From Robiginitalea sediminis (GTDB lineage: Bacteria > Bacteroidota > Bacteroidia > Flavobacteriales > Flavobacteriaceae), in assembly GCF_002198115.1 (NCBI RefSeq), contig NZ_NGNR01000003.1, forward strand, positions 305,546 to 369,545: a DNA stretch of 64,000 nt, read 5' to 3'. Within the stretch, counting starts at the first letter, position 1, and each line of letters opens with the position of its first letter. The notes beneath the pieces were generated by a model. The model was not told the DNA's origin. It was given only the letters and a program-made list of their open reading frames with translations, and made no database searches. The position numbers and the translations under genes are program-made. Shown here piece by piece: positions 1 to 64,000 of the stretch.

Positions 1-1942
1 GCTGGCCGGGGAACCAGAGGAATTTCACCGGCGCCTGTCCTACCTGTTGCAGCCCGCGGTAGTACTCCCACCCCTGGTCCCGGGGTACGGCCCGGTCCTC
101 ACTTCCGTGGAAAATGATGGTAGGGGTTTTGATTTTCTCGATTTCGAAAATAGGGGAGTATTTAATGTACCACTCATTGTAATGCTTCCCGTTGGTGTCA
201 TCCCAGGGGGCCCCGCCAAAGTAACTCTGGTCGAAGGTCACCCCAAAGCGGCAGGTCCCGTAGTCCGAGGTCCAGTTGATATCCCCGGCCCCAGGGGCTG
301 CAACTTTAAACATGTCCGGGTATTTGAGGGTCATCCAGGTGGTGAGGATGGCCCCGTTGGACCAGCCCATGGTGCCCAGCTGGTCCATATCGATCAGCCC
401 CAGGCTGTTGAGGTGTTGTATCCCGTTGTAGATGTCCACCTGCTCCAGGGAGTAGTAGTTCCCGTTTTTGATGGACTCAATAAAGGCCAGGCTGTGGTCG
501 CCCGAACCGTGGTAGTTGGGCTTCAGCACAAAGGCTCCTTTGTCGGTCAGGATTTGCGGGTAGGTAGACCAGCGCTCGGACCACTGGTCCTTGTCCACCC
601 CTGTAGGCCCGCCATGGATGCTCAGTACCAGCGGGTATTTCTTCCCTTCCTCGTACCCTTTCGGATAGTACAGGATGCCGTTTACCTGGTCCCCGTTGGC
701 GCCTTCCCAGTAAATCACCTCGGCTTTGGCAATGGGCTTTTTCTTAAGCGCGTCGTTCAGGGAAACCAGGGTCTGGGACCCTTCTATGGTACCCCCCCGC
801 CGGCCTGCTTTCAGGGTGCCTGTGTAGTATTCCGGGAGCTGGGAGGCGGTGGAATGGCGGTAGACCACCTTTCCGGTAGGTGCATTGAAGGCCAGGATGG
901 CCACGTGTTGCCCCTTCCCGTCAAAATCCAGTTCCCTCGGGGTCCAGCTGTTTCCGTCTTTGCGGTAATAGCGCGCCTTCATATAGGGGCCGTTGGCCAG
1001 CTGGGCAATTACGTCCTCCCCGTTGAGGTAGTAGGACCCGCTCAGGCCGTTTTCCCAATCCAGGTCTACCTGGGTATAGGCCCCGTTGGCCAGGTTGTAA
1101 AAGTAAAGCTCGCGCACACCGGCACCGTTCCACTGGGGGTCCGAGGAGCGGACCGCCGAGAAATAGAACCCACTGCCGCTGCGGGTAAAGGTAAACCCGG
1201 AAGGCTCCTGCAGGCCCTTCAGGATGTTCTGGCTACTGCCGCTTTTGAGGTCTACCAGCACGATATTTGGTTTGGGGTTCCCGTCGGTCCCGTAGTCCGG
1301 CGAGGTGATCTCGGTGTAGACCAGGTGGCTCCCGCTTTCCGAAACCGCGTAGTCGGCAATGCGGTAAGCATTATCCGTAATGCGGCGTATTTTTTTGGAT
1401 TTCAGGTTGAAGGCATAAATGCGGCGGGGGTTCCAGTGCAGGGTGTCCTCCACAATTACCGTATTGTCCTTTTCGTAGGTGATGTCGTAGAGGGTTTTCC
1501 CTTCCCCGGCCACAAACAACAGGGCAGAGTCCGCCAGGCGCTGCAGGCCGGAGATACCGTTCTCGAAGGTGTGGACCTGCTCGGGCTCGCCCCCGGCCAG
1601 GTTCAGTATCCAAAGGGCTTTCCCTTCCTCCCGGGAAGACAGGAAGTAAAGCGCCTTTCCATCGGCAGAAAAGGTCGCGCCGGATTCGCTCGATTCCGAA
1701 CGGGTGAGCTGCAGCACCTCCGGGGATTCCTCTCCCAGGCGGGCCAGGTGGAGCTTGCTGACGAATTTATCCTCCTTGGTTAACCCCTTGCGCTGGCTCC
1801 AGACCAGTTTCGAACCGTCTCGGGAAAATTCCGGGCCGGATACATATTCCGTGTTTATTATCTCTTCGGGTGTCCATTTTTCCTGTTGGCTCCAGGCCAG
1901 CACAGGCAGGGATGCCAGCAGCACCCAGGCGAATGTTCTCAT
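1..1942 (-). CDS. S9 family prolyl oligopeptidase-type serine peptidase, 3' end cut by window edge
   Basis: Exported serine peptidase of the S9 (prolyl oligopeptidase / dipeptidyl peptidase IV-like) family, expected to cleave peptides in the periplasm. About 647 codons are visible. The start at 1942 gives a signal peptide (MRTFAWVLLASLPVLAWSQ) ending in Gln. The middle is a TolB/WD-like beta-propeller (repeated GxxFSxDGxxLYF patterns). The C-terminal part is an alpha/beta hydrolase with the nucleophile elbow GWSNG (Ser near residue 528) and the acid in GSEDRAVP. The frame ends in WFPGQ plus one C, so the catalytic His expected right after this motif lies just outside the window. An open frame of 578 codons on the other strand is only a shadow of this high-GC gene. 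Family assignment is firm; substrate is unknown. Confidence 0.93.
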   Translation of the reverse strand, partial: MRTFAWVLLASLPVLAWSQQEKWTPEEIINTEYVSGPEFSRDGSKLVWSQRKGLTKEDKFVSKLHLARLGEESPEVLQLTRSESSESGATFSADGKALYFLSSREEGKALWILNLAGGEPEQVHTFENGISGLQRLADSALLFVAGEGKTLYDITYEKDNTVIVEDTLHWNPRRIYAFNLKSKKIRRITDNAYRIADYAVSESGSHLVYTEITSPDYGTDGNPKPNIVLVDLKSGSSQNILKGLQEPSGFTFTRSGSGFYFSAVRSSDPQWNGAGVRELYFYNLANGAYTQVDLDWENGLSGSYYLNGEDVIAQLANGPYMKARYYRKDGNSWTPRELDFDGKGQHVAILAFNAPTGKVVYRHSTASQLPEYYTGTLKAGRRGGTIEGSQTLVSLNDALKKKPIAKAEVIYWEGANGDQVNGILYYPKGYEEGKKYPLVLSIHGGPTGVDKDQWSERWSTYPQILTDKGAFVLKPNYHGSGDHSLAFIESIKNGNYYSLEQVDIYNGIQHLNSLGLIDMDQLGTMGWSNGAILTTWMTLKYPDMFKVAAPGAGDINWTSDYGTCRFGVTFDQSYFGGAPWDDTNGKHYNEWYIKYSPIFEIEKIKTPTIIFHGSEDRAVPRDQGWEYYRGLQQVGQAPVKFLWFPGQ

Positions 1943-2030
1943 GCAGCGTTTCGTTTGCGTTTAGCGCCACTCAAGATAGGGGATTTTGGGGAATGGGGAC
2001 AGCTTTATACCCACAGTTTCAGCAAGTGGA

Positions 2031-3173
2031 TTATCCCTCCAGGAACGCCTTGGGGGAACGCCCTTTGATCTTTTTAAAAGCGCGGTTAAAGGTGGCTTTG
2101 GAGTTGAACCCGGATTCATAGGCCAGGTAGAGCAGGGTATAGGTAGAACCGTTTTCCCGGTGCAATCGGATGAACTCCTCTATGCGCAGGCTGTTGACGT
2201 AGTCGTTAAAATTCTTTCCGAAAACCTGGTTGATGGCCGCCGATACCTGGGGCCGCGTTGCTCCGAGGTGCTGGGCCAGTTCGCTCAGGTTCAGGTCTGC
2301 CTGCAGATACAGCCGGTCCTGCTCCATCAGTGCCCTGAGCCTTTGGGCTATGGCCAAATGGGTGGTGTCTGCTCCTTTTTCATCCGGGGGTTCAGGCTGC
2401 TGCAGATCGAGGTCAAAATGGATCATGGCCGGCTGGCGCTGCGAAATCCCGGCGAGGCCTATGTAAAAAATAACGGCTACAAGCCCCAGGTTCCACCACC
2501 AGTCCTGGTAGAAACTAAGGTCCAGGAACGCATCCAGGACATTCATAATTTCCCGGAACAGAAGCCAGAAAATCATGGCATAGATAAAGTTGCGGAACCA
2601 ATTGAAACTGATCAGTTCGGTATTGCTGAACTGGTGGATGGACCAGGCCCGGTAGGCCCTGTAAATCACCAGGCATTTTCCGAGATAGAAAATAAAGGAG
2701 CCCCAAAGGGCGAATCGAAACACATAGGAGAGTACCAGGTCGTATCCGGATTCCTGTTTAAGCCTTACGGCTTCGGGTCCCTGGACAAAGGCGGTTATTT
2801 CATAGAGGAAATACACCAGGTAGGGCAGGGCGTGCCAGAAGTCTTTGCCCCTGAGGCGAAAGGACCGGTTGGTTTGGGCCCGGAAGTAGAAATAGACCAT
2901 TGGCCCAAATAAAAAACTAACCCCTCTGGGAAACCCGTTTAGTTCGTTCCACAAGAAGTTGATGCCCGCAAAACCAAAGGTGTAGTCCTGGAGTTCCATG
3001 GCGAGGATAAACATGATCCAGCCCAGGAATGTATCCGAAAGGCGCTGCTGGCGGAACCCGCGCACCAAAAAAACGAGCCACATCAGCAGGCCGAAGAAGT
3101 AACCAATCTGCAGGGGGGTGGTATACAGGGACATGAGGGAAAGGTACTGATAAATGGGATAAGCCTTCCGCAC
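2031..3173 (-). CDS. AraC-family transcriptional regulator with N-terminal membrane domain
   Basis: 380 aa. The first ~240 residues contain about seven hydrophobic stretches (for example GYFFGLLMWLVFLV, FWLLFREIMN, LGLVAVIFYIGLAGI). A short acidic linker (PEPPDEKGAD) leads to a C-terminal AraC-type double helix-turn-helix (about 275-378), with the typical LSELAQHLGATRPQVSAAIN and YESGFNSKATFNRAFKKIKG motifs. This architecture is common in Bacteroidota, where the membrane part is presumed to sense a signal and the AraC part binds DNA. A later start at Met14 (MSLYTTPLQ) is possible. Target genes cannot be told from context; the S9 peptidase and the exported protein next to it, on the same strand, are candidates by position only. 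Confidence 0.9.
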   Translation of the reverse strand: MRKAYPIYQYLSLMSLYTTPLQIGYFFGLLMWLVFLVRGFRQQRLSDTFLGWIMFILAMELQDYTFGFAGINFLWNELNGFPRGVSFLFGPMVYFYFRAQTNRSFRLRGKDFWHALPYLVYFLYEITAFVQGPEAVRLKQESGYDLVLSYVFRFALWGSFIFYLGKCLVIYRAYRAWSIHQFSNTELISFNWFRNFIYAMIFWLLFREIMNVLDAFLDLSFYQDWWWNLGLVAVIFYIGLAGISQRQPAMIHFDLDLQQPEPPDEKGADTTHLAIAQRLRALMEQDRLYLQADLNLSELAQHLGATRPQVSAAINQVFGKNFNDYVNSLRIEEFIRLHRENGSTYTLLYLAYESGFNSKATFNRAFKKIKGRSPKAFLEG

Positions 3174-3203
3174 GGATGGCTTATCCCCGTTTCCATTTAC
3201 GCG

Positions 3204-3794
3204 TTAGTTTCCTTTTTCGAGGTCCCGGATGCGCTTGGCCATATCGATCTTCGCGCCTGGTTCAATGCTGTCGTCCACCGTAAGGACCAGGATTTTCTTG
3301 AGCCCTTTGCGGTAATAAATCTCCTGACCCTTTGCCAGGGCAACCCCACTGTTGGACATAGGGGAGAGGTTGGGGTTCATAACCCCGGGAATGACCAGGG
3401 GGATGGATTTTAAGGAGGAATTGTGGAGGGTAAAGTTCACGGTCTCCATCCCCGGGGTGCGCTCCGGCTGGGGTTGGCGATCCACAAAACTCAGCGCGAT
3501 GCTGATATCCTTTCCGGAGTTGTTTTTCAGCTTCAGGATGTTCCCGGCTTTGACATACAAGACGGCCTTACCCATGGGCCCCAGCCCGAAGCCGCTAACC
3601 TGCTTGCGCGTGTCTGGGGTTAGGACGGCCACGTCTATGGGCTTGCCCGAGCGGTTGACGAGTTTTACATCGTAGGTGGCAAATTCCTCGTAGGTAAGCT
3701 CCACCGCCTTTCCTGCCGGGAGCACTACTTGCTCTTTGGCGCATACCTGCCATGCGGACAGGCAGAGGGTCAGTACTACAATTACATGTTTCAT
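3204..3794 (-). CDS. Exported protein of unknown function
   Basis: 196 aa with a clear signal peptide (MKHVIVVLTLCLSAWQVCAKE) and then a beta-rich, Lys- and Val-rich mature part (repeated short strands such as VDVAVLTP, AVLYVKAGN, LVIPGVMNP). I do not recognise a family. Two similar halves may be present: both have a 'GKAVxLxY...NxSGKxI' or 'GQEIYYRKG...LTVDDS' flavour, suggesting a small Ig-like or jelly-roll fold. It lies 31 bp from the AraC-type regulator and on the same strand. It is the last clear chromosomal gene before the tRNA-anchored accessory block begins near 3.9 kb. Confidence 0.75.
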   Translation of the reverse strand: MKHVIVVLTLCLSAWQVCAKEQVVLPAGKAVELTYEEFATYDVKLVNRSGKPIDVAVLTPDTRKQVSGFGLGPMGKAVLYVKAGNILKLKNNSGKDISIALSFVDRQPQPERTPGMETVNFTLHNSSLKSIPLVIPGVMNPNLSPMSNSGVALAKGQEIYYRKGLKKILVLTVDDSIEPGAKIDMAKRIRDLEKGN

Positions 3795-4256
3795 TTTTCA
3801 GGGTTTTAAAGGATTACTTTTTTGGATTCGATAGGGCGAAAGTAGGTCCGGGCCCCAGGCCAATCGACTTAAATTGTGATTTGAGACGTTTTTGGCGGGA
3901 TTGAAAAGGACTCAAATGATTTGAGTCCAAGGTTGGGTGCCTTTGGGGGAGGGTCTTATAGTGAAGTTGAGTCTGGGGGGGCGGCTGGGTTTTCCTTTGT
4001 ACTCCAGCCTGAAAATGTAAGCGCCAGGAGTACCTCCCCTAAGCGTGCTTCGCTCTGCTTCAGGGTCGGTTTTCCTGACGATCCCGTAGTCTAAATGAAA
4101 AGCTCGCCAAACCTTCGGTTTGCCAGGAGTACTCGCTGCGCTCGTGATCCTGGCTACTCACTCCTGAAAATGCAAACCCGGCACGGCCGCAGCCCGTGCG
4201 GTTTTGTTTTCCATGGCCGCTTACAGACGCGAGCGCCTGACGCGCCCCTGAAAAAC
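3795..4256. other. Gene-free left border of the accessory block with REP-like palindromes
   Basis: No convincing gene. From about 4020 the sequence has short palindromic, repeated units: CGCCAGGAGTACC at 4022, a hairpin GCCAGGA...TCCTGGC at 4122-4154, and a unit CCCGTAGTCTAAATGAAAAG (from 4083) that recurs at 7382 and, partly changed, at 7453. The CGCCAGGA word is the same as in the tRNA-Arg 3' end. This suggests debris of earlier insertions at the tRNA rather than chromosomal sequence (inference). The unmodified chromosome probably resumes to the left of about 3950. Confidence 0.5.
4083..4115 (+). repeat. Dispersed repeat unit, copy 1
   Basis: A ~33-bp unit starting CCCGTAGTCTAAATGAAAAG and ending AAACCTT; nearly identical at 7382-7414 and with three or four changes at 7453-7482. 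It sits next to palindromes built on CGCCAGGA. Likely remnant of small integrated sequences at the tRNA-Arg site. Confidence 0.7.
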
Positions 4257-4285
4257 AAAACCCCGCAACATTTGTTGCGGGGTTT
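4257..4285 (-). terminator. Hairpin terminator beside tRNA 3' copy at 4296
   Basis: Inverted repeat AACCCCGCAACA / TGTTGCGGGGTT with a T-run when read on the minus strand. It lies 11 bp left of the tRNA-Arg 3' copy, so it would terminate transcripts read leftwards out of the tRNA/att site. A close relative is at 7724-7747. Confidence 0.75.
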
Positions 4286-4295
4286 GCGCTTTAAG

Positions 4296-4317
4296 TGACC
4301 ACGCCAGGGTTCAAACC
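4296..4317 (-). repeat. att site copy: tRNA-Arg 3' end (left end of element 1)
   Basis: 22 bp matching the 3' part of the tRNA-Arg gene at 40965 (acceptor 3' strand, T-stem, T-loop) with one mismatch (CCAGGG for CCAGGA). It is followed by the ~130-bp element-left-end sequence (CTCCTTTGGAAACCCTTG... to TTAGTGCTTTTGT) that also follows the copies at 7761 and 13897, including GTTGACGATTTGTGAACC at 4371-4388. Inference: attachment site of a tyrosine integrase. Confidence 0.85.
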
Positions 4318-4524
4318 TCCTTTGGAAACCCTTGATTTTATTGGGTTTCTTTGTAAATCCTATGTCAAATGTTGACGATTTGTGAACCTATTTATTGAGT
4401 CTTTTCAGTTGATTGGACTTATATAAATTTAGTGCTTTTGTCTAATTCTCGATGGTCGAATATTAGGAGAGGTTATATTTCGGTTCATTTACACCAATTA
4501 AATTAATTGCATTAGACAAATGGC

Positions 4525-6927
4525 TCAGTCCAGAACAAATTTGTTGATTCCACTAATTAATTTATGGTCGCTTTGATTCCACTTTAGCGTTCCGTTTAAT
4601 CCTTCCGGCAGTTCAATAACACAATTTAGTTTGCCATTTTTTTCTCTTTTGTAGGTGGTTATAATGGGTCCAAAGGGGTGAATGGTTGTCCCTTGAACCG
4701 CATTTAGACTTCCAAGTTGAGGGGTAATAGATACGGTTTGGAAACCGGGTGATCCCGGCTCGACCCCACAGGTTATGTTAAGAAGGTCATACATGGGATG
4801 AGAAGACCATGCATGACAATCCGACCTGCTTTCTAGACCGTGTTCCGGAAATGTTGTGAACCCCTTGTCCAAAAAGTATTTCCATTGATCCAGGGATTCG
4901 ATGAATAGATCGCCCCTTCCCGCTTTTTTCAGCGCCTGAAACACATAGAAATTAAAATAAAGTGTAGCCTGGGCCAGGCTTTCGTCTGTCATTATTTGCC
5001 GGGCTATCCGCTCATTCTCTTCGGAATCAAAAGCCCCGGAAAGAATGGCCAGGGCATTGGTGTGCTGTGAGAAGACTTTCTTTCCTGCGGTTTCGGCCAT
5101 GAGTCCGCGTTTTTGGTCAAAGCAGGTCTTTTTTGTGCGCTCTACCAGATTATCAGCTAAAACCATATAGTTCTCAGCCTCTTGCGAATACCCGAAATAG
5201 GAGAACATGCTGGCGGCATGCCGGAGCGTATTTGCAAGTAACAGGGTCATGTGAGCAGATCCACCCTCCGTGATCCCGGGGGGCGAACCTTCTCTGAATT
5301 CTGGGGTCCCCCCGTCGACATGGTTCCAATAGGGAAGGGGGCCGAGCATCCCCGTATCATCTATTTTCGAGAGGAACCATGACAGAATAAACCGGATACC
5401 GGGCAGGAAGGTGCTTACAAATTCGTGGTCGTTGCGCAACATGAAATAATCATGGACCGAACTGATGAAAATAAGCGAGAAGGGGGGGATGATCTGCGAA
5501 TTGGAGGAAGGGTGGTTACTCTTGGTGAGCCCCATCGGCTGCATAGAGTTGTAGAATTGAGATAAGGCATTTTTCGCCAGCCGATCATCCCCGTCGACAT
5601 ACATCGAAATTAACGCCTGAATACGGGTATCGCCTATGTACTGGATTTGTTCATAATACGGACAATCCATATACGTCTCCAAAGCACATAGCCGCGCTGT
5701 ACGCCAGCTGATATCCCAAATCCTTTCCAGTTCAGGATCTTCACTCAGGAACTCTGCATTCTCTTTCAATGGATAAGCCGTATACAGGTTATGGAAATCA
5801 TGGATTTCCAGCGGAGCATCCCGGGTCTCAATCTCAATTTTCACATACCGAAACACGCGGATCCAAAGGGGTGTGAAGACCCTTTGCTTGCCCCCGTCAC
5901 TGACTACCACATCATAATACCCTTTCATGGTTTTATTTCGCCACTCGTTTCGGTTTGCCTTCCTACCCTCCGCATCAAACAGTGCTTCCTGATATTGAAT
6001 TTTAATCCTGGAGTCCCTTCCACCTGAAAAAGCCAGGTTGGGAAAGCCCATGGTGATGGATTTGTTGTCGAGTAATAAAGACACCTTTGAATTTGCCGGC
6101 ACGGTAAAATGCAATTGTTCTGAAAGGGTATCAACGGGAATATCCAGATTTTCAACTTCCACAACAGCTGGGGTTTGTTCTTTTTTTTGCTCCATAGCTG
6201 GAAGGCTCCTAGGTTGGAGAAGCCATGGGGTTCCCCTCCAGGTGTCGAGCCCCAAATGATTACCCTTACCCAATATATCGGCTTGCTGCCACCCTACCTC
6301 TCTGAAAGACAGGTCTGCCCAGCCCCACGGATGAAGGGCACCAATGAGGCTATCTGTGGCGCCCGCAATATAGCCGCCCCCAACCTGTTCGCGCGTGTGG
6401 CTGATTGGAAAATAGCCCGGATCGCGGAAAGTCAGCCAGGATGAATCGGTATTAAGCGATTGTTCACTTGGAGTATCTCCCTGTAAAATGAAAGCAGTTT
6501 TATGCGTGATTTGACGTTGTGCCCTGTAAGGCCCCATATTCCAAACCTGGGCCGCAACGATATTCCTTCCTTTCTGAAGCCATTCGGAGATGTCAATCGT
6601 GTCATAATTCCAGTTATTGAGATCCCCAATTGCCGGGCCGTCATTCACCCACTGGCCATTTATTTTAAGGCGGTATCGATTATCAGCGGATACATGCACA
6701 AGAAAACGCTTAGGCTTCTCATCGAGGTTTAGTTCCTTCCGAAAGTAAAAGATACCATATTCCAGGCCCGAAATGCCCGGGTAGGATATCCAATCCGCGA
6801 AAGCAGGATCGTTTAACTGTTCTGGAAGCGTTACAAAATCAGTAGGTTGTCCGAGGGTGGGAAACGCGGTGAATAGAATGAGTGCTAGGGCCGAAATTTG
6901 TGATCTCATTTTACAAGGAATCTTCAT
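4525..6927 (-). CDS. GH78-type alpha-L-rhamnosidase-like glycoside hydrolase
   Basis: 800 aa, exported (signal peptide around MRSQISALALILFTAFPTLGQ; Met7 is a possible start). An N-terminal beta-sandwich (about 45-170, with the sugar-binding-like stretch DNRYRLKINGQWVNDGPAIG) precedes a six-hairpin (alpha/alpha)6 barrel. At about residue 420, DCPYYEQIQYIGDTR corresponds to the GH78 active-site region (DCPxxExxxxxGD), so the acidic residues of the family are kept. The C-terminal domain with WSSHPMYDLL and SITPQLG is typical of the family. Expected role: release of rhamnose or a related deoxy sugar from polysaccharide in the periplasm. It stands alone in its element, without a SusC/D pair or transporter. 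Family is fairly sure, substrate is not. Confidence 0.88.
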   Translation of the reverse strand: MKIPCKMRSQISALALILFTAFPTLGQPTDFVTLPEQLNDPAFADWISYPGISGLEYGIFYFRKELNLDEKPKRFLVHVSADNRYRLKINGQWVNDGPAIGDLNNWNYDTIDISEWLQKGRNIVAAQVWNMGPYRAQRQITHKTAFILQGDTPSEQSLNTDSSWLTFRDPGYFPISHTREQVGGGYIAGATDSLIGALHPWGWADLSFREVGWQQADILGKGNHLGLDTWRGTPWLLQPRSLPAMEQKKEQTPAVVEVENLDIPVDTLSEQLHFTVPANSKVSLLLDNKSITMGFPNLAFSGGRDSRIKIQYQEALFDAEGRKANRNEWRNKTMKGYYDVVVSDGGKQRVFTPLWIRVFRYVKIEIETRDAPLEIHDFHNLYTAYPLKENAEFLSEDPELERIWDISWRTARLCALETYMDCPYYEQIQYIGDTRIQALISMYVDGDDRLAKNALSQFYNSMQPMGLTKSNHPSSNSQIIPPFSLIFISSVHDYFMLRNDHEFVSTFLPGIRFILSWFLSKIDDTGMLGPLPYWNHVDGGTPEFREGSPPGITEGGSAHMTLLLANTLRHAASMFSYFGYSQEAENYMVLADNLVERTKKTCFDQKRGLMAETAGKKVFSQHTNALAILSGAFDSEENERIARQIMTDESLAQATLYFNFYVFQALKKAGRGDLFIESLDQWKYFLDKGFTTFPEHGLESRSDCHAWSSHPMYDLLNITCGVEPGSPGFQTVSITPQLGSLNAVQGTTIHPFGPIITTYKREKNGKLNCVIELPEGLNGTLKWNQSDHKLISGINKFVLD

Positions 6928-7159
6928 AGGCTAAAGTTAGTGGGAAGAATCCAGTCCTGAGTGCATGTGTAGGTTCTTTCACTATATGTTCAGCCTGAAT
7001 TCGACAGAAATCCTAAACTTGAGATAGGGCAGGTAGCTATATTACTGTATCAATCAAGATTAAGAAATCCCATGGGTAATTTATCTTGAATGGCTATTAA
7101 ATAATACTCCCCAAAACATAGATCAGGAGTTTAGTTATTTAAAGGATTTTCTTCTTTTA

Positions 7160-7336
7160 CAAAAAGTTTAAAAGGTCACACCGTTACCTACATCAATATT
7201 GGTGTGACCGAATTGTGACCTCGAGTACCTTGAATTGGAGGAATTATTTCAATTCAAACAAGATCAAATCAAATTAAAAATCCCTGCAAGTAAAATGATT
7301 TGCAGGGTTTTGATATCAAAACGTATCAAATTTTAG
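7160..7336. repeat. Element right-end sequence, copy 1
   Basis: About 180 bp that matches 13730-13896 closely: AAAAGGTCACAC, an inverted GTGTGACC, GAATTGTGACCTCGAG, TTGAATTGGA(G/A)GAATTATTTC, then a hairpin CCCTGCAA...TTGCAGGG and TTTTGATATCAAA just before the att core. Inverted GGTCAC words suggest binding sites for integrase or an accessory protein (inference). Confidence 0.8.
7282..7307 (-). terminator. Hairpin terminator beside tRNA 3' copy at 7337
   Basis: CCCTGCAA ... TTGCAGGG followed by T's in both directions, 30 bp from the att core. The same hairpin with the same spacing occurs at 13842-13867. Confidence 0.7.
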
Positions 7337-7350
7337 TGACCACGCCAGGA
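7337..7350 (-). repeat. att site copy: tRNA-Arg 3' end (right end of element 1)
   Basis: TGACCACGCCAGGA identical to the end of the tRNA-Arg gene, preceded by TTTTAG as in the copy at 13897. The match stops after the T-stem because the following sequence is a palindrome (TCCTGGCG at 7372-7379). Confidence 0.75.
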
Positions 7351-7381
7351 GTACCTCGCTTTGCTCGGTTTTCCTGGCGGC

Positions 7382-7414
7382 CCCGTAGTCTAAATGAAAA
7401 GCTCGCCAAACCTT
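7382..7414 (+). repeat. Dispersed repeat unit, copy 2
   Basis: Same unit as at 4083-4115, following a palindrome (7343-7379) whose left arm is the end of a tRNA-Arg 3' copy. A third, diverged copy follows at 7453-7482. Confidence 0.7.
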
Positions 7415-7549
7415 CTAGGATTACCTGCGCTGCGCTTGGTTTTCCTGACGGCCCCGTAGTCTACATCGAAAGCTCCAAACCTTCGGTTTGTGCTTTTTTA
7501 TTTTCTCTCTTCGGTTCGGGAGCGAGCTCCCACCTCGATCGAAAATAAA

Positions 7550-7574
7550 AAAGCTCGCCTACTAGGCGAGCTTT
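7550..7574 (-). terminator. Hairpin terminator beside tRNA 3' copy at 7586
   Basis: AAAGCTCGCC-TACTA-GGCGAGCTTT, flanked by A-run on the left and T-run on the right, 12 bp left of the att copy. Confidence 0.7.
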
Positions 7575-7585
7575 CGATGCTTAAG

Positions 7586-7601
7586 TGACCACGCCAGGAT
7601 T
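7586..7601 (-). repeat. att site copy: tRNA-Arg 3' end, remnant
   Basis: TGACCACGCCAGGATT, 16 bp identical to the tRNA-Arg 3' end, followed by unrelated sequence (AGTTCCTGATCC) instead of the usual left-end sequence. Probably a junction left by a deleted or very small element. Confidence 0.7.
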
Positions 7602-7723
7602 AGTTCCTGATCCTTGTCTAAGACCCTTGTGCAAATAGGAAACCCCGCAGCCCTGGCGGGCTGCGTGTATTTCATTTCACTCCGAAAGCTCAAGTAAGCT
7701 TGGCTTTCTCCGTAAAATAAAAT

Positions 7724-7747
7724 ACCCCGCAACTTGCGTTGCGGGGT
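7724..7747 (-). terminator. Hairpin terminator beside tRNA 3' copy at 7761
   Basis: ACCCCGCAAC-TTGC-GTTGCGGGGT, 13 bp left of the att copy; close to the hairpin at 4257-4285. Confidence 0.75.
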
Positions 7748-7760
7748 TTCCTGCTTGATG

Positions 7761-7783
7761 TGACCACGCCAGGATTCAAACCT
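7761..7783 (-). repeat. att site copy: tRNA-Arg 3' end (left end of element 2)
   Basis: 23 bp identical to the tRNA-Arg 3' end, followed by the shared left-end sequence with GTTGACGATTTGTGAACC at 7836-7853. Confidence 0.85.
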
Positions 7784-7964
7784 CCTTTGGAAACCCTTGT
7801 ATTTGTTGGGTTTCTTAGTAAATCCTATGTGAAATGTTGACGATTTGTGAACCTAATAATTGAGTCTTTCCAGTTGATTGGACGAGTATAAATTTAGTGC
7901 TTTTATCCATTTCTCTATGGTCGAATTTTAGGAGAGGTTCTTATTACGAGGAGTGTTATTTCGG

Positions 7965-8171
7965 TTAGCAACAAGACTTATTTTGTTGAATCGGCGGACA
8001 TTTGACACTTCCATAACTGCAAAACACACAGCAGTCGCCCTTTTTGGGCCTAAGCACGGTTTTACAATTATCACATTGGTAAAAAAATTGACATGCATCC
8101 GTCGGCATGGTTTCTTCTTTCCTGTGTCCGCATTTCGGGCATGTAATTATTGATTGAAGTAGGATTTCCAT
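7965..8171 (-). CDS. Small Cys-rich protein of the 'GDCCVFCSYG' type in a mer-like operon
   Basis: 68 aa with nine cysteines: a CPKC pair near the N-terminus, CDNC in the middle, then GDCCVFCSYGSVKCPPIQ and a terminal CC. The CPxC/CxxC spacing suggests a zinc-ribbon or a soft-metal-binding protein. I recall this family as a frequent companion of mercury/metal transport genes in Bacteroidota; its function is not established to my knowledge. It is the last gene of the ArsR-MerTP operon, 5 bp after merTP. Confidence 0.8.
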   Translation of the reverse strand: MEILLQSIITCPKCGHRKEETMPTDACQFFYQCDNCKTVLRPKKGDCCVFCSYGSVKCPPIQQNKSCC

Positions 8172-8176
8172 GCCTT

Positions 8177-8770
8177 TTATTTCTTGTCCGTTACTATATA
8201 ACCCGTTGCATTGATAGCCTGCTCAATTTCAGCCTCACTCGTTTTGGAAGGATCATACTCAACGAATGCATTGCCTTTTTCGTAAGAAGCTGCAGAATTA
8301 ATAATTCCAGGTAGTTTATGCACTTCGTAGTTTACGTGTTCTTCGCAACTGGCACACGTCATTCCTTTAATTGTGAATTCAACGTTGCGAATATTTGCAT
8401 CTGCCACCACTTTCACTTCCTCTTTTGGCTGCGGGAAAAAGACATGGACGTAATAAGGAAAGGCCAACATCAAAACGGCCAGAAGGGTTAGTAACCCTAA
8501 AAAGGTTTTGCCATGAAAAAATCCTGGCTTATCGGTCACTGGGCAGTCACAATCAACGTCCGTTTTTGGTTTCAATTTCAGGTACCAGGCAAGTCCAAGC
8601 ATTACAACAGCTAGTCCTATCAAATAGGGTCTAAAGGGTTCAATCCAAGAAAAAGTTGACGCAATGCCACCGGTCCCGGATATAAGTGCCAATACAGGTG
8701 TTGTACAACAGAGTGAGGCTGTAAATGCTGTCAGGAATCCAGCCCCAATTAATTTTCTTTCTTTTTTCAT
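8177..8770 (-). CDS. merTP: MerTP-type mercuric ion transport protein (MerT-MerP fusion)
   Basis: 197 aa inner-membrane protein. Three hydrophobic segments (about 10-30, 45-63, 90-110) carry the MerT signature CCTTP (residues 21-25) and a cytoplasmic Cys pair (VDCDCP). A C-terminal heavy-metal-associated domain follows with GMTCASCEEH (about 139-148), as in MerP. Expected role: take Hg2+ (or another soft metal) from the periplasm and pass it inward. The usual partner, mercuric reductase MerA, is not in this window, so the substrate or the detoxification route is open. It overlaps arsR by 4 bp (ATGA), so the two are translationally coupled. Confidence 0.88.
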   Translation of the reverse strand: MKKERKLIGAGFLTAFTASLCCTTPVLALISGTGGIASTFSWIEPFRPYLIGLAVVMLGLAWYLKLKPKTDVDCDCPVTDKPGFFHGKTFLGLLTLLAVLMLAFPYYVHVFFPQPKEEVKVVADANIRNVEFTIKGMTCASCEEHVNYEVHKLPGIINSAASYEKGNAFVEYDPSKTSEAEIEQAINATGYIVTDKK

Positions 8771-9141
8771 AATACCGTCATTATTTTCTCCTCATCGACC
8801 TTAGATAACAGGGATTTTAAAAGCATGCTGTGTTTATTGGTCAGGTAATAATGAATGGTCTGGCCCTGTCTTTCAGAGGCAATCAGCTCCTTATCTTTGA
8901 GTTTGCGCAAATGTTGGGATATAGCGGAAATGTTCATTCCCAGAATATCGCTCAGGTCGCATACACAAAGTTTTTGTTCCTGATGCAAAAGGAATAGTAT
9001 TCTAAATCGTACTCCGTTTGCGATGACTTCCAGCACATTTGAAATATTTGAAAAAGTTTCGTCTAGATCTGAAATAACGGCTTTACATTGATTAATTTGA
9101 TCAATATCGGCTTGTTGCCTTATACAGGTATGTTTTTTCAT
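8767..9141 (-). CDS. ArsR/SmtB-family metal-responsive repressor
   Basis: 124 aa winged-helix repressor. The DNA-recognition region is ISAISQHLRKLKDKELIASE, and LCVCDL in the preceding helix is the classical metal-sensing Cys-x-Cys motif of ArsR/CadC-type sensors; an extra Cys pair may be formed by Cys5 and Cys19 near the N-terminus. It should repress its own operon (arsR-merTP-68 aa) and be released by metal. A 7-bp inverted repeat, ATTTTAG/CTAAAAT, lies 18-45 bp upstream of the start and is a candidate operator. Confidence 0.88.
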   Translation of the reverse strand: MKKHTCIRQQADIDQINQCKAVISDLDETFSNISNVLEVIANGVRFRILFLLHQEQKLCVCDLSDILGMNISAISQHLRKLKDKELIASERQGQTIHYYLTNKHSMLLKSLLSKVDEEKIMTVL

Positions 9142-9158
9142 TGAACCAAATTAAAATT

Positions 9159-9186
9159 ATTTTAGCATTTAAGCAAATTCTAAAAT
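9159..9186. promoter_or_regulatory. Candidate ArsR operator
   Basis: Inverted repeat ATTTTAG-N14-CTAAAAT immediately upstream of arsR (start 9141). Position and symmetry fit an ArsR binding site, but AT-rich repeats arise easily by chance. Confidence 0.4.
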
Positions 9187-9302
9187 AGTATCCTGACGTT
9201 CAAGATAATTTATATTTTCTGAAAACTCCCTTAAAAACTGTAGTATGCAATACTCCCAAGATCTTAGGCGAGGAGTTTAGTATTAAAATAATATCAAATT
9301 TC

Positions 9303-9329
9303 AGTAGTCGTGCGCGGCCTCAATCCTCC
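9303..9329 (-). repeat. Diverged att site copy (border between elements 2 and 3)
   Basis: AGTAGTCGTGCGCGGCCTCA... aligns with the tRNA 3' core at about 17 of 27 positions. Support comes mainly from its surroundings: TATCAAATTTCAGT before it matches TATCAAATTTTAGT before the copies at 7337 and 13897, and the ~130 bp after it align to the common left-end sequence. It may be an old copy or derive from a different tRNA. Confidence 0.5.
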
Positions 9330-9536
9330 TTTAAAAGGCTTGAATTTGTAATGTTACTTTGTGAATACAATGTCAAATATTTGCGATATGTGAACATATT
9401 TTTAGCCTTTCATTTGATCTAACTCAATTAAACCTGTTGCTTTTGCACAACTCATCAATTGTAGAACTTTATTTCCGGTTTTGATCTCACTAAATCCTTT
9501 TTAATTTTTCGCCTTTAAATTCATGCAGACTAAGAC

Positions 9537-11711
9537 TCATAGCTTCCATTTAAATCCCCCATTAACCACAAAACCATCGACCGGGGCGTAGATGTCACGA
9601 AATTCCGGATCGCTCAAATCCCCTGTGTAAATGGAATCAAAGGCGGTTTGACGGGTATCCAGGATGTTTTCAAAATTCAGAAAAACGGAAAAGTGCTCCC
9701 CCAGCTTTTTCTCGGTCATTAAACCCGTGATCCAATAAGCTTCACCTGTGGTTCCATCATTGAGTTTTTGGGGGCTGAAGTAATATGCCTCTATGCCGAT
9801 CCAGAAATTATCGTGTTTTTCATACATCAGCACATTATTGAGTCGGTGCTTTGCAACGAGCGGAAAATCGGATATTTCTCCGTTATAATGCTCTTTGACG
9901 TTAGCGTAGGTATACCCCACAAAGAGTTTCAGATCATCATAGCTCCATTTGAGATTTACTTCCGCCCCATGCGTATCTACGTAGCCGTCAGGTTGGGTGA
10001 ATTCGTAAAACCCGTTTAGGGGTGTGAGTTGCAACGGATCGCGGATTTTGGTATAATAAAATAGGAGGTTGGAAGTCATAAGCAGGCCCGGGGCCAGCGG
10101 CGTCCTGTTGTTGATATCGAAATTCGCACCCACTGACCTTTCTGCCGTAAGTGCTTCGGTATTTAACGGCCGGATATTCTCGAATTGCAAGCGTTCCGCA
10201 TCCTCTGAAAACACCGTAGGCGTTTTATAACCCAAACCGCCACCTAGCCGGAAGGTCCAGTTCGATGCAGGATCAAACATCAGGGAAAAACGGGGTAGGG
10301 GGAACCATCCATATTGATGCTGATAATCCAAGCGAAATCCGGATTCCAGGGTCCATTGCGGGATCAAATTCCAGGTGTTCTGAATAAAACCACCCAGGGT
10401 TGCATCCGAATAACTAAGATCTTCATTAGGGTTGCCTTCGGACTGGCTGAACTGATCTGTCCAGAGATTAAGTCCGGTTATCCATTCTGATCGATTATTT
10501 CCCCACGAGAGATTTAATTCGCTAAACGAGGAAAATTGATTCCCGGCAAATACGAAGTCCGGTACGACTATGGAACGCTTGTAGTAATTCAGGCTGTTTT
10601 TGAATTGAAATCGCCTGGATTCGTCCGTTTTACGGTCCAGTTGCATCTGAGTGGAAATCCGGTCCGTTGTGTTCTCTTCAAAATAGGGGTCCGCAACCTG
10701 CGCCCCTTTGGCATATTCCAGATTGCCCCCAGTCCGCTTCTCCGTCACGATATTCACCCCGGCATTCAAGGTGGTCTGAGTATCAAAATAAACGAAAAGT
10801 TTCGGGTTGAGCGTGAAACGATTAAAATCAGGGATTGCCGTCAGGCCGATGTCCGCAGGATCGTAAGGGGTACCCAGGTTGTAGGAGGTGAAAACCGTCG
10901 TGCCGACCTTTCCGTATCGTTCAGAATAAAAGCCGCTCGCATCCAGACCCAGGGCCGAGGTGCCGTTCAGCATGAAGCTGAGTTCCCGTTCTTCCCCTGG
11001 AGTCTTTGTTATGAGGTTGACCAGGCCAGCTATTGCCCCGCCCCCATAGAGCGTGGAGGAAGCTCCTTTTATGACTTCGACCTGTTTGAGATCCAAAGGG
11101 GCAATCTGCATTAGGCTAAGGCCCCCTGAAAACCCCGAATATAGCGGCATACCATCCCTGAGGAGCTGGGTATACTTCCCATCAAGCCCCTGGATCCGGA
11201 TACTGGAATTATAACTGGTAGCCGAGGTTTGTTGGGTTTGAATACCCGTGCTCTCATTGAGGAGCATCCGGATGTCTCCCGGTTTCATATTCCCCTTCTC
11301 AGACAATTCCTCCCCTGCAATGAATTCGACCCGGGTAGGTATGTCTACAATGGACCGGGTACTCCGCGTAGAGGTTATGGTTACCTGGTCCATTTCCTCA
11401 CTGGCGGGGTGTAATTCAAGGGTGAGTGTTGGCCGATCTGCTCGCCGCGGAAATGCAAAGGTAAGTTCGAGGGTTTCGTAACCCACATAACTGAAGCGGA
11501 TCCTAAAGGCACCATCGGGAATCCCGTCCATGGTGATATGCCCCGATTCATCGGTGGTACCTCCCCTGTCCAGTTCGGGAATAAGGATGGTGACACCAAA
11601 TAAGGGATCACCGGTTTCATGGTCAATGATTTTGGCCTTGAATTCGTTCTGAGCAAAGAGCCCAAAAAACCCGGACAGGGCCAGCCCGGTCAAAAAGGTC
11701 TTAAGTTTCAT
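9537..11711 (-). CDS. TonB-dependent outer-membrane receptor with carboxypeptidase-like N-terminal domain
   Basis: 724 aa from the preferred start at 11711 (MKLKTFLTGLALSGFFGLFAQ is a clean signal peptide; an upstream in-frame ATG at 11774 would add 21 non-signal residues). After a CarboxypepD_reg-like beta-sandwich (about 22-105, KIIDHETGDPLFGVTI...GGTTDESGHITM) come the plug (VEVIKGASSTLYGGGAIAGL) and a 22-strand barrel. The protein ends with a hydrophobic strand and Leu. There is no SusD partner, so a siderophore, metal chelate or vitamin is more likely than a glycan (inference). A small Cys-rich exported protein is encoded just upstream on the same strand, suggesting a metal-linked role. 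Confidence 0.92.
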   Translation of the reverse strand: MKLKTFLTGLALSGFFGLFAQNEFKAKIIDHETGDPLFGVTILIPELDRGGTTDESGHITMDGIPDGAFRIRFSYVGYETLELTFAFPRRADRPTLTLELHPASEEMDQVTITSTRSTRSIVDIPTRVEFIAGEELSEKGNMKPGDIRMLLNESTGIQTQQTSATSYNSSIRIQGLDGKYTQLLRDGMPLYSGFSGGLSLMQIAPLDLKQVEVIKGASSTLYGGGAIAGLVNLITKTPGEERELSFMLNGTSALGLDASGFYSERYGKVGTTVFTSYNLGTPYDPADIGLTAIPDFNRFTLNPKLFVYFDTQTTLNAGVNIVTEKRTGGNLEYAKGAQVADPYFEENTTDRISTQMQLDRKTDESRRFQFKNSLNYYKRSIVVPDFVFAGNQFSSFSELNLSWGNNRSEWITGLNLWTDQFSQSEGNPNEDLSYSDATLGGFIQNTWNLIPQWTLESGFRLDYQHQYGWFPLPRFSLMFDPASNWTFRLGGGLGYKTPTVFSEDAERLQFENIRPLNTEALTAERSVGANFDINNRTPLAPGLLMTSNLLFYYTKIRDPLQLTPLNGFYEFTQPDGYVDTHGAEVNLKWSYDDLKLFVGYTYANVKEHYNGEISDFPLVAKHRLNNVLMYEKHDNFWIGIEAYYFSPQKLNDGTTGEAYWITGLMTEKKLGEHFSVFLNFENILDTRQTAFDSIYTGDLSDPEFRDIYAPVDGFVVNGGFKWKL

Positions 11712-11783
11712 CTTATTGGAATCTAGATAATTAATTAAGGTCAAGTTCTCCCTTGAAGAACCCGCCACAAACAATTTGAGCTA

Positions 11784-12113
11784 TTAACTAAATTCCGAAA
11801 TGGGCGGTCGCAATAATTTTTGCACGACAGACTTTGGTTTGGATTCCGGCTGCAAAATACTGATTTGGATTCTGGTGGTACTCAGTGGGGCCATAGCCCA
11901 TTCAATTGCCACGGTTTCAATACAGCCGGGGCAGGCGCCACAGCTATAAAAGGGAGAGCAGGGGCCTTTCGACTCGGGACAATCCTCCCCAGGAAATGAG
12001 GCTGATTCTGGGGATTCCTGACAACAAGGATCGGAATGGTCTTCGAAAATGCAGCAGGGCGCTACAGAAAGAACCAGGGTCATTAAGGCTAATATGTAGG
12101 CGATTACACGCAC
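11784..12113 (-). CDS. Small Cys-rich exported protein (DUF6660-like)
   Basis: 109 aa with a signal peptide (MRVIAYILALMTLVLSVAPC) and about ten cysteines in the next 70 residues (CCIFEDHSDPCC, CPESKGPC, CGACPGC). CGACPGC looks like a soft-metal or redox motif. It resembles small flavobacterial proteins I know as DUF6660, but this identification is from memory. It is immediately upstream of, and on the same strand as, the TonB-dependent receptor (72 bp to that gene's start) and is probably co-transcribed; the pair may handle a metal at the outer membrane (inference). Confidence 0.75.
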   Translation of the reverse strand: MRVIAYILALMTLVLSVAPCCIFEDHSDPCCQESPESASFPGEDCPESKGPCSPFYSCGACPGCIETVAIEWAMAPLSTTRIQISILQPESKPKSVVQKLLRPPISEFS

Positions 12114-12344
12114 ATGGCAAAGGTATGCGATTTGAAATGATGGTCCGGCACGTTCCTCCCTGCAAAGGCCATTTTAATTCGGCGAATGACGGCTCGAAAT
12201 ACCGATCCTGATTGAAAATTGAGAAGCATATCGGATATAAATCCGAACTTTATGGCACATCTCAAACCCAGTAATTCAAAGTAAGGACCCTGTTGGTTCA
12301 GATGCCGAATATGGAATGGGGATGCAACCTGAATTCCACAACTT

Positions 12345-13544
12345 ATGGCAAACGTAGAATTAGGGCTCAAACAAAACTGGCGCCAATTTTCCCTGCTGGT
12401 TCTTATAAATGCATTTGTCGGGGGCATGGTGGGTTTGGAGCGCACCATACTTCCTCAGCTTGCCGAAGCCGACTTCGGAATTGCCGCCAAAACCGCAATT
12501 CTTTCCTTCATTATCGTTTTCGGCATCGTAAAGGCTATTACTAATTACTATACTGGGGCCCTCGCCAACCGTTTCGGAAGAAAGCGATTGCTCGTCCTGG
12601 GGTGGCTCGTAGCCCTGCCCATTCCTTTCCTGCTGATCTACGCCCAGTCGTGGAATGTAATTATCCTGGCCAACGTATTGCTCGGTGTGAATCAGGGCCT
12701 GACCTGGTCTAGTACTGTAGTGATGAAAATAGATTTAGTGGGGGAAAAGCACCGCGGTCTGGCGATGGGATTGAACGAATCTGCCGGTTACCTCGCAGTA
12801 GGGGGGGTGGCATTTTTGACTGGGTTGATCGCCTCCGAATATGGGATTCGCCCTTATCCATTTTATCTGGGGATCGTATTTGCAGTACTGGGTTTGTTGT
12901 TCAGCACGGTCTGGATAAAGGATACCGTCCACCATGTCCGGGCCGAGACCAGCGCAAGCCAATTGCCCGAGTTGAAAAATGTGTTCTGGGAAACTACCTG
13001 GGCCAACAGAAACCTGGGGTCGATTTCACAGGCCGGGCTGGTCAATAATCTGAACGACGGAATGGTATGGGGATTGCTCCCGATCCTGTTATCTACAAAA
13101 GGCTTTGACCTGGAGCAGATCGGTAAAATCGTGGCACTATATCCCATGGTCTGGGGACTGGGTCAGTTGTTTACCGGGAAATTGGCCGACCATCTCAATA
13201 AAAAAGGGATGCTGTTCTGTGGGATGGCGCTTCAGGGGCTGGTACTGATGTCACTCATTTATGCCGAAACATTTTTCCATTTTGTGGTATTGTCCGTTTT
13301 GCTCGGGATCGGGACGGCCGTTGTATATCCTACATTCCTGGCAGCCATCGCTGATTTCTCGCACCCCGGGCAACGCGCAGAAAGCATTGGCGTCTTTCGC
13401 CTTTGGCGGGACCTGGGCTATGCCCTGGGAGCATTATTGACCGGGATATTGGCAGATACTCTGGGCATGAATTGGGCTATTGGGTTTATCGGATTTCTAA
13501 CCTTGGTGTCTGCCGTGATCCTATTGAAAAGGATGCAAGCCTAG
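12345..13544 (+). CDS. Major facilitator superfamily transporter
   Basis: 399 aa with about twelve membrane spans. The loop between spans 2 and 3 has the MFS signature RFGRKR (about residues 77-82) and the equivalent in the second half is KLADHLNKKG. Substrate cannot be read from sequence; MFS proteins of this size occur in metal and drug efflux loci of Bacteroidota. It is transcribed away from the TonB/Cys-rich pair, with about 230 bp between, and is the only plus-strand gene of element 3. Confidence 0.85.
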   Translation: MANVELGLKQNWRQFSLLVLINAFVGGMVGLERTILPQLAEADFGIAAKTAILSFIIVFGIVKAITNYYTGALANRFGRKRLLVLGWLVALPIPFLLIYAQSWNVIILANVLLGVNQGLTWSSTVVMKIDLVGEKHRGLAMGLNESAGYLAVGGVAFLTGLIASEYGIRPYPFYLGIVFAVLGLLFSTVWIKDTVHHVRAETSASQLPELKNVFWETTWANRNLGSISQAGLVNNLNDGMVWGLLPILLSTKGFDLEQIGKIVALYPMVWGLGQLFTGKLADHLNKKGMLFCGMALQGLVLMSLIYAETFFHFVVLSVLLGIGTAVVYPTFLAAIADFSHPGQRAESIGVFRLWRDLGYALGALLTGILADTLGMNWAIGFIGFLTLVSAVILLKRMQA

Positions 13545-13729
13545 GCCACAGCAATTAACCGGATTTTGTTTTGAGATAATTTTCAATTTTTGGTAATACA
13601 ACGGATAAATCCTATGGAAATAGGACCGTCACAATTTTAAAGGTCTAAAAGTTGTAAAGGTCAAATCAAGAAATCAAAAGGTCGGTTTATTTACGTAATC
13701 CAACCATCTCCTCATTTTAAATAAAACCA

Positions 13730-13896
13730 AAAAGGTCACACTGTGACCTATCTCAACTCATGTGTGACCGAATTGTGACCTCGAGCACCCTGAATTGGAA
13801 GAATTATTTCAAATCAAAAAAGACCAAATCAAATTAAAAAACCCTGCAAGTCTAATGATTTGCAGGGTTTTGATATCAAATCGTATCAAATTTTAG
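13730..13896. repeat. Element right-end sequence, copy 2
   Basis: Matches 7160-7336 over about 170 bp, including GGTCACAC / GTGTGACC inverted repeats, TGTGACCTCGAG and the CCCTGCAA hairpin. Shows that elements 1 and 3 have homologous tRNA-proximal ends. Confidence 0.8.
13842..13867 (-). terminator. Hairpin terminator beside tRNA 3' copy at 13897
   Basis: CCCTGCAA ... TTGCAGGG with T-run, 30 bp left of the att copy, same as at 7282-7307. Confidence 0.7.
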
Positions 13897-13919
13897 TGAC
13901 CACGCCAGGATTCAAACCT
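13897..13919 (-). repeat. att site copy: distal end of the ICE
   Basis: 23 bp identical to the tRNA-Arg 3' end at 40965-40987; four more bases on the left (TTAG) are also shared. Followed by the common left-end sequence with GTTGACGATTTGTGAACC at 13972-13989, which recurs with one change at 40844-40861 near the other end of the ICE. Confidence 0.9.
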
Positions 13920-14190
13920 CCTTTGGAAACCCTTGTATTTGTTGGGTTTCTTTGTAAATCCTAAGTCAAATGTTGACGATTTGTGAACCTATTTATTGAG
14001 TCTTTTAAGTTGATTGGACTTGTTTAAAATTAGTGATTTTGTATGTTTTTACTAGTCTGATTTTTTAGGTGGTTACTGGAAGTGCAAAACGTGGAGAGAA
14101 GATGAAGTTCGTAATTAGACGCGGAAGGGTAAGAAGTATTTATGAAATAAGGTTTTAACTTCGGATATTTGATGTTCATCTCTAATTAAT

Positions 14191-15687
14191 ATGCTAACAA
14201 ACATTGAGATAGAAATAACGCCAATTGAAGAGCTAATAGATGCTCTCAAAGAGAAAATTGGAGAGTATTTCCTTCAAGATGCTACAGATGACTTCATTCC
14301 TCCATCAATTGAAACTGATCTTTCAGGTTTAATTGACGAACTAAAAGAAGACCTGTATTGTCTGATCGAGTATCCTTACGTGGATAAAGTCTACCGAGAT
14401 AGCTTTTACAATTACTATTCTTCAAAACATTTTACCTATCAGAGAGATTGCATTAGGGTATCATTGTTTAGTGAAGAAATTACCCATGAAGAATTTTTGG
14501 ATTCAAGTAAGCACTCTGCACTTGATAATAAGTTTTTGGGATATTTCGTGATTCGCCCCACAATAAACTCACTTTTTGGAAGGTCGATTATTAGTCCAGC
14601 GGCATTTGAAATAAATCATTTTCATATCTGTTTATGCAGGACAGATAGCTTAATTTATGGTGTCAAATTAAGTGTTGAAGGGTTTCCGCATAGTTCGCAA
14701 GATGGTGAGACAATCAAATGTGCTGAAACAACTATTTGGGCTCTGATGGAATATTTTGGTAATAAATATGCCGAATATAAGCCTGCATTACCTGCTAAAA
14801 TTCATTCTGCTTTAGAGCGGTTTTCGTACCAAAGACAATTACCCTCAAATGGATTGACCATGGATCAAATTTCGTTTGCTTTAAAGGAATTTGGATTTGG
14901 TACAAGCATTTATTCAAAAGGAGCTTACGGAGATCAAATATATAATATCATTGATTCCTATGTTGAATCAGGAATCCCTGTGATTGTAGGATTACAAAGT
15001 GGACATATCGGACATGTAATAATAGCTGTTGGCAAAAAGGTTGATGATAAGGTAGATTGGACTAGAGTAAATAAGTCAACTATTCAGATAAAAGGTAAAA
15101 GCATTGAATATTTTGAAACCACAAATATTGAAGCGAAGTATGTTGTTCAAGATGATAATCATGCACCTTATAGGCTAATTAATTTATCAGAACCTGGGGA
15201 ACATTACGACGAGCCAGAGTGTCGGTCGTTTGAAATAGACTCCATTGTCGTGCCACTATACCCTAAAATTTATCTCGAATCTGTTGTGGCTAAGCAATTA
15301 GTTCTAAATATTGTACAAGATTCAATTGTTGGTTATGAATTTAAGGAAGGTTTCGTCTTTCGCTTTTTCCTGGCTTCCAGTAGATCTTTCAAAGCGCATA
15401 TTGCCAGACTTGAGAAGATGCAACCTGTTTTAAAAAACAGTATTCTTCTTTGCAAGATGCCAAAATTCATATGGGTGGGAGAATTTTACCCGAAAGAAAG
15501 CGTTGAAATTCATAATGATATTGCGGATGGGATTGTTGTACTTGATGCAACAGAAGCTAACCAGGAGAGCATTGATGCCCTTATTTTCGCCGGCTATCCT
15601 GACCGATGTATTAGCTTGAATGACAATAATTTTGTTACTTTGAATCAAATTTTTCAAAATTATCGCTATTATAGTAATCTAAAATAG
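14191..15687 (+). CDS. Predicted papain/C39-like cysteine protease, first gene of a two-gene cargo operon
   Basis: 498 aa, no signal peptide, no membrane span. Residues ~165-335 look like a C39/papain-fold peptidase: Gln170 (oxyanion), Cys177 in IKCAETTIWALMEYF, the LPSNGLTMDQISFALKEFG helix pair, His272/His275 in SGHIGHVIIAVG, and DDNHAPY (Asp321/322) as the third catalytic residue. The N-terminal 160 and C-terminal 160 residues match nothing I recognise. It is followed after 7 bp by a 62-aa gene and then by a terminator. It lies in an AT-rich cargo segment at the distal end of the ICE. The protease fold is an inference from motif order. Possible roles are an intracellular toxin or a defence effector; a housekeeping role is not excluded. 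Confidence 0.7.
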   Translation: MLTNIEIEITPIEELIDALKEKIGEYFLQDATDDFIPPSIETDLSGLIDELKEDLYCLIEYPYVDKVYRDSFYNYYSSKHFTYQRDCIRVSLFSEEITHEEFLDSSKHSALDNKFLGYFVIRPTINSLFGRSIISPAAFEINHFHICLCRTDSLIYGVKLSVEGFPHSSQDGETIKCAETTIWALMEYFGNKYAEYKPALPAKIHSALERFSYQRQLPSNGLTMDQISFALKEFGFGTSIYSKGAYGDQIYNIIDSYVESGIPVIVGLQSGHIGHVIIAVGKKVDDKVDWTRVNKSTIQIKGKSIEYFETTNIEAKYVVQDDNHAPYRLINLSEPGEHYDEPECRSFEIDSIVVPLYPKIYLESVVAKQLVLNIVQDSIVGYEFKEGFVFRFFLASSRSFKAHIARLEKMQPVLKNSILLCKMPKFIWVGEFYPKESVEIHNDIADGIVVLDATEANQESIDALIFAGYPDRCISLNDNNFVTLNQIFQNYRYYSNLK

Positions 15688-15694
15688 AGGAGTC

Positions 15695-15883
15695 TTGGCA
15701 AGCAAGAGGATTAAAATATCATTCCAGTCTGTAAATGAGGGCAAGTTTACTGTCATCAACAAGAGTTCAATTGCTGAAACGAACAATCGAGTAAAATCAG
15801 CTATGAAGGAAGTTGTAAGGAATTATGAGATGAATGAAAGTAGATCACTGCAAGAAGCTGCGATGTTGGTTCTAAACGCTTAG
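15695..15883 (+). CDS. 62-aa protein paired with the C39-like protease gene
   Basis: Basic, mostly helical small protein (MASKRIKISFQSVNEGKF..., ending in MKEVVRNYEMNESRSLQEAAMLVLNA). The only usable start in this frame is TTG at 15695, preceded by AGAGGAG; an in-frame TAA at 15680-15682 rules out an upstream ATG. The gap to the preceding stop codon is 7 bp and a hairpin terminator follows at 15911, so it forms a bicistron with the protease. No known family. It could be a substrate, inhibitor or regulator of the protease (inference). Confidence 0.6.
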   Translation: MASKRIKISFQSVNEGKFTVINKSSIAETNNRVKSAMKEVVRNYEMNESRSLQEAAMLVLNA

Positions 15884-15910
15884 TAAATACTGCATACATA
15901 TAAATATAGA

Positions 15911-15936
15911 AGGTCACTTTAGTAGTGACCTTTTTT
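15911..15936 (+). terminator. Terminator of the C39-like / 62-aa operon
   Basis: AGGTCACT-TTA-GTAGTGACCT followed by TTTTTGTTTT, 28 bp after the stop codon of the 62-aa gene. Confidence 0.8.
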
Positions 15937-16090
15937 GTTTTAAATGCTTGCGGTTGATTGAATTGTTACTTTATTGATTTGAAATTTTATCCGATTAATT
16001 ATACTTAACTTAATCAAGTTAGAAGTGGCCTAAAAAATAACAAGTTGGGTTTTAATTGCCTTTTGAATCAATTTGGGATAGAGCACTAAA

Positions 16091-16834
16091 ATGAGGTATA
16101 TAATTCTTCTTGTTATTCTAGTTTTCTCACTGGGAAATACTGTAAAGAGCTACTCTCAAACTTGTATTGTTGCAGTAAAAACACCGAGGCGTATAGTAGT
16201 CGGTGCGGATAGTAGGGTATTAATTGATATTGAAGATCCCGTCACACACAAATTAACCACTGTAAAGGATTCCACTTGTAAAATAATCCAGGTTTCAAAC
16301 TATAATTTGGCTTTTGCCGGCAATTATTCAGATTCCGCCAAAGACATTTCAAGATCTATTCTAGCAGAAGGAAATTATAGTTTTGACAGTGCCATTTCTG
16401 TAATAAGTGAATCATTTGTTCAACAGGTTGAAAGAAAATTATTAAGAGTAAAACGAAATCACGAAAAATTATATAATGATATTGGCCGCAGGAATATTAA
16501 GAATGATGGGTCATTTGCATCTATAATTATTTTTGGGGTCGAGAGTGATTCCCTCTATCTAGGTGTTTCACGATTTAACTTAGACCTAAGTAATAGTATC
16601 AAACTTACTTTTAAAACATATACCGGGACTATTATCACTGCTGGACATGTTGAAGAAATTAACATGCTATTGGAACAACAATCAACTTGGCAGAATGGTG
16701 TCGAATCCGGAATTGCAAATCTCATAGAAATAGCTTCTAATGAACATCCAAATGAAGTAGGAGGTCCGATTGATATTCTTAGTGTCTCAAGAGATTCCAC
16801 AATTTGGATAAAAAGAAAGGATGCTTGTCAATAG
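16091..16834 (+). CDS. Exported proteasome-fold (Ntn-hydrolase) protein with predicted N-terminal Thr
   Basis: 247 aa. The signal peptide (about 1-23, LLVILVFSLG...SYSQ) ends in the flavobacterial SxxQ pattern; cleavage after Gln23 would leave Thr24 as residue 1. The mature protein begins TCIVAVKTPRRIVVGADSR: Thr1, Asp17 and Arg19 fall exactly where proteasome beta subunits and HslV have them. A Lys in DSTCKIIQ fits Lys33 after an eight-residue insertion, and LAFAGNYSD fits the Gly47 loop. The fold call rests on this spacing. Expected role: an exported N-terminal-nucleophile protease or amidase. It is alone on its strand between the protease pair and the helicase; no ATPase partner is encoded nearby. 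The pro-peptide is replaced by a signal peptide, which is unusual. Confidence 0.7.
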   Translation: MRYIILLVILVFSLGNTVKSYSQTCIVAVKTPRRIVVGADSRVLIDIEDPVTHKLTTVKDSTCKIIQVSNYNLAFAGNYSDSAKDISRSILAEGNYSFDSAISVISESFVQQVERKLLRVKRNHEKLYNDIGRRNIKNDGSFASIIIFGVESDSLYLGVSRFNLDLSNSIKLTFKTYTGTIITAGHVEEINMLLEQQSTWQNGVESGIANLIEIASNEHPNEVGGPIDILSVSRDSTIWIKRKDACQ

Positions 16835-16925
16835 AACTACATGTCCATAACAATACTCTGCTTAGAGGATAAGCGTTAAGGCAATTAATCAATGCGACAG
16901 TTATTAATGTGGGTAGTTAGTCATT

Positions 16926-19547
16926 TTATGAAAATTGGGTATCCTGGTATTCACAGCCATAGATAAAGTTTGTGCAACCATAGAATCTGTAATTGTTACC
17001 GTTTTTGGCTTTTCCTTCCTTCCTTAGAATAATATTTCCATAATAACATTTGGGACACTTCTTGGAGTGATCAGCAGGAGTTTCGCAATTCTCAATCTCG
17101 GAGATAAATTTTGATTGAAAAGTGGTGCTGGAAATGAAGTAAGTTCTTTCCCGCGCCCTAGTCATGGCCACATAAAACAGCCTTCGCTCCTCGCTATTGG
17201 GATACGAATCCGATTGGGCTAATAAGGAGTCTAAAATGGGATCATCGGACATCTCTGAGGGAAACCCATATTTACCTCCATTGCAATTAAGTATAATAAT
17301 GAAATCCGCTTCAAGCCCTTTGGACTTGTGTACTGTAAGAAAAGGGATTGAAATCGATAGATTACTAGCCTGCCCTTCAAATTGGGAAATGGTATTGTAC
17401 ACAACCATTTCCTGACTGCGGCTTACTTGAAGATTGGGATGCTGGTTTTGCAATCTATTTATATCTCCACTATATCGGGATAGAATTAAAATATCCTTCT
17501 CTGAGCTGTATGCGCCGGAAGAGACTAAATGCTCCAGAATTTGATACAAGGCCTCGGTGTCATCGGATTCATTTTGTGAATAGACAATTTCGTAAGTGCT
17601 CTCATTTTTATCTAGCCCCCGAAGCGATTTGCTTATCTGAGTTGGATTTTTTAAGATGAAATCACTGGATAACTTAATCATGGGATTGTTAAACCTAAAG
17701 GTGGTTTCAATCTTGGATTTCTCAGTATAGCCAAAGTAGTCTTCGAAATCCTTAAACAAGGAAATATCACTGCCGCTAAATCTGTAGATGGATTGCCAGT
17801 CATCACCTACGCAGAACATTCTGCAATCAGTACTTTGATCGCGTAAGGCCTTTATCAATTTGTACCTTCCCATGGAGATATCCTGATATTCATCGACAAT
17901 GATATATTTCAGGTTAAGTTTTGCCATGCCTGTTTCGATATAGTTTCTGGCATGATGAATCATATCATTAAAGTCAATCTCATTCCTCTTGGCTAGGTAG
18001 TCCTCATAGTCTTGATAAATTGGCTCTAGGAACTTCCAGTATTCCTTGGCCCGATTGTTTTTTGGATCAATGAAGGGAGTAGCCGGTATTTCCTCCTGTG
18101 TATAGTTTGACTTAAGCAAGGTTATATAGGTGCTAGCCATTGAAATAAGTGCTTCCACTTCATCCACGGCCACCATGGAGATGATCTCCCATTTTTCCTT
18201 TTCGCTTTTCGGCTTTAACGCAATACCCTTTTCCATGAGTTTTTTGGCAAGCTCCTCCAAAAGGATTCCTTCGCTCATCTCATAGCTATATGTTTCTATC
18301 AAAATGGTATTCTTGGACTGGTGTAGGTATCGCTTCCACTCCATACCTTGATGGTAAGCTTCTCGTGCTGACTGTTCACCTTTAGGTTCAAACCAAGCAG
18401 GAACACTTCCATCGCGGGCTATCCCAAAATGCTCCAAGTAAATCGTGGTATCACCCTGAATGATCTTAAAATCGGGTCGATATTGTGCATATTGAGAATC
18501 CGCTGTTTGAAATTCATAGGGATATTCATATTGGTAATCCACATTATTGAAGTACAAGAAATTGGCAATTTCACATTCTTCAACGCTCTTGACGATCTCC
18601 CGCTTATAAGTTGTCCGTCCGCCAACAGTAAACTCCTTTTCTTTGAAAGTCTTGAAATTGTTGTCCTTCAGATATTGGATGTACTCTGCTTTTGTTTTGA
18701 ATTCAAATTCGGTCCTGTACTGTTTAAGATGCTTCGCAAAGAAGTCAATGGCTTGACTCAAATAGTTGGGGTTTTGGAAGCGCTCCTCGAAGAAGCTGTG
18801 GATGAGTCTTTCGAATTGATTGGTGTCAAATATGCTTGGCTTTTTATCTGTGGCCTGGCTAATAATATCGAGGCCCAACCTGTGAAAAGTCGTGGCCTTA
18901 AATCCATAAGGTTCCAGTTTCCTGTCAAGGGAATCTGCAGATTTTTTTGTGAAGGAGAGGAGCAATACTTCGGTCGGTTTAATACTGAATCGCGTGTGTA
19001 AATAGGCCACCTTCCCCAGAATAACAGTGGACTTACCAGTTCCGGCCCCGGCTATAACCAGATTATTATCCTCATCAGTTAATACGGCCTTTCGCTGTTG
19101 TTCATCAAGTGAGATCCCTCCTATATTATCCAAAAGCGCCCGCTGGCTAACCAATTCCCGTTCAATAAAATTTTGATTTGCCTTTGCTCGAAGCGCTTTT
19201 ATTCCTCGATACGATTCAATAAACTCTACTATATCCGCAGTTACTTCAGGTTCCAATCCCAAATCTTCAAGAGGCATTTTGGCCATGCCAGCAAAGAGCG
19301 ATGCATATTTCGCTTCCCAGGCGTTCAGGGAAGAATAGGACTGAAAACGATCGGTTTTGGCCTTAATCGGAAAAGCGATTAGGGCCTCCTTGATTTCCAA
19401 ATAACCTTCTAGAACCCTAGCATGCAATTCCTGTCTTTTGGCTTCTCGTCTTTTTTGTACATCCTTGATTTTGACGGAATAGTAGGTCCAAGCGCCAATG
19501 CCTAGAGATCCGGCAACGAATATTAATAGGCCTAAAGGATTAAACAT
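16926..19547 (-). CDS. UvrD/helicase IV-like superfamily 1 helicase with inserted nuclease-like domain
   Basis: 873 aa. Residues ~5-22 form a membrane span. The Walker A motif is AGAGTGKST (~166-174), then LLLSFTKKSA (motif Ia), VDEYQDIS (motif II), GDDWQSIYRF (motif III), TVHKSKGLEAD (motif V) and YVAMTRARE (motif VI). Between the motor halves (~320-375), Glu326, RPDF (Asp359) and IYLEHFG (Glu372) resemble a PD-(D/E)XK nuclease core lacking the usual Lys. The C-terminus has a four-Cys zinc ribbon (CPKC ... CTNFIYGC) like topoisomerase I fingers. Helicase IV-type proteins with this layout exist, and some act in phage defence. Here it is ICE cargo next to a protease pair and may act in DNA repair or defence. 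Confidence 0.85.
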   Translation of the reverse strand: MFNPLGLLIFVAGSLGIGAWTYYSVKIKDVQKRREAKRQELHARVLEGYLEIKEALIAFPIKAKTDRFQSYSSLNAWEAKYASLFAGMAKMPLEDLGLEPEVTADIVEFIESYRGIKALRAKANQNFIERELVSQRALLDNIGGISLDEQQRKAVLTDEDNNLVIAGAGTGKSTVILGKVAYLHTRFSIKPTEVLLLSFTKKSADSLDRKLEPYGFKATTFHRLGLDIISQATDKKPSIFDTNQFERLIHSFFEERFQNPNYLSQAIDFFAKHLKQYRTEFEFKTKAEYIQYLKDNNFKTFKEKEFTVGGRTTYKREIVKSVEECEIANFLYFNNVDYQYEYPYEFQTADSQYAQYRPDFKIIQGDTTIYLEHFGIARDGSVPAWFEPKGEQSAREAYHQGMEWKRYLHQSKNTILIETYSYEMSEGILLEELAKKLMEKGIALKPKSEKEKWEIISMVAVDEVEALISMASTYITLLKSNYTQEEIPATPFIDPKNNRAKEYWKFLEPIYQDYEDYLAKRNEIDFNDMIHHARNYIETGMAKLNLKYIIVDEYQDISMGRYKLIKALRDQSTDCRMFCVGDDWQSIYRFSGSDISLFKDFEDYFGYTEKSKIETTFRFNNPMIKLSSDFILKNPTQISKSLRGLDKNESTYEIVYSQNESDDTEALYQILEHLVSSGAYSSEKDILILSRYSGDINRLQNQHPNLQVSRSQEMVVYNTISQFEGQASNLSISIPFLTVHKSKGLEADFIIILNCNGGKYGFPSEMSDDPILDSLLAQSDSYPNSEERRLFYVAMTRARERTYFISSTTFQSKFISEIENCETPADHSKKCPKCYYGNIILRKEGKAKNGNNYRFYGCTNFIYGCEYQDTQFS

Positions 19548-19658
19548 GCGAGCTAGTTACATTTCTTTTTTCAGATTGCATGGACTGCTTTTCGATGTTC
19601 AAATACTGTAATTACAGGCTGGCTCGAAGTACTTTGATTCATAGTCTATGGTCGTCTG

Positions 19659-19937
19659 TCAATTGATTTTAATCATCGCCTTTTCGGTTTCGGATCGCTT
19701 GTAATAAACCCGGTTACCCACGCCATAGTAGGTAAGGTTCCCATTTTTTGACCATTTCCAAATTGTGGATAGGGTCACCTTAAAGAAATCAGCAACTTCA
19801 TGTCGGGTCATCAGTTCTTCAGGAACTTTGGGTTGCAGATTTTCACGTACCTCCTTTAACTCGTTTTCAATCGATTCAAGTCTTTCCAAGACCTGTTCCA
19901 TCGCTCTAGGTAAATCTTCGAATTGGAGTTTAGCCAT
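19659..19937 (-). CDS. Helix-turn-helix (excisionase/MerR-like) DNA-binding protein
   Basis: 92 aa. An N-terminal coiled coil (about 5-38, AMEQVLERLESIENELKEVREN) is followed by an HTH_17-type domain: MTRHEVADFFKVTLSTIWKWSKNGNLTYYGVGNRVYYKRSE. Proteins of this type are common on Bacteroidota conjugative transposons as excision or transfer regulators. A second, related protein is encoded at 32997-33278. This one lies between the helicase cargo and the SSB gene, at the left edge of the ICE core. Confidence 0.8.
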   Translation of the reverse strand: MAKLQFEDLPRAMEQVLERLESIENELKEVRENLQPKVPEELMTRHEVADFFKVTLSTIWKWSKNGNLTYYGVGNRVYYKRSETEKAMIKIN

Positions 19938-20134
19938 TATTAAAATCCTTAATGATTTGTGGTTGCCTTACGGTCTAATTGTTGAGTTGGGCCAGTTTGA
20001 TTAGCACGAATTTGGGATACCAAATGACATTGCCAGGTGTCCTTACACTTCACCGGATAAACCTCAGTGGATTAATATACTCATATTCGGTTTAACGAGT
20101 GAGGTACACAATTTCTTGCTATTCATAGACCGGT

Positions 20135-20272
20135 TTACTTCTCCCAGATTTTCTTAGGACTTTTTCTAACAAGCGGTTTTCTACGCAATGTTTTTGCGGT
20201 CTCGTCGGCTATCTTGATTCCGACTTCCGTACCCTCTGACCGATCCTTTTTTTGACAGCAAAACACCAACAT
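20135..20272 (-). CDS. Possible small basic protein, 45 aa
   Basis: ATG at 20272, stop TAA at 20135-20137. The peptide (MLVFCCQKKDRSEGTEVGIK... ending KSPKKIWEK) has a composition typical of a real small protein: a Cys pair at the start and a basic tail. No family is known to me and there is no neighbour on the same strand except the HTH gene 198 bp further on. Could be chance. Confidence 0.35.
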   Translation of the reverse strand: MLVFCCQKKDRSEGTEVGIKIADETAKTLRRKPLVRKSPKKIWEK

Positions 20273-20300
20273 TTCAAGGTGGGCCGGACTGCATAAAGCC

Positions 20301-20323
20301 GGACCTGAAACAGGTCCTTTTTA
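20301..20323 (+). terminator. Hairpin before the ssb leader
   Basis: GGACCTGAAACAGGTCC followed by TTTTTAT. It may be a terminator or an attenuator upstream of ssb; no plus-strand gene precedes it within 3 kb. Confidence 0.55.
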
Positions 20324-20530
20324 TAAGTCCTTATCCCACTTGAAATATTGAATCTGTGTCAGCATCAAAAAAAGGAAACAGCCAAGGGCACTATGGGAAG
20401 TAAATCAAGAAGAAGCCTTATGAACTCAACCGAAAACATACCGATGCGCAGAAAACCTCAAAAAATCAAAAAAGGAAAACGCCTTCGGGATATAAAAAGT
20501 AAATCAATTGTTTCACTTAAATCTATCATT

Positions 20531-20875
20531 ATGAGTACCATCAGAAATCAAGTTCAGTTAATCGGGAATGTAGGTCTGGAGCCTACCATCACCAACCTGG
20601 AAAGCGGCAAAAAAGTAGCCCGCTTCTCCCTGGCTACCAACGAGCATTACAAAAATGCCGACGGTGAAAAGCAAACCGAAACCCACTGGCACAGCATCGT
20701 GGCCTGGGGCAAGACCGCAGAAATCGTCCAGTCTTATGTCCACAAAGGCAAAGAGCTGGCTGTAAAAGGCAAGCTTAAGACACGGGGATTTACCGGCAAT
20801 GACGGCGTACAACGCTACGTAACCGAAGTAGAAGCCAGCGAAATCCTCCTGCTGGGTTCCAAATCGGATAACTAA
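20531..20875 (+). CDS. ssb: Single-stranded DNA-binding protein (ICE-encoded)
   Basis: 114 aa OB-fold protein: MSTIRNQVQLIGNVGLEPTI at the start, then ARFSLATNEHYKN, the WHSIVAWGKTAEIVQSYVHKGKEL core and VEASEILLLG. It lacks the long acidic C-terminal tail of the chromosomal SSB and ends shortly after the OB fold, as usual for SSBs of mobile elements. Start chosen at 20531 because it gives the standard N-terminus. It protects transferred single strands during conjugation or replication of the element. A hairpin follows at 20884. Confidence 0.93.
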   Translation: MSTIRNQVQLIGNVGLEPTITNLESGKKVARFSLATNEHYKNADGEKQTETHWHSIVAWGKTAEIVQSYVHKGKELAVKGKLKTRGFTGNDGVQRYVTEVEASEILLLGSKSDN

Positions 20876-20883
20876 CAATGAAA

Positions 20884-20915
20884 AGAGGGTGCTGCTTTAG
20901 CCGGGAGCACCCTCT
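20884..20915 (+). terminator. Hairpin after ssb
   Basis: GAGGGTGCT-GCTTTAGCCGGG-AGCACCCTC, then TTAATTAAC. The short T-run makes it a weak intrinsic terminator. Confidence 0.6.
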
Positions 20916-20942
20916 TAATTAACCTCTTAACGATAAAAGGCT

Positions 20943-21392
20943 ATGAACTCTAAAGTTAACGAAATTAAGATCAGTTATCAAGAATTGCCTGCCGTTTTTC
21001 AAAGCAGCAAAATTACCTGCTCTCAGGATGCTTATCACATTTTGCGAGATTCCTGGGATCCCAGCACCCTTGGGCTGCAGGAATCCTTTCGGGTCCTGTT
21101 GCTTAACAATGCCAGCCAGGTGAAAGGCATTTATGAGCTTTCCAAAGGAGGCCTAACCGGTACCCTGGTGGATATCCGAATCCTGCTAGCCGTGGCATTG
21201 AAAACCCTTTCGACCGGAATTATCCTGGCTCATAACCACCCTTCAGGGCAACTCAGACCCAGCAAGGCAGACCAGCAGCTGACCCGGAAGATTCAAAAGG
21301 CCGGAAGGTATTTGGATATCCGGGTGTTGGATCATCTGATTCTAGCCCCGCACGGCGGATATTTTAGTTTCGCCGATGATTGCATGTTGTAA
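20943..21392 (+). CDS. RadC-like JAB domain protein
   Basis: 149 aa, a RadC-type JAMM domain without the N-terminal HhH domain of chromosomal RadC. The zinc-site motif is complete: HNHPSGQLRPSKADQQLT (His-x-His ... Asp), with GTLVDIRILLAVAL upstream and VLDHLILA downstream. Such short RadC proteins are frequent on Bacteroidota mobile elements, near ssb and mobilization genes; their job is unknown. It is on the same strand as ssb, 67 bp downstream, and is followed by a strong terminator. Confidence 0.88.
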   Translation: MNSKVNEIKISYQELPAVFQSSKITCSQDAYHILRDSWDPSTLGLQESFRVLLLNNASQVKGIYELSKGGLTGTLVDIRILLAVALKTLSTGIILAHNHPSGQLRPSKADQQLTRKIQKAGRYLDIRVLDHLILAPHGGYFSFADDCML

Positions 21393-21412
21393 CTTCAAAA
21401 ATCCCAATTCAA

Positions 21413-21438
21413 AACCCTTCGATTCGAAGGGTTTTTTT
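21413..21438 (+). terminator. Terminator after the radC-like gene
   Basis: AAACCCTTCG-AT-TCGAAGGGTTT followed by TTTT, 20 bp past the stop codon. Confidence 0.85.
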
Positions 21439-21493
21439 ATGAGCGGGTCATTCGGATTTGCTATCTTTAAGACAGCTCAAAAAAGAGCTTAAC

Positions 21494-21535
21494 CGTCACG
21501 AAAGTTTTTGATTTGACTTTCCTTGTATCGTGACG
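21494..21535. promoter_or_regulatory. Inverted repeat, candidate oriT or relaxosome site
   Basis: Perfect 8-bp inverted repeat CGTCACGA / TCGTGACG around a 26-bp spacer containing TTTGATTTGACTTTC. Words CCGTCACG and GATTTGACTTT recur together at 33303-33350, next to the excisionase-type gene, so a common binding protein is possible. Confidence 0.45.
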
Positions 21536-21771
21536 CATCCAAACATTTTTTAGATCTGGAATACCCCAAAGAATTGGGGCGTTCGACGCTTTCAACGAAC
21601 TATTTCGTGGGGCAAAGCGGAGAAGCAAGAGGGTAACCTGCTCGCGCAAGGTTACGTTTTGTAGCTATCACATATTCAAGTAGTTAGGGTGTTATCAACG
21701 ATTGGATAAATCGCGTTTTTGAGTCAAAACGCCTGTAACGTACTGATAATCAATTCAAATTTTACTCAAAA

Positions 21772-22167
21772 ATGGATCGTGAGTATAAAAATGAGGGATT
21801 TGCAACACTGAAGATTAAACGGTCTGTAGCACGGAAATACAGGAAGTTCTCAAATCGGATTGGTGGCTCGAATAGCTCGGTTTTAGATCGTATGATAACC
21901 TTTTTCGAAAGGCACAAAATATCCCCAGATGACGAACTTCCCAACCATTTAATCCAAACCGAAAAGAAGCTCCTGCAGCGGATCAATGCCGTGATTGGAA
22001 TTATCAAGGACATTGAGAAAAAACAGACCCTCCCTACAATAGGTATACTCCAGGCGCTTTTTGAGGCAGAACTGCAAGGAGATAAGAACACCAAAAAACA
22101 GAAAGGACCTATACCAGGAGAACCTTCTTTAGAAGAGGAGCTTCGCAAACTGGAAAAAATGCTATGA
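21772..22167 (+). CDS. BfmA/BtgA-like mobilization accessory protein
   Basis: 131 aa. The N-terminal half resembles a ribbon-helix-helix DNA-binding domain (FATLKIKRSVARKYRKFSNR, then SSVLDRMITFFER) and the C-terminal half is helical and charged. The family name follows the Bacteroides mobilization proteins BfmA/BtgA, which bind oriT and help the relaxase. The stop codon overlaps the relaxase start (ATGA, 22164-22167), so the two are made together. First gene of the mob-coupling protein operon. Confidence 0.75.
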   Translation: MDREYKNEGFATLKIKRSVARKYRKFSNRIGGSNSSVLDRMITFFERHKISPDDELPNHLIQTEKKLLQRINAVIGIIKDIEKKQTLPTIGILQALFEAELQGDKNTKKQKGPIPGEPSLEEELRKLEKML

Positions 22168-23198
22168 TCATGTACATCACCATTTCCCCACAGAAATCCG
22201 GAGGCAACTTCTCGGTAAGTGTAGCCGACTATGTAAACTACCTGGAAAAGGAAAACGAGAACCTTCCCGTATCGGAACAAGCGTTTTTCTTTAACCAGGG
22301 CGAAGACCGGGTTCCCTGGCAACAAGTAATTGATCAAATCGATGGTAATACGGCAAAGCTCTCCCGCAATGAGCCCCGATTCTACGCTATAACGATCAGT
22401 CCCAGTCAGCGGGAGCTTCGCACCTTACAAAACCCAACTGAGGATCTGAAGGCCTACACACGTCAGGTTATGCAGAGGTACGCCGAGTGCTTCAATCGCG
22501 AGATACACGGACGGCCCGTGAGCGTTTCCGACATTTTATTTTTCGGGAAAATCGAACATAAGCGCTACTACAAGGGAACAGACGCGGAAGTAAGGCAGAA
22601 TCAGCCCATAGCCAGTCAAATTTTGGAACTAAAACATGAAATCAGAAGGGTGCAACGGGAAAAGCCGGATGCATCCGTATCCAAGTTAAAACATGAGATC
22701 GAACGCCTGGAGCGACTGGCTCCGGCCCAAGTAGAAGGTCAGCGCATCCGGGAAGGGATGGAAAAACCAGGTCCCCAGACCCATATTCATATCATCGTAA
22801 GCCGCAAGGATGCTTCCAATTCAGTGAGCCTTTCCCCGGGAAGCAAGTATAAGGCCTCCGAAGTAGTATTGGGTGGTAAAACCGTCAAGCGAGGTTTTGA
22901 CCGGGACCAGTTTTTTCAGAAAGCGGAACAGGTTTTTGACCGGCAGTTTGGCCACCAAAGGAGTTTTGTGGAGCGCTATGAAACCCGCAAGCTACTAAGT
23001 ACCGATCCGGACCGATATCTTAAGGCATTACTGGGGCTGCCCAGTTCGGAAAAGGCAGCGGTACTTAAAGCCCTATCCGCTGCCGGAGTACGCATGCCTA
23101 TGCTGCCCACCGGGGGACCTGATCTGGCGCTCAAGGTCCTGAAAAAGGCCCGCAGATCCCTTCAGAAAGCCATCTCCTCGGCATCGATCAATATCTAA
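22164..23198 (+). CDS. mobB: MobB-type relaxase (DUF5712-like)
   Basis: 344 aa. It nicks the element at oriT and pilots the strand into the recipient. The HUH metal site is QTHIHIIVSRKD (His207, His209). Candidate catalytic tyrosines are in DYVNYL (Tyr23/26) or KRYYKG (135/136); I cannot decide which from sequence alone. The start region MYITISPQKSGGN is typical of the Bacteroidota MobB/DUF5712 group. Coupled to the upstream accessory gene by a 4-bp overlap and 4 bp from the coupling protein gene. Confidence 0.82.
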   Translation: MIMYITISPQKSGGNFSVSVADYVNYLEKENENLPVSEQAFFFNQGEDRVPWQQVIDQIDGNTAKLSRNEPRFYAITISPSQRELRTLQNPTEDLKAYTRQVMQRYAECFNREIHGRPVSVSDILFFGKIEHKRYYKGTDAEVRQNQPIASQILELKHEIRRVQREKPDASVSKLKHEIERLERLAPAQVEGQRIREGMEKPGPQTHIHIIVSRKDASNSVSLSPGSKYKASEVVLGGKTVKRGFDRDQFFQKAEQVFDRQFGHQRSFVERYETRKLLSTDPDRYLKALLGLPSSEKAAVLKALSAAGVRMPMLPTGGPDLALKVLKKARRSLQKAISSASINI

Positions 23199-23202
23199 AA
23201 AC

Positions 23203-24816
23203 ATGCCAATGGATCTTATTGCAATTGCTGGGTTATTGATCATAGGGATCTTCGTGGTGTTACTCTATGCCCTATTAAAAAAGACCCGATATCCCCTGGG
23301 TTACAGTATCCTTCTGTTACTTCTTTGGGTCGTGGGTGGGTATTATTTCATGGAAGATTCCTGGGATTTGTGGCTCCTATTTTGGGTGTGTCCGCTCTTG
23401 GGACTCTTTATCGTTGGGATTACCTTCTGGAATATAAGTGAAACTGAGACCGGCGCCGATGCCTTCACCGTAAAGCTGGCACATCGAAAAGGGGTGCTAA
23501 CTTTGCAAAACATCCGTCGCGGAATATCCATAATTGGGGCGGCCGGTAGTGGGAAAACTGAAAGCGTCTTGGCCCAGCTGCTTTCCCAGTGTGCCGGAAA
23601 TGGCCTCTCCGGGGTGCTGCATGATTACAAAGATTTTGAGCTCACTGAAATCGCCTATCCGCTTATCGATCCAGAAAGGACCCAGTTCTATTGCATCTCC
23701 TTTGATCCCATACATCAGCGGGTCAATCCCATTGCCCCGAACTACCTTCCATCTGCAGAGGCCATCAATGAGACGGTTCACGTGCTCTTGGCCAATCTAT
23801 TGGAACAAAGAGAGGAGGGACCCTCGGGAAGTGGTAAATTCTTTGCAGATGCCGTGGAAGGTTTACTGGCCGGGATGATTTGGCGCCTTCGCGCTGACTA
23901 TCCCCAGCTATGCACCTTACCCCATTTGATTGCCCTCTATGGGAAGCTCCCCCAGGAGCAGCTGGTTGCATTCCTTCAGGCCAGCCCCATATCCAGAGCG
24001 CTATCTAGTGCCTTTTTGCAGGGACTCGAGTCCGAGCGCCAGACGGCCGGGGTACTAAGCACCCTGGCTAATGCACTCAAAAAAATTGCCACAATGCGGA
24101 TTTTCTATGTCTTGTCGGCCGATGAAGTGCCCTTGGCCGTAAACCAACAGGAAAAGCCTACTATCGTTAGCCTGGTCAACAATCCCCAATTTGAATCGGC
24201 TTACAGCCCGGTAATTGCCACCATCATGCATGTGATGACTAAACAAATGGCGGTACGTGGGGCGCGTGCGTCCTTTCTTCTGTTGGAAGAAGCCCCCACC
24301 ATTCGCCTGCACAACATGCACCGCATCCCGGCTACCTTGCGCAGTTTTGATATTGCCACGATCTATGTGATGCAGGATAAGATTCAGAACGATCTGATGT
24401 ACGGGGAAAAGGCAGGCAAAGCCATTCTAAGCAATCTTTCGTATCAGTTCTTTGGGAAGGTCAATGACCCGGATACGGCCAAGTATTATGAGCAGTTCTT
24501 TCAGATTGTAAAAAAGCCGACCCGAAGCATTAACCGGAGTCATTCGATGAATTTTGATACCCGCATCACCACGGGGGAGAGGGAGGTGGCAAAAATACGT
24601 GCAGATCTTTTCTTTCGCCTTCGCCCGGGAGAATTTATTGCCTTTGCAGATGGTAGGGAGCAGTCCATTTGGTTTAAAAAACCCAGGCTGGAAAAGAGAC
24701 TTCCCCAGCCTGTAACAAATGCCGACTTGGCAGCGAACTATGCCCGAATTCACCAGGAGGTACAACCTATTCTAACCGCCATGCAAAAGCAAGTTTCCAA
24801 GGAAAGGGCGGACTAA
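23203..24816 (+). CDS. Type IV coupling protein (VirD4/TraG-like ATPase)
   Basis: 537 aa. Three hydrophobic segments (about 4-24, 31-48, 55-75) anchor it in the inner membrane. The Walker A motif is GAAGSGKTES (about 112-121) and Walker B is FLLLEEAPT (about 363-371). It connects the relaxase-DNA complex to the secretion channel. It is last in the mob operon, and its stop overlaps by 4 bp the stop of traN on the opposite strand (24813-24816), so the mob and tra operons converge. Confidence 0.88.
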   Translation: MPMDLIAIAGLLIIGIFVVLLYALLKKTRYPLGYSILLLLLWVVGGYYFMEDSWDLWLLFWVCPLLGLFIVGITFWNISETETGADAFTVKLAHRKGVLTLQNIRRGISIIGAAGSGKTESVLAQLLSQCAGNGLSGVLHDYKDFELTEIAYPLIDPERTQFYCISFDPIHQRVNPIAPNYLPSAEAINETVHVLLANLLEQREEGPSGSGKFFADAVEGLLAGMIWRLRADYPQLCTLPHLIALYGKLPQEQLVAFLQASPISRALSSAFLQGLESERQTAGVLSTLANALKKIATMRIFYVLSADEVPLAVNQQEKPTIVSLVNNPQFESAYSPVIATIMHVMTKQMAVRGARASFLLLEEAPTIRLHNMHRIPATLRSFDIATIYVMQDKIQNDLMYGEKAGKAILSNLSYQFFGKVNDPDTAKYYEQFFQIVKKPTRSINRSHSMNFDTRITTGEREVAKIRADLFFRLRPGEFIAFADGREQSIWFKKPRLEKRLPQPVTNADLAANYARIHQEVQPILTAMQKQVSKERAD

Positions 24817-25586
24817 AAACTAAAATTCCGGCTACCCATTTTCTCTTTCAAAATGACTTTCAAGGATTCGTGCTGACCCAGGGTAAACTTAGGGTACACC
24901 AGGACAAACCGATGGGTGGTTCCCTGGGGAACCATACTTGGGCGATCATACTCCCATACGGGAATTATTGGGCGCTGCTGATAGGAAGACTTATGGGTCG
25001 TATTGCCCAGGATTTTTAGAAGGGTAAGCTCCTCGATCTCGTAATTGATTCGTGAGCCGTTTTCCAGTTCATAGGTAATGTAAACTTCTGAGTTGTGGTA
25101 AAAACTATCGGTCATTTTAAGGCGTATGCCCCGCTGGTGCTGAATTTTTTTAAAGGGAATCGAATGATGGATCATCTGCTCACTGATACGCTGCATCCCT
25201 TCCGGGTTCCTGGTAATGCTGTCAGTAACCGGAAGGGTTTCTATTGGCTCAGCCTGTAAGCGTTTGGCTTCCGCAACAAATTGGGTAAAGGTCGGTAGGC
25301 TATCCTTATAGGCTACTACAAAGGAGTATATTCCTCCATCCTCGGTAACCACGAGCAAATTGCTTTCTGGACCTTCTTTGGCTTGTAAGAGGCCCAGGGT
25401 TTCAAGTCTTTCCCGGTTAAAGGTAAAGGCGTAATTCGGGGCACCGGTTACGGCTTTTTCAATGGGACTTTCAAAGAAAAGGGAGAGTACTTGCCGATGA
25501 TTGGCATACAGTGTGTCGGGGGTAGGTTGACTGGCCAATGGACAGAAGGAGATCAAAAGAATGAATGAAGATAAAAGTGATTTCAT
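24813..25586 (-). CDS. traN: Conjugative transposon protein TraN (DUF4138, VirB9-like)
   Basis: 257 aa with a signal peptide (LLSSFILLISFCPLASQ). The mature part begins with the DUF4138 pattern (DTLYANHRQVLSLFFESPIEKAVTG, YAFTFNRERLETLGLLQAK, NLLVVTEDGGIYSF) and ends in beta strands like VirB9 (MVPQGTTHRFVLVYPKFTLG). It should sit at the outer membrane as part of the channel collar with TraM. Last gene of the tra operon; 2 bp after traM. Confidence 0.88.
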   Translation of the reverse strand: MKSLLSSFILLISFCPLASQPTPDTLYANHRQVLSLFFESPIEKAVTGAPNYAFTFNRERLETLGLLQAKEGPESNLLVVTEDGGIYSFVVAYKDSLPTFTQFVAEAKRLQAEPIETLPVTDSITRNPEGMQRISEQMIHHSIPFKKIQHQRGIRLKMTDSFYHNSEVYITYELENGSRINYEIEELTLLKILGNTTHKSSYQQRPIIPVWEYDRPSMVPQGTTHRFVLVYPKFTLGQHESLKVILKEKMGSRNFSF

Positions 25587-25588
25587 AG

Positions 25589-26494
25589 CTATTTGGATTT
25601 AGATTTTAGAAGCAGGCGGTGTCCATCCAGGACCGTGACTTTGAGGTTTTGTTGTCGACGGCGGAATACATTTTTAATGCCAGTCAGCTGGGGCAGCCCG
25701 GCGATGTTCACATCTTGTACCACATCCTCTAAAACCTCGCGGCTCGCCTCGGCCTTAAACGAGTTTTCCAGATAGATTCCCCGAAGACCATCCTGCAGGT
25801 CATAGGCCTCCAGGACTTGCGCTTCATCTCGAGGATGCAAGACCGAGATAAACACCCGGTTGGGCCCAAAATGAACCGTTCCCCACAGGATGCTGTTTTT
25901 CGGTAAGGTTTCATCCCCAATCGAAACGTCTTCTAGGGTCTGTATTTGGATGCGGCTTTGCTTGCGAAGCAGGTGATCCCCGGCAATCCGGGCCCGGGCA
26001 AAATAGCGGCCATCTGCTTTCTCCGGATGGCTAGCAAAAAAGAGTTGGTGCTCCAGGGACAGATCCGAAGAGGTTCTTGCTGGTACTTGTTCCTTAGGAG
26101 TTTCACCCGTGCTGCTGACAATGGTTGGTGTCGCTTCCGAAGCTGAAAGGGTTGGAGCTTCCCTGGAAAAATGCTCCCGTGCATAAATGCTGTCTATGAT
26201 CCGCTGCTTTTCATATTCCATATAATCCGGATTGAAATAACCTTTTTCATCGATCATGTGATCGGGATAGGGAGAAGGAAGCTCGCTCGCTGGCCGCACT
26301 TCTTTGAGCGCATCCAGGGCCTGAATCTTAGACTCAAAAGGGGTATCAGCCCCTTCCCAGTTAGGTAGCCCCGGAGCGGTAAGAGCGGGCTCGGCTCGGG
26401 TATCATCCAGGATCCAAAAAGAATACCCGACCAGAAACAGGAGGATCAGGGCCAGGACTCCTGCGAAGACGATTTTGTTTTTTTCAAGGTTCAT
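25589..26494 (-). CDS. traM: Conjugative transposon protein TraM (VirB10-like)
   Basis: 301 aa: one N-terminal membrane span (VFAGVLALILLFLVGYSFWI), a Pro/Glu-rich periplasmic linker with many ThrSerAla stretches, and a C-terminal beta domain (RARIAGDHLLRKQSRIQIQT, LPKNSILWGTVHFGPNRVFIS) as in VirB10/TraM. It links inner and outer membrane parts of the channel. Overlaps traK by 11 bp and is followed by traN after 2 bp; there is no TraL gene between TraK and TraM. Confidence 0.88.
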   Translation of the reverse strand: MNLEKNKIVFAGVLALILLFLVGYSFWILDDTRAEPALTAPGLPNWEGADTPFESKIQALDALKEVRPASELPSPYPDHMIDEKGYFNPDYMEYEKQRIIDSIYAREHFSREAPTLSASEATPTIVSSTGETPKEQVPARTSSDLSLEHQLFFASHPEKADGRYFARARIAGDHLLRKQSRIQIQTLEDVSIGDETLPKNSILWGTVHFGPNRVFISVLHPRDEAQVLEAYDLQDGLRGIYLENSFKAEASREVLEDVVQDVNIAGLPQLTGIKNVFRRRQQNLKVTVLDGHRLLLKSKSK

Positions 26495-27098
26495 TGGAGA
26501 GTTTTTTTAGGGACTTTTCAAAGAATTCGGTGATCAGGAGCCCGTGCGGATTCCGGGGAAATTGTCGCTCTACCGGGATCAAAACCCCGGTAGTGATGAG
26601 CTCATAGGTATCGGTGACTTCCCCTCGCCTAAGGTCAAATACCAGCCGGGAGGTGAAGGGTATCCGATTATCCCCGGGCTCTAGGCGCGACTCAATTGAG
26701 ACTACTTTTTGCACCAGTGAGTATTGCAAGAGGCGGTTGTAGAGGCCTTCGGATTTCTTTTGCTTATAAAGCTCGTTCACGCTGGTATCGGCCCACCAAA
26801 GGGCGCGCTCCAGGTGCTGTTCAAAGGTGGCAGCATCAATGCCGTAGAACAGGCGGTGGAACTGTTCCAGGTGAGCCAGGGCTTCTATTTCGCGATTTGC
26901 CGATTGGGCCTCCCAGGAAAGGGGAAGGACGGCCCCACTGGCATCAATGGCAAAGGCATTTTGAAGGGCGTCGCGGTGAATCCGATAGGTCATCCAGGTG
27001 GATACCCCACTGCTAGCAAAGGCCATGATCACCACGCTGATCACGATCAGGCGATTGATTCGAAACAGGGTATGGATGTTTTGATAGGAGAATTTCAT
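26484..27098 (-). CDS. traK: Conjugative transposon protein TraK (VirB8-like)
   Basis: 204 aa with one membrane span (LIVISVVIMAFASSGVSTWM) and a periplasmic NTF2-like domain, the layout of VirB8. LYNRLLQYSLVQKVVSIES and DLRRGEVTDTYELITTGVLIPVERQ are typical TraK stretches. It acts as an assembly factor of the channel. Overlaps both neighbours (4 bp with traJ, 11 bp with traM). Confidence 0.88.
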   Translation of the reverse strand: MKFSYQNIHTLFRINRLIVISVVIMAFASSGVSTWMTYRIHRDALQNAFAIDASGAVLPLSWEAQSANREIEALAHLEQFHRLFYGIDAATFEQHLERALWWADTSVNELYKQKKSEGLYNRLLQYSLVQKVVSIESRLEPGDNRIPFTSRLVFDLRRGEVTDTYELITTGVLIPVERQFPRNPHGLLITEFFEKSLKKLSNEP

Positions 27099-27940
27099 GC
27101 GGTAAAGAGTTTTAGGGTAAAAGAGGTGGCTTTGCGGTAGAGCTTAAACTTTAAAAAGACGATAAACCCCACGGAGCCCAGATCCACCACAGGAGCAAAA
27201 ACCCGGCTGCCTACATCCGTGCCAAATAGGTTGGGCCAGAAATTGGTGTTGATTTCCGTATAAAGGGTATTGATAAACACATTGACCAGGAAGAAAGCCG
27301 GCACCAGCATGTAGACCGCGGCATAGAGTTTAAAAAACCCATAAGCCATGGGCCGGAATTTTTCAAAGACAGCCAGGGCTAAGACCAAGGGGAAAAATGC
27401 CTGCAGGATTCCAAGTAAAAAATACCGCTCCGCCAGAAAGAGCGGATAGATAAACAGGTCCAGTATCCATAGGATAAGGCTTATTATAAAGGCCAAAAGC
27501 TTCCATCCAAAAAGTGGTGAAATGAGCGCCTCATACAACAGGGCCAGGGCCTCTTTAGTGGCCTCCAGCACCCCGATATCCTCCTCAATAGGGATGTCCT
27601 GCAATTGCAAGGGCAATAGGGCAGGGGCGGTATCGCGGTACTGGCCTTCGATGGCCAGCAGGATGTTATCGAAAAAGCCTAAGATCTGGGTAGAGAAGAT
27701 CACCAGCAAGACAATCATAAAATTCTTGGCCAGCTCCCCCGGGGTGAGCCCCCAGGTATATCCCTCGCGATCGGCCACCCCTTCACTGTACTTCTTTAAG
27801 ATGTTGACCAGGAAGAAAAGCACTGCCAGGGTCTTCATACCCGTGATCGTATACTGGGAGAAGTCACTGGCCTTGATCGTCTGGAAGACGGCGTCGACAT
27901 ACTCCAGGCCCATTAGTAAAGGAAGTGCCCAAAAATCCAT
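27095..27940 (-). CDS. traJ: Conjugative transposon protein TraJ (VirB6-like)
   Basis: 281 aa polytopic inner-membrane protein with about six to seven spans (TLAVLFFLVNILK, KNFMIVLLVIFSTQIL, LLAFIISLILWILDLFIYPLFL, FFPLVLALAVFE, VYMLVPAFFLVNVFI and others). It forms the inner-membrane core of the channel. Starts on the last base of traI. Confidence 0.87.
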   Translation of the reverse strand: MDFWALPLLMGLEYVDAVFQTIKASDFSQYTITGMKTLAVLFFLVNILKKYSEGVADREGYTWGLTPGELAKNFMIVLLVIFSTQILGFFDNILLAIEGQYRDTAPALLPLQLQDIPIEEDIGVLEATKEALALLYEALISPLFGWKLLAFIISLILWILDLFIYPLFLAERYFLLGILQAFFPLVLALAVFEKFRPMAYGFFKLYAAVYMLVPAFFLVNVFINTLYTEINTNFWPNLFGTDVGSRVFAPVVDLGSVGFIVFLKFKLYRKATSFTLKLFTA

Positions 27941-28521
27941 CAGTGCACAGGCTCTCGGTTATTGATTTGCTCCTGCATGCGCCGAAAGGCGATGATATCG
28001 CGGTAGCGCTCAGTCTTTCGGGTAATCTCGGCGGTCATCTCCCGGGATGCGGCTTCCTTTTCCAAAAGGATGCCGGTACGCTCGGCATCGGTCATCTTTA
28101 GAAAATCACTGGAGAGGATGTGGCTCACCAAGTCCAGATCCTCGATAGCAGTGGCCATGAGCTGCTCAAAGGTATTTGAGATCTGCCGGGTTTCCTCGGG
28201 TCGGATGTACGGGGAGCTGAGGATATCTCTAAGGTCCCTTTGCACCGTGCGAAAGAGGATCTCGTGATTTCGGGTGAGTTCACGGGCCGCCCGCAGCTCC
28301 CGGATCACATTGTTAACCTTGACAATGTTGTCCTTCTGTTCTTTGAGAAATTCGACCGTTTTTAAAAGCTCCGAGGTCTGTTTGGCGGATTCAATCAGCG
28401 ACTTGGTCATGCTGATAAAATTCGTGTTGTCATACACAGGCATGCCCTGACCGGTGACGCCAGCAGGCACGAACATGGAGAAGGTAAGGGCTAAGCAAAG
28501 GGTTTGTAATGAGCGTTTCAT
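27940..28521 (-). CDS. traI: Conjugative transposon protein TraI (DUF4141, VirB5-like)
   Basis: 193 aa exported coiled-coil protein. Signal peptide MKRSLQTLCLALTFSMFVPAG, then a long helical rod (SLIESAKQTSELLKTVEFLKEQKDN ... VNNVIRELRAARELTRN...). The gene order G-I-J-K and the size match TraI of CTnDOT-type elements. VirB5-like proteins sit at the pilus tip; the exact role is inferred. Confidence 0.8.
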   Translation of the reverse strand: MKRSLQTLCLALTFSMFVPAGVTGQGMPVYDNTNFISMTKSLIESAKQTSELLKTVEFLKEQKDNIVKVNNVIRELRAARELTRNHEILFRTVQRDLRDILSSPYIRPEETRQISNTFEQLMATAIEDLDLVSHILSSDFLKMTDAERTGILLEKEAASREMTAEITRKTERYRDIIAFRRMQEQINNREPVH

Positions 28522-28529
28522 AATAGATC

Positions 28530-30929
28530 CTATTTAATGTTTAAAAATTCTTGGATGGCGCGCTCCATGCAGCCATGGCGCTCGTATAGTTTCTGAAGGA
28601 CATCGGATTGTGCTCCATCGGTGAGATAGGCGGCATAAACTTCCCGAGGAACCTCCAGGCGGTAGACATTGCTTTGTTTGCCGATTTTTAAAAAGAGCTC
28701 GGTGTATTTGCGGGTTCCCGTAAGGTTGTTTCGCATGCTGTAGAGCTGGTTGACATCGTGGTCGGTCAGATGCAGGCGCTGCTGTAGATCTGCGTAGCCC
28801 TTTTCATTGTGCAGGCTGTAGATGACCTGGGTGTTTTCCAGGATGCTGGCCGAGGTGTGATTTTGGGGCAGCTGGTTGATGCTTTGCAGAATGATCCCGA
28901 TGGCCCCATTTTGTTTGCGGATGGCCTGGTAATAGAATTCCACGCTTTCCAAGACATTGTCGAATTTGAGTTGCTTGGCAAACTCATCAAAGAGGATGAT
29001 GCCTTTCTCCGAGCGGTTTTTCCAAATGGTGCGCTGAATGGCCGTTTTAATCAGTTTGAGCATAACGGCCAGAAGCTCCCGGTTGTCTTTCACATCATCG
29101 AGCTCGAAGATGATCATGCGCTTGTCTTCCAGGCGGAAAGTTTGATCATCCCCACTGGCAAAAAGGAAGCTGTAAAGCCCCCCGCTGACGTATTCGGAAA
29201 GGATATGCAAGATGTAGTCCAGGGACAAATACGAATCCGGGATATCCAGGGATTCCAGTAAGTCAGTTTTGAAGGCTTTTACAAACTGATAGAAGGTCTC
29301 CAGGGAGTGATCCTGGCGCACTTCCAGGTAATAGTGGCGCAGCACCTTTTTTAAGGCCACCGTTTGGGGTTTGCCTAGTGGGGTGTCCGAGGCCAAGAGC
29401 TCCAACAGGAACTGTGTGAGATCCTCCAGGTGGTCCGCTTCAATGACTTCCGGATGGGTGACAAAAAAGGGATTGATACCCAATGACGTTCCTTCCTTGT
29501 AGCGCAGTAATGCGTACTGGTCGGGATACAGGCGGGCGAACTTTGTGTAAGAGCCTCCCAGGTCGATGATCACCAGGCGCACCCCGGCCTCAAAATATTG
29601 CCGAAGGATGTTGTTGGCCAAAAAGGATTTACCTTCTCCCGTAGGGGCAAAAATGGCAAAGTTGCGAGCCTTGATCCGTTTTTTGGACTCATCCCAGACA
29701 TCCTTGAGTACAGGGGTATTAAAGACCCGATCCTGAAAGAGGATGCCACTGTCATCACTGCGGTAGGTCGTGGTGTTAAGCCACAGGCACAGGGCTGCTT
29801 TCAGGTCGGATACGTACAGATCGGAATCTGAGAATAGGGTAGCGTAGGATGGATAGCTATTTAAAAAATATTTTTTACGTTGCTCTCCCCGGGGATAGTA
29901 GGGCAGGATATCGAGTTCCTTGAATTCGGCTTTTATGGCGGCGGCAATCCCCGAAAGACGGGACTTATCCTCGCTCCAGTACAGGAGGTTTAGGTGTCCG
30001 CGGATTACCCGGGATTGGTCATCTTCATTGATCTGAGCGAGGATCTGCTGTACCTTTTGTAAAATGACCTGGTTCTGGGTGCCAAACCGAGAGGATTTCT
30101 TGAGTTCTTCGATGCGTCCTTCCAGGATCTTGCGCCACTTTTGCTTGTCATCCAGATACAGGATTTGATTCACCACATGATTCTCCTGCAGCTGCAGGCC
30201 CAGCCCGTCGATGAATCCCTGGTGAAAGCCAAAAGCCTCGGATGAGAATTGGCCATTGGGGATGCTGCTGCTTACCGATTCCCCGAAACAGAGCTCGCTG
30301 TTCATGCTAAGCACATCCCAGTGCTGGTCTCCAATGGTGAGTTCCGACCCCAAGAGGATATCGGTATCCATATCGGTGGTGTAGCCATTGAAATAGGCCT
30401 TGGTGTAGGCCTTGAATTGGTCCGCAGAAACGGGGATCAGCTGAAGTTTTTTGGAGTTGTTCACAAAAGCCACGGCATCCTCTACCTGACGCACAAAGGA
30501 TTTTAGGTTCCCTTCCAAAAGGGAAGGGATGCCGGTGGCCACTTTTTTAAAAGGATTGACAAAGGCTGGATTATTTAGCGCCCGGTTTTTTCCATAAACA
30601 AAAAACAGGTAAGAGGTATGGGTCATGGTGGGGCGGCCCTGGAAATATCGTTGGGTGGACTTGGCCAAAAAAGTCTCTGAAGGCAGGGGGGAGGCATCAT
30701 AGGTTGCTTTGAGGTAGATGTCCTGCTTGTGGATGACCGTTCCAGCGGGAAGGGTTTTCAGCGCCTGAAACCAGGTGCTATGTAGCGCCTCGAAATCACT
30801 TTCTGAGACAGAATAAATCTCAGGGAGTTCCAGACGAAAGGGTAGGATGAGATTTCCATTGCTGGCAAAGACCACCCCATCTTGAATGGTCAGGATGGGA
30901 TGGTGGGCGCTTAGTTCAATCCCTCTCAT
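28530..30929 (-). CDS. traG: Conjugative transposon ATPase TraG (VirB4-like)
   Basis: 799 aa cytoplasmic ATPase that powers assembly and transport. The N-terminal VirB4 domain (about 20-380) is followed by a RecA-like ATPase core with Walker A FAPTGEGKSFLANN and Walker B KGIILFDEFAKQ. RKQNGAIGIILQSINQL is the usual downstream motif. Overlaps traF by 14 bp. Length is normal for the family. Confidence 0.92.
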   Translation of the reverse strand: MRGIELSAHHPILTIQDGVVFASNGNLILPFRLELPEIYSVSESDFEALHSTWFQALKTLPAGTVIHKQDIYLKATYDASPLPSETFLAKSTQRYFQGRPTMTHTSYLFFVYGKNRALNNPAFVNPFKKVATGIPSLLEGNLKSFVRQVEDAVAFVNNSKKLQLIPVSADQFKAYTKAYFNGYTTDMDTDILLGSELTIGDQHWDVLSMNSELCFGESVSSSIPNGQFSSEAFGFHQGFIDGLGLQLQENHVVNQILYLDDKQKWRKILEGRIEELKKSSRFGTQNQVILQKVQQILAQINEDDQSRVIRGHLNLLYWSEDKSRLSGIAAAIKAEFKELDILPYYPRGEQRKKYFLNSYPSYATLFSDSDLYVSDLKAALCLWLNTTTYRSDDSGILFQDRVFNTPVLKDVWDESKKRIKARNFAIFAPTGEGKSFLANNILRQYFEAGVRLVIIDLGGSYTKFARLYPDQYALLRYKEGTSLGINPFFVTHPEVIEADHLEDLTQFLLELLASDTPLGKPQTVALKKVLRHYYLEVRQDHSLETFYQFVKAFKTDLLESLDIPDSYLSLDYILHILSEYVSGGLYSFLFASGDDQTFRLEDKRMIIFELDDVKDNRELLAVMLKLIKTAIQRTIWKNRSEKGIILFDEFAKQLKFDNVLESVEFYYQAIRKQNGAIGIILQSINQLPQNHTSASILENTQVIYSLHNEKGYADLQQRLHLTDHDVNQLYSMRNNLTGTRKYTELFLKIGKQSNVYRLEVPREVYAAYLTDGAQSDVLQKLYERHGCMERAIQEFLNIK

Positions 30930-31200
30930 AACAAAGACCTGTAGATTGTTGATTGCTGATGGATTCCGGGTAGACTTTTTGAAGGGTTACCAGCTGGGGA
31001 TTTCGGTTAAACCGAAGCAAGCCCGCATAGAGTCCCAAATTGACTAGTAGGCCTCCCAGAATCACCCCCAAACTGAAGGAGAAGATGATCACGAGCAAAG
31101 AGCCAATAACGGCAACCATTTGCAGGGCAAACAGGCTTACGGGTAGCCCGAAGATCAAGGCGCGCTTTCGAATGCTGCGATAGATGGGGTAGGTTTTCAT
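30916..31200 (-). CDS. traF: Conjugative transposon protein TraF (DUF4133, VirB3-like)
   Basis: 94 aa with two adjacent membrane spans (IFGLPVSLFALQMVAVIGSLL and SLGVILGGLLVNLGLYAGLL). The start MKTYPIYRSIRKRALIFGLP is typical of the DUF4133/VirB3 group. Starts on the last base of traE and runs into traG by 14 bp. Confidence 0.88.
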   Translation of the reverse strand: MKTYPIYRSIRKRALIFGLPVSLFALQMVAVIGSLLVIIFSFSLGVILGGLLVNLGLYAGLLRFNRNPQLVTLQKVYPESISNQQSTGLCYERD

Positions 31201-31487
31201 TAGACCACAATGCCAATGAGGTAGGTGAAGATGCCAACGACCGCCCCGGCGATCAGTACAAATACCAGGACCCGGGTAATCCCTTTCTTCAGGTCGGCAT
31301 TCTCCCCGAAGAAGTGGCCGGCATTAAATAAAAAACCGATCAGGAAGATGACCCCCAGGACAATCGGGAAGATGGTGCGGATGGTATCGGCCACATCGTT
31401 GACCGAATCTTCAATGCCCCCGATCTGGGCAAAGAGTGGATGGGCGGATAGAAGCAGAACTGTGAGAAGGGAAAGCGGTTTTTTCAT
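31200..31487 (-). CDS. traE: Conjugative transposon protein TraE (DUF4134, VirB2-like pilin)
   Basis: 95 aa. Signal sequence (LLTVLLLSAHPLFAQ), a short amphipathic part (IGGIEDSVNDVADTIRTI), and two hydrophobic helices (FPIVLGVIFLIGFLFNAG, VLVFVLIAGAVVGIFTYLIG). This is the pilin-like layout of VirB2. First gene of the tra operon. Confidence 0.87.
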   Translation of the reverse strand: MKKPLSLLTVLLLSAHPLFAQIGGIEDSVNDVADTIRTIFPIVLGVIFLIGFLFNAGHFFGENADLKKGITRVLVFVLIAGAVVGIFTYLIGIVV

Positions 31488-31793
31488 GGCTAGAATTTGA
31501 CGATTATCGATAGCGGCAAACTATCAAAATCAAATTCTAACTAAAAGCATATCAGGTTTTTGTGGACAAAATATTGGTTGATGTCAAATGAATGCAAAGG
31601 ACCCCAATTCAATTGAAAATGAATGGATACTTAAGGGTGAGGCTGTTGATAAGTCCAAAACCGACCGAGTAAATTGGCACTGAAAACGTCAATTGGGGCT
31701 GCAAACCTCGAAGAAATTAATCCAAAACCAGGACATTTTTGGAAGGATTGGTGATTAAGATGGGGAGTAGGGGTGGCTAGGGAAGTAGCGATT
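31488..31793. other. Gap upstream of the tra operon
   Basis: About 305 bp, AT-rich, no gene. The tra promoter must lie here, reading leftward; I see AATATTTTGTCC on the minus strand (near 31565-31578) as a weak candidate but no good TTG/TAnnTTTG pair. RteC-dependent control of this region would fit the family but is not visible. Confidence 0.5.
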
Positions 31794-32456
31794 TCATTTT
31801 CGCTTATCGATCGCCTCTTGGTCAAAGGCGATGAGATTAAAAAGCTGGCGCATCCGACTGCGCACCCGGTTGCCGTAACGCTCTTCCAGCTCGTCGGCAT
31901 TCAGGTTCGTGGTTGCATGGGTTTTGACCTTGTGATTCACAAAGAGCTCGTATCGGGAAAGCAGCACTTCCCCCATGACGTTGCAGTCCTGCCCGTAATA
32001 ACGACCCATGGGCTCTACTCCCAGATCATCAAAACAGAAAAAGCTGGAATTGCCGTAATCTTCAATGGCTTTGAATCCGATGTGGTTGAAGGAAAAGAGG
32101 ATGTTTCGGCTGGGGATGACGCTATAGGGTTTGTGGTGGGGCACGATGTATTTGAGCAGTTTCATCAGGCTGGTTTTGCCGCATCCGATGGGACCGGTAA
32201 GCAAAATGCCTTTGTTTGGATCAATCCCCAGTTTTTCGCAGTTATCATAGTCCTTGATCGTGCAGAAAATGAGTTTTTTAAGGACCGCATGGTCCTGCTC
32301 GAAAATTTTGAAATGATTCCCAAAACACGATTTGCCCTTTACCTCCAAGTATGTTAGGATCCGTTGGAAATCATAGTGGATGACCTTGCCCTCAAGCGTG
32401 CCGATGGGATAGGACCGGTCTGCCTCAGTGAGGATATGGGGCTGGGTAGAAATCAT
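31794..32456 (-). CDS. DnaC/IstB-like AAA+ ATPase
   Basis: 220 aa AAA+ protein with Walker A TGPIGCGKTSLMKLL (about residues 88-102), Walker B FFCFDDLG and the arginine-rich C-terminal RYGNRVRSRMRQLFN. Helicase-loader-type ATPases of this size accompany replication genes in Bacteroidota conjugative elements. The partner encoded directly upstream (4-bp overlap) looks like a primosomal protein. Expected role: load the replicative helicase on the excised circular element. Confidence 0.82.
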   Translation of the reverse strand: MISTQPHILTEADRSYPIGTLEGKVIHYDFQRILTYLEVKGKSCFGNHFKIFEQDHAVLKKLIFCTIKDYDNCEKLGIDPNKGILLTGPIGCGKTSLMKLLKYIVPHHKPYSVIPSRNILFSFNHIGFKAIEDYGNSSFFCFDDLGVEPMGRYYGQDCNVMGEVLLSRYELFVNHKVKTHATTNLNADELEERYGNRVRSRMRQLFNLIAFDQEAIDKRK

Positions 32457-32992
32457 AACGGCTTATCGTACTTTTTTTGTTCACGGGTTCGGAGGTTGTC
32501 CGATTTTGGGACACCTGGATTTTCGTTTTCTGGATTTTTCGAATTTTCAGAAAATGAGTTTTTTAAATTTTTCTGTTTTATATCTGTTTTATTGTTTTCT
32601 ATAGTTTGTATATGTTTTATTATAGGTACCAGCGCTTGTCCACTGCTTGTCCCGATATTGGTATGGCACTGGTACAGTGCTTGTCCACTACTTGTCTCGA
32701 AATTGTACATCTTTATTCGGCTTCCCTTAAAAGGGTTGTGAGAAGGTCTGTATTGAATGTATTTCCAGAGACTTAATTCCCGAATGCATCGGTGATAGGT
32801 AGTCTTGGAGCCAATTTTCGAAAGAGCCATGGCTTCGTCTCGGCTGATAAAGAATTCTTTTTTAAAAAAGTAAGCGTTCCAAAAGTGGAAAAGGGCCATG
32901 TACAAACTGATGTGGGTTGGATTGATTCGGCGATCTTTTGAGAATTGCTCGAAAACACCATTGAGATGTCGGATGTAATTAGGTTCCTTCAA
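32453..32992 (-). CDS. Predicted replication/primosomal protein with winged-helix-like N-terminus
   Basis: 179 aa. The first ~105 residues (RRINPTHISLYMALFHFWNAYFF, FISRDEAMALSKIGSKTTYHRCI, RPSHNPFKGSRIKMYNF) have the pattern of a helix-turn-helix domain seen in DnaD-like proteins; the C-terminal ~70 residues are low-complexity, Asn/Lys/Glu-rich. It overlaps the DnaC-like ATPase by 4 bp, and the excisionase-type gene precedes it by 4 bp. I am confident of the gene, less of the function. Confidence 0.72.
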   Translation of the reverse strand: MKEPNYIRHLNGVFEQFSKDRRINPTHISLYMALFHFWNAYFFKKEFFISRDEAMALSKIGSKTTYHRCIRELSLWKYIQYRPSHNPFKGSRIKMYNFETSSGQALYQCHTNIGTSSGQALVPIIKHIQTIENNKTDIKQKNLKNSFSENSKNPENENPGVPKSDNLRTREQKKYDKPL

Positions 32993-32996
32993 AACA

Positions 32997-33278
32997 CTAG
33001 TAGAATTTGTTATCGACCCGGTTTTGCTGCAGGACGCGGGTTATCTCCTCCGCGTCGTAGTAGAGTACCCCGCCCACTTTAGTGTAGGGGATAGTCCCGT
33101 TGATCCGTAGGTTCTGTAATGTGCCAGCAGAAATGCTCAATAGTTTCCTTACTTCCCCGGAACGGAGCCATCGTCTGGGTTTAGATCCACTGGAATGATC
33201 AAGCAGCTCTTTAAGTTCTTCCAGGAGCTCCATTTTGAATTCTCTTAAATCATCGGTGGTAATGAGTTGTGTAGCCAT
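32997..33278 (-). CDS. Excisionase-family HTH protein
   Basis: 93 aa with an HTH_17 domain: WLRSGEVRKLLSISAGTLQNLRINGTIPYTKVGGVLYYDAEE, and an N-terminal helix (MELLEELKELLDH). This is the usual 'excisionase' annotation of Bacteroidota conjugative transposons; most act as transcription regulators. Resembles the protein at 19659-19937 in layout. First gene of the three-gene operon with the replication-like pair. A hairpin lies just upstream (33300-33337). Confidence 0.85.
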   Translation of the reverse strand: MATQLITTDDLREFKMELLEELKELLDHSSGSKPRRWLRSGEVRKLLSISAGTLQNLRINGTIPYTKVGGVLYYDAEEITRVLQQNRVDNKFY

Positions 33279-33299
33279 AAAAAAGGGTTTTAAAAAACA

Positions 33300-33337
33300 A
33301 AGCCGTCACGGTTAGCATTTTTTAGGACGGCTTTGCG
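33300..33337. promoter_or_regulatory. Hairpin upstream of the excisionase-type gene
   Basis: AAAGCCGTC ... GACGGCTTT, with CCGTCACG inside its left arm and TTGATTTGACTTTCG following (33338-33352). The same two words occur at 21493-21520 upstream of the mobilization genes. Either a terminator or a shared protein-binding site. Confidence 0.45.
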
Positions 33338-33397
33338 TTGATTTGACTTTCGTTCGGTAAAATTGTGGGCTTTTGGAGGTAAAAACTCAGAAGGTGT

Positions 33398-33535
33398 ACC
33401 CCAGTGGGGTATTTTTTTCTTTGGGAATAAAATCTTAATTAAAGGTGGTATTTGGCCACAATTTTCACCAAAATAGAGGTGTTAAATAGGGCTGAAATGG
33501 GCCATTACAAAATACCCAAGTGGGGTGTTTTGGGT
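33398..33535. repeat. Short related palindromic words upstream of the excisionase gene
   Basis: TACCCCAGTGGGGTA (33398-33412) and TACCCAAGTGGGGTG (about 33520-33534) are near-identical palindromic words 107 bp apart. The second could form the terminator stem of rteC on the minus strand; the pair may also be an operator. Confidence 0.45.
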
Positions 33536-33540
33536 AAGGT

Positions 33541-34359
33541 CTAAAAGTCATCCGAATCCATTTTTTTCTGCAGTTGCTCGGCTAGTTGATCCAGGAATTT
33601 GGTACGGCTTTTTTTTCGAAATCGCAGTTCGGAATAGCATCGATATACATCTCCCAGATTACATTCAAAATGTTCCTGAAAGAAATCTGCGATTTTCTTG
33701 ACAGAACTATGTCCATGCTCAAAGACGCCCGAGGCCTGGAGTGCATAAATGAGCTCGATCAGATCCACTTTTTGTCCAGTCCATTTAAGTGATTCCTTGA
33801 ATAGATATTCCTGGGAATTAGGTTTATCCAGGAGGTATAGTTGATGGGTCAAATACTTGGCGAATAAACAAGAAGCATGGTATTTGGCAACAAGGGTATC
33901 ATGATTAGTTGAGAAGTCAGGGTCTGAATTGTAATTCCAACTGGTTGCCATTTTACTCGCTCTATTTCTGGTGAAGTAAAGGGTATCCAAATGGGTTTCT
34001 TCTTGTCTAAGGTATCGAATGAATGACGAGTGCTTTTTGTGGAACCGATTTATGGAGGCCATTTTGTCCTTCACTATATTTTGCTTGGCATCCGGTAACA
34101 TTACCGGGCAATTTTCAAGAAGTTTATGGATCTTGAGAAAATAGATCAAATGGGATAGGACAAGGGGTTTTGCGTGTTTGAAAAAGTGAATCTCTTGTTC
34201 TTCAGATTTAAATTCTGTGGATTTGATTATGGATCGAAGGAAATCGAGTTGATTACTGGTTAATTCAATGGCAAATCGAAGACGTTTTAGGTCTATTGTA
34301 TAATCCTGGAGATAGGGATTAATGTACTCAATGTATTTGTCATTATTCATGCACTCCAT
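33541..34359 (-). CDS. rteC: RteC-family regulator of conjugative transfer
   Basis: 272 aa, all-helical. The C-terminal ~100 residues carry the RteC family signature: LKWTGQKVDLIELIYALQASGVFEHG, then VKKIADFFQEHFECNLGDVYRCYSELRFRKKSRTKFLD. In CTnDOT, RteC activates excision/transfer genes downstream of a tetracycline-sensing cascade. No RteA/RteB or tetQ is encoded here, so another input is likely. The gene stands alone upstream of the replication operon, on the same strand. Confidence 0.9.
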   Translation of the reverse strand: MECMNNDKYIEYINPYLQDYTIDLKRLRFAIELTSNQLDFLRSIIKSTEFKSEEQEIHFFKHAKPLVLSHLIYFLKIHKLLENCPVMLPDAKQNIVKDKMASINRFHKKHSSFIRYLRQEETHLDTLYFTRNRASKMATSWNYNSDPDFSTNHDTLVAKYHASCLFAKYLTHQLYLLDKPNSQEYLFKESLKWTGQKVDLIELIYALQASGVFEHGHSSVKKIADFFQEHFECNLGDVYRCYSELRFRKKSRTKFLDQLAEQLQKKMDSDDF

Positions 34360-34601
34360 GATGAGGCTAGGACGTAAGAATTGGTATGGCCTTAAGCGTT
34401 AAACTTGAATAGTGAATTGATAGGTTGATTTCGCTAAATAAGGACTGGGAAATGAAAACTCAATGCAGTAAGACAGCGCCTAACTATCATCTTGGGATTA
34501 TATTTTTTTAACCCAAAAATTTCCACATTTCTTCTCTAGGTATTCAGATTAAATCTTCTGTAGAACTTTTCTCCTTATGAGGTTATCCGGAATCAAGAAG
34601 T

Positions 34602-35411
34602 ATGATAAACTCTATATTGGGAAGAACTAAAAAGCGTTCAAATACAATGAATGAATTACTACCTATCGAAAGTGAGGATTTAAGTGCATGTATGGAGCAG
34701 AAAATCAACAGGTATTTGGAGGGGCTGGACAAATACAATCAAAGTGATTCCCAAAAAATCTTGGAATTATGTCAGGTCGGTAAATTCCTCTGCACCTTTT
34801 TTCCGGAATATGAAATAATGGAAGTGCGGGAAGGGCCCGATTTTATAATTAGCAATGGGATTCGATCAGTAGGATTGGAACATCAATCAATTTATAAGGA
34901 GGACGTTTTAAAAAGAACCGGATTTTTTGAAAATATAGCGCTGCTTGCGGAGCAGGAATTTGATAGCGATCCGGAGATGCCAAACTTTTTGGTGAATTGC
35001 TATCTAAATAAGGACGTTGATTATGGTAATAAACATAAAAAGGAAATTCTCGCTACCTTCATAAAGGTCATTAAAGAATATGTTCTAAAGGATAGAATAA
35101 TTGAGAATAATTTATTTGAACGTCTTATGAAAATGGATCATACTCAAAAAAGTGTGGAGGTTAATTTTGGAGGCTACATGGTGCCGATGCTTAGTGATCA
35201 AAAACTACTGGAAGCCATCCAGAAGAAGGAGCAAAAACTACCTGAGTACATCAAAAACACTTCACTACCTCAATGGCTATTACTATTGATTGGGGGCGTC
35301 GGCGAACATTCATACTATTTGCGTAGAAACACTCAGCTGGATTTTAAGACTTCCTTCGAAAGGATATTCATCTTGGAGGATTTTGACAATCGATTCTATG
35401 AACTAAAATAG
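34602..35411 (+). CDS. Predicted PD-(D/E)XK-like protein of unknown function, next to a type IIG enzyme
   Basis: 269 aa (254 from the alternative start Met16 at 34647). Residues ~60-105 hold a pattern of the PD-(D/E)XK nuclease core: a helix (KILELCQVGKFL), an acidic strand (EYEIMEVREGPDFIIS) and a second strand ending in SVGLEHQSI, that is E..GPD..(x12)..GLEHQ. In many members of this fold the last motif is ExK; here it is E-x-Q. The end (LPQWLLLLIGGVGEHSY) resembles the C-terminal region of several uncharacterised nuclease-like proteins. It is 243 bp upstream of the type IIG gene, same strand. The fold is a motif-based guess. Confidence 0.6.
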   Translation: MINSILGRTKKRSNTMNELLPIESEDLSACMEQKINRYLEGLDKYNQSDSQKILELCQVGKFLCTFFPEYEIMEVREGPDFIISNGIRSVGLEHQSIYKEDVLKRTGFFENIALLAEQEFDSDPEMPNFLVNCYLNKDVDYGNKHKKEILATFIKVIKEYVLKDRIIENNLFERLMKMDHTQKSVEVNFGGYMVPMLSDQKLLEAIQKKEQKLPEYIKNTSLPQWLLLLIGGVGEHSYYLRRNTQLDFKTSFERIFILEDFDNRFYELK

Positions 35412-35654
35412 GAAGGGTAAAAACTGCTTTTACTCAATGGCCTATTCTGCGAACTCCCAAACAATTCAGAAGTAATGGGACAACACTCGCAAGTCATATT
35501 TGGTTTGATGTTAATCCCATTTGGAAATCCAATTTGCGAAAAGGCGAATAAGTACCGGCTACTAAGCAAATTCAAATCTGAGAGAAAGAGCCTATTTTTA
35601 TTTGAGGCTTTGCATATGAATGATAAATTCAACTAGAAAAGAGGCATAAGCAAG

Positions 35655-38600
35655 ATGGAGATTAAAAAATTGAAACCAAGAAAGGCACTTAATAAAGCCT
35701 TTTTGAAAGTAAAACCCAACAGGTCCGAAATCGAAGGTTTCAAGACCAATCTCATCCAGCTGCTTAACAGGACAAATGACACCGAATCGGAAGAGTTTCA
35801 TAAAAACCTTGTCATTGACTTTCTCAAAAAAACCTACTACGACCCAAACCATTTTGTCAACACCAAAGGGCGAAATGACCTTGTAATCCATAACGGAGAC
35901 AAAGCAAAGAGCACGGTCGGAGTAATTATTGAAGCAAAAAAACCGACCAACAAGAATGAAATGATATCGACTGACAAGCTCAATACAAAGGCTTTTCAGG
36001 AATTAATGCTTTACTATCTAAGAGAGCGAATCACACAAAACAACCTCGAAACCAAACATTTGATTATTACAAACATCAATGAATGGTTCATTTTTAATGC
36101 GACCACCTTTGACAGACTATTCGCTCAAAACAAAAAATTAGTAAAGCAATTCAATGAATTTGAAGGTGGTCGATTGGCAGACACCAAAACGGATTTTTTC
36201 TACAAGCAAATTGCCGAGCCATTTATCGCAGATATTAAAACTGAAATTGAATTTACCTACTTCAATTTACAGGATTATCAAAAGCCCCTTCGAAATGAGG
36301 ATAAAACAGACGATAATAAACTTATTGCACTATACAAGCTTTTATCTCCTGAACATCTTTTAAAACTTCCATTTACCAATGACAGCAACAGCCTAGACAA
36401 GCGTTTTTATAGTGAGTTATTGCATATTATCGGTTTAACTGAGACCAAAGAAGGAAGTAAGAAACTAATAGAACGAAACAAATTAGGCGAACGACTATCG
36501 GGGACCATTCTTGAAAATGCTATCATTCAGCTTGACAGTTTGGACAAGATTAGCAGGTTGGAACGACCGAGTCAATTTGGCAATTCACAAGAAGAAAGGC
36601 TTTTCAATATTGCCCTTGAACTTTCCATTACTTGGATCAATAGGATATTATTTCTGAAACTATTGGAAGCTCAACTTATCACCTACCACAAAGGCGATAA
36701 ATCGTATTCATTTCTGAATGTAGACAAAATCAAGAACTATGACGATCTGAATGGATTGTTTTTTCAGGTCTTAGCCCGTAAGCATGAGGAGCGAAACGAA
36801 GATGTTATTAAAGCTTTTGAGAAGGTCCCCTATCTCAATTCTTCCTTATTCGAGCCTACAGATATTGAACAGCAAACACTTTTCATAAGTAATCTAAGGG
36901 ACGATAAAACCATTCCAATTATATCCTCTACTGTGTTGAAAGACCAGCATGGAAAAAAGCGATCAGGAAAGCTAAATGCGATTGAATATCTTTTTGAATT
37001 TCTGGACGCATACGATTTCAGCAGTGAAGGTTCGGAAGAGATTCAGGAGGAAAACAAATCTCTTATTAACGCTTCCGTTCTTGGATTGATTTTCGAGAAA
37101 ATAAACGGTTACAAGGATGGTTCATTTTTCACGCCAGGTTTCATCACTATGTATATGTGTCGCGAAACCATCCGTAAAGCAGTTGTGCAGAAATTCAACG
37201 AGACTAAAAATTGGAAATGTAATGACCTGGATGACCTTTACGATAAAATTGAAGACCGGAAAGAAGCCAATGAGATTGTTAACAGTCTAAAAATTTGTGA
37301 CCCGGCCGTTGGTTCAGGACACTTTTTGGTTTCGGCACTAAATGAAATGATCGCCGTAAAGAATGACTTGAAAATTCTACAAGACCGAGACGGGAAACGC
37401 CTGAAAGAGTATCAGGTTGAAGTGATAAATGACGAACTGATTGTAACTGACGAAGAAGGAGAGCTCTTTGATTATAACCCTAACAACAAAGAAAGCCAAC
37501 GAATACAAGAAGCGCTTTTCCACGAAAAACAAACCATTATTGAAAACTGTCTTTTCGGGGTGGACATCAATCCGAACTCAGTTAAGATTTGTCGATTGCG
37601 TTTGTGGATTGAGCTTTTGAAAAACGCCTATTACAAGAACAACACAGAACTTGAAACGCTCCCTAATATTGATATCAATATAAAATGTGGAAACTCTTTA
37701 GTGAGCCGTTTTGCCATTGATGCAGACCTGAAAAAAGCCTTGAAAAAAAGCAGGTGGACAATTGACAGCTACCGAAAGGCCGTTGATACTTACCGAAATG
37801 CTGAAAGCAAGGAACAGAAAAGAGAAATGGAACGCCTGATAGCCGATATTAAGTCAGATTTCAGGAGTGAAATTTCTTTGAATGATCCAAAAGTTAAACG
37901 TTTTCGCAAACTTTCAGGAGAACTATTTCAACTAACTAACCAAGGGCAGCTTTTTGAAATGGGTAAAAATGAAAAAGCCGCATGGAGCAAGAAAGTGAAG
38001 CAGCTAACCGAACAAACCAATAAGCTAGATGCAGAGATTGAAGAAATAAAGGCCAACAAGATTTTTGAAAACGCTTTTGAATGGCGGTTTGAATTTCCTG
38101 AAGTATTAAATGATGATGGCGATTTTATGGGCTTTGATTGTGTGATAGGTAATCCGCCTTATTTGAACGTAGAATTGATGGAAAAAAGGGATAAGGATTA
38201 TTTCAAAAATGCCTTTACAACCTTTTACAAACGTTCAGATATTTTCAATTTGTTCATAGAATTGGCAACTTCTTCATTGACACAAAATGGAATAATAAAT
38301 TTCATTATCCCTTCAATTGTTTTAAACAATCTCTCATATAGGCCAATTAGAGAACGTTTGTTAAAAAACAATTGGTTAAGCAGAGTTTTTTACACTGGCG
38401 GCAACATTTTTGAAGAGGCAACAGTTGATACCGTTATTCTCTTTATAGATAAGAAAACTGTAAAATCAATAGAGTTAATCGATGCTTTAAATTTCAACCA
38501 ACCACGAACAACGGTAGTTGAAAATGACTTTTTTGAAAAATTCGATTATACAATTAGTGTAAGCGGTGATGAAAACTCAAACAAAATATTTGACAAGTTA

Positions 38601-39371
38601 TTCAAAGCAACTAATATTAATGTTGAGCAGCACTTTGAAGTATTTCAAGGAATAGTAACAGGCAATAATCCAGTTTTTATTTTTGATGAACCCGAACAAT
38701 GGATATCAGCAGAGATTGAACCTGAGCTTTTAAAACCTGTATTACACGGCCGTGACTTCAACAAATGGATTATAAAGAATTCAGAAAGAAAAATCCTTTA
38801 TCTAAATCCAAAGAGCGATATAGACAACTTTAAAAAGGCTAAAAGATATATTGAACCATTCAAAGAAGAATTATCAAAAAGGCGAGAATGTGTTAATGGT
38901 GCAATACCTTGGTTCTCATTACAATGGGCCAGAAACAAAGACTTATTAGATTACACCCCAAAAATAATCATTCAGAATACTCGTAATGAAAGACTAAAAC
39001 CAAGGATCGTAGCCACTGTGGACGAAGTGGGTTATTATGGCTCACAAGGTTTAAACTTTCTAGTTCCCAAGACAGGCGAATATTCAGCATATTTTTTAAT
39101 TGGGATTATAAACTCGACTTTGGTAAATTACCTTTTTGCTACCAAGTTTTTAAATCTTGCAATAAAAGCTGACTACATAAAGCAAATTTCGTTTCCAATG
39201 CCTTCAGACAAGGCTGTAAATGAAATTGAATCTATATCAAAAGAAATATTAAAACTTAAATCAAAAGACATACAAGCAGACACATCAGAACTTGAAAAAC
39301 AGTTAGATTTTTCTGTTTATCATATGTATCATTTAACAGAAGATGAAATTGATATTATCGAGAATACATAG
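35655..39371 (+). CDS. Type IIG (Eco57I/TaqI-like) restriction-modification enzyme
   Basis: 1238 aa single-chain enzyme: endonuclease, adenine N6-methyltransferase and target recognition domain together. The N-terminus has a PD-(D/E)XK site (Asp75 in GRNDLVIH, Glu93-Ala-Lys95 in IIEAKKP). Methylase motif I is DPAVGSGHFLVSALNE (Asp549 on) and motif IV is NPPYLN (Asn833 on); the NPPY tetrad marks N6-adenine methylation. The last ~330 residues (HGRDFNKW, NTRNERLKPRI...) form a TaqI-like specificity domain. The gene is AT-rich compared with the tra genes, so it was probably acquired separately. It protects the element or host from foreign DNA. Confidence 0.92.
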   Translation: MEIKKLKPRKALNKAFLKVKPNRSEIEGFKTNLIQLLNRTNDTESEEFHKNLVIDFLKKTYYDPNHFVNTKGRNDLVIHNGDKAKSTVGVIIEAKKPTNKNEMISTDKLNTKAFQELMLYYLRERITQNNLETKHLIITNINEWFIFNATTFDRLFAQNKKLVKQFNEFEGGRLADTKTDFFYKQIAEPFIADIKTEIEFTYFNLQDYQKPLRNEDKTDDNKLIALYKLLSPEHLLKLPFTNDSNSLDKRFYSELLHIIGLTETKEGSKKLIERNKLGERLSGTILENAIIQLDSLDKISRLERPSQFGNSQEERLFNIALELSITWINRILFLKLLEAQLITYHKGDKSYSFLNVDKIKNYDDLNGLFFQVLARKHEERNEDVIKAFEKVPYLNSSLFEPTDIEQQTLFISNLRDDKTIPIISSTVLKDQHGKKRSGKLNAIEYLFEFLDAYDFSSEGSEEIQEENKSLINASVLGLIFEKINGYKDGSFFTPGFITMYMCRETIRKAVVQKFNETKNWKCNDLDDLYDKIEDRKEANEIVNSLKICDPAVGSGHFLVSALNEMIAVKNDLKILQDRDGKRLKEYQVEVINDELIVTDEEGELFDYNPNNKESQRIQEALFHEKQTIIENCLFGVDINPNSVKICRLRLWIELLKNAYYKNNTELETLPNIDINIKCGNSLVSRFAIDADLKKALKKSRWTIDSYRKAVDTYRNAESKEQKREMERLIADIKSDFRSEISLNDPKVKRFRKLSGELFQLTNQGQLFEMGKNEKAAWSKKVKQLTEQTNKLDAEIEEIKANKIFENAFEWRFEFPEVLNDDGDFMGFDCVIGNPPYLNVELMEKRDKDYFKNAFTTFYKRSDIFNLFIELATSSLTQNGIINFIIPSIVLNNLSYRPIRERLLKNNWLSRVFYTGGNIFEEATVDTVILFIDKKTVKSIELIDALNFNQPRTTVVENDFFEKFDYTISVSGDENSNKIFDKLFKATNINVEQHFEVFQGIVTGNNPVFIFDEPEQWISAEIEPELLKPVLHGRDFNKWIIKNSERKILYLNPKSDIDNFKKAKRYIEPFKEELSKRRECVNGAIPWFSLQWARNKDLLDYTPKIIIQNTRNERLKPRIVATVDEVGYYGSQGLNFLVPKTGEYSAYFLIGIINSTLVNYLFATKFLNLAIKADYIKQISFPMPSDKAVNEIESISKEILKLKSKDIQADTSELEKQLDFSVYHMYHLTEDEIDIIENT

Positions 39372-39505
39372 TTCATCGCCAAATAGTTATATGATTGCCA
39401 GCCCTCCAAATCTAGGTTGACCCAACAAGGCTTTTTAAAGAGCGTATTTGTGAGTATTGTTATAATCCCCTCTTTATGTGTAAATACCTGGATTTCTATA
39501 CTCTA

Positions 39506-40729
39506 TTAGTTCTTAAGTTTAAGTTCTAAAAGTGCCATGTCTTCAGAAATTTTCCTTTCTAATACCCGGGCATAAATCTGCGTTGTGGCAATTTTAGTGT
39601 GTCCAAGAAGTTTAGAAACCGTTTCAATAGGCACCCCGTTTGAAAGAGTAACTATAGTCGCAAAGGTGTGACGAGCCATATGAAAAGTGAGATTTTTTTG
39701 AATTCCCACGGCTTCGGCAACTTCTTTTAAATAGAGATTGAGTTTCTCATTAGTGATTACAGGTAAAAGGGAATTACTGACTTCTGTAATTGGATGCTGA
39801 TCATATTTATTTATGATTTCTTTTGCCTTCTTTAGAATTGGTACTTTTACGGGTACTTTTGTCTTAGCTCGTTTGGTTATTATCCAGTAACTCCCGTCTA
39901 TCCCCAATTGAATATTCTTTTTTGTCAAGCTTATCATATCCGCATAAGAGATACCTGTATAGCAGCTAAAGACAAAGAGATCCCTCACACGATCCAGCCG
40001 ATCAAGAAGGAACTTGTAATCTTCAAGAGCCTTTAATTCTTCCTCAATAAGAAATTCACGATCTGTCCTTGTAAAGTTGGGTTTCCAGCGCAGAAATGGA
40101 TCTTTATCTATCCATTCCAAATGATACCCTAAGGTTACTATCTTTTTGAATCGCTGCAAATGCTTCATCACTGTATTTTGACTCATGGCCTTAGGATGAC
40201 CTTTCGGCCAGTAGTTAAATAAATAGGCTTCAAAATCAGAGATTAATTCATAATTAAGCTCGCCAAGGAATACATCTTCTTTCTTTTTCTTTTCCTTTAA
40301 AAAGCGATTCAAGTAACCAGTAGTTACTCCAAAATTTCGTTTAGTACCTTCGGCCAGAGTATTTTCGGTTTTGCGGTTATGGTAGGTGATAAGGTCTTGT
40401 AGAGTTTTGCGAGTTTCAAATTCCCCCAAATACATGGCCTTAATGATCTTCGCTGTTATAAGTTCGTTTTTTTGGTCCAAGGAATTATAACACTGAATGA
40501 GCTTGGCATGTGCCTGGTCCAAATAATGGTTAACCACTCGAGCAGCTTGAGAATTCCCCTTAGCCCGTTGTCTATTCGGATCCCAAAGGTCTTTATTGAC
40601 TTTAATTTTCAGACTAAAATTAACCCTCTTCCCATTCACTGTGATACGGGAATAAATTGGGGTAAGATCCTGAGAGGATCTATTGAAGTAGGTCCAGAAA
40701 AGAATCGAAAAAGTTTTTTTAGAACGCAT
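39506..40729 (-). CDS. Tyrosine integrase of the ICE (IntDOT-like)
   Basis: 407 aa site-specific recombinase that inserts the element into tRNA-Arg. Arm-binding N-terminal domain (ARM/phage_int_SAM_5-like, 1-110), core-binding domain (~115-225), catalytic domain (~235-405). Catalytic residues: Lys286-291 region, His350 and Arg353 (FHMARHTFAT), His377 (LLGHTK), Tyr386 (QIYAR). The first Arg of the RKHRHY set is replaced by Ser261 (CYTGISYADM), as I recall for IntDOT of CTnDOT. The gene is 235 bp from the tRNA and reads away from it, the normal arrangement. It is the only recombinase among the stacked elements. Confidence 0.93.
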   Translation of the reverse strand: MRSKKTFSILFWTYFNRSSQDLTPIYSRITVNGKRVNFSLKIKVNKDLWDPNRQRAKGNSQAARVVNHYLDQAHAKLIQCYNSLDQKNELITAKIIKAMYLGEFETRKTLQDLITYHNRKTENTLAEGTKRNFGVTTGYLNRFLKEKKKKEDVFLGELNYELISDFEAYLFNYWPKGHPKAMSQNTVMKHLQRFKKIVTLGYHLEWIDKDPFLRWKPNFTRTDREFLIEEELKALEDYKFLLDRLDRVRDLFVFSCYTGISYADMISLTKKNIQLGIDGSYWIITKRAKTKVPVKVPILKKAKEIINKYDQHPITEVSNSLLPVITNEKLNLYLKEVAEAVGIQKNLTFHMARHTFATIVTLSNGVPIETVSKLLGHTKIATTQIYARVLERKISEDMALLELKLKN

Positions 40730-40815
40730 AGTTGTTTGGTTTTAAGAATTAGAATTCCGTTTGACGAAAGCCAAATCAACTATGTAATCTGTGTAGGGTT
40801 CTGAAATCCTAAATC

Positions 40816-40861
40816 GTCAACATGTTGACAGATTCAAAAATATGTTGACGATCTGTGAACC
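40816..40861. promoter_or_regulatory. Candidate integrase arm-binding sites at tRNA-proximal end
   Basis: A perfect 14-bp palindrome GTCAACATGTTGAC (40816-40829) and, 15 bp on, GTTGACGATCTGTGAACC (40844-40861). The latter differs at one base from GTTGACGATTTGTGAACC at 4371, 7836 and 13972, in the distal ends of the elements. Both copies lie within 160 bp of an att core. Inference: binding sites of integrase or a regulator. Confidence 0.6.
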
Positions 40862-40907
40862 TTTTAACACAAATTAATTCAATTTAAATGATGGTCCAAA
40901 AATCACA

Positions 40908-40938
40908 AAACCCTGTAAATCATAGGATTTACAAGGTT
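40908..40938 (-). terminator. Terminator of tRNA-Arg provided by the ICE
   Basis: AAACC(C)TGTAAATC / GATTTACA(A)GGTTT hairpin, T-rich on both sides, 27 bp downstream of the tRNA 3' end. It lies inside the ICE and so replaces whatever terminator the tRNA had before integration. Confidence 0.75.
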
Positions 40939-40964
40939 TTGATTTGCTTTGGTAATCAATTTAG

Positions 40965-41038
40965 TGACCACGCCAGGATTCAAACCTGGAACCTTCTGAG
41001 CCGTAATCAGATGCGCTATTCAGTTGCGCCACGTGGCC
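40965..41038 (-). tRNA. tRNA-Arg (anticodon ACG)
   Basis: 74 nt cloverleaf read on the minus strand: acceptor GGCCACG/CGTGGTC (one G-T pair), D-stem GCGC/GCGC, anticodon stem TCTGA/TCAGA with loop TTACGGC (anticodon ACG), T-stem CCAGG/CCTGG with TTTGAAT loop, discriminator A; CCA not encoded. ACG is normally edited to ICG. The 3' end (40965-40987) is the integrase target and is kept intact because the ICE brings an identical sequence. The promoter is at 41064-41093. Confidence 0.95.
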
Positions 41039-41063
41039 GATGGGTTTCCCTTAAAAAGGGATG

Positions 41064-41093
41064 CAAATATATTTCTTTTTAGATTTAGGGCAA
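41064..41093 (-). promoter_or_regulatory. Promoter of tRNA-Arg
   Basis: On the minus strand: TTG (41093-41091), 19 bp, TATATTTG (41071-41064), an exact match to the Bacteroidota consensus TTG-N19-TAnnTTTG. The predicted start would be about 20 nt before the tRNA 5' end. Confidence 0.65.
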
Positions 41094-41114
41094 AATATCA
41101 CACGAGGGTTTTCT

Positions 41115-41627
41115 ATGAATTTTAAAGACTACATCCGGGATGTGCCGGATTTCCCCACGCCAGGGGTTGTTTTCAAGGATATTACCACCTTGCTGGAGAA
41201 CCCGGAAGCCTTCCACCAGGCCGCTGAGGCCCTGCTGGCCTTTACGGAGGGCCTGCGGGTCAATAAGGTGGTGGGCATCGAGAGCCGGGGGTTTTTCTTT
41301 GCGCCCCTTCTGGCACGCGAGTTAGGGGCCGGTTTTATCCCGGCGCGGAAGCCGGGAAAGCTGCCGCGGGAGACCCGCAGACAGGATTATGCGCTGGAGT
41401 ACGGTACGGATGCCCTGGAGATCCATGCGGAGAGCATCGAGGTCGGGGACCGGGTGCTGGTCCACGATGATGTCCTGGCCACCGGGGGTACGGCCCGGGC
41501 CATGTGCGATCTGGTCAGGGGGCTGGGGGCCGAGGTGGTACAGTGCAATTTCCTCATTGAACTGCAATTCCTCAAAGGGCGCGATAAACTGGATGGGTTC
41601 CCCATCCGGGCCCTGGTTACCTACTAG
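41115..41627 (+). CDS. apt: Adenine phosphoribosyltransferase
   Basis: 170 aa, the normal length. It makes AMP from adenine and PRPP (purine salvage, cytoplasm). The start at 41115 (MNFKDYIRDVPDFPTPGVVF) is the family N-terminus; an upstream in-frame codon at 41061 lies in the tRNA promoter region and is unlikely. The PRPP-binding motif is VLVHDDVLATGGTARAM and the substrate hood is VGIESRGFFFAPLLA. The gene is divergent from the tRNA and converges with a tiny gene whose stop overlaps its own (41624-41627). It marks the right chromosomal border of the ICE. Confidence 0.96.
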   Translation: MNFKDYIRDVPDFPTPGVVFKDITTLLENPEAFHQAAEALLAFTEGLRVNKVVGIESRGFFFAPLLARELGAGFIPARKPGKLPRETRRQDYALEYGTDALEIHAESIEVGDRVLVHDDVLATGGTARAMCDLVRGLGAEVVQCNFLIELQFLKGRDKLDGFPIRALVTY

Positions 41628-41776
41628 CCCAGTGCGCGGCAGGTTACGTAGTAGCGCCAGCCGATAAGGGCCAGCTGCCATTTGGGCGCGCGTGACAAAT
41701 CGGCCTGCCGTTTGGTGAGTGATGGCAGCAGCCACTTGTTAAGCCGCGCGAGGAGTTTAAAAAAACCTTGTTGCAT
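41624..41776 (-). CDS. Small conserved flavobacterial protein (often named SsrA-binding-like)
   Basis: 50 aa, ATG at 41776, stop overlapping the apt stop in reverse (CTACTAG, 41622-41627). The sequence MQQGFFKLLARLNKWLLPSL ... WQLALIGWRYYVTCRALG follows a pattern I know from many Flavobacteriaceae ('FFKLLAxxNKxxLPS...GxRxYVT..AL'), usually annotated 'SsrA-binding protein' although it is far shorter than SmpB. True function unknown; it is amphipathic and basic. Missed easily because of its size. Confidence 0.75.
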   Translation of the reverse strand: MQQGFFKLLARLNKWLLPSLTKRQADLSRAPKWQLALIGWRYYVTCRALG

Positions 41777-41805
41777 GGGGGCAAAGATAGCCCCTTCTAT
41801 AAAAG

Positions 41806-41832
41806 CGTAAAGGCTGCCCGGGGGCAGCCTTT
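41806..41832. terminator. Terminator after apt
   Basis: AAGGCTGCC-CGG-GGGCAGCCTT followed by TTGCCTTTT on the plus strand. Placed after the convergent apt and 50-aa genes, beyond the start of the latter, so it mainly serves apt transcripts. Confidence 0.65.
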
Positions 41833-41856
41833 TGCCTTTTGGGGTAATCCCACCTC

Positions 41857-41919
41857 CTAGAACAGGATGGTGATCAGGGTGAATACCAGTTGGAGTACGT
41901 ACTTGGCAAGTGCGATCAT
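41857..41919 (-). CDS. Possible 20-aa hydrophobic peptide
   Basis: ATG at 41919, stop TAG at 41857-41859. The peptide starts MIALAKYVLQLVFTLITI and is almost entirely hydrophobic after a Lys, like small membrane peptides. Leader AAAAAAACAGCAAC precedes the ATG. Evidence is weak because of the size. Confidence 0.35.
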   Translation of the reverse strand: MIALAKYVLQLVFTLITILF

Positions 41920-42177
41920 GTTGCTGTTTTTTTAGGTGTTAATGGTGACTCGATTGTGATGATGGGCCGAATATATGCGCAGGCCCGGATCGCCTCCAAG
42001 AAAAAAGGCAAAAATTAATCAAAGTAAATACACTTTTGTAAGTAAAAAAATCCATAATATCACAATATATAACAAGGTAATCTTGAAATAGGTTTATATG
42101 TGTAAGATTATATTTTCTATGGTATATTAATTTGTAATATTTCAAGGGGCTTTTTTGGCCCTTTTTTCAAATCCAAG

Positions 42178-42206
42178 GGAAAAACAGGTGGCATTTTGCC
42201 TGTTTT
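42178..42206. terminator. Hairpin in the gap left of the M56 gene
   Basis: GAAAAACAGG-TGGCATTTTG-CCTGTTTTT; A-rich left arm and T-rich right arm make it a possible bidirectional terminator. Confidence 0.55.
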
Positions 42207-42236
42207 TGGCCATTTGGATTTTTTGAGGCTTAAAAA

Positions 42237-42260
42237 AAGCCGGGCGTTGGGGCCCGGCTT
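42237..42260 (-). terminator. Terminator of the BlaI-M56 operon
   Basis: AAGCCGGGC / GCCCGGCTT hairpin, followed on the minus strand by TTTTTTTAAG, 36 bp after the M56 stop codon. Confidence 0.8.
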
Positions 42261-42296
42261 TGGTATGCCTTTTCAGGGGGTATTAGTGCTTTGCGC

Positions 42297-44213
42297 CTAC
42301 TTTTTGGTAGTGATCAGGATAACCCCGTCCTCAGCCTTTTTGCCGTACTGGTCAATGGCCTTTTGTCCTTTCATAATTTCGATGGAAGCGATCTGATCCT
42401 GCTTCAGGGCTTTCATTTTTTTCATGTTGGCTTTTTTGCCATCGATAAAAACCAGTGGGTCTTTCCTCTTGTCGGAATCGATAAAGATAAAGTCGGTCTT
42501 TCCGCCTTCGGCTATAATGTCGTTGTCGTAGTCCAGATCGTCTGAAATGATGATGTGCTTCCCGTCCGCATCCTCAATTTTACGGACATGGGCGGTGTGG
42601 ACAATCATCTTGTCTCCCCCTTCGTTTAGTTCCTCCCATTCCAGCTTGCTCACCACTTTGCCGTCTACTACATAGGTTTTGTTCCCGTTCACCTCTTTTA
42701 CTTCTATGGTTTTGGCTACGGCCTTCCCGGGTTTGACTTCTATTATATGCTCTTCGTCCCCGTCTTCGGAAACCCGGATTTCGTGGATCTGTACGTCCAT
42801 ATCGGAATCCTCGCTCATGGACTTGAGTTTTACCATGATTTTCTTGGCGCGGCTGTCTTCGGACAGGGTTTCGGCATCTACCTCAGCCCCGTTTACGATA
42901 AAGACGTTTTTACCCTCTTTTTCCCGGACCTCAATGGTTTCTTCTTCCCCATCCCCATCCCGGTGCACCCAGACCTGTACCTGCTTCTCCTGGTCTGCAT
43001 CGTCATCGCCCGTGAAGCGATAGGTCATTTTGCGGCCCGTATCGGCCTGCCCGATAAAGAGGCTTCCGGCGTCGTCCAGGCGGATAAGGGTGGGCTCAAT
43101 GGGGGTATCGTCGGATTGGGAATACGATCCGCTAATGTTGCTTCCTTTTGCGGTTTTGCCCTGGATATCAATATCCAGGCCGATGATTTCTCCCTGGGCG
43201 TTGCGCACGGCCGTGTAGCTGAAATCCATCCCATCGGAAGCCAGCTTGGTTTTGATCTCCTGTAATTCCTCGTCCGAGGTATCCTTGTCGATGATCAGTT
43301 CAATGGTCTTGCCCTCCTGAAGGGTGACGGTGTCTGTGGGGGCAGTTTCCGGCACGTAGACGGTCCGGGTGTTGAAGGCCAGCAGGAACAGGGCCAGGAC
43401 TGGCAGGATAATCAGGTGCTTGAGCATGTGGGCGCGCCTGGATTGGTGTTGGTGTAACATAAGGATTCGTTTTTTGATGAATGATGAATAAAAGGAATTG
43501 GCCAGGGCGGGGGAGAGGCGGTTGCCCGCCGATACCCGCAATAGCGTATACTGGTATTCTTTAACGGAGGGGACGCGGCGGATGGTTTCGGCATCGGCCA
43601 GGAATTCGAGGTTCTGGGCCATACTCTGGCGGTACCACCGGCACAGGGGGTTTACCCAAAGGATAATCCCGGCCAGGCGACCCAACAGGATATCCAGGGA
43701 ATGCCATTGGGCCCCGTGGGCGCGTTCGTGCTCCAGGATAAGCCTGAGTTCCGCTTCGCTATGGTTCCCGGGGTTGTAAAAGATGTACCGGAAAAAGGAA
43801 AAGGGGGCCTCTACCCGGTCCGATGGCAGATAGACAAACCCGTCCCGGCGTTCCCCCTGGTGGGTCCTGATCAGGCGCAGGATGCCCACCAATTGGCGGG
43901 CCATCAAAAAGAGGCCTGCCAGGGCTCCTCCCAGGTAGAGCAGTCCCAGGCCCTCGTCCCACCCCAGGGCTGCCGTTTCTGCCGGGAGTATCCCGGTACC
44001 TCGGGTAACGGTGGTGGCAACAGGGGTAAAGGCTACGGTAACGGTGCGGGTAAATTCCAGAAGGGGGAGCCCCAGGGCGGCCAGGATCCCGCTCAGCAGG
44101 TAGGCCCGGTTAAGCCCGAAATGGGTTTCGCGTTTCAGGTAGGCCTGGTAAGAGACAAAGAAAAGCGCCAGTATGGCCGAGGCTTTCAGAAGGTAGAGTC
44201 CCAATGCTTCCAT
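42297..44213 (-). CDS. BlaR1-like M56 family membrane peptidase with TonB-plug-like C-terminus
   Basis: 638 aa. Four membrane spans in the first ~285 residues (ASAILALFFVSYQAYL, LYLGGALAGLFLMAR, and others). The zinc-peptidase motif HERAH (in LILEHERAHGAQWHSLD) is followed by LEFLADAE, as in BlaR1/MecR1. The long periplasmic part has repeated 'IEVKEVNGNKTYVVDGKVV'-like strands, and the end DQIASIEIMKGQKA...DGVILITTKK looks like a TonB-receptor plug segment, a combination seen in Bacteroidota M56 proteins. Expected role: sense an outside signal and cleave the partner repressor. Coupled to blaI by an overlapping TAATG. Confidence 0.9.
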   Translation of the reverse strand: MEALGLYLLKASAILALFFVSYQAYLKRETHFGLNRAYLLSGILAALGLPLLEFTRTVTVAFTPVATTVTRGTGILPAETAALGWDEGLGLLYLGGALAGLFLMARQLVGILRLIRTHQGERRDGFVYLPSDRVEAPFSFFRYIFYNPGNHSEAELRLILEHERAHGAQWHSLDILLGRLAGIILWVNPLCRWYRQSMAQNLEFLADAETIRRVPSVKEYQYTLLRVSAGNRLSPALANSFYSSFIKKRILMLHQHQSRRAHMLKHLIILPVLALFLLAFNTRTVYVPETAPTDTVTLQEGKTIELIIDKDTSDEELQEIKTKLASDGMDFSYTAVRNAQGEIIGLDIDIQGKTAKGSNISGSYSQSDDTPIEPTLIRLDDAGSLFIGQADTGRKMTYRFTGDDDADQEKQVQVWVHRDGDGEEETIEVREKEGKNVFIVNGAEVDAETLSEDSRAKKIMVKLKSMSEDSDMDVQIHEIRVSEDGDEEHIIEVKPGKAVAKTIEVKEVNGNKTYVVDGKVVSKLEWEELNEGGDKMIVHTAHVRKIEDADGKHIIISDDLDYDNDIIAEGGKTDFIFIDSDKRKDPLVFIDGKKANMKKMKALKQDQIASIEIMKGQKAIDQYGKKAEDGVILITTKK

Positions 44214-44575
44214 TACGGCTGCTTTTTTTCGATGAGTTGGATGATCTCGCGCAATTCGTCGGCAGAAATCTTTTCCTCCCGGGCAAAGTAGGAGACCAGG
44301 CTTTTGTAGCTGTGGTCGAAGTAGTCTGCAACCGTCTCCCCTATAAAGGCCTTCCGGTATTCCTCCAGGGTGATAAGCGGGTAGTAGCGGTAGGTATTCC
44401 CGAAGGCTTCGTGGCCCACATAGCCCTTTTCTTCCAGGTTGCGGACCATGGTTGAGAGGGTATTGTAATGCGGTTTGCGCCCGGGAAAGTCCTCCAGGAG
44501 TTCCTTGACAAACGCCTTTTGCCGCTTCCAGAGCAGCTTCATGATCTCTTCCTCCTTATTGGTGAGTTTTTGCAT
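44213..44575 (-). CDS. BlaI/MecI-family repressor
   Basis: 120 aa winged-helix protein: LTNKEEEIMKLLWKRQKAFV at the start, recognition helix PHYNTLSTMVRNLEEKGYVG, C-terminal dimerization region. It should repress its own operon with the M56 peptidase until proteolysis. Its stop codon overlaps the M56 start (TAATG). No beta-lactamase gene is nearby, so the regulated stress is unknown. Confidence 0.9.
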   Translation of the reverse strand: MQKLTNKEEEIMKLLWKRQKAFVKELLEDFPGRKPHYNTLSTMVRNLEEKGYVGHEAFGNTYRYYPLITLEEYRKAFIGETVADYFDHSYKSLVSYFAREEKISADELREIIQLIEKKQP

Positions 44576-44788
44576 GGGATGTTTTTTTGGGGATCTGCAG
44601 GTGGGTCGCAGGCCCCGGGAGACGTTGCCCCCGGGGGCTTCCGACCGCGGATCACGAAAGATTCGCTTTTTGATTGCAGGACAAACTTAACGATAAATTT
44701 AGTTCGGCAACTATAAAAATAGTTAAAAAACTAAAAAATCAGGAAATCCGGGGTGTAACACCAGGGCGGTGTAGTGGACCAACATAGG

Positions 44789-44796
44789 TATCTTTG
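44789..44796 (+). promoter_or_regulatory. -7 element of the antiporter gene
   Basis: TATCTTTG matches TAnnTTTG 17 bp before the ATG at 44813; no good TTG at the usual distance. It supports the start at 44813 over an in-frame upstream codon at 44774, which would lie before the promoter element. Confidence 0.45.
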
Positions 44797-44812
44797 CGAT
44801 AAAAGCTTTTAT

Positions 44813-45751
44813 ATGGTAGAAGGCCTGCAGGTCATTTCGGGGTTGGTGCTGCTCATCCTGGGCGGCAATATGCTGCTAAAGGGCGCCGTGGGGCTATCTA
44901 TGCGTTTGCACATCCCGCGGATTATTATCGGGATGACGGTGGTCTCTTTTGCCACCTCTGCCCCGGAACTCATCGTAAGCGCCAAAGCGGCTCTGGACGG
45001 GTTCCCGGACCTGGCCCTGGGCAACGTCATCGGCTCGAACATTGCCAACCTTGGGCTGGTGCTGGCCGTTACCCTGCTTATCGGTCATCTGGACGTCCGG
45101 CGCAGCTTCTACTTTACGGACTGGCCTATGATGATGGCGGCCTCCCTGGTTTTTTATGTCTTTCTGATCCTGGACCAGCAGCTCAGCAGGGCCGAAGGGG
45201 CTATTATGCTGGGGCTGCTCTTTGCGTTTTTAGTCTACCTCTTGCGCTTCCAGAAGCAGGCTGTGGTGGATGTCCCGTCGGATACCCCGGCTTTAAAACC
45301 GCTTTATCTGGTCCTTACCCACCTGGCCCTGGGTGGGGTCGCCCTCTGGGGCGGATCGGAACTGCTCGTAGCCGGGGCCGTTGGCCTGGCCCAGATTTTC
45401 GGAGTGAGTGAGCGGGTTATCGGGATTACGGTGGTCTCGGTTGGTACCAGCATCCCGGAACTGGCGGCTTCGGTCATTGCCATGGTCCGCAAGGAAAAGG
45501 CCATCTCTGTGGGGAACCTGATCGGTTCCAATATCTTCAACCTGCTGGCGGTGTTGGGGATTACCGCCCTTATAGCGCCCATTGCCACCTCCGACCCTGC
45601 CATTTTGGAGCAGGATGTCTACTGGATGCTCGGGATCGCCTTATTAATCCTCCCCCTGGTGTTCATTCCCAAGGGGCTGCGCATGGGTTGGCGCGACGGG
45701 GTGGTTTTGCTGCTGGTCTATGGGGGTTTCCTCTACACCACCCTGATATGA
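44813..45751 (+). CDS. Ca2+/Na+ (cation) antiporter, CaCA family (YrbG-like)
   Basis: 312 aa, ten membrane spans in two inverted halves. Each half has the CaCA alpha-repeat: GMTVVSFATSAPELIVSAKAA with GNVIGSNIANLGLVLA, and GITVVSVGTSIPELAASVIA with GNLIGSNIFNLLAVLGI. It exports Ca2+ in exchange for Na+ or H+. Divergent from blaI and convergent with the GSII gene; a shared terminator lies between. Confidence 0.93.
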   Translation: MVEGLQVISGLVLLILGGNMLLKGAVGLSMRLHIPRIIIGMTVVSFATSAPELIVSAKAALDGFPDLALGNVIGSNIANLGLVLAVTLLIGHLDVRRSFYFTDWPMMMAASLVFYVFLILDQQLSRAEGAIMLGLLFAFLVYLLRFQKQAVVDVPSDTPALKPLYLVLTHLALGGVALWGGSELLVAGAVGLAQIFGVSERVIGITVVSVGTSIPELAASVIAMVRKEKAISVGNLIGSNIFNLLAVLGITALIAPIATSDPAILEQDVYWMLGIALLILPLVFIPKGLRMGWRDGVVLLLVYGGFLYTTLI

Positions 45752-45753
45752 AA

Positions 45754-45781
45754 AAACCCCGGCCGTGGGGGGCCGGGGTTC
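45754..45781. terminator. Bidirectional terminator between antiporter and GSII
   Basis: AACCCCGGCC-GTGG-GGGCCGGGGTT with A-run on the left and TT on the right, 3 bp after the antiporter stop. Serves both convergent genes. Confidence 0.85.
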
Positions 45782-45812
45782 ATTCCTTGGGAAACCGTTG
45801 GGTTTTGCCGGA

Positions 45813-46826
45813 TCAGATATTGGCGCTTTCTACGGTTTTGATGATGCGGGCCGCTACCTTGTACGGGTCGGCATTGGACGCCGGGCGACGGTCTTCGAGC
45901 CATCCCTTCCAGCCTTTTTCAACGGTCATGATCGGGATCCGGATGGAGGCGCCCCGGTCGGAAACCCCGTAGCTGAAGTCGTGGATGGAAGCCGTTTCGT
46001 GCTTCCCGGTAAGGCGCTGGTCGTTCTCGGCGCCGTAAACCGCGATGTGTTCTGCGGCAACCGGGCGGAAGGCCTCACATACTTTTTCGTATACCTCCTT
46101 GGAACCGCAGGTACGCAGCAGGCTGTTGGAGAAGTTGGCGTGCATCCCGCTTCCGTTCCAGTCTCCTTTGATGGGTTTGGGGTGGTATTCAATATACCAG
46201 CCGTATTCTTCCGTAAGGCGGTCCAGCAGGTAGCGGGCAACCCAGATCTGGTCGCCGGCATTCTTGGCGCCTTTGGCGAAAATCTGGAATTCCCATTGGC
46301 CGCAGGCCACTTCCTGGTTGATGCCCTCAAAGTTCAGGCCAGCTTCCAGGCAGTAATCGGCGTGGCGCTCTACCAGTTCGCGACCGTGGGTGTTTTTCCC
46401 GCCCACGGAGCAGTAGTAAAGTCCCTGGGGGCCGGGGTATCCTCCGGGAGGAAAGCCCAGGGGCAGGTCCGTATGGGTGTCCATAATAAAGTATTCCTGC
46501 TCGAAACCAAACCAGAAGTCGTTGTCTACATCGGAATCGATGGTGGCGCGGGAGTTGGTCGGGTGGGGGGTGCCATCCGGGTTCAGAACTTCGCACATCA
46601 CCAGGAACCCGTTATCGCGTGCCGGGTCGGGATAGATGGCAACCGGTTTGAGGAGGCAGTCGGAAGAACCGCCTTCGGCTTGTTCTGTGGAGCTTCCGTC
46701 GAAAGCCCAGATGGGACAATCCTCCAGCTTCCCGCTGAAGTCAGATTCGATCTTGGTCTTGCTCCGCATGTTCGCGGTGGGGGTGTAGCCATCCAACCAG
46801 ATGTACTCTAATTTTGATTTGCTCAT
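45813..46826 (-). CDS. Glutamine synthetase, type II (eukaryote-like)
   Basis: 337 aa GSII: makes glutamine from glutamate, ammonia and ATP. Motifs: beta-grasp DGYTPTANMRSKT and WAFDGSSTEQAEGG, EQEYFIMD, KPIKGDWNGSGMHANFS (ATP/Glu site), NDQRLTGKHETAS and SDRGASIRIP. Much shorter than GSI (about 470) and GSIII (about 725). Divergent from the GSIII gene with a 217-bp intergenic region; both are probably nitrogen-controlled. A -7 element is found at 46867. Confidence 0.95.
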   Translation of the reverse strand: MSKSKLEYIWLDGYTPTANMRSKTKIESDFSGKLEDCPIWAFDGSSTEQAEGGSSDCLLKPVAIYPDPARDNGFLVMCEVLNPDGTPHPTNSRATIDSDVDNDFWFGFEQEYFIMDTHTDLPLGFPPGGYPGPQGLYYCSVGGKNTHGRELVERHADYCLEAGLNFEGINQEVACGQWEFQIFAKGAKNAGDQIWVARYLLDRLTEEYGWYIEYHPKPIKGDWNGSGMHANFSNSLLRTCGSKEVYEKVCEAFRPVAAEHIAVYGAENDQRLTGKHETASIHDFSYGVSDRGASIRIPIMTVEKGWKGWLEDRRPASNADPYKVAARIIKTVESANI

Positions 46827-46866
46827 GATTCCGAATTGTTTATTGTTGACTATGAATTTTGACCGT

Positions 46867-46874
46867 CAAAAATA
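46867..46874 (-). promoter_or_regulatory. -7 element of the GSII gene
   Basis: On the minus strand TATTTTTG matches TAnnTTTG, 41 bp before the ATG. No clear TTG at -33. Confidence 0.4.
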
Positions 46875-47043
46875 TACTTTTTCACCTCGCATCCATAATG
46901 GCAGGGGGGTATATTATCAAAAAAAGACTAATAATTATTAACACCCCCTTTTTTGAGGGGGGATATTGATAAAAAATTAATTTTGACACCGTTCAATGCG
47001 AATTGCGTAATTTTATCGGCTGCCAATTCATAAACCCGTGTAC

Positions 47044-49209
47044 ATGCAACATCACACCCCCCAGTCCGGAAGCGGGACACCCCCTCAGGCCGGCCGCAGG
47101 TCAGAACACTTCGCCTCCCATGTTTTCAATGAGGCACGCATGCTGCAATACCTCACTACCGAGGCGTATCAAAGCGTAAAGAATGCCATTTTTGCCGGGT
47201 CTAAGATCGAACGCAAAATGGCCGACCAGGTGGCTGAGGCCATGAAGACCTGGGCCATTTCCATGGGGGCCACCCACTACACCCACTGGTTTCAGCCCCT
47301 TACCGGGGCCACCGCAGAGAAGCACGACGCCTTCTTCGACCTGCTCCCCGATGGGCGGGCCATCGAAAAATTCGGGGGCGGGCAGTTGGTGCAACAGGAG
47401 CCCGATGCGTCCAGCTTCCCCAGCGGGGGCATCCGCAATACTTTTGAGGCCCGGGGGTATACCGCCTGGGACCCCACTTCCCCGGCCTTTATCTATGGCA
47501 GCACCCTGTGCATCCCCACAGTCTTTGTATCCTACACCGGGGAGGCACTTGACAACAAGACCCCCTTGTTGCGGGCCCTACACGCCGTGGACCAGGCTGC
47601 CACTGCCGTTGCCCGGTATTTCGATAAAACCGTAGCCAAGGTAAATGCTACCCTGGGCTGGGAACAGGAGTATTTCCTGGTCGATGCGGCCCTGGCGCAG
47701 AGCCGTCCGGACCTCACCCTTGCAGGCCGAACCCTGGTGGGCCAGGCAGCGGCCAAGGGACAGCAACTGGACGACCACTATTTCGGGGTAATCCCGGGGC
47801 GGGCGTTCCGGTTTATGCGCGACCTGGAAGCCGAGTGCATGCAATTGGGCATCCCGGTAAAAACCCGCCACAATGAGGTGGCCCCCAACCAGTTCGAGCT
47901 GGCTCCCGTTTTTGAGGAGGCCAACCTGGCGGTAGACCACAACCTGCTGCTGATGGACCTGATGGAAAAAGTGGCCGAGCGGCACGGGCTCAAGGTCCTC
48001 TTCCACGAAAAACCCTTTGCCGGGATCAACGGTTCGGGGAAACACAACAACTGGTCCCTCAGCACCGATACAGGGACCAACCTGCTGAGCCCGGGCAGCA
48101 CCCCCATGAAAAACCTGCAGTTCCTCACGTTCTTTGTGAATACCATCAAGGCAGTAGACACCTACGAGGAACTCCTGCGGGCCTCTATCGCCTCGGCCAG
48201 CAACGACCACCGCCTGGGCGCCAACGAGGCCCCGCCGGCTATCATCTCCATCTTTATCGGTTCCCAGCTCACCCAGGTCCTGGATGAACTGGAAGGGGTT
48301 TCTAAGGGCAAGCTTTCTCCCGAGGAAAAAACAGAGCTGAAGCTCAATGTGGTGGGCAAGATCCCGGAAATCCTGCTGGACAATACGGACCGCAACCGCA
48401 CCTCCCCCTTTGCCTTTACCGGAAACAAATTTGAGATCCGGGGGGTTGGGGCCCGCGCCAACTGCGCCAAGCCCATGACCGTGCTCAATACCATCGTAGC
48501 CCGGCAACTGACTGCCTTTCGCGAGGAGGTGGACGCGCTTATCGAGAAAAAGAAACTCAAAAAGGACGAGGCCATTTTTAATGTGCTTCGGGAATATATC
48601 AAGAGCAGCAAGCGCATCCGTTTCGATGGGGACGGGTACAGCGACCAATGGGAAAAGGAGGCTGCACGCCGCAAACTAAGCAACAACCGCAGTACCCCCG
48701 ACGCCCTGAAAGTCCTCACCGCTCCGGAGTCCCTGGCCCTCTTTGCCGAGACCGGCGTTCTTACCGAAAAGGAAATACGCGCCCGCCAGGAAGTGGAGCT
48801 GGAAACCTATATCCTGCAGACGCAGATCGAAGGGCGGGTCCTGAGCGAGCTGGTCTACGGGAGTATCATCCCGGCTACAATCGCCTACCAGAACAGCCTG
48901 CTGGCCAATATCCGGGGCATGAAGGAGGTTTATGGCGCCGCCCATAAGCCCCTTACCGAAGCCCAGTTGGGGATTCTGGAGCAATTGGCAGAGCACCTGC
49001 AGGGAGCCCGCAAAAAGACCGATGCCATGACGGAGGCCCGCAAACGCGCCAATGCCATGAACGACCTGGGGAAAAAGGCCCGGGCGTATTGTGAGGCAGT
49101 ACTGCCGTATTTCGAAGAGATACGCTACCATTGCGACCGCCTGGAACGCCTGGTTTCGGAGAAGGAATGGCCCCTGGCCAAATACCGGGAACTGCTCTTT
49201 ATCAAATAG
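47044..49209 (+). CDS. glnN: Glutamine synthetase, type III
   Basis: 721 aa from ATG 47044 (a GTG at 47038 could add two residues). It is the large GSIII typical of Bacteroidota and cyanobacteria, active as a double-ring dodecamer. Motifs: GWEQEYFLVDAAL, RHNEVAPNQFELAPVFEEAN, HEKPFAGINGSGKHNNWSLS, NRTSPFAFTGNKFE, ANCAKPMTVLNTIVA. The length matches the family. It is unusual but not rare for a flavobacterium to carry both GSII and GSIII next to each other and divergent. An ammonium transporter gene lies 14 kb to the right. Confidence 0.95.
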   Translation: MQHHTPQSGSGTPPQAGRRSEHFASHVFNEARMLQYLTTEAYQSVKNAIFAGSKIERKMADQVAEAMKTWAISMGATHYTHWFQPLTGATAEKHDAFFDLLPDGRAIEKFGGGQLVQQEPDASSFPSGGIRNTFEARGYTAWDPTSPAFIYGSTLCIPTVFVSYTGEALDNKTPLLRALHAVDQAATAVARYFDKTVAKVNATLGWEQEYFLVDAALAQSRPDLTLAGRTLVGQAAAKGQQLDDHYFGVIPGRAFRFMRDLEAECMQLGIPVKTRHNEVAPNQFELAPVFEEANLAVDHNLLLMDLMEKVAERHGLKVLFHEKPFAGINGSGKHNNWSLSTDTGTNLLSPGSTPMKNLQFLTFFVNTIKAVDTYEELLRASIASASNDHRLGANEAPPAIISIFIGSQLTQVLDELEGVSKGKLSPEEKTELKLNVVGKIPEILLDNTDRNRTSPFAFTGNKFEIRGVGARANCAKPMTVLNTIVARQLTAFREEVDALIEKKKLKKDEAIFNVLREYIKSSKRIRFDGDGYSDQWEKEAARRKLSNNRSTPDALKVLTAPESLALFAETGVLTEKEIRARQEVELETYILQTQIEGRVLSELVYGSIIPATIAYQNSLLANIRGMKEVYGAAHKPLTEAQLGILEQLAEHLQGARKKTDAMTEARKRANAMNDLGKKARAYCEAVLPYFEEIRYHCDRLERLVSEKEWPLAKYRELLFIK

Positions 49210-49216
49210 GCAGGGG

Positions 49217-49246
49217 TTGCCGCTCCCGAGGATTCCCGTATTTTTG
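49217..49246 (+). promoter_or_regulatory. Promoter of purM
   Basis: TTG (49217-49219), 19 bp, TATTTTTG (49239-49246): a perfect Bacteroidota promoter, 22 bp upstream of the purM ATG. It starts only 8 bp after the GSIII stop, so purM has its own promoter. Confidence 0.7.
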
Positions 49247-49267
49247 CCCTAACCGTAACTTATTCCC

Positions 49268-50446
49268 ATGGGAGCCAACGCATCCGAACGCTATCAGAAA
49301 AGAGGTGTTTCCGCCACCAAAGACGAAGTCCACAAGGCCATTGCCAAGGTAGACAAGGGCCTTTTTCCGAAGGCCTTTTGCAAGGTTGTCCCGGACTACC
49401 TCACCCAGGACCCGGAATACGCCCTGGTCATGCACGCCGATGGGGCGGGGACCAAGTCCTCCCTGGCGTATATGTACTGGAAGCAGACCGGCGATCTCTC
49501 CGTTTGGAAGGGGATTGCCCAGGATGCCCTGGTGATGAATCTGGACGACCTGCTCTGCGTGGGGATCACAGACAACATCCTGCTGAGTTCCACCATCGGG
49601 CGCAATGCCAATAAAATCCCCGGGGAGGTCATTGCGGCTATCATCCAGGGGACGGAGGAGCTCATCTCCGACCTGGCCGGTCAGGGGATCCACATCCACA
49701 GCACCGGGGGAGAAACCGCCGATGTGGGGGACCTGGTGCGAACGGTCATCGTGGATTCCACCGTAACTGCCCGCATCCGCCGCGACCGCATCATCGACAA
49801 TTCCCGGATCCGTCCGGGGGATGTCATTGTGGGCCTGGCCTCCTTCGGGCAGGCCACTTATGAGGATGCCTATAACGGGGGTATGGGCAGCAACGGCCTG
49901 ACCAGTGCCCGCCACGACGTCTTCGAAAAGGCTCTTGCCGCAACCTTTCCCGAAAGCTTCGACCCGGAAATCCCATCGGACCTGGTGTATTCCGGGAGCG
50001 TAGGGCTAACCGACCCGGTTCAAGGGGTACCCCTGGACGCCGGCAAACTGGTGCTTTCGCCCACCCGCACCTATGCCCCTGTGGTCCGGGAGGTGCTGGA
50101 GCAACTAGGCACCGAACCCATCCATGGGATGGTCCATTGCAGCGGGGGTGCGCAAACCAAAATCCTGCATTTTGTGGAAGGCCTCCACGTGATCAAGGAC
50201 AACCTGTTCCCCATACCTCCCCTGTTCGAACTCATCCAACGGGAATCCGGTACGGGCTGGAAGGAAATGTACCAGGTCTTCAACTGTGGCCACCGGATGG
50301 AGTTTTACCTGCCTGAGGAGGCTGCCCAAACTGTTATCTCCATCTCGGAACGTTTCGGGATAGAAGCCCGGGTAGTGGGCCGGGTGGAAGCCGCGGGGAG
50401 CAAAAGCCTCAGCATCCATTCCCCCAAGGGGTCGTTCACCTATTAA
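49268..50446 (+). CDS. purM: Phosphoribosylformylglycinamidine cyclo-ligase (AIR synthase)
   Basis: 392 aa. Makes aminoimidazole ribonucleotide from FGAM and ATP, fifth step of purine synthesis. Motifs: MGANASERYQKRGVSATKDE at the start, ALVMHADGAGTKSSLAY (ATP loop), DALVMNLDDLLCVGI, HSTGGETADVGDLV and GLASFGQATYEDAYNGGMGSN. About 45 residues longer than the E. coli enzyme, as usual in Bacteroidota. Its own promoter is seen. Linked by position with the glutamine-metabolism genes. Confidence 0.95.
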   Translation: MGANASERYQKRGVSATKDEVHKAIAKVDKGLFPKAFCKVVPDYLTQDPEYALVMHADGAGTKSSLAYMYWKQTGDLSVWKGIAQDALVMNLDDLLCVGITDNILLSSTIGRNANKIPGEVIAAIIQGTEELISDLAGQGIHIHSTGGETADVGDLVRTVIVDSTVTARIRRDRIIDNSRIRPGDVIVGLASFGQATYEDAYNGGMGSNGLTSARHDVFEKALAATFPESFDPEIPSDLVYSGSVGLTDPVQGVPLDAGKLVLSPTRTYAPVVREVLEQLGTEPIHGMVHCSGGAQTKILHFVEGLHVIKDNLFPIPPLFELIQRESGTGWKEMYQVFNCGHRMEFYLPEEAAQTVISISERFGIEARVVGRVEAAGSKSLSIHSPKGSFTY

Positions 50447-50506
50447 ACATACGATTTTAACCGGATCGCCGTTTTCTTCTCAGGGGCTAACCCTAAAAGA
50501 AATGGC

Positions 50507-50935
50507 ATGGAAAGAAAAGCATTTTTAAGAACGCTGGGCGCCGGTGCGGCCTTTGCGGTTATTTTCCCCTGTACCCAGGGGTGCACCAAGGGTCCGGAGC
50601 AGGATAGCGAGCCCATCCCGGAAGGGGTAGATTTCACCATTGACCTGAGCGGGCCGGATGGGATGGCCCTGGCAAACCCCGGGGATTTTATCCTCAGGAA
50701 CTTCGTCGTAGTGGCACGCAACCTGGAGGGGAATTTTGTAGCCGCAAGCCAGGTATGCAGCCACCAGCAAACCGACCAGGTGCGCTTTATCTCCAGCCAG
50801 GGCGGGATCTTCCAGTGTTCCACCCACGGCTCCCAATTCAACCAAAGCGGCACGCCCCTGAACACGGTGACCAGCAACCCCCTTAAAGTTTTCAACACAG
50901 AGCTGAACGGCGATATCCTTCGCGTTTTCGAATAA
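50507..50935 (+). CDS. Rieske [2Fe-2S] protein, exported
   Basis: 142 aa. Cluster ligands are Cys84-x-His86 (VCSHQQTD) and Cys104-x-x-His107 (FQCSTHGSQF), a Rieske pair. The N-terminus (MERKAFLRTLGAGAAFAVIF then PCTQGC) has a basic start, hydrophobic core and Cys, like a lipoprotein or twin-arginine-like signal but without RR. The electron partner is unknown; there is no cytochrome b or c nearby. It is followed 47 bp on by an ApbE-like gene, as in some Bacteroidota redox loci. Confidence 0.87.
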   Translation: MERKAFLRTLGAGAAFAVIFPCTQGCTKGPEQDSEPIPEGVDFTIDLSGPDGMALANPGDFILRNFVVVARNLEGNFVAASQVCSHQQTDQVRFISSQGGIFQCSTHGSQFNQSGTPLNTVTSNPLKVFNTELNGDILRVFE

Positions 50936-50982
50936 GACTCAGTACATCCCGGTAAAGCGACCGGGCCCAAAAGAGGAGGAAG

Positions 50983-51984
50983 ATGAGGAAAAGAAGGTGG
51001 GTCCTGTGGCTTATGATCTGGGCGGTAGGAGCCGGCCTTGCCCAGCAGGACGGCCTGGTGACCGTACGGCGCACAGAGGTCCTTTTCGGGGAGTCCGTTG
51101 AGGTCTACATCACCCAGGCCAGTGAGGAAATGGGTTATATCAACCTGGAGGAGGCCCTGGCGGAGATGCGCAGGATACAGGATGCCCTTTCCCCCGATAT
51201 TCCGGGTTCCCAGACCCACCGCATCAACACGATGGCAGGGGAGGCCCCGGTTGAGGTAAGTCCCGAATGTTTTCATTTGCTGCAGCGCGCTGTTTTGATT
51301 TCCAAACTCACCGAAGGGGCTTTCGATATGACCCTGGGAGTCCTGGACAGCCTCTGGCGTTTCGACGGCAGTATGCGGCGCCTGCCCGATGCCACTTCCA
51401 TAAATGCCCTTACTCCCCTGGTGGGATACCGGCAGGTGGTCCTCGATGCGGAGGCACGCACGGTGTTTTTGCCGCGAAAGGGTATGCGGATCGGGCTGGA
51501 GGCTATTCTCAGGGGGTATGCCGCAGACCGGGCCAAGGAGCTCATGCTGGCCCGGGGGGTGCCCGGGGGCATGATCAATGCCGGGGGGGTGGTAACCGCC
51601 TGGGGTGCCAAATCTTCGGGCGAGAAATGGATGCTTGGGGTAGCCGACCCCAAGAATACCGGGAAGGTGCACCGCTGGTTGCCCCTGATCGAATCTTCGG
51701 TAGCCATGGTACAAACCCGGAAACGATTTGTCAGGATGGGTGACAGGACTTATGGGCATGTCCTGGATCCGCGTAGCGGGTACCCGGTGGAAGGTATCCG
51801 TCAGGTGGTGGTCCTCTCGCGGACCGCCGAGTTCAGCCATGCCCTTGCCACGGCCCTCTGTGCCCTGGGGCCGGCCCGGGGCATCCGCCTGGTGGAGCAA
51901 CTGGGAGATACCGAAGCTATTATAGTGGATGCCGACGGGCTTATGTTCTGGACACGGGGCCTGCTGCCCGATCCGGGGCGGTAA
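50983..51984 (+). CDS. ApbE-like FAD:protein FMN transferase homologue with altered active-site motifs
   Basis: 333 aa with a signal peptide (LWLMIWAVGAGLAQ). Overall ApbE fold: GAFDMTLGVLDSLW, MINAGGVVTAWG, GHVLDPRSGYPV, SHALATALCALG. Several ligand positions differ from the family pattern as I know it: GGIAKGYAVD reads EAILRGYAAD, NAGGD reads NAGGV, TSGxY reads QTRKR, and the metal-binding Asp in (A)DALATA reads SHALATA. It may transfer flavin poorly, use another substrate or be regulatory (inference). It sits between the Rieske gene and prfA. Confidence 0.82.
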   Translation: MRKRRWVLWLMIWAVGAGLAQQDGLVTVRRTEVLFGESVEVYITQASEEMGYINLEEALAEMRRIQDALSPDIPGSQTHRINTMAGEAPVEVSPECFHLLQRAVLISKLTEGAFDMTLGVLDSLWRFDGSMRRLPDATSINALTPLVGYRQVVLDAEARTVFLPRKGMRIGLEAILRGYAADRAKELMLARGVPGGMINAGGVVTAWGAKSSGEKWMLGVADPKNTGKVHRWLPLIESSVAMVQTRKRFVRMGDRTYGHVLDPRSGYPVEGIRQVVVLSRTAEFSHALATALCALGPARGIRLVEQLGDTEAIIVDADGLMFWTRGLLPDPGR

Positions 51985-52024
51985 GACTTCCGATGCCGCC
52001 TCCTGAAAATCGACCCAAAAATCG

Positions 52025-52032
52025 TACCTTCG
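52025..52032 (+). promoter_or_regulatory. Weak -7 element of prfA
   Basis: TACCTTCG matches TAnnTTTG at seven of eight positions, 21 bp before the ATG. No good TTG at -33. Confidence 0.35.
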
Positions 52033-52053
52033 CTCCAAATTTCCACAGGAGCA

Positions 52054-53130
52054 ATGCTCGACAAACTCAATATCGTAAAGCAGCGGTTCGACGAGGTGTC
52101 CGACCTGATTATCCAACCCGACATCATCGCCGATCAGAAGCGGTATATCCAGCTTAACAAGGAGTACAAGGACCTGAAAGGCCTTATGGAAAAGCGGAAC
52201 CTGTACGTGGAATTGCAGGACCGGATCCAGGAGGCCGAGGAAATCCTGTCGGACGGCAGCGATGCCGAAATGGTCGAGATGGCCAAGCTGCAATTGGAGG
52301 AATCCCGGGAGGCGCTGCCAGCCTTGGAGGAGGAGATAAAACTCATGCTAATCCCCAAGGACCCGGAAGACGCCAAGGATGTGGTTATGGAAATCCGGGC
52401 TGGTACAGGGGGAGACGAGGCCAGTATTTTTGCTGGCGACCTGTTCCGCATGTACACCAAGTACTGCGAGTCCAAGGGATGGCGGACCAACGTGATAGAC
52501 CTGAGCGAGGGCACCAGCGGAGGCTTCAAGGAGATCCATTTTGAAGTAAGCGGAGAAGATGTCTACGGGACGCTGAAATTCGAAGCCGGGGTACACCGGG
52601 TCCAGCGGGTGCCCCAGACCGAGACCCAGGGGCGTGTGCATACCAGTGCGGCGACGGTTATGGTATTGCCGGAAGCCGAGGATTTCGACGTACATATAGA
52701 CCCAAAAGACGTGCGCATCGATTATTTCTGTTCCTCCGGACCCGGGGGGCAATCGGTAAACACCACCTATTCGGCCGTACGCCTGACCCACCTGCCCACG
52801 GGGCTGGTGGCCCAGTGCCAGGACGAGAAATCCCAGCACAAGAACAAGGACAAGGCTTTTAAGGTACTTCGCAGCCGTTTGTACGATATGGAGCTGGCCA
52901 AAAAGCAGGAGGCCGATGCCGCCAAGCGGAATTCGCAGGTGAGCAGCGGCGACCGCTCTGCCAAAATCCGCACCTACAACTACCCTCAGGGGAGGGTAAC
53001 CGACCACCGCATCGGCCTGACCCTGTACGATTTGCAGAATATCATCAACGGCGACATCCAGAAGATCATAGACGAACTCATGCTGGTGGAAAACACCGAG
53101 AAGCTCAAAGAAGCTTCCGAGATCCTGTAA
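52054..53130 (+). CDS. prfA: Peptide chain release factor 1
   Basis: 358 aa. Terminates translation at UAA and UAG. The catalytic loop is [18 protein letters not shown] (GGQ at about residue 231), and the stop-codon-reading region is of the RF1 type. PrfA-pyrF is a common gene pair: only 3 bp separates them here. A near-consensus -7 element (TACCTTCG) is at 52025-52032. Confidence 0.96.
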
Positions 53131-53133
53131 CCC

Positions 53134-53943
53134 ATGAACCTGGAACAACTCGAGCGGCACATCCGCGAAAAATCCTCCTTCCTCTGCGTAGGACTCGATA
53201 CGGACCTGGAGCGCATCCCGCCTCACTTGCTCGATGAGCCGGATCCCCTGTTTGCCTTCAACAAAGCCATCATAGATGCCACCCGGGAGTATTGCGTGGC
53301 CTACAAGCCCAACACCGCCTTCTACGAGGCGTACGGCCCCAGAGGGTGGGAAGCGCTGGGCCGTACCATAGACTACCTGAACGAAACCTGTCCGGATCAC
53401 TTTACCATCGCGGATGCCAAGCGGGGCGATATCGGGAATACCGCCACCCGCTATGCTCAGGCTTTTTTTAATGCGATGGATTTTGATGCGGTAACCGTGG
53501 CCCCCTATATGGGTCGTGATTCCGTGGAGCCCTTCCTGGACTTCGAGGGGAAATTCAGCATCCTGTTGGGCTTAACCTCCAACCCGGGCGCTTTTGATTT
53601 CCAGACGCGGGAAGTGGGTGGGGAGATGCTCTTTGAACGGGTACTGGCCCAAAGCCTGGAATACAATCACGCCGAACGGCTCATGTTTGTGGTGGGTGCC
53701 ACCAAGGCGGAATACCTCGAGCGGGTGCGTCGTGTTGCACCGGACCATTTTTTACTGATTCCCGGAGTAGGGGCGCAGGGCGGGAGCCTCGAGGAAGTCT
53801 GCCGCTACGGGATGAACAGCAGCGTAGGGATATTGGTGAATTCTTCCCGGGGGATTATCTACGCTTCCCGGGGTACGGATTTTGCACAAAAGGCAGCTGA
53901 GAGCGCTGCAGCCTTACAGGCACAGATGGCAGCCCTTCTTTAA
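53134..53943 (+). CDS. pyrF: Orotidine 5'-phosphate decarboxylase (long form)
   Basis: 269 aa. Makes UMP from OMP, last step of pyrimidine synthesis. Motifs: [14 protein letters not shown], then [19 protein letters not shown] (catalytic DAKRGD), [13 protein letters not shown], and [12 protein letters not shown]. The length is that of the group 2 enzymes found in Bacteroidota. Co-transcribed with prfA. Confidence 0.95.
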
Positions 53944-53952
53944 GGGTGATCC

Positions 53953-54147
53953 TTATAACAGTTCGTTAAGCAGGCGCTGTACCTTTTGGGCCTTCCGCTC
54001 CAGGAAATCGCCGAATTTGGCATTGGTGGCCTTTACTTCTTCGGCCCTGGCCCTGAAATATTCGTACTGGTTTTCCAGCAGGTCGATGCCCTTTTGGCCT
54101 TCGCCAAGGGGGTGGATGGCTCCTACTTTGCAGAATTGCTGATTCAT
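53953..54147 (-). CDS. Small conserved helical protein
   Basis: 64 aa from ATG 54147 (MNQQFCKVGAIHPLGEGQKG...). It is mostly charged helix (YEYFRARAEEVKATNAKFGDFLERKAQKVQRLLNEL). An in-frame ATG at 54201 would add 18 residues but lies upstream of a -7-like element (54165-54172), so the shorter form is chosen. Unknown function. Converges with pyrF, 9 bp between stop codons. Confidence 0.65.
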   Translation of the reverse strand: MNQQFCKVGAIHPLGEGQKGIDLLENQYEYFRARAEEVKATNAKFGDFLERKAQKVQRLLNELL

Positions 54148-54164
54148 AGCTCCCGTTTTATACC

Positions 54165-54172
54165 AAATATAC
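54165..54172 (-). promoter_or_regulatory. -7 element of the 64-aa gene
   Basis: TATATTTG on the minus strand, an exact match to TAnnTTTG, 17 bp before the ATG at 54147. Confidence 0.45.
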
Positions 54173-54390
54173 GGCCGCCAGCCCTTTTTGGTTTGCAGCA
54201 AAGGGGGGTATTTAACTAAAATTCAGGCCTTTTGTCTAATTTTTAACGTTTCGGCCAGCCCTGCCTTGCGCGGGTACGGATTTTTGCTGCGTTTTCGATA
54301 AAATCCAGCCCAAAAGAGGGCTTGTGAATGGCGCGTGTTGTAGTTCAGGTAAATGGGATTGCAGAGAACCGACCAGGGGGAGAGACAATA

Positions 54391-54421
54391 AAAAACCCCG
54401 GTCCTGCTGAACCGGGGTTTT
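54391..54421. terminator. Bidirectional terminator, probably of purU
   Basis: AAAACCCCGGT-CCTGCTGA-ACCGGGGTTTT, A-run on the left and T-run on the right. It is 240 bp downstream of the purU stop. Confidence 0.75.
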
Positions 54422-54660
54422 CCAAACTAACTAACTCAAAAAATACTAACTCAAATAATTCGTGTGCAAAATTCCGTTAAAAGCGCTGAACCGGCCATTA
54501 AGCCCGTGTTAAGAACGCATGAAATTTAACGGGTTTTAAAAACAAACGTAAATTCGGAAGCATTTAGTATACAACGAATTATCTTTTTTCAAAGAAAACC
54601 ACGTCTGCTGCAAATCACCATCATGAGTACCGGGTTGACCCCGGAATATCGCCCCCGGAT

Positions 54661-55509
54661 TCAGGCAAAGACCACCGTTTTGTTGTGGTAGACGAGGGTC
54701 TTGCGGGCCACATGCAAGGAAACCGCCCTTGCGAGGACCATTTTTTCCAGGTCCCGGCCCTTGGCGATAAAATCGGCAATACTGTGGATATGGGATACAG
54801 GGGTGACGTCCTGGGCAATGATGGGCCCTTCGTCCAGTTCCTCGGTAACATAGTGACTGGTGGCCCCTATAATCTTGACCCCCCTTTCGAAAGCTGCGTG
54901 GTAGGGTTTGGCCCCGGCAAAAGCCGGCAGGAAGGAGTGGTGGATGTTGATGATGCGGTTGGGAAAGGCGGCAATCAGGTCCGGCCCTACGATTTGCATG
55001 TACCGGGCCAGTACGACGAAATCTGCCTGGTATCGCTTTAAGAGGGCCAGGTGCTCTGCCTCTGCACGGGCACGGGTTTCCCGGGAGACCGGCACGTGGT
55101 GGAAGGGAATATTGAATTGGCGCGCAATGGGGGCGCAGTCCTCGTGGTTGCTGACGATAAACGGGATATCGACCGGCAGTTCCCCGGTCTGGTGCCGGCC
55201 CAGCAGGTCGTAGAGGCAGTGCACATATTTGGAGACAAACAGGGCCATACGCGGGGTTTGTTCCAGGTGCAGTGACCACTGCATGGCAAAGGGTTGGGCA
55301 CACCGGGTGGCAAACTGCTCGCGGAACCCGGTTTCATCCCAGTGCCCTTCATTAAAATCGGCTTCGAGCCTCATAAAGAAGATACCGGCCTGCCGGTCCA
55401 CGTGCTGGTCCAGGTATACGACGTTGCCGCCCAGGTCATGTACCAGGCTGGTAACCGAACGGATAATCCCGGAAGAATCGGGGCAATGGATCATGAGGGT
55501 GGTATGCAC
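54661..55509 (-). CDS. purU: Formyltetrahydrofolate deformylase
   Basis: 282 aa. Hydrolyses 10-formyl-THF to THF and formate, balancing one-carbon units and supplying formate for purines. N-terminal ACT domain (TTLMIHCPDSSGIIRSVTSL, about 1-85), then the formyltransferase domain with IPFIVSNHEDC, NIHHSFLPAFAGAKPYHAAF (catalytic Asn/His), and ATSHYVTEELDEGPII. Alone on its strand between the 64-aa gene and icmF. Confidence 0.95.
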   Translation of the reverse strand: MHTTLMIHCPDSSGIIRSVTSLVHDLGGNVVYLDQHVDRQAGIFFMRLEADFNEGHWDETGFREQFATRCAQPFAMQWSLHLEQTPRMALFVSKYVHCLYDLLGRHQTGELPVDIPFIVSNHEDCAPIARQFNIPFHHVPVSRETRARAEAEHLALLKRYQADFVVLARYMQIVGPDLIAAFPNRIINIHHSFLPAFAGAKPYHAAFERGVKIIGATSHYVTEELDEGPIIAQDVTPVSHIHSIADFIAKGRDLEKMVLARAVSLHVARKTLVYHNKTVVFA

Positions 55510-55567
55510 AGGTATCGGGTTTGGGATAAAAGTAAAGGAATGGCAAGGGAATTGGGAAAACCCGTAT

Positions 55568-55575
55568 TATTTTTG
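55568..55575 (+). promoter_or_regulatory. -7 element of icmF
   Basis: TATTTTTG, 71 bp upstream of the icmF ATG. No TTG at the proper distance and no cobalamin riboswitch signature in the leader. Confidence 0.4.
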
Positions 55576-55646
55576 TAGAATCCGAAGCGCGACCCCCATT
55601 TGGGTTCGAATTCTTTAACGGAATACGCTCATTTTTATCCCGAATT

Positions 55647-58600
55647 ATGGAAGTATCAAAACCCTATAGCCCCGTCCACAAAATCAGGATCGTTACGGCG
55701 GCCTCCCTTTTTGATGGCCACGATGCCGCCATCAATATCATGCGGCGGATCATCCAGGCTACCGGGGTGGAGGTAATCCACCTGGGGCACGACCGCAGCG
55801 TAGCCGAAGTGGTGGACTGTGCCATTCAGGAAGACGCCAATGCCATAGCCATGACTTCCTACCAGGGCGGGCATAACGAGTATTTCAGGTACATGCACGA
55901 CTTGCTGGAGGAGCGCGGGGCCGGCCATATCCGCATCTTCGGAGGGGGAGGGGGCGTAATCCTCCCCGAGGAAATCCGCGCCCTGATGGACTACGGTATT
56001 GCCCGGATCTATTCCCCGGACGATGGGCGGGAACTCGGGCTGCAGGGGATGATCAACGACCTGGTCCACCAGTCCGACTACGATGTCTCCCAGGTAGCCC
56101 TGCCCAAGGGGAAAGCCATCCCGGATGGGTTGGCGCGGCGCGACCCCATGGTCCTGGCCCGGCTCATCAGCCTGGCCGAGAACCAGCCGGAAGCTTTTGA
56201 AGCCCTTCGCAAGGAGCTTCCCAAGCCATCGGGAAAAACCCCGGTCCTGGGCATTACGGGTACCGGAGGGGCGGGCAAAAGCAGCCTGGTGGACGAACTG
56301 GTGCGGCGGTTTCTGGCCGGTCATCCGGACCGGAGCATCGGGATAGTTTCGGTAGACCCTTCCAAGCGGAAGACAGGCGGGGCCCTACTGGGCGACCGCA
56401 TCCGCATGAACGCGATCCACCACCCCAATGTCTACATGCGTTCCCTGGCGACCCGCCAGTCTAACCTGGCCCTTTCCAAATATGTAAAGGAGGCGGTTGA
56501 GATTCTCAAAGCTGCCGGGTTTGACCTGATCATTCTTGAGACTTCCGGGATTGGGCAGTCCGATACCGAGATCCTGGAACATTCGGATCGGTCCCTCTAT
56601 GTCATGACCCCGGAATTCGGGGCTGCCACCCAGTTGGAAAAAATCGATATGCTCGATTTTGCGGACCTGGTGGCGATTAACAAATTCGACAAACGCGGTG
56701 CCCTGGATGCCCTCAGGGACGTCAAGAAACAGTACCGGCGCAACCACGGGATCTGGGAAGGGGATGATGCGAATCTCCCCGTTTTCGGGACCATTGCCTC
56801 CCAGTTCAACGACCCGGGCATGAACCGGCTCTACCATGCCGTCATGGCGGCCTTGCAGGAGGTAGGTGCCTCCTGGGCGGAAGCACCTGCCTTAAGTGAA
56901 GAGGCCCAATCCGAAAAGCGGTACATCATCCCGCCGGCGCGGACGCGCTACCTCTCTGAAATTTCCGAAAGCAACCGGGGGTACGACACCCGGGCCCGGG
57001 AACAGGCCGCCCTAGCAGAACGGTTGTATGGCTATTATCAGGCCGCATGCGGGTTGGCCGGCAAGGCAGATACCACCTGGATAGCCTATGCGGATACGGA
57101 CGGGCTTCGGCTGGAGGCACTTTTGGAAGGGGCCCCGGAAGGCCGGAAAACTGCCATTAAGGACCTGGCCACTGTCTTTGAACAGGAACGCAAGGACCTG
57201 AATCCCCGCCATTGGGATTTTCTCCTGGCCTGGGAGGGCCTCCGGGACCGATACCGCAATGCCGAGTACCGCTTCGAGGTGCGGGGGAGGGAAGTCCGGG
57301 TGGAAACCCATACCGAATCCCTCTCCCACCTGAAGGTGCCCAAGGTGGCCCTTCCGAGGTATCGCAGCTGGGGAGACCTGTTGCTGTGGGCCCTGCAGGA
57401 GAATGTTCCGGGAGCCTTCCCGTATACGGCCGGGTTGTACCCTTTTAAACGGAAAGGGGAGGACCCCACCCGTATGTTTGCCGGGGAGGGCGGGCCGGAG
57501 CGCACCAACCGGCGCTTTCATTACCTGAGCCTCGATATGCCGGCCAAACGGCTTTCCACCGCCTTCGATTCGGTCACCCTTTACGGGAACGACCCCGGGC
57601 ACCGCCCCGACATCTACGGCAAGATTGGAAACTCCGGGGTATCTATCTGTTGCCTGGACGATGCCAAAAAGCTCTACAGCGGCTTCGACCTGGCCGACCC
57701 CAGGACCTCTGTAAGTATGACTATTAATGGTCCTGCGCCCATGCTGTTGGGGTATTTCCTGAATGCGGCCATAGACCAGGGGTGCGAAAAGTACATCCGG
57801 GAGCACGGATTGGAACAAGAGGTGGACGCCAGGAAGGCCGCCTATTTCAAGGCCCGGGGCATTACCCCTCCGGCCTACCGCGGGGACCTGCCCGAAGGCA
57901 ATAACGGCTTGGGGCTTTACCTGTTGGGAATTACGGGGGATCAGGTCCTTCCGGAAGAAGTGTACCGGCAAATCAAGGCGGAGACCCTCAGGCAGGTACG
58001 GGGTACCGTCCAGGCCGACATCCTCAAGGAGGACCAGGCGCAGAACACCTGTATCTTCTCTACCGAATTTGCCCTGAGACTGATGGGGGATGTACAGGAG
58101 TACTTCATCGAAAACCAGGTGCGCAATTTTTACTCGGTGTCCATTTCCGGCTACCATATTGCGGAAGCCGGTGCCAACCCCATTACCCAGCTCGCCTTTA
58201 CCCTGGCCAATGGGTTTACCTATGTGGAGTACTACCTGAGCCGTGGTATGGACATCAATGCCTTCGGACCCAACCTCTCCTTTTTCTTCTCCAATGGCAT
58301 CGACCCGGAATACGCAGTCATTGGCCGGGTGGCCCGCAGGATATGGGCCAAGGCTTTGCGCTCCAAATACGGGGCGGACCCCAGGGCCCAGATGCTCAAG
58401 TACCACATCCAGACTTCGGGCCGCAGCCTGCATGCCCAGGAAATCGATTTCAACGACATCCGGACCACCCTCCAGGCCCTGTACGCCATTTACGACAATT
58501 GTAATTCCCTGCATACCAATGCCTACGACGAGGCCATCACCACCCCTACGGAAGAGTCGGTGCGCCGTGCCATGGCTATCCAGCTGATCATTAACAAGGA

Positions 58601-59099
58601 ATTGGGTCTGGCCAAAAATGAGAATCCGTTGCAGGGGGCCTTTATCATTGAGGAACTCACCGATCTGGTGGAGGAAGCGGTCCTGTCGGAATTCGACCGC
58701 CTAACCGAGCGGGGAGGGGTGTTGGGAGCCATGGAAACCATGTACCAGCGCTCGCGTATCCAGGAAGAGAGCCTGCATTACGAAACCCTGAAGCATTCCG
58801 GGGCCTACCCCATTGTAGGGGTGAACACCTTCCTGAATTCCAAAGGCTCCCCTACGGTGTTGCCTGAGGAAGTGATCCGGGCCACGGAGGAGGAGAAGCA
58901 GGCGCAGATCGATACCCTGAAGCGGGTACACGCCCAACACGGTGCCGATGCCCACGAAGCCCTGACGGGTTTAAAGCAGGCGGCAGTAACCCACGAAAAC
59001 CTCTTCGGGAAACTCATGGAGGTTTGCAAGGTGGCCTCTCTGGGCGAGATTACCCAGGCGCTCTTCGAGGTGGGCGGGCAGTACCGTCGCAACATGTAA
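55647..59099 (+). CDS. icmF: Fused isobutyryl-CoA mutase IcmF
   Basis: 1150 aa, three domains in one chain. A cobalamin-binding domain (about 8-150, [29 protein letters not shown]) is followed by a MeaB/ArgK-like G-protein chaperone (about 200-430, [44 protein letters not shown]) and then the mutase TIM barrel (about 570-1100, with [20 protein letters not shown]). IcmF interconverts isobutyryl- and butyryl-CoA, or similar branched pairs, using adenosylcobalamin. This is the IcmF order, unlike the separate MutA/MutB/MeaB genes. Alone on its strand, followed 5 bp later by a convergent gene. Confidence 0.94.
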
Positions 59100-59104
59100 T
59101 AGGG

Positions 59105-59509
59105 CTATTCCAGCAGGCCTTTGCGCCACTTTTTGAAGGAGCGGCGGAAGTGCTTGACCTCGCTGCGCAGCAGGTCCAGGTATTCCCGCTCCCGCACCCC
59201 GTCGTGTTCCAGCCCCCTGCAGTACATATTCAGGTTCTGGGTCATGACCTGGATGAAGTGGACGCAACGCTGACGGATCTGCACCGAGCTGGTCCCTTCT
59301 GCCCGGGCGATTTCCTGGGGGATCAGGATGGCATCGGTCAGCAGGGAGTCTGCGATATGGTCCCGGAGGCTGTGGGATTTGGCCAGGGTCAGCAGATCTT
59401 TGTTGTGGGTCACAAAAGAGGCAATTTCCCGACTCATAGTCCTCAGGGAAAGGGCCTGGCGGTAAACGGGCAGCTCCTTAATGCGCTGGTAAGACATTTT
59501 CTTTCGCAA
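59105..59509 (-). CDS. Four-helix-bundle protein (S23/IVP-like)
   Basis: 134 aa (130 from the alternative Met5 at 59497). All-helical, four amphipathic helices: QRIKELPVYRQALSLRTMS, LLTLAKSHSLRDHIADSLLT, GTSSVQIRQRCVHFIQVMT, REREYLDLLRSEVKHFRRSF. It resembles the 'four helix bundle' S23-type proteins often encoded in Bacteroidota; the function is unknown. Converges with icmF, 5 bp apart. Confidence 0.7.
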   Translation of the reverse strand: MRKKMSYQRIKELPVYRQALSLRTMSREIASFVTHNKDLLTLAKSHSLRDHIADSLLTDAILIPQEIARAEGTSSVQIRQRCVHFIQVMTQNLNMYCRGLEHDGVREREYLDLLRSEVKHFRRSFKKWRKGLLE

Positions 59510-59610
59510 TTTTCCATAAAGTTACTTCGGGAAAACCCCTGTTTTAATTCATTAAATGAGATTAAAAGGTATATTTACTTAATGAAAGAAGGTATTTATG
59601 CTTATCTACT

Positions 59611-60090
59611 ATGGAATTTAAATTAGACTCATTGCATTGGAGTATCCTGGGGGCACTGCAGAAAAATGCCCGGGCCTCCCTGACGGGTATCGGCCGCGCT
59701 ATAGGGCTTACTCCGCCTGCTGTAGCGGAGCGCGTTAAGCGGATGGAGGACCTCGGGGTTATTGAGGGGTACTGGACCTCTGTTTCCCATACCAGCGCGG
59801 GGTACCAGCTTAAGGCAATCATTACCCTCCGGGCGTTCATGGGAAAGTTGAAACCGTTCCTGGAGCAGGTACGGTCCCTGGATGAAGTCATCAATTGCTA
59901 CCGCATTACCGGGAACGAGAATATTATTATGGAAGTGGTATTGCGGGACCAGTTCCACCTGGAACGCTTTATCGACAGGCTCATCCAGTACGGTGAAACC
60001 AGGACGCACATCATTTTATCGGAAGTGGTGTCTAATGCGCCTATAAAGCCCTTTTGGGAAAAGGATTCGAAGCGGGAAGGCAGGCTTTAG
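59611..60090 (+). CDS. Lrp/AsnC-family transcriptional regulator
   Basis: 159 aa. N-terminal helix-turn-helix (LDSLHWSILGALQKNARASL, GLTPPAVAERVKRMEDLGVI) and C-terminal RAM/ligand-binding domain (AIITLRAFMGKLKPFLEQV...SLDEVINCYRITGNENIIMEV). Such proteins sense amino acids. The nearest possible target is icmF or the convergent small gene, but this is only position. Confidence 0.9.
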   Translation: MEFKLDSLHWSILGALQKNARASLTGIGRAIGLTPPAVAERVKRMEDLGVIEGYWTSVSHTSAGYQLKAIITLRAFMGKLKPFLEQVRSLDEVINCYRITGNENIIMEVVLRDQFHLERFIDRLIQYGETRTHIILSEVVSNAPIKPFWEKDSKREGRL

Positions 60091-60189
60091 GGCGTTTTCG
60101 CTATCTTAGTGTATGTCCCCGGAAGCGATCCGTGCCGGGTCTCTCGGCGGGCCGAACAGATTGGCCGGATTTTTGATGGATACCCAAGT

Positions 60190-61641
60190 ATGAAAAAACC
60201 ATTCCTACTCCTCTGCCTCCTGGCCTTAGGGTTTACTCCCGCCGGTGCCCAGGAAATGACCCTTTCCAAAGGATATGTAATGGACAGCCTGCCGCTTGCC
60301 GATTCGGTGGGTAGCCGCCTGAGCCTGTATCTGCCTTCCCATTTCGAGCCGGCTGGAAAATGGCCCTTGCTTTTTATGGTAGAAACCGACGGAGACACCT
60401 ACCAGTCCATGCGGTATATGAAAAACGCCGCCGAGCGTAACGGCTATGTCCTGGCTACCTCCAAGGCCCTGTCGGACAGCCTGTCGCTGACCCAGAAAGT
60501 GTTGTATTTTGGGAAAAGCCTTGAGGTCCTGACCGCTTTGCTGCCCCTGGACCTGAACCGGATTTATGTAAGCGGGTACGGGAACGGCGGGGAGTTGGCG
60601 ACCCTCTTGCCCAGCCTGATCCCACGCGTACGCGGGGTGCTGTTGCTGGGTTCCGGCCTGCCCAACTGGGAACTGGTGCGCCCGCGTTCCCGTTTTCATT
60701 TTGTAGGGGTCATAGGCCGGTCCGATTTCCGCTACCTCAATATGCTCGATGGGGAAGAACTACTCGATAACCGGAAGGTGCCCAACCATGTGCTTTACTT
60801 CGAAGGGGGGGAACGCCGTCCGGAAGACGCCCTGGTGGACCGGGGGGTGAATGTCCTGACCCTTATGGGGATGGCAGGAGGGCATGTGGCCAGGGATTCG
60901 GCCCTGATTGAGCGCTCCCGCGCCTCCTTTACAACTTACGTCAGCCAGCTCTGGCAGGCGGGTTCCTTCCTGCTGGCATACGACCAGCTGGAAGAGGCCA
61001 TTGCCTTGCTGGACCCCCTTACCGATACCCGGGAGTTAAAGGCCATGGAGCGGGACCTGCGGCGGGAAGCGGGGTTTAAGGTGCAGAAACGCGATGCTGG
61101 TGCGTTCCAGTTGCGCGAGCGCATCCTGAGGGACGATTTTTCATATTACCTGGAGGAAGATGTTCTGAGTTTTAACCTCGACAACCTGGGGTGGTGGCGC
61201 TATCAGATGGAACAGATCGGGAAGTACAAGGAAAGCCCGAGAATGGAGGAGAAACTCATGGGGATGCGCCTGGAATCCTATGTGAATGCCCTGGTGGATG
61301 AATACATTCGGATTGCACGGACGGCAGAGAACCCGGATGAGGACGGACAAATCCTGTTGCGGATGGTCAAGACCATAACCTCCCCCGCCACCTTTGAGAA
61401 TTACCTGGAACTCATATCCCTTACGGCCAAATATGACGATTTTGGAACCGCGCTGTTTTACCTGGAAGAACTCCTCAAACAGGGGTACGCAGACCGGGAG
61501 GCCCTTTATGCCCTGCCGCATACCGCCCTGCTGCGGATAACCCCGGAATACAATACCCTTATTTCCCAATATCTGAAGGAGGCACGCTACGAGGTGCCCG
61601 AACCCCAGGACGGGGATCCGGACCAGGGTTTCAACAGATAG
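60190..61641 (+). CDS. Esterase-like exported protein lacking the nucleophile Ser
   Basis: 483 aa; start chosen at 60190 because MKKPFLLLCLLALGFTPAGAQ is a clean signal peptide (an in-frame start at 60109 would add 27 residues). The N-terminal ~240 residues have the alpha/beta hydrolase (esterase D-like) pattern: WPLLFMVETDGDTYQSMRY, then the elbow VSGYGNGGELATLLPSL. The usual GxSxG reads GYGNG, so the catalytic Ser is replaced by Gly. GVRLL-like strands and LMGMAGGHVARDSA give the His position. The last ~200 residues are helical and TPR-like (QLEEAIALLDPLTD, EEKLMGMRLESYVNALVDEY). Probably a binding protein, not an enzyme. Confidence 0.7.
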   Translation: MKKPFLLLCLLALGFTPAGAQEMTLSKGYVMDSLPLADSVGSRLSLYLPSHFEPAGKWPLLFMVETDGDTYQSMRYMKNAAERNGYVLATSKALSDSLSLTQKVLYFGKSLEVLTALLPLDLNRIYVSGYGNGGELATLLPSLIPRVRGVLLLGSGLPNWELVRPRSRFHFVGVIGRSDFRYLNMLDGEELLDNRKVPNHVLYFEGGERRPEDALVDRGVNVLTLMGMAGGHVARDSALIERSRASFTTYVSQLWQAGSFLLAYDQLEEAIALLDPLTDTRELKAMERDLRREAGFKVQKRDAGAFQLRERILRDDFSYYLEEDVLSFNLDNLGWWRYQMEQIGKYKESPRMEEKLMGMRLESYVNALVDEYIRIARTAENPDEDGQILLRMVKTITSPATFENYLELISLTAKYDDFGTALFYLEELLKQGYADREALYALPHTALLRITPEYNTLISQYLKEARYEVPEPQDGDPDQGFNR

Positions 61642-61838
61642 GTAACCCACTTTGCCGGCGGAGTGCATCTACCGGTACCCGCCTGGGAGTTTCCCCTCTA
61701 TTTCCATGGGTTTCTGCGGCCCCGAACCATTTTTGTTTGGGAGATTTCCCTGAAGGTGCGATATTTAGGCGTCGAAAGACTATTCGTTAAAACCTTCGCG
61801 GGTACGATCCCCCATTACCCGCCCTTTGGACTTGACCT

Positions 61839-62498
61839 ATGAAACGCACCTATACTGCCATGGCATGCTTTTTGGCGGCGGCGTGCCTCCTGAGCTGCAA
61901 TAATGGAAAACGCTACCACGACAGCCCGGCAAGTACGCCACATATAACGGCCCCGGCAAGGGGTATGGCGGCGGTGAGGGCTTTTCAGGAAAAGATCAAT
62001 GCGGAGTTCCGCGACCCCGATACCTCACCCCTGCCTAACGAGGAGCGGGGAGCGTTTAAAGGACTGGCTTTTTTTGAGGCAGATACCTCCTACCAGGTTT
62101 GGGCGCGTCTGGTCCGCACCCCGGAAGCCCTTCCGTTCGATATGCCTACCACCACAGAGCGCATGACACGGGAACGGCAGTACGGGACCCTGTATTTTGA
62201 GCTTAAGGGCCAGCCTTTTAGCCTGCAGGTCTACCAGAATGTGGACCTGATGCAACAGGAGGGGCTCGAGGACTACCTGTTCCTTCCTTTTACAGATGAA
62301 ACAAACGGAAAGGAGACCTATTCCGGTGGCAGGTACATAGACCTGGTCATCCCGCAGTCGGATTCCATCCTTCTTGATTTTAATACGGCCTACAACCCTT
62401 CTTGTGCATATAACGCCAAGTATTCCTGCCCCATCGTCCCCGAGGTCAACCACCTGGATGCCGAAATCCGGGCCGGGGTCATGAAATACGCGAAATAG
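61839..62498 (+). CDS. DUF1684 lipoprotein
   Basis: 219 aa with a lipobox (CFLAAACLLSCNN, Cys near residue 20). The mature part has the DUF1684 pattern: EKINAEFRDPDTSPLPNEERGAFKGLAFF, YGTLYFELKGQPFSLQVYQN, LEDYLFLPFTDETNGKETYSGGRYIDL, DFNTAYNPSCAYNAKYSCPIVP. The function of this family is unknown. Stands alone, followed by a terminator. Confidence 0.9.
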   Translation: MKRTYTAMACFLAAACLLSCNNGKRYHDSPASTPHITAPARGMAAVRAFQEKINAEFRDPDTSPLPNEERGAFKGLAFFEADTSYQVWARLVRTPEALPFDMPTTTERMTRERQYGTLYFELKGQPFSLQVYQNVDLMQQEGLEDYLFLPFTDETNGKETYSGGRYIDLVIPQSDSILLDFNTAYNPSCAYNAKYSCPIVPEVNHLDAEIRAGVMKYAK

Positions 62499-62530
62499 AA
62501 AACCCCCGGGTGTTCCCGGGGGCCTTCTCC
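62499..62530 (+). terminator. Terminator after the DUF1684 gene
   Basis: AAACCCCCGGG-TGTT-CCCGGGGGCCTT hairpin right after the stop codon. Confidence 0.7.
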
Positions 62531-62568
62531 ATTAACCAAACTAAACAAATGGGCGGCTTTCCGCTCTT

Positions 62569-63612
62569 TTAAAAGGAATATACTGCGGCAACCAGGAAGG
62601 AAGCCAGGCTCTTGGTCGGATCCAGGTCGTTGTTGATAAAAGCATCGTCCGAAGCGTTGTCGAGGCGCAGTTCCGGCTTGATCATCAGGTCGCCGATAGT
62701 CGCGCTTCCGGTGAGGGTCACCGCCAGGACGCTGGAGTCTTCCACCCCGCTTCCTATAGCGCCAAAGTCCCCGGTTTCAGCAAAATACTCTGCCCGAAGG
62801 CCGATGGCAAAATTTTCGGAGGTGCTGTATTGGGGGTAGAGGGCAACCCCTGCAAAGCCCAGGTCATCGTTATCGAAATAGGCGGCATTGATGCCCAGGT
62901 AAAAATCCTCAGTAACATCGAAGCCACCGGTATAGTCCAATTCATACCCACCCTGGCTGTACACAAAATTCAGGTACTGCCCGGAATACCCGAGCTGGGC
63001 CCCTACAGCGTAATCTCCGGTAGGATTGAACTCCGTAAGGTCTGTGGGGTTCATGACCGCCACCATGGCAGACCAGTCGTTGCCCAGGTCAAAATCTGCC
63101 TTGAGCCCCGTGTGGGAGAACGGGCCATACGAAAACAGGTAGGAGGTGCTGTAGTTAAAGTTCGCCGCCGGGGAAATTACTTCGTACCCCAGGAAGGTAT
63201 TCCAGTTTCCGAAGGTGAGGGTCACGCTTTCGGAAACGTTCCAGTACACATAGAGTTGGTTCAGGATGTTGCCGGTCAGGGAATACATGGGGGAGGCGAA
63301 AACGGCATCCGTTCCGCGCGGACCAAAGACCAGGTCGGCCACAAAGCCCACCTTATCCCCTTCGTAGGAGGCGATAACGTTGGCCATACCAAGGGAAAAC
63401 CCGGGAAGGTTAGCAAAAGAGGACCCGGGGGCAATGGCATCCTCGTCGTTGGGGGCGGTCAGGTTTGCCCGGAAATAGGCGTCTACCGTCCCGCTGATGG
63501 TGAATTTTTTGGCTTCGGCCTCTTCCTCCTGGGCTGCCAGGGGAAGGGAAAGCAGAAAACTAAAGGCAATAAGCAGAACTTTTGCGAAATTTGTAAAGGT
63601 GATCGATTTCAT
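62569..63612 (-). CDS. Outer-membrane beta-barrel porin (BBP2-like)
   Basis: 347 aa with a signal peptide (VLLIAFSFLLSLPLAAQ). After an acidic stretch (EEEAEAKK), alternating strands of 10-12 residues follow (FTISGTVDAYFRANL, VGFVADLVFGPRG, SVTLTFGNWNTFLGYEVISP ...) to a C-terminal Phe (FLVAAVYSF), the mark of outer-membrane barrels. I recall such 'porin' genes adjacent to amt in Bacteroidota; here it follows amt on the same strand. Possibly a nitrogen-regulated diffusion channel. Confidence 0.85.
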   Translation of the reverse strand: MKSITFTNFAKVLLIAFSFLLSLPLAAQEEEAEAKKFTISGTVDAYFRANLTAPNDEDAIAPGSSFANLPGFSLGMANVIASYEGDKVGFVADLVFGPRGTDAVFASPMYSLTGNILNQLYVYWNVSESVTLTFGNWNTFLGYEVISPAANFNYSTSYLFSYGPFSHTGLKADFDLGNDWSAMVAVMNPTDLTEFNPTGDYAVGAQLGYSGQYLNFVYSQGGYELDYTGGFDVTEDFYLGINAAYFDNDDLGFAGVALYPQYSTSENFAIGLRAEYFAETGDFGAIGSGVEDSSVLAVTLTGSATIGDLMIKPELRLDNASDDAFINNDLDPTKSLASFLVAAVYSF

Positions 63613-63678
63613 TGTACTTGAGTTTTGCTCCCATTGCGGGAGTGATTGTCTTTAAAGGAGTCAGTGATCGGTTGCTTT

Positions 63679-63713
63679 TAGACGGAGCGTTTGGCAGAAC
63701 GCTCCGTCGTTTT
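63679..63713 (+). terminator. Hairpin between amt and the porin gene
   Basis: GACGGAGCGTT-TGGCAG-AACGCTCCGTC followed on the plus strand by GTTTTTTT. The T-run is on the plus side although both neighbours are on the minus strand; as an RNA hairpin it may still limit read-through from amt. Confidence 0.6.
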
Positions 63714-63725
63714 TTTAAAGCGTCA

Positions 63726-64000
63726 TTAATGCTGGTTCATCCGGAAATCGGCGTAGGCGTCCATTCCGTGCTCGTGCAGGTCCAGACCGTCGAGCTCTTC
63801 TTCCTTGTCCACGCGGATCCCGATAGTTTTCTTAAGGGTGAAAATGATGATGAAGGCGGTCAGGATACAGAATACCCCTGCGGCGCCAACCCCTGCCAGC
63901 TGGTATAGGAATTGGTCTACCCCGGCTTTGTCGCCGAAGATGCCAACCGCCAGGGTTCCCCAGATCCCGCAGATCAGGTGGACCGTTACGGCACCTACGG
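63726..64000 (-). CDS. amt: Ammonium transporter, 5' part cut by window edge
   Basis: The last 90 codons of an Amt-family protein. Visible are the end of the membrane part (HLICGIWGTLAVGIFGD, YQLAGVGAAGVFCILTAFIII) and the cytoplasmic tail IRVDKEEELDGLDLHEHGMD and AYADF, which is characteristic of Amt/AmtB C-termini and is the part that would contact the PII protein. Conducts NH3/NH4+. Fits with the GSII/GSIII pair upstream in this region. Confidence 0.9.
   Translation of the reverse strand, partial: VGAVTVHLICGIWGTLAVGIFGDKAGVDQFLYQLAGVGAAGVFCILTAFIIIFTLKKTIGIRVDKEEELDGLDLHEHGMDAYADFRMNQH

Follow-up and report, generated by a model that had tools for sequence, protein, structure and literature searches.

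A predicted PD-(D/E)XK-fold nuclease encoded next to a complete type IIG restriction enzyme in a tRNA-Arg-associated conjugative element of Robiginitalea sediminis

Results

The window analyzed here, a stretch of 64,000 nucleotides from Robiginitalea sediminis (contig NZ_NGNR01000003.1, positions 305,546 to 369,545), contains an open reading frame (ORF) listed as encoding 269 residues (positions 34602..35411, plus strand), followed on the same strand by a gene coding for a protein of 1238 residues (positions 35655..39371). The two genes are separated by 243 bp (positions 35412-35654), as reported in a first-pass annotation of the locus. The probable start codon of the ORF is the ATG at position 34647, which leads to a protein of 254 residues, since the two closest relatives (L081 and L082) start where this protein has its second methionine (MNELLPIES). 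The ORF is present as a single copy in its genome. We found no Bacteroidota-type promoter pattern upstream from the ORF and only sites with two mismatches in the 243-bp gap.

The 1238-residue protein is a complete type IIG restriction-modification enzyme, as the first-pass annotation had it. Pfam analysis revealed four domains (DUF7149, DUF7814, an Eco57I methylase, and a TaqI_C specificity domain), and the PADLOC IIG model REase_MTase_IIG (PDLC03612) matched residues 1-1237 with an E value of 2.8e-248. Motifs were located at residues 74 (NDLV), 93 (EAKK), 549 (DPAVGSGHF), and 833 (NPPY), the first two constituting a nuclease-like motif of the enzyme's own (ND...EAKK). Nuclease, adenine methylase, and specificity parts are thus combined in one chain, which defines the type IIG class. 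The literature searched contained no mention of DUF7149 or DUF7814. The gene located 3' of DUF7149-type IIG enzymes varied between loci in the manner of an accessory slot (L142 to L155, inspected by eye). The 269-residue protein is not a duplicate of the nuclease part of its neighbor, no similarity being detected between the two (hhalign probability of 0.2%). It matched no methyltransferase family and so lacks the one-chain organization of type IIG enzymes.

Both genes lie between the integrase and rteC genes of an element associated with a tRNA-Arg gene. Perfect direct repeats of 28 bp at positions 13892..13919 and 40960..40987 delineate this element, which has a size of 27 kb. The second att-like end is located at the 3' end of a tRNA-Arg(acg) gene detected with ARAGORN (positions 40964-41038, minus strand), and the first one is a direct repeat of that 3' end. 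The element encodes a TraG-family conjugative ATPase, the product of a coupling-protein-like gene, an rteC-family regulator (positions 33541..34359, minus strand), and a tyrosine integrase (positions 39506..40729, minus strand), the last two identified with Pfam and the rteC gene forming the left border of the cargo slot. The integrase had matches in 42 of 119 genomes. Of 14 integrases whose flanks were read, two (L177 and L186) had rteC on the same side, with int-rteC intervals occupied by genes quite different from those of the window. The GC content of the ORF (36.4%) and of the IIG gene (35.5%) was lower than that of positions 20000-33500 (48.1%) and 41100-64000 (56%). Together, the att repeats, the variable slot, and the GC contrast indicate that the ORF and the IIG gene are cargo of the element. 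Low GC content does not single out the pair, since the left end of the element (positions 13892-20000) is also low (37.7%). The two genes were possibly acquired together, and they are probably independent passengers.

The rteC-int cargo consists of genes for a UvrA-like ATPase and a TetR-like protein in L177 (positions 7567-10955) and for large surface-type proteins in L186 (positions 2433-10818), all names being assigned by eye. Five exact partial copies of the tRNA-Arg 3' end (15 to 28 bp) occur in a row in the window (positions 4294-4308, 7332-7350, 7584-7601, 7760-7783, and 13892-13919), as if several elements had integrated successively. The low-GC left end (positions 14191-19547) encodes proteins of 498 and 247 residues without a Pfam match and an 873-residue UvrD-type helicase that scored on the PADLOC models GajB and RTasHel.

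A resemblance to PD-(D/E)XK nucleases had been proposed for the 269-residue protein on the basis of an E..GPD..GLEHQ stretch. This stretch is present (residues E77, P79, D80, E93, H94, and Q95). Among 53 window genes obtained by greedy gene calling, a strict pattern, E-PD-(8-14)-G[LIVM]E-x-[QTK], was found in one and a loose pattern, PD..[DE]x[KQT], in 10, so that the motif carries little weight by itself. The invariance of P79, D80, and E93 in the 31 sequences of alignment A4 indicates that it is more than a chance occurrence and backs the proposed resemblance. A4 comprised the window protein and related loci that had not been selected on the PD motif, the scan patterns covering two stretches around E55 and F252.

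Searches of curated libraries with the 269-residue protein returned nothing from NCBIfam or PADLOC at an E value of ≤1, and none of the defense models of PADLOC-DB 2.0.0 was matched at this threshold or at ≤0.01. Pfam returned only weak rows below the cutoffs (CdiI_2, E value of 0.018; Sod_Fe_C, E value of 0.05), each in one of seven family members, and the best PHROGs match was not significant (E value of 0.053). The seven members of set A1 and ten further members did not match any Pfam family with an E value better than 0.017. Single-sequence searches with the protein found nothing useful in genome contigs, viral contigs, PDB sequences, or, by tblastn, plasmids and phages, and the same outcome was obtained in plasmids with L069 and L093 and in phages with L111. 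The best match of a profile search of PDB sequences was an oxidoreductase, which was not convincing (E value of 0.064). The family is new to Pfam, NCBIfam, PADLOC, and PHROGs, within the known PD-(D/E)XK superfamily.

Relatives were detected at an E value of ≤0.01 in 11 of 397 genomes of the same taxonomic family, including that of the window; five of the ten others were clear (E values of 1.1e-9 or better, 27 to 58% identity) and five were weak. Profile A2, built from six sequences, had matches in 63 of the 395 order genomes and in 15 of the 296 genomes of a phylum sample, the two samples overlapping. By row count, 56 of the 63 matching order genomes belong to a single sister family, f2, possibly the Weeksellaceae; the count covers matching genomes. 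A second profile, A3, retrieved 30 genome loci and one viral contig. The weak genome matches behind L008, L010, and L011 looked unrelated when read. In a phylogenetic tree, the window protein grouped with L081 and L082 (support of 100/99). L093 was a basal branch of the larger group to which these belong, and L069 fell in another group, the deep joins being unsure because the branches are long. The family is widespread in the Bacteroidota; its members were encountered in a conjugative element, in restriction-modification clusters, at a syntenic chromosomal position, and on a viral contig. Broken or truncated relatives were observed in L068 (positions 9143-9565 and beyond, genome G1353), where the match was distributed over two stop-containing frames, and in L109 (positions 9914-10261), a fragment of 115 residues, as if the gene were sometimes lost.

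Structure prediction from the 269-residue sequence alone was useless (pLDDT of 36), whereas the AlphaFold model obtained from the 31 aligned sequences of A4 had a pLDDT of 90.8 and a pTM of 0.83. The model comprises, in order, a helix (residues 47-66), three strands (71-75, 81-84, and 89-96), an insertion, two helices (199-210 and 213-220), and three strands (224-230, 254-259, and 264-267). This predicted topology is that of the PD-(D/E)XK fold. The middle region (residues about 101-198; positions 34902..35195, plus strand), which separates the third core strand from the second core helix, is considered to be an inserted subdomain because the 128-residue relative L018 lacks it, the motif III strand of L018 running almost directly into the KKE helix.

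Foldseek alone did not identify any confident match in the PDB (best E value of 0.075), and neither the PDB nor BFVD contained a match at an E value of ≤0.001. Foldseek's own top PDB chains were realigned with VIA-align, which gave Z scores that were all below 8, the range in which the tool warns of common arrangements. The best row was 1y0k (PA4535; Z score of 7.1, rmsd of 3.7, 124 aligned residues), an entry whose title reads "Monooxygenase Superfamily" and for which a literature search on PA4535, DUF1780, and 1y0k found nothing relevant. An unrelated acetyl-CoA carboxylase ranked second (Z score of 6.2). Nine of the first 15 rows were Holliday-junction resolvases or resolving enzymes (Z scores of 5.2 to 3.6), corresponding to about four distinct proteins, and other rows included two entries of the XPB-Bax1 endonuclease complex (Z score of 5.2), a HerA-DUF assembly, and FokI (Z score of 3.9). 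From a Z score of about 3.5 downward, GTPases and aminotransferases were mixed with EcoO109I, BamHI, and Bse634I. PA4535, Bax1, and the DUF partner in 9c1m are PD-(D/E)XK proteins. The case for a nuclease fold is made by the agreement between topology, fold matches, and motifs, each Z score being middling. The profile and structure searches advocated in the first-pass annotation thus returned relatives across the Bacteroidota and a PD-(D/E)XK topology but no significant match in the curated libraries, and the predicted model and the conserved acidic residues support its guess of a nuclease-like fold.

An alignment was extended to 66 rows, from which the L109 fragment, L059, the broken frame of L068, and duplicates were left out and in which f2 rows were numerous and mutually close. 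P79, D80, E93, K209, Y216, L226, and F252 were conserved in 66 of 66 rows and E55 in 65 of 66, the exception being L071; the invariance of PD and GxE is partly by construction, since part of the rows had been chosen by a regular expression requiring them. Motif II is represented by P79-D80, which adjoins the strand formed by residues 81-84, and motif III by E93 in the strand formed by residues 89-96. The canonical motif III lysine position (position 95) is occupied by Q in the window protein and, across the 66 rows, by T (40), Q (11), S (8), E (3), K (2), V (1), and R (1). The lysine is therefore missing in 64 of 66 rows, as would be expected if the protein were a catalytically dead nuclease with a binding or regulatory role. 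We consider this explanation quite improbable, since E55, D80, E93, and K209 hardly vary even though the sequences have diverged strongly, as for a working metal site, and since replacement of the lysine has published precedents. According to PMC1913061, the motif III positive residue has migrated to the following core helix in DUF506, DUF790, and DUF1626, a threonine often being left at the old position in DUF1626. PMC4081073 indicates that BglII and NotI have a Q in place of this lysine. On the basis of this near-invariance and of these precedents, E55, D80, E93, and K209 are proposed to form the active site of the 269-residue protein, K209, which belongs to the next core helix of the model, being the likely replacement of the motif III lysine.

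The first-pass annotation had offered two roles for the protein, an accessory nuclease of the IIG enzyme or an independent defense gene. As a functional accessory, it could, for example, degrade DNA nicked by the IIG enzyme or wrongly modified DNA. The shared strand, the 243-bp spacing, and the similar low GC content of the two genes are in keeping with such a role, and so are two further loci. In L069, the relative is located 6 bp after the stop codon of a DUF7149-type IIG gene, on the same strand. In L093, the relative follows a DUF4391 gene by 10 bp in a type III restriction-modification cluster (positions 6029-18356) in which the gene order is SNF2-type helicase, DUF4391, relative, Fic gene, N6/N4 DNA methylase, and type III restriction subunit (ResIII and RE_endonuc domains). 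The type III methylase and restriction models that scored in the PADLOC scans were attributed to two genes of L093. Homologues do therefore occur beside or inside restriction-modification clusters, contrary to the situation that the first-pass annotation had named as speaking against its proposal, and the window protein, L069, and L093 are not sister sequences. The closest relative, L081, is uninformative since its contig extends no further than 106 bp past the gene. Random placement at the 20 IIG loci discussed below would lead to well under 0.01 adjacencies (about 0.05 copies per genome, from 15 of 296, and 3,500 genes assumed), a rough estimate that clustering of accessory genes would raise.

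The broader survey argues against the accessory role. PF23653 (DUF7149) was detected in 23 of 247 phylum genomes, including that of the window, and in 2 of 29 genomes carrying a relative found with A3 (the genome of L086 is not among the 29), a rough comparison because the 29 are mostly of the Flavobacteriia type and the 247 come from across the phylum. Thus, the co-occurrence with IIG genes that the first-pass annotation had suggested checking was not seen at the genome level. We inspected 20 of 25 PF23653 places, that of the window and four short fragments being excluded; contig ends cut several of the 20. A relative adjoined the IIG gene in only one of these 20 other loci (L069), with the reverse gene order, the ORF preceding the IIG gene in the window, and the genes around the remaining loci were varied. 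No constant genomic association with DUF7149-type IIG enzymes, as would characterize an obligate accessory, was therefore found. Neighbors were read by eye at 31 loci and 14 further ones, L063 and L064 coinciding with L100 and L092. The relatives were mostly solitary, with nearest genes that were mostly unrelated and without a restriction gene. L109, the 115-residue fragment, is about 6 kb from an IIG gene of another PADLOC model. L092 comes after a gene that matches bSEFIR and AbiTii, and L087 is followed by a candidate defense gene, PDC-S31. PADLOC models were also compared between genes near to and far from the relatives (143 of 165 near and 120 of 137 far proteins scanned, those of L073, L074, L079, L080, and seven others being dropped). 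Counted per family rather than per protein, IIG and type III models appeared in both sets among the best 25 of 229 near families and the best 25 of 53 far families. An accessory function is quite unlikely, and an obligate one is unlikely. The protein is better read as independent of the IIG enzyme, recruitment to restriction-modification clusters being an occasional, minority situation. The second role offered at the outset fares better in its claim of independence, the defense part being plausible.

In f2, a glucan phosphorylase-like gene recurred near the relative in L065, L066, L067, and L078 (assigned with Pfam in L065 and by eye in the three others). The conserved neighborhood points to vertical inheritance and perhaps to a cellular role in f2. 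The protein might alternatively be a structure-specific, resolvase-like housekeeping or repair nuclease picked up by elements by chance. The predominance of Holliday-junction resolvases among the fold neighbors of the first 15 rows, the concentration of the matching order genomes in f2, and, in single genomes, the proximity of relatives to purF/sod-like and thyA-like genes (names assigned by eye) are compatible with this explanation. It is rendered improbable by the mobile cargo status of the window copy, by the sparse distribution of the gene in its own taxonomic family, where half of the ten other matches are weak, and by the relatives located in restriction-modification clusters or on a viral contig.

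Discussion

We favor, with some reserve, the view that the 269-residue protein acts on its own as a PD-(D/E)XK-fold nuclease with a proposed active site formed by E55, D80, E93, and K209, carried as cargo beside an independent IIG enzyme, with a likely role in defense. The gene, the conservation of its residues, the topology of the predicted model, the borders of the element, and the variability of the slot are observations; catalysis, DNA as the substrate, and defense are steps that we infer from them. The estimates attached to the rival explanations are not mutually exclusive.

In the proposed mechanism, the protein, which is probably an autonomous nuclease, would cleave nucleic acid, most likely DNA. 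The metal would be bound by E55 in the first core helix, D80 in motif II, and E93 in motif III, and the invariant K209 in the second core helix would stand in for the motif III lysine, perhaps with the help of Q95. The stretch of about 100 residues inserted after the third core strand and before the second helix would probably set the substrate or a partner. The int-rteC slot of the 27-kb conjugative element carries the nuclease gene together with the complete IIG gene as low-GC cargo, and the nuclease would likely act in defense against incoming DNA.

A more ambitious proposal is that these Bacteroidota proteins form a new family of PD-(D/E)XK defense nucleases, with the lysine on the second core helix, that was independently recruited to restriction-modification clusters (twice type IIG and once type III) as a second effector destroying DNA that the host enzyme had bound, nicked, or failed to recognize. 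We regard this as unlikely. In any case, the family alignment, the model, and the invariant residues provide a handle on a nuclease-fold family located outside the four profile libraries searched. If the protein is active, the PD-(D/E)XK repertoire gains a family with a displaced lysine. The int-rteC interval of such elements is a cargo slot worth mining.

Comparison with known systems places the family within the PD-(D/E)XK superfamily, in which Holliday-junction resolvases are among the nearest folds. The predicted core order is the same (helix-strand-strand-strand-[insertion]-helix-strand), as are the E in the first helix, the PD in motif II, and the E in motif III. The family differs by the presence of mostly Q, T, or S in place of the motif III lysine, by the invariant K in the motif IV helix, by the insertion of about 100 residues, and by the absence of any sequence match to the superfamily. 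It resembles DUF506, DUF790, and DUF1626, as described in PMC1913061, in that the positive residue has shifted out of motif III into the core helix that comes next, and DUF1626 in the frequent T at the old lysine position, but no Pfam row for any of the three was obtained with the family members scanned. As in BglII and NotI (PMC4081073), the window protein has a Q at this position; those are type II enzymes, whereas the window protein lacks its own methyltransferase and its family more often has T than Q there. The neighboring gene encodes a DUF7149-type IIG enzyme, with which the protein has no detectable shared sequence. Rpn proteins also belong to the PD-(D/E)XK superfamily. Although no library match links them to the 269-residue protein, they provide a precedent for this kind of nuclease in phage defense, PMC10327210 describing them as nuclease proteins with an antiphage role.
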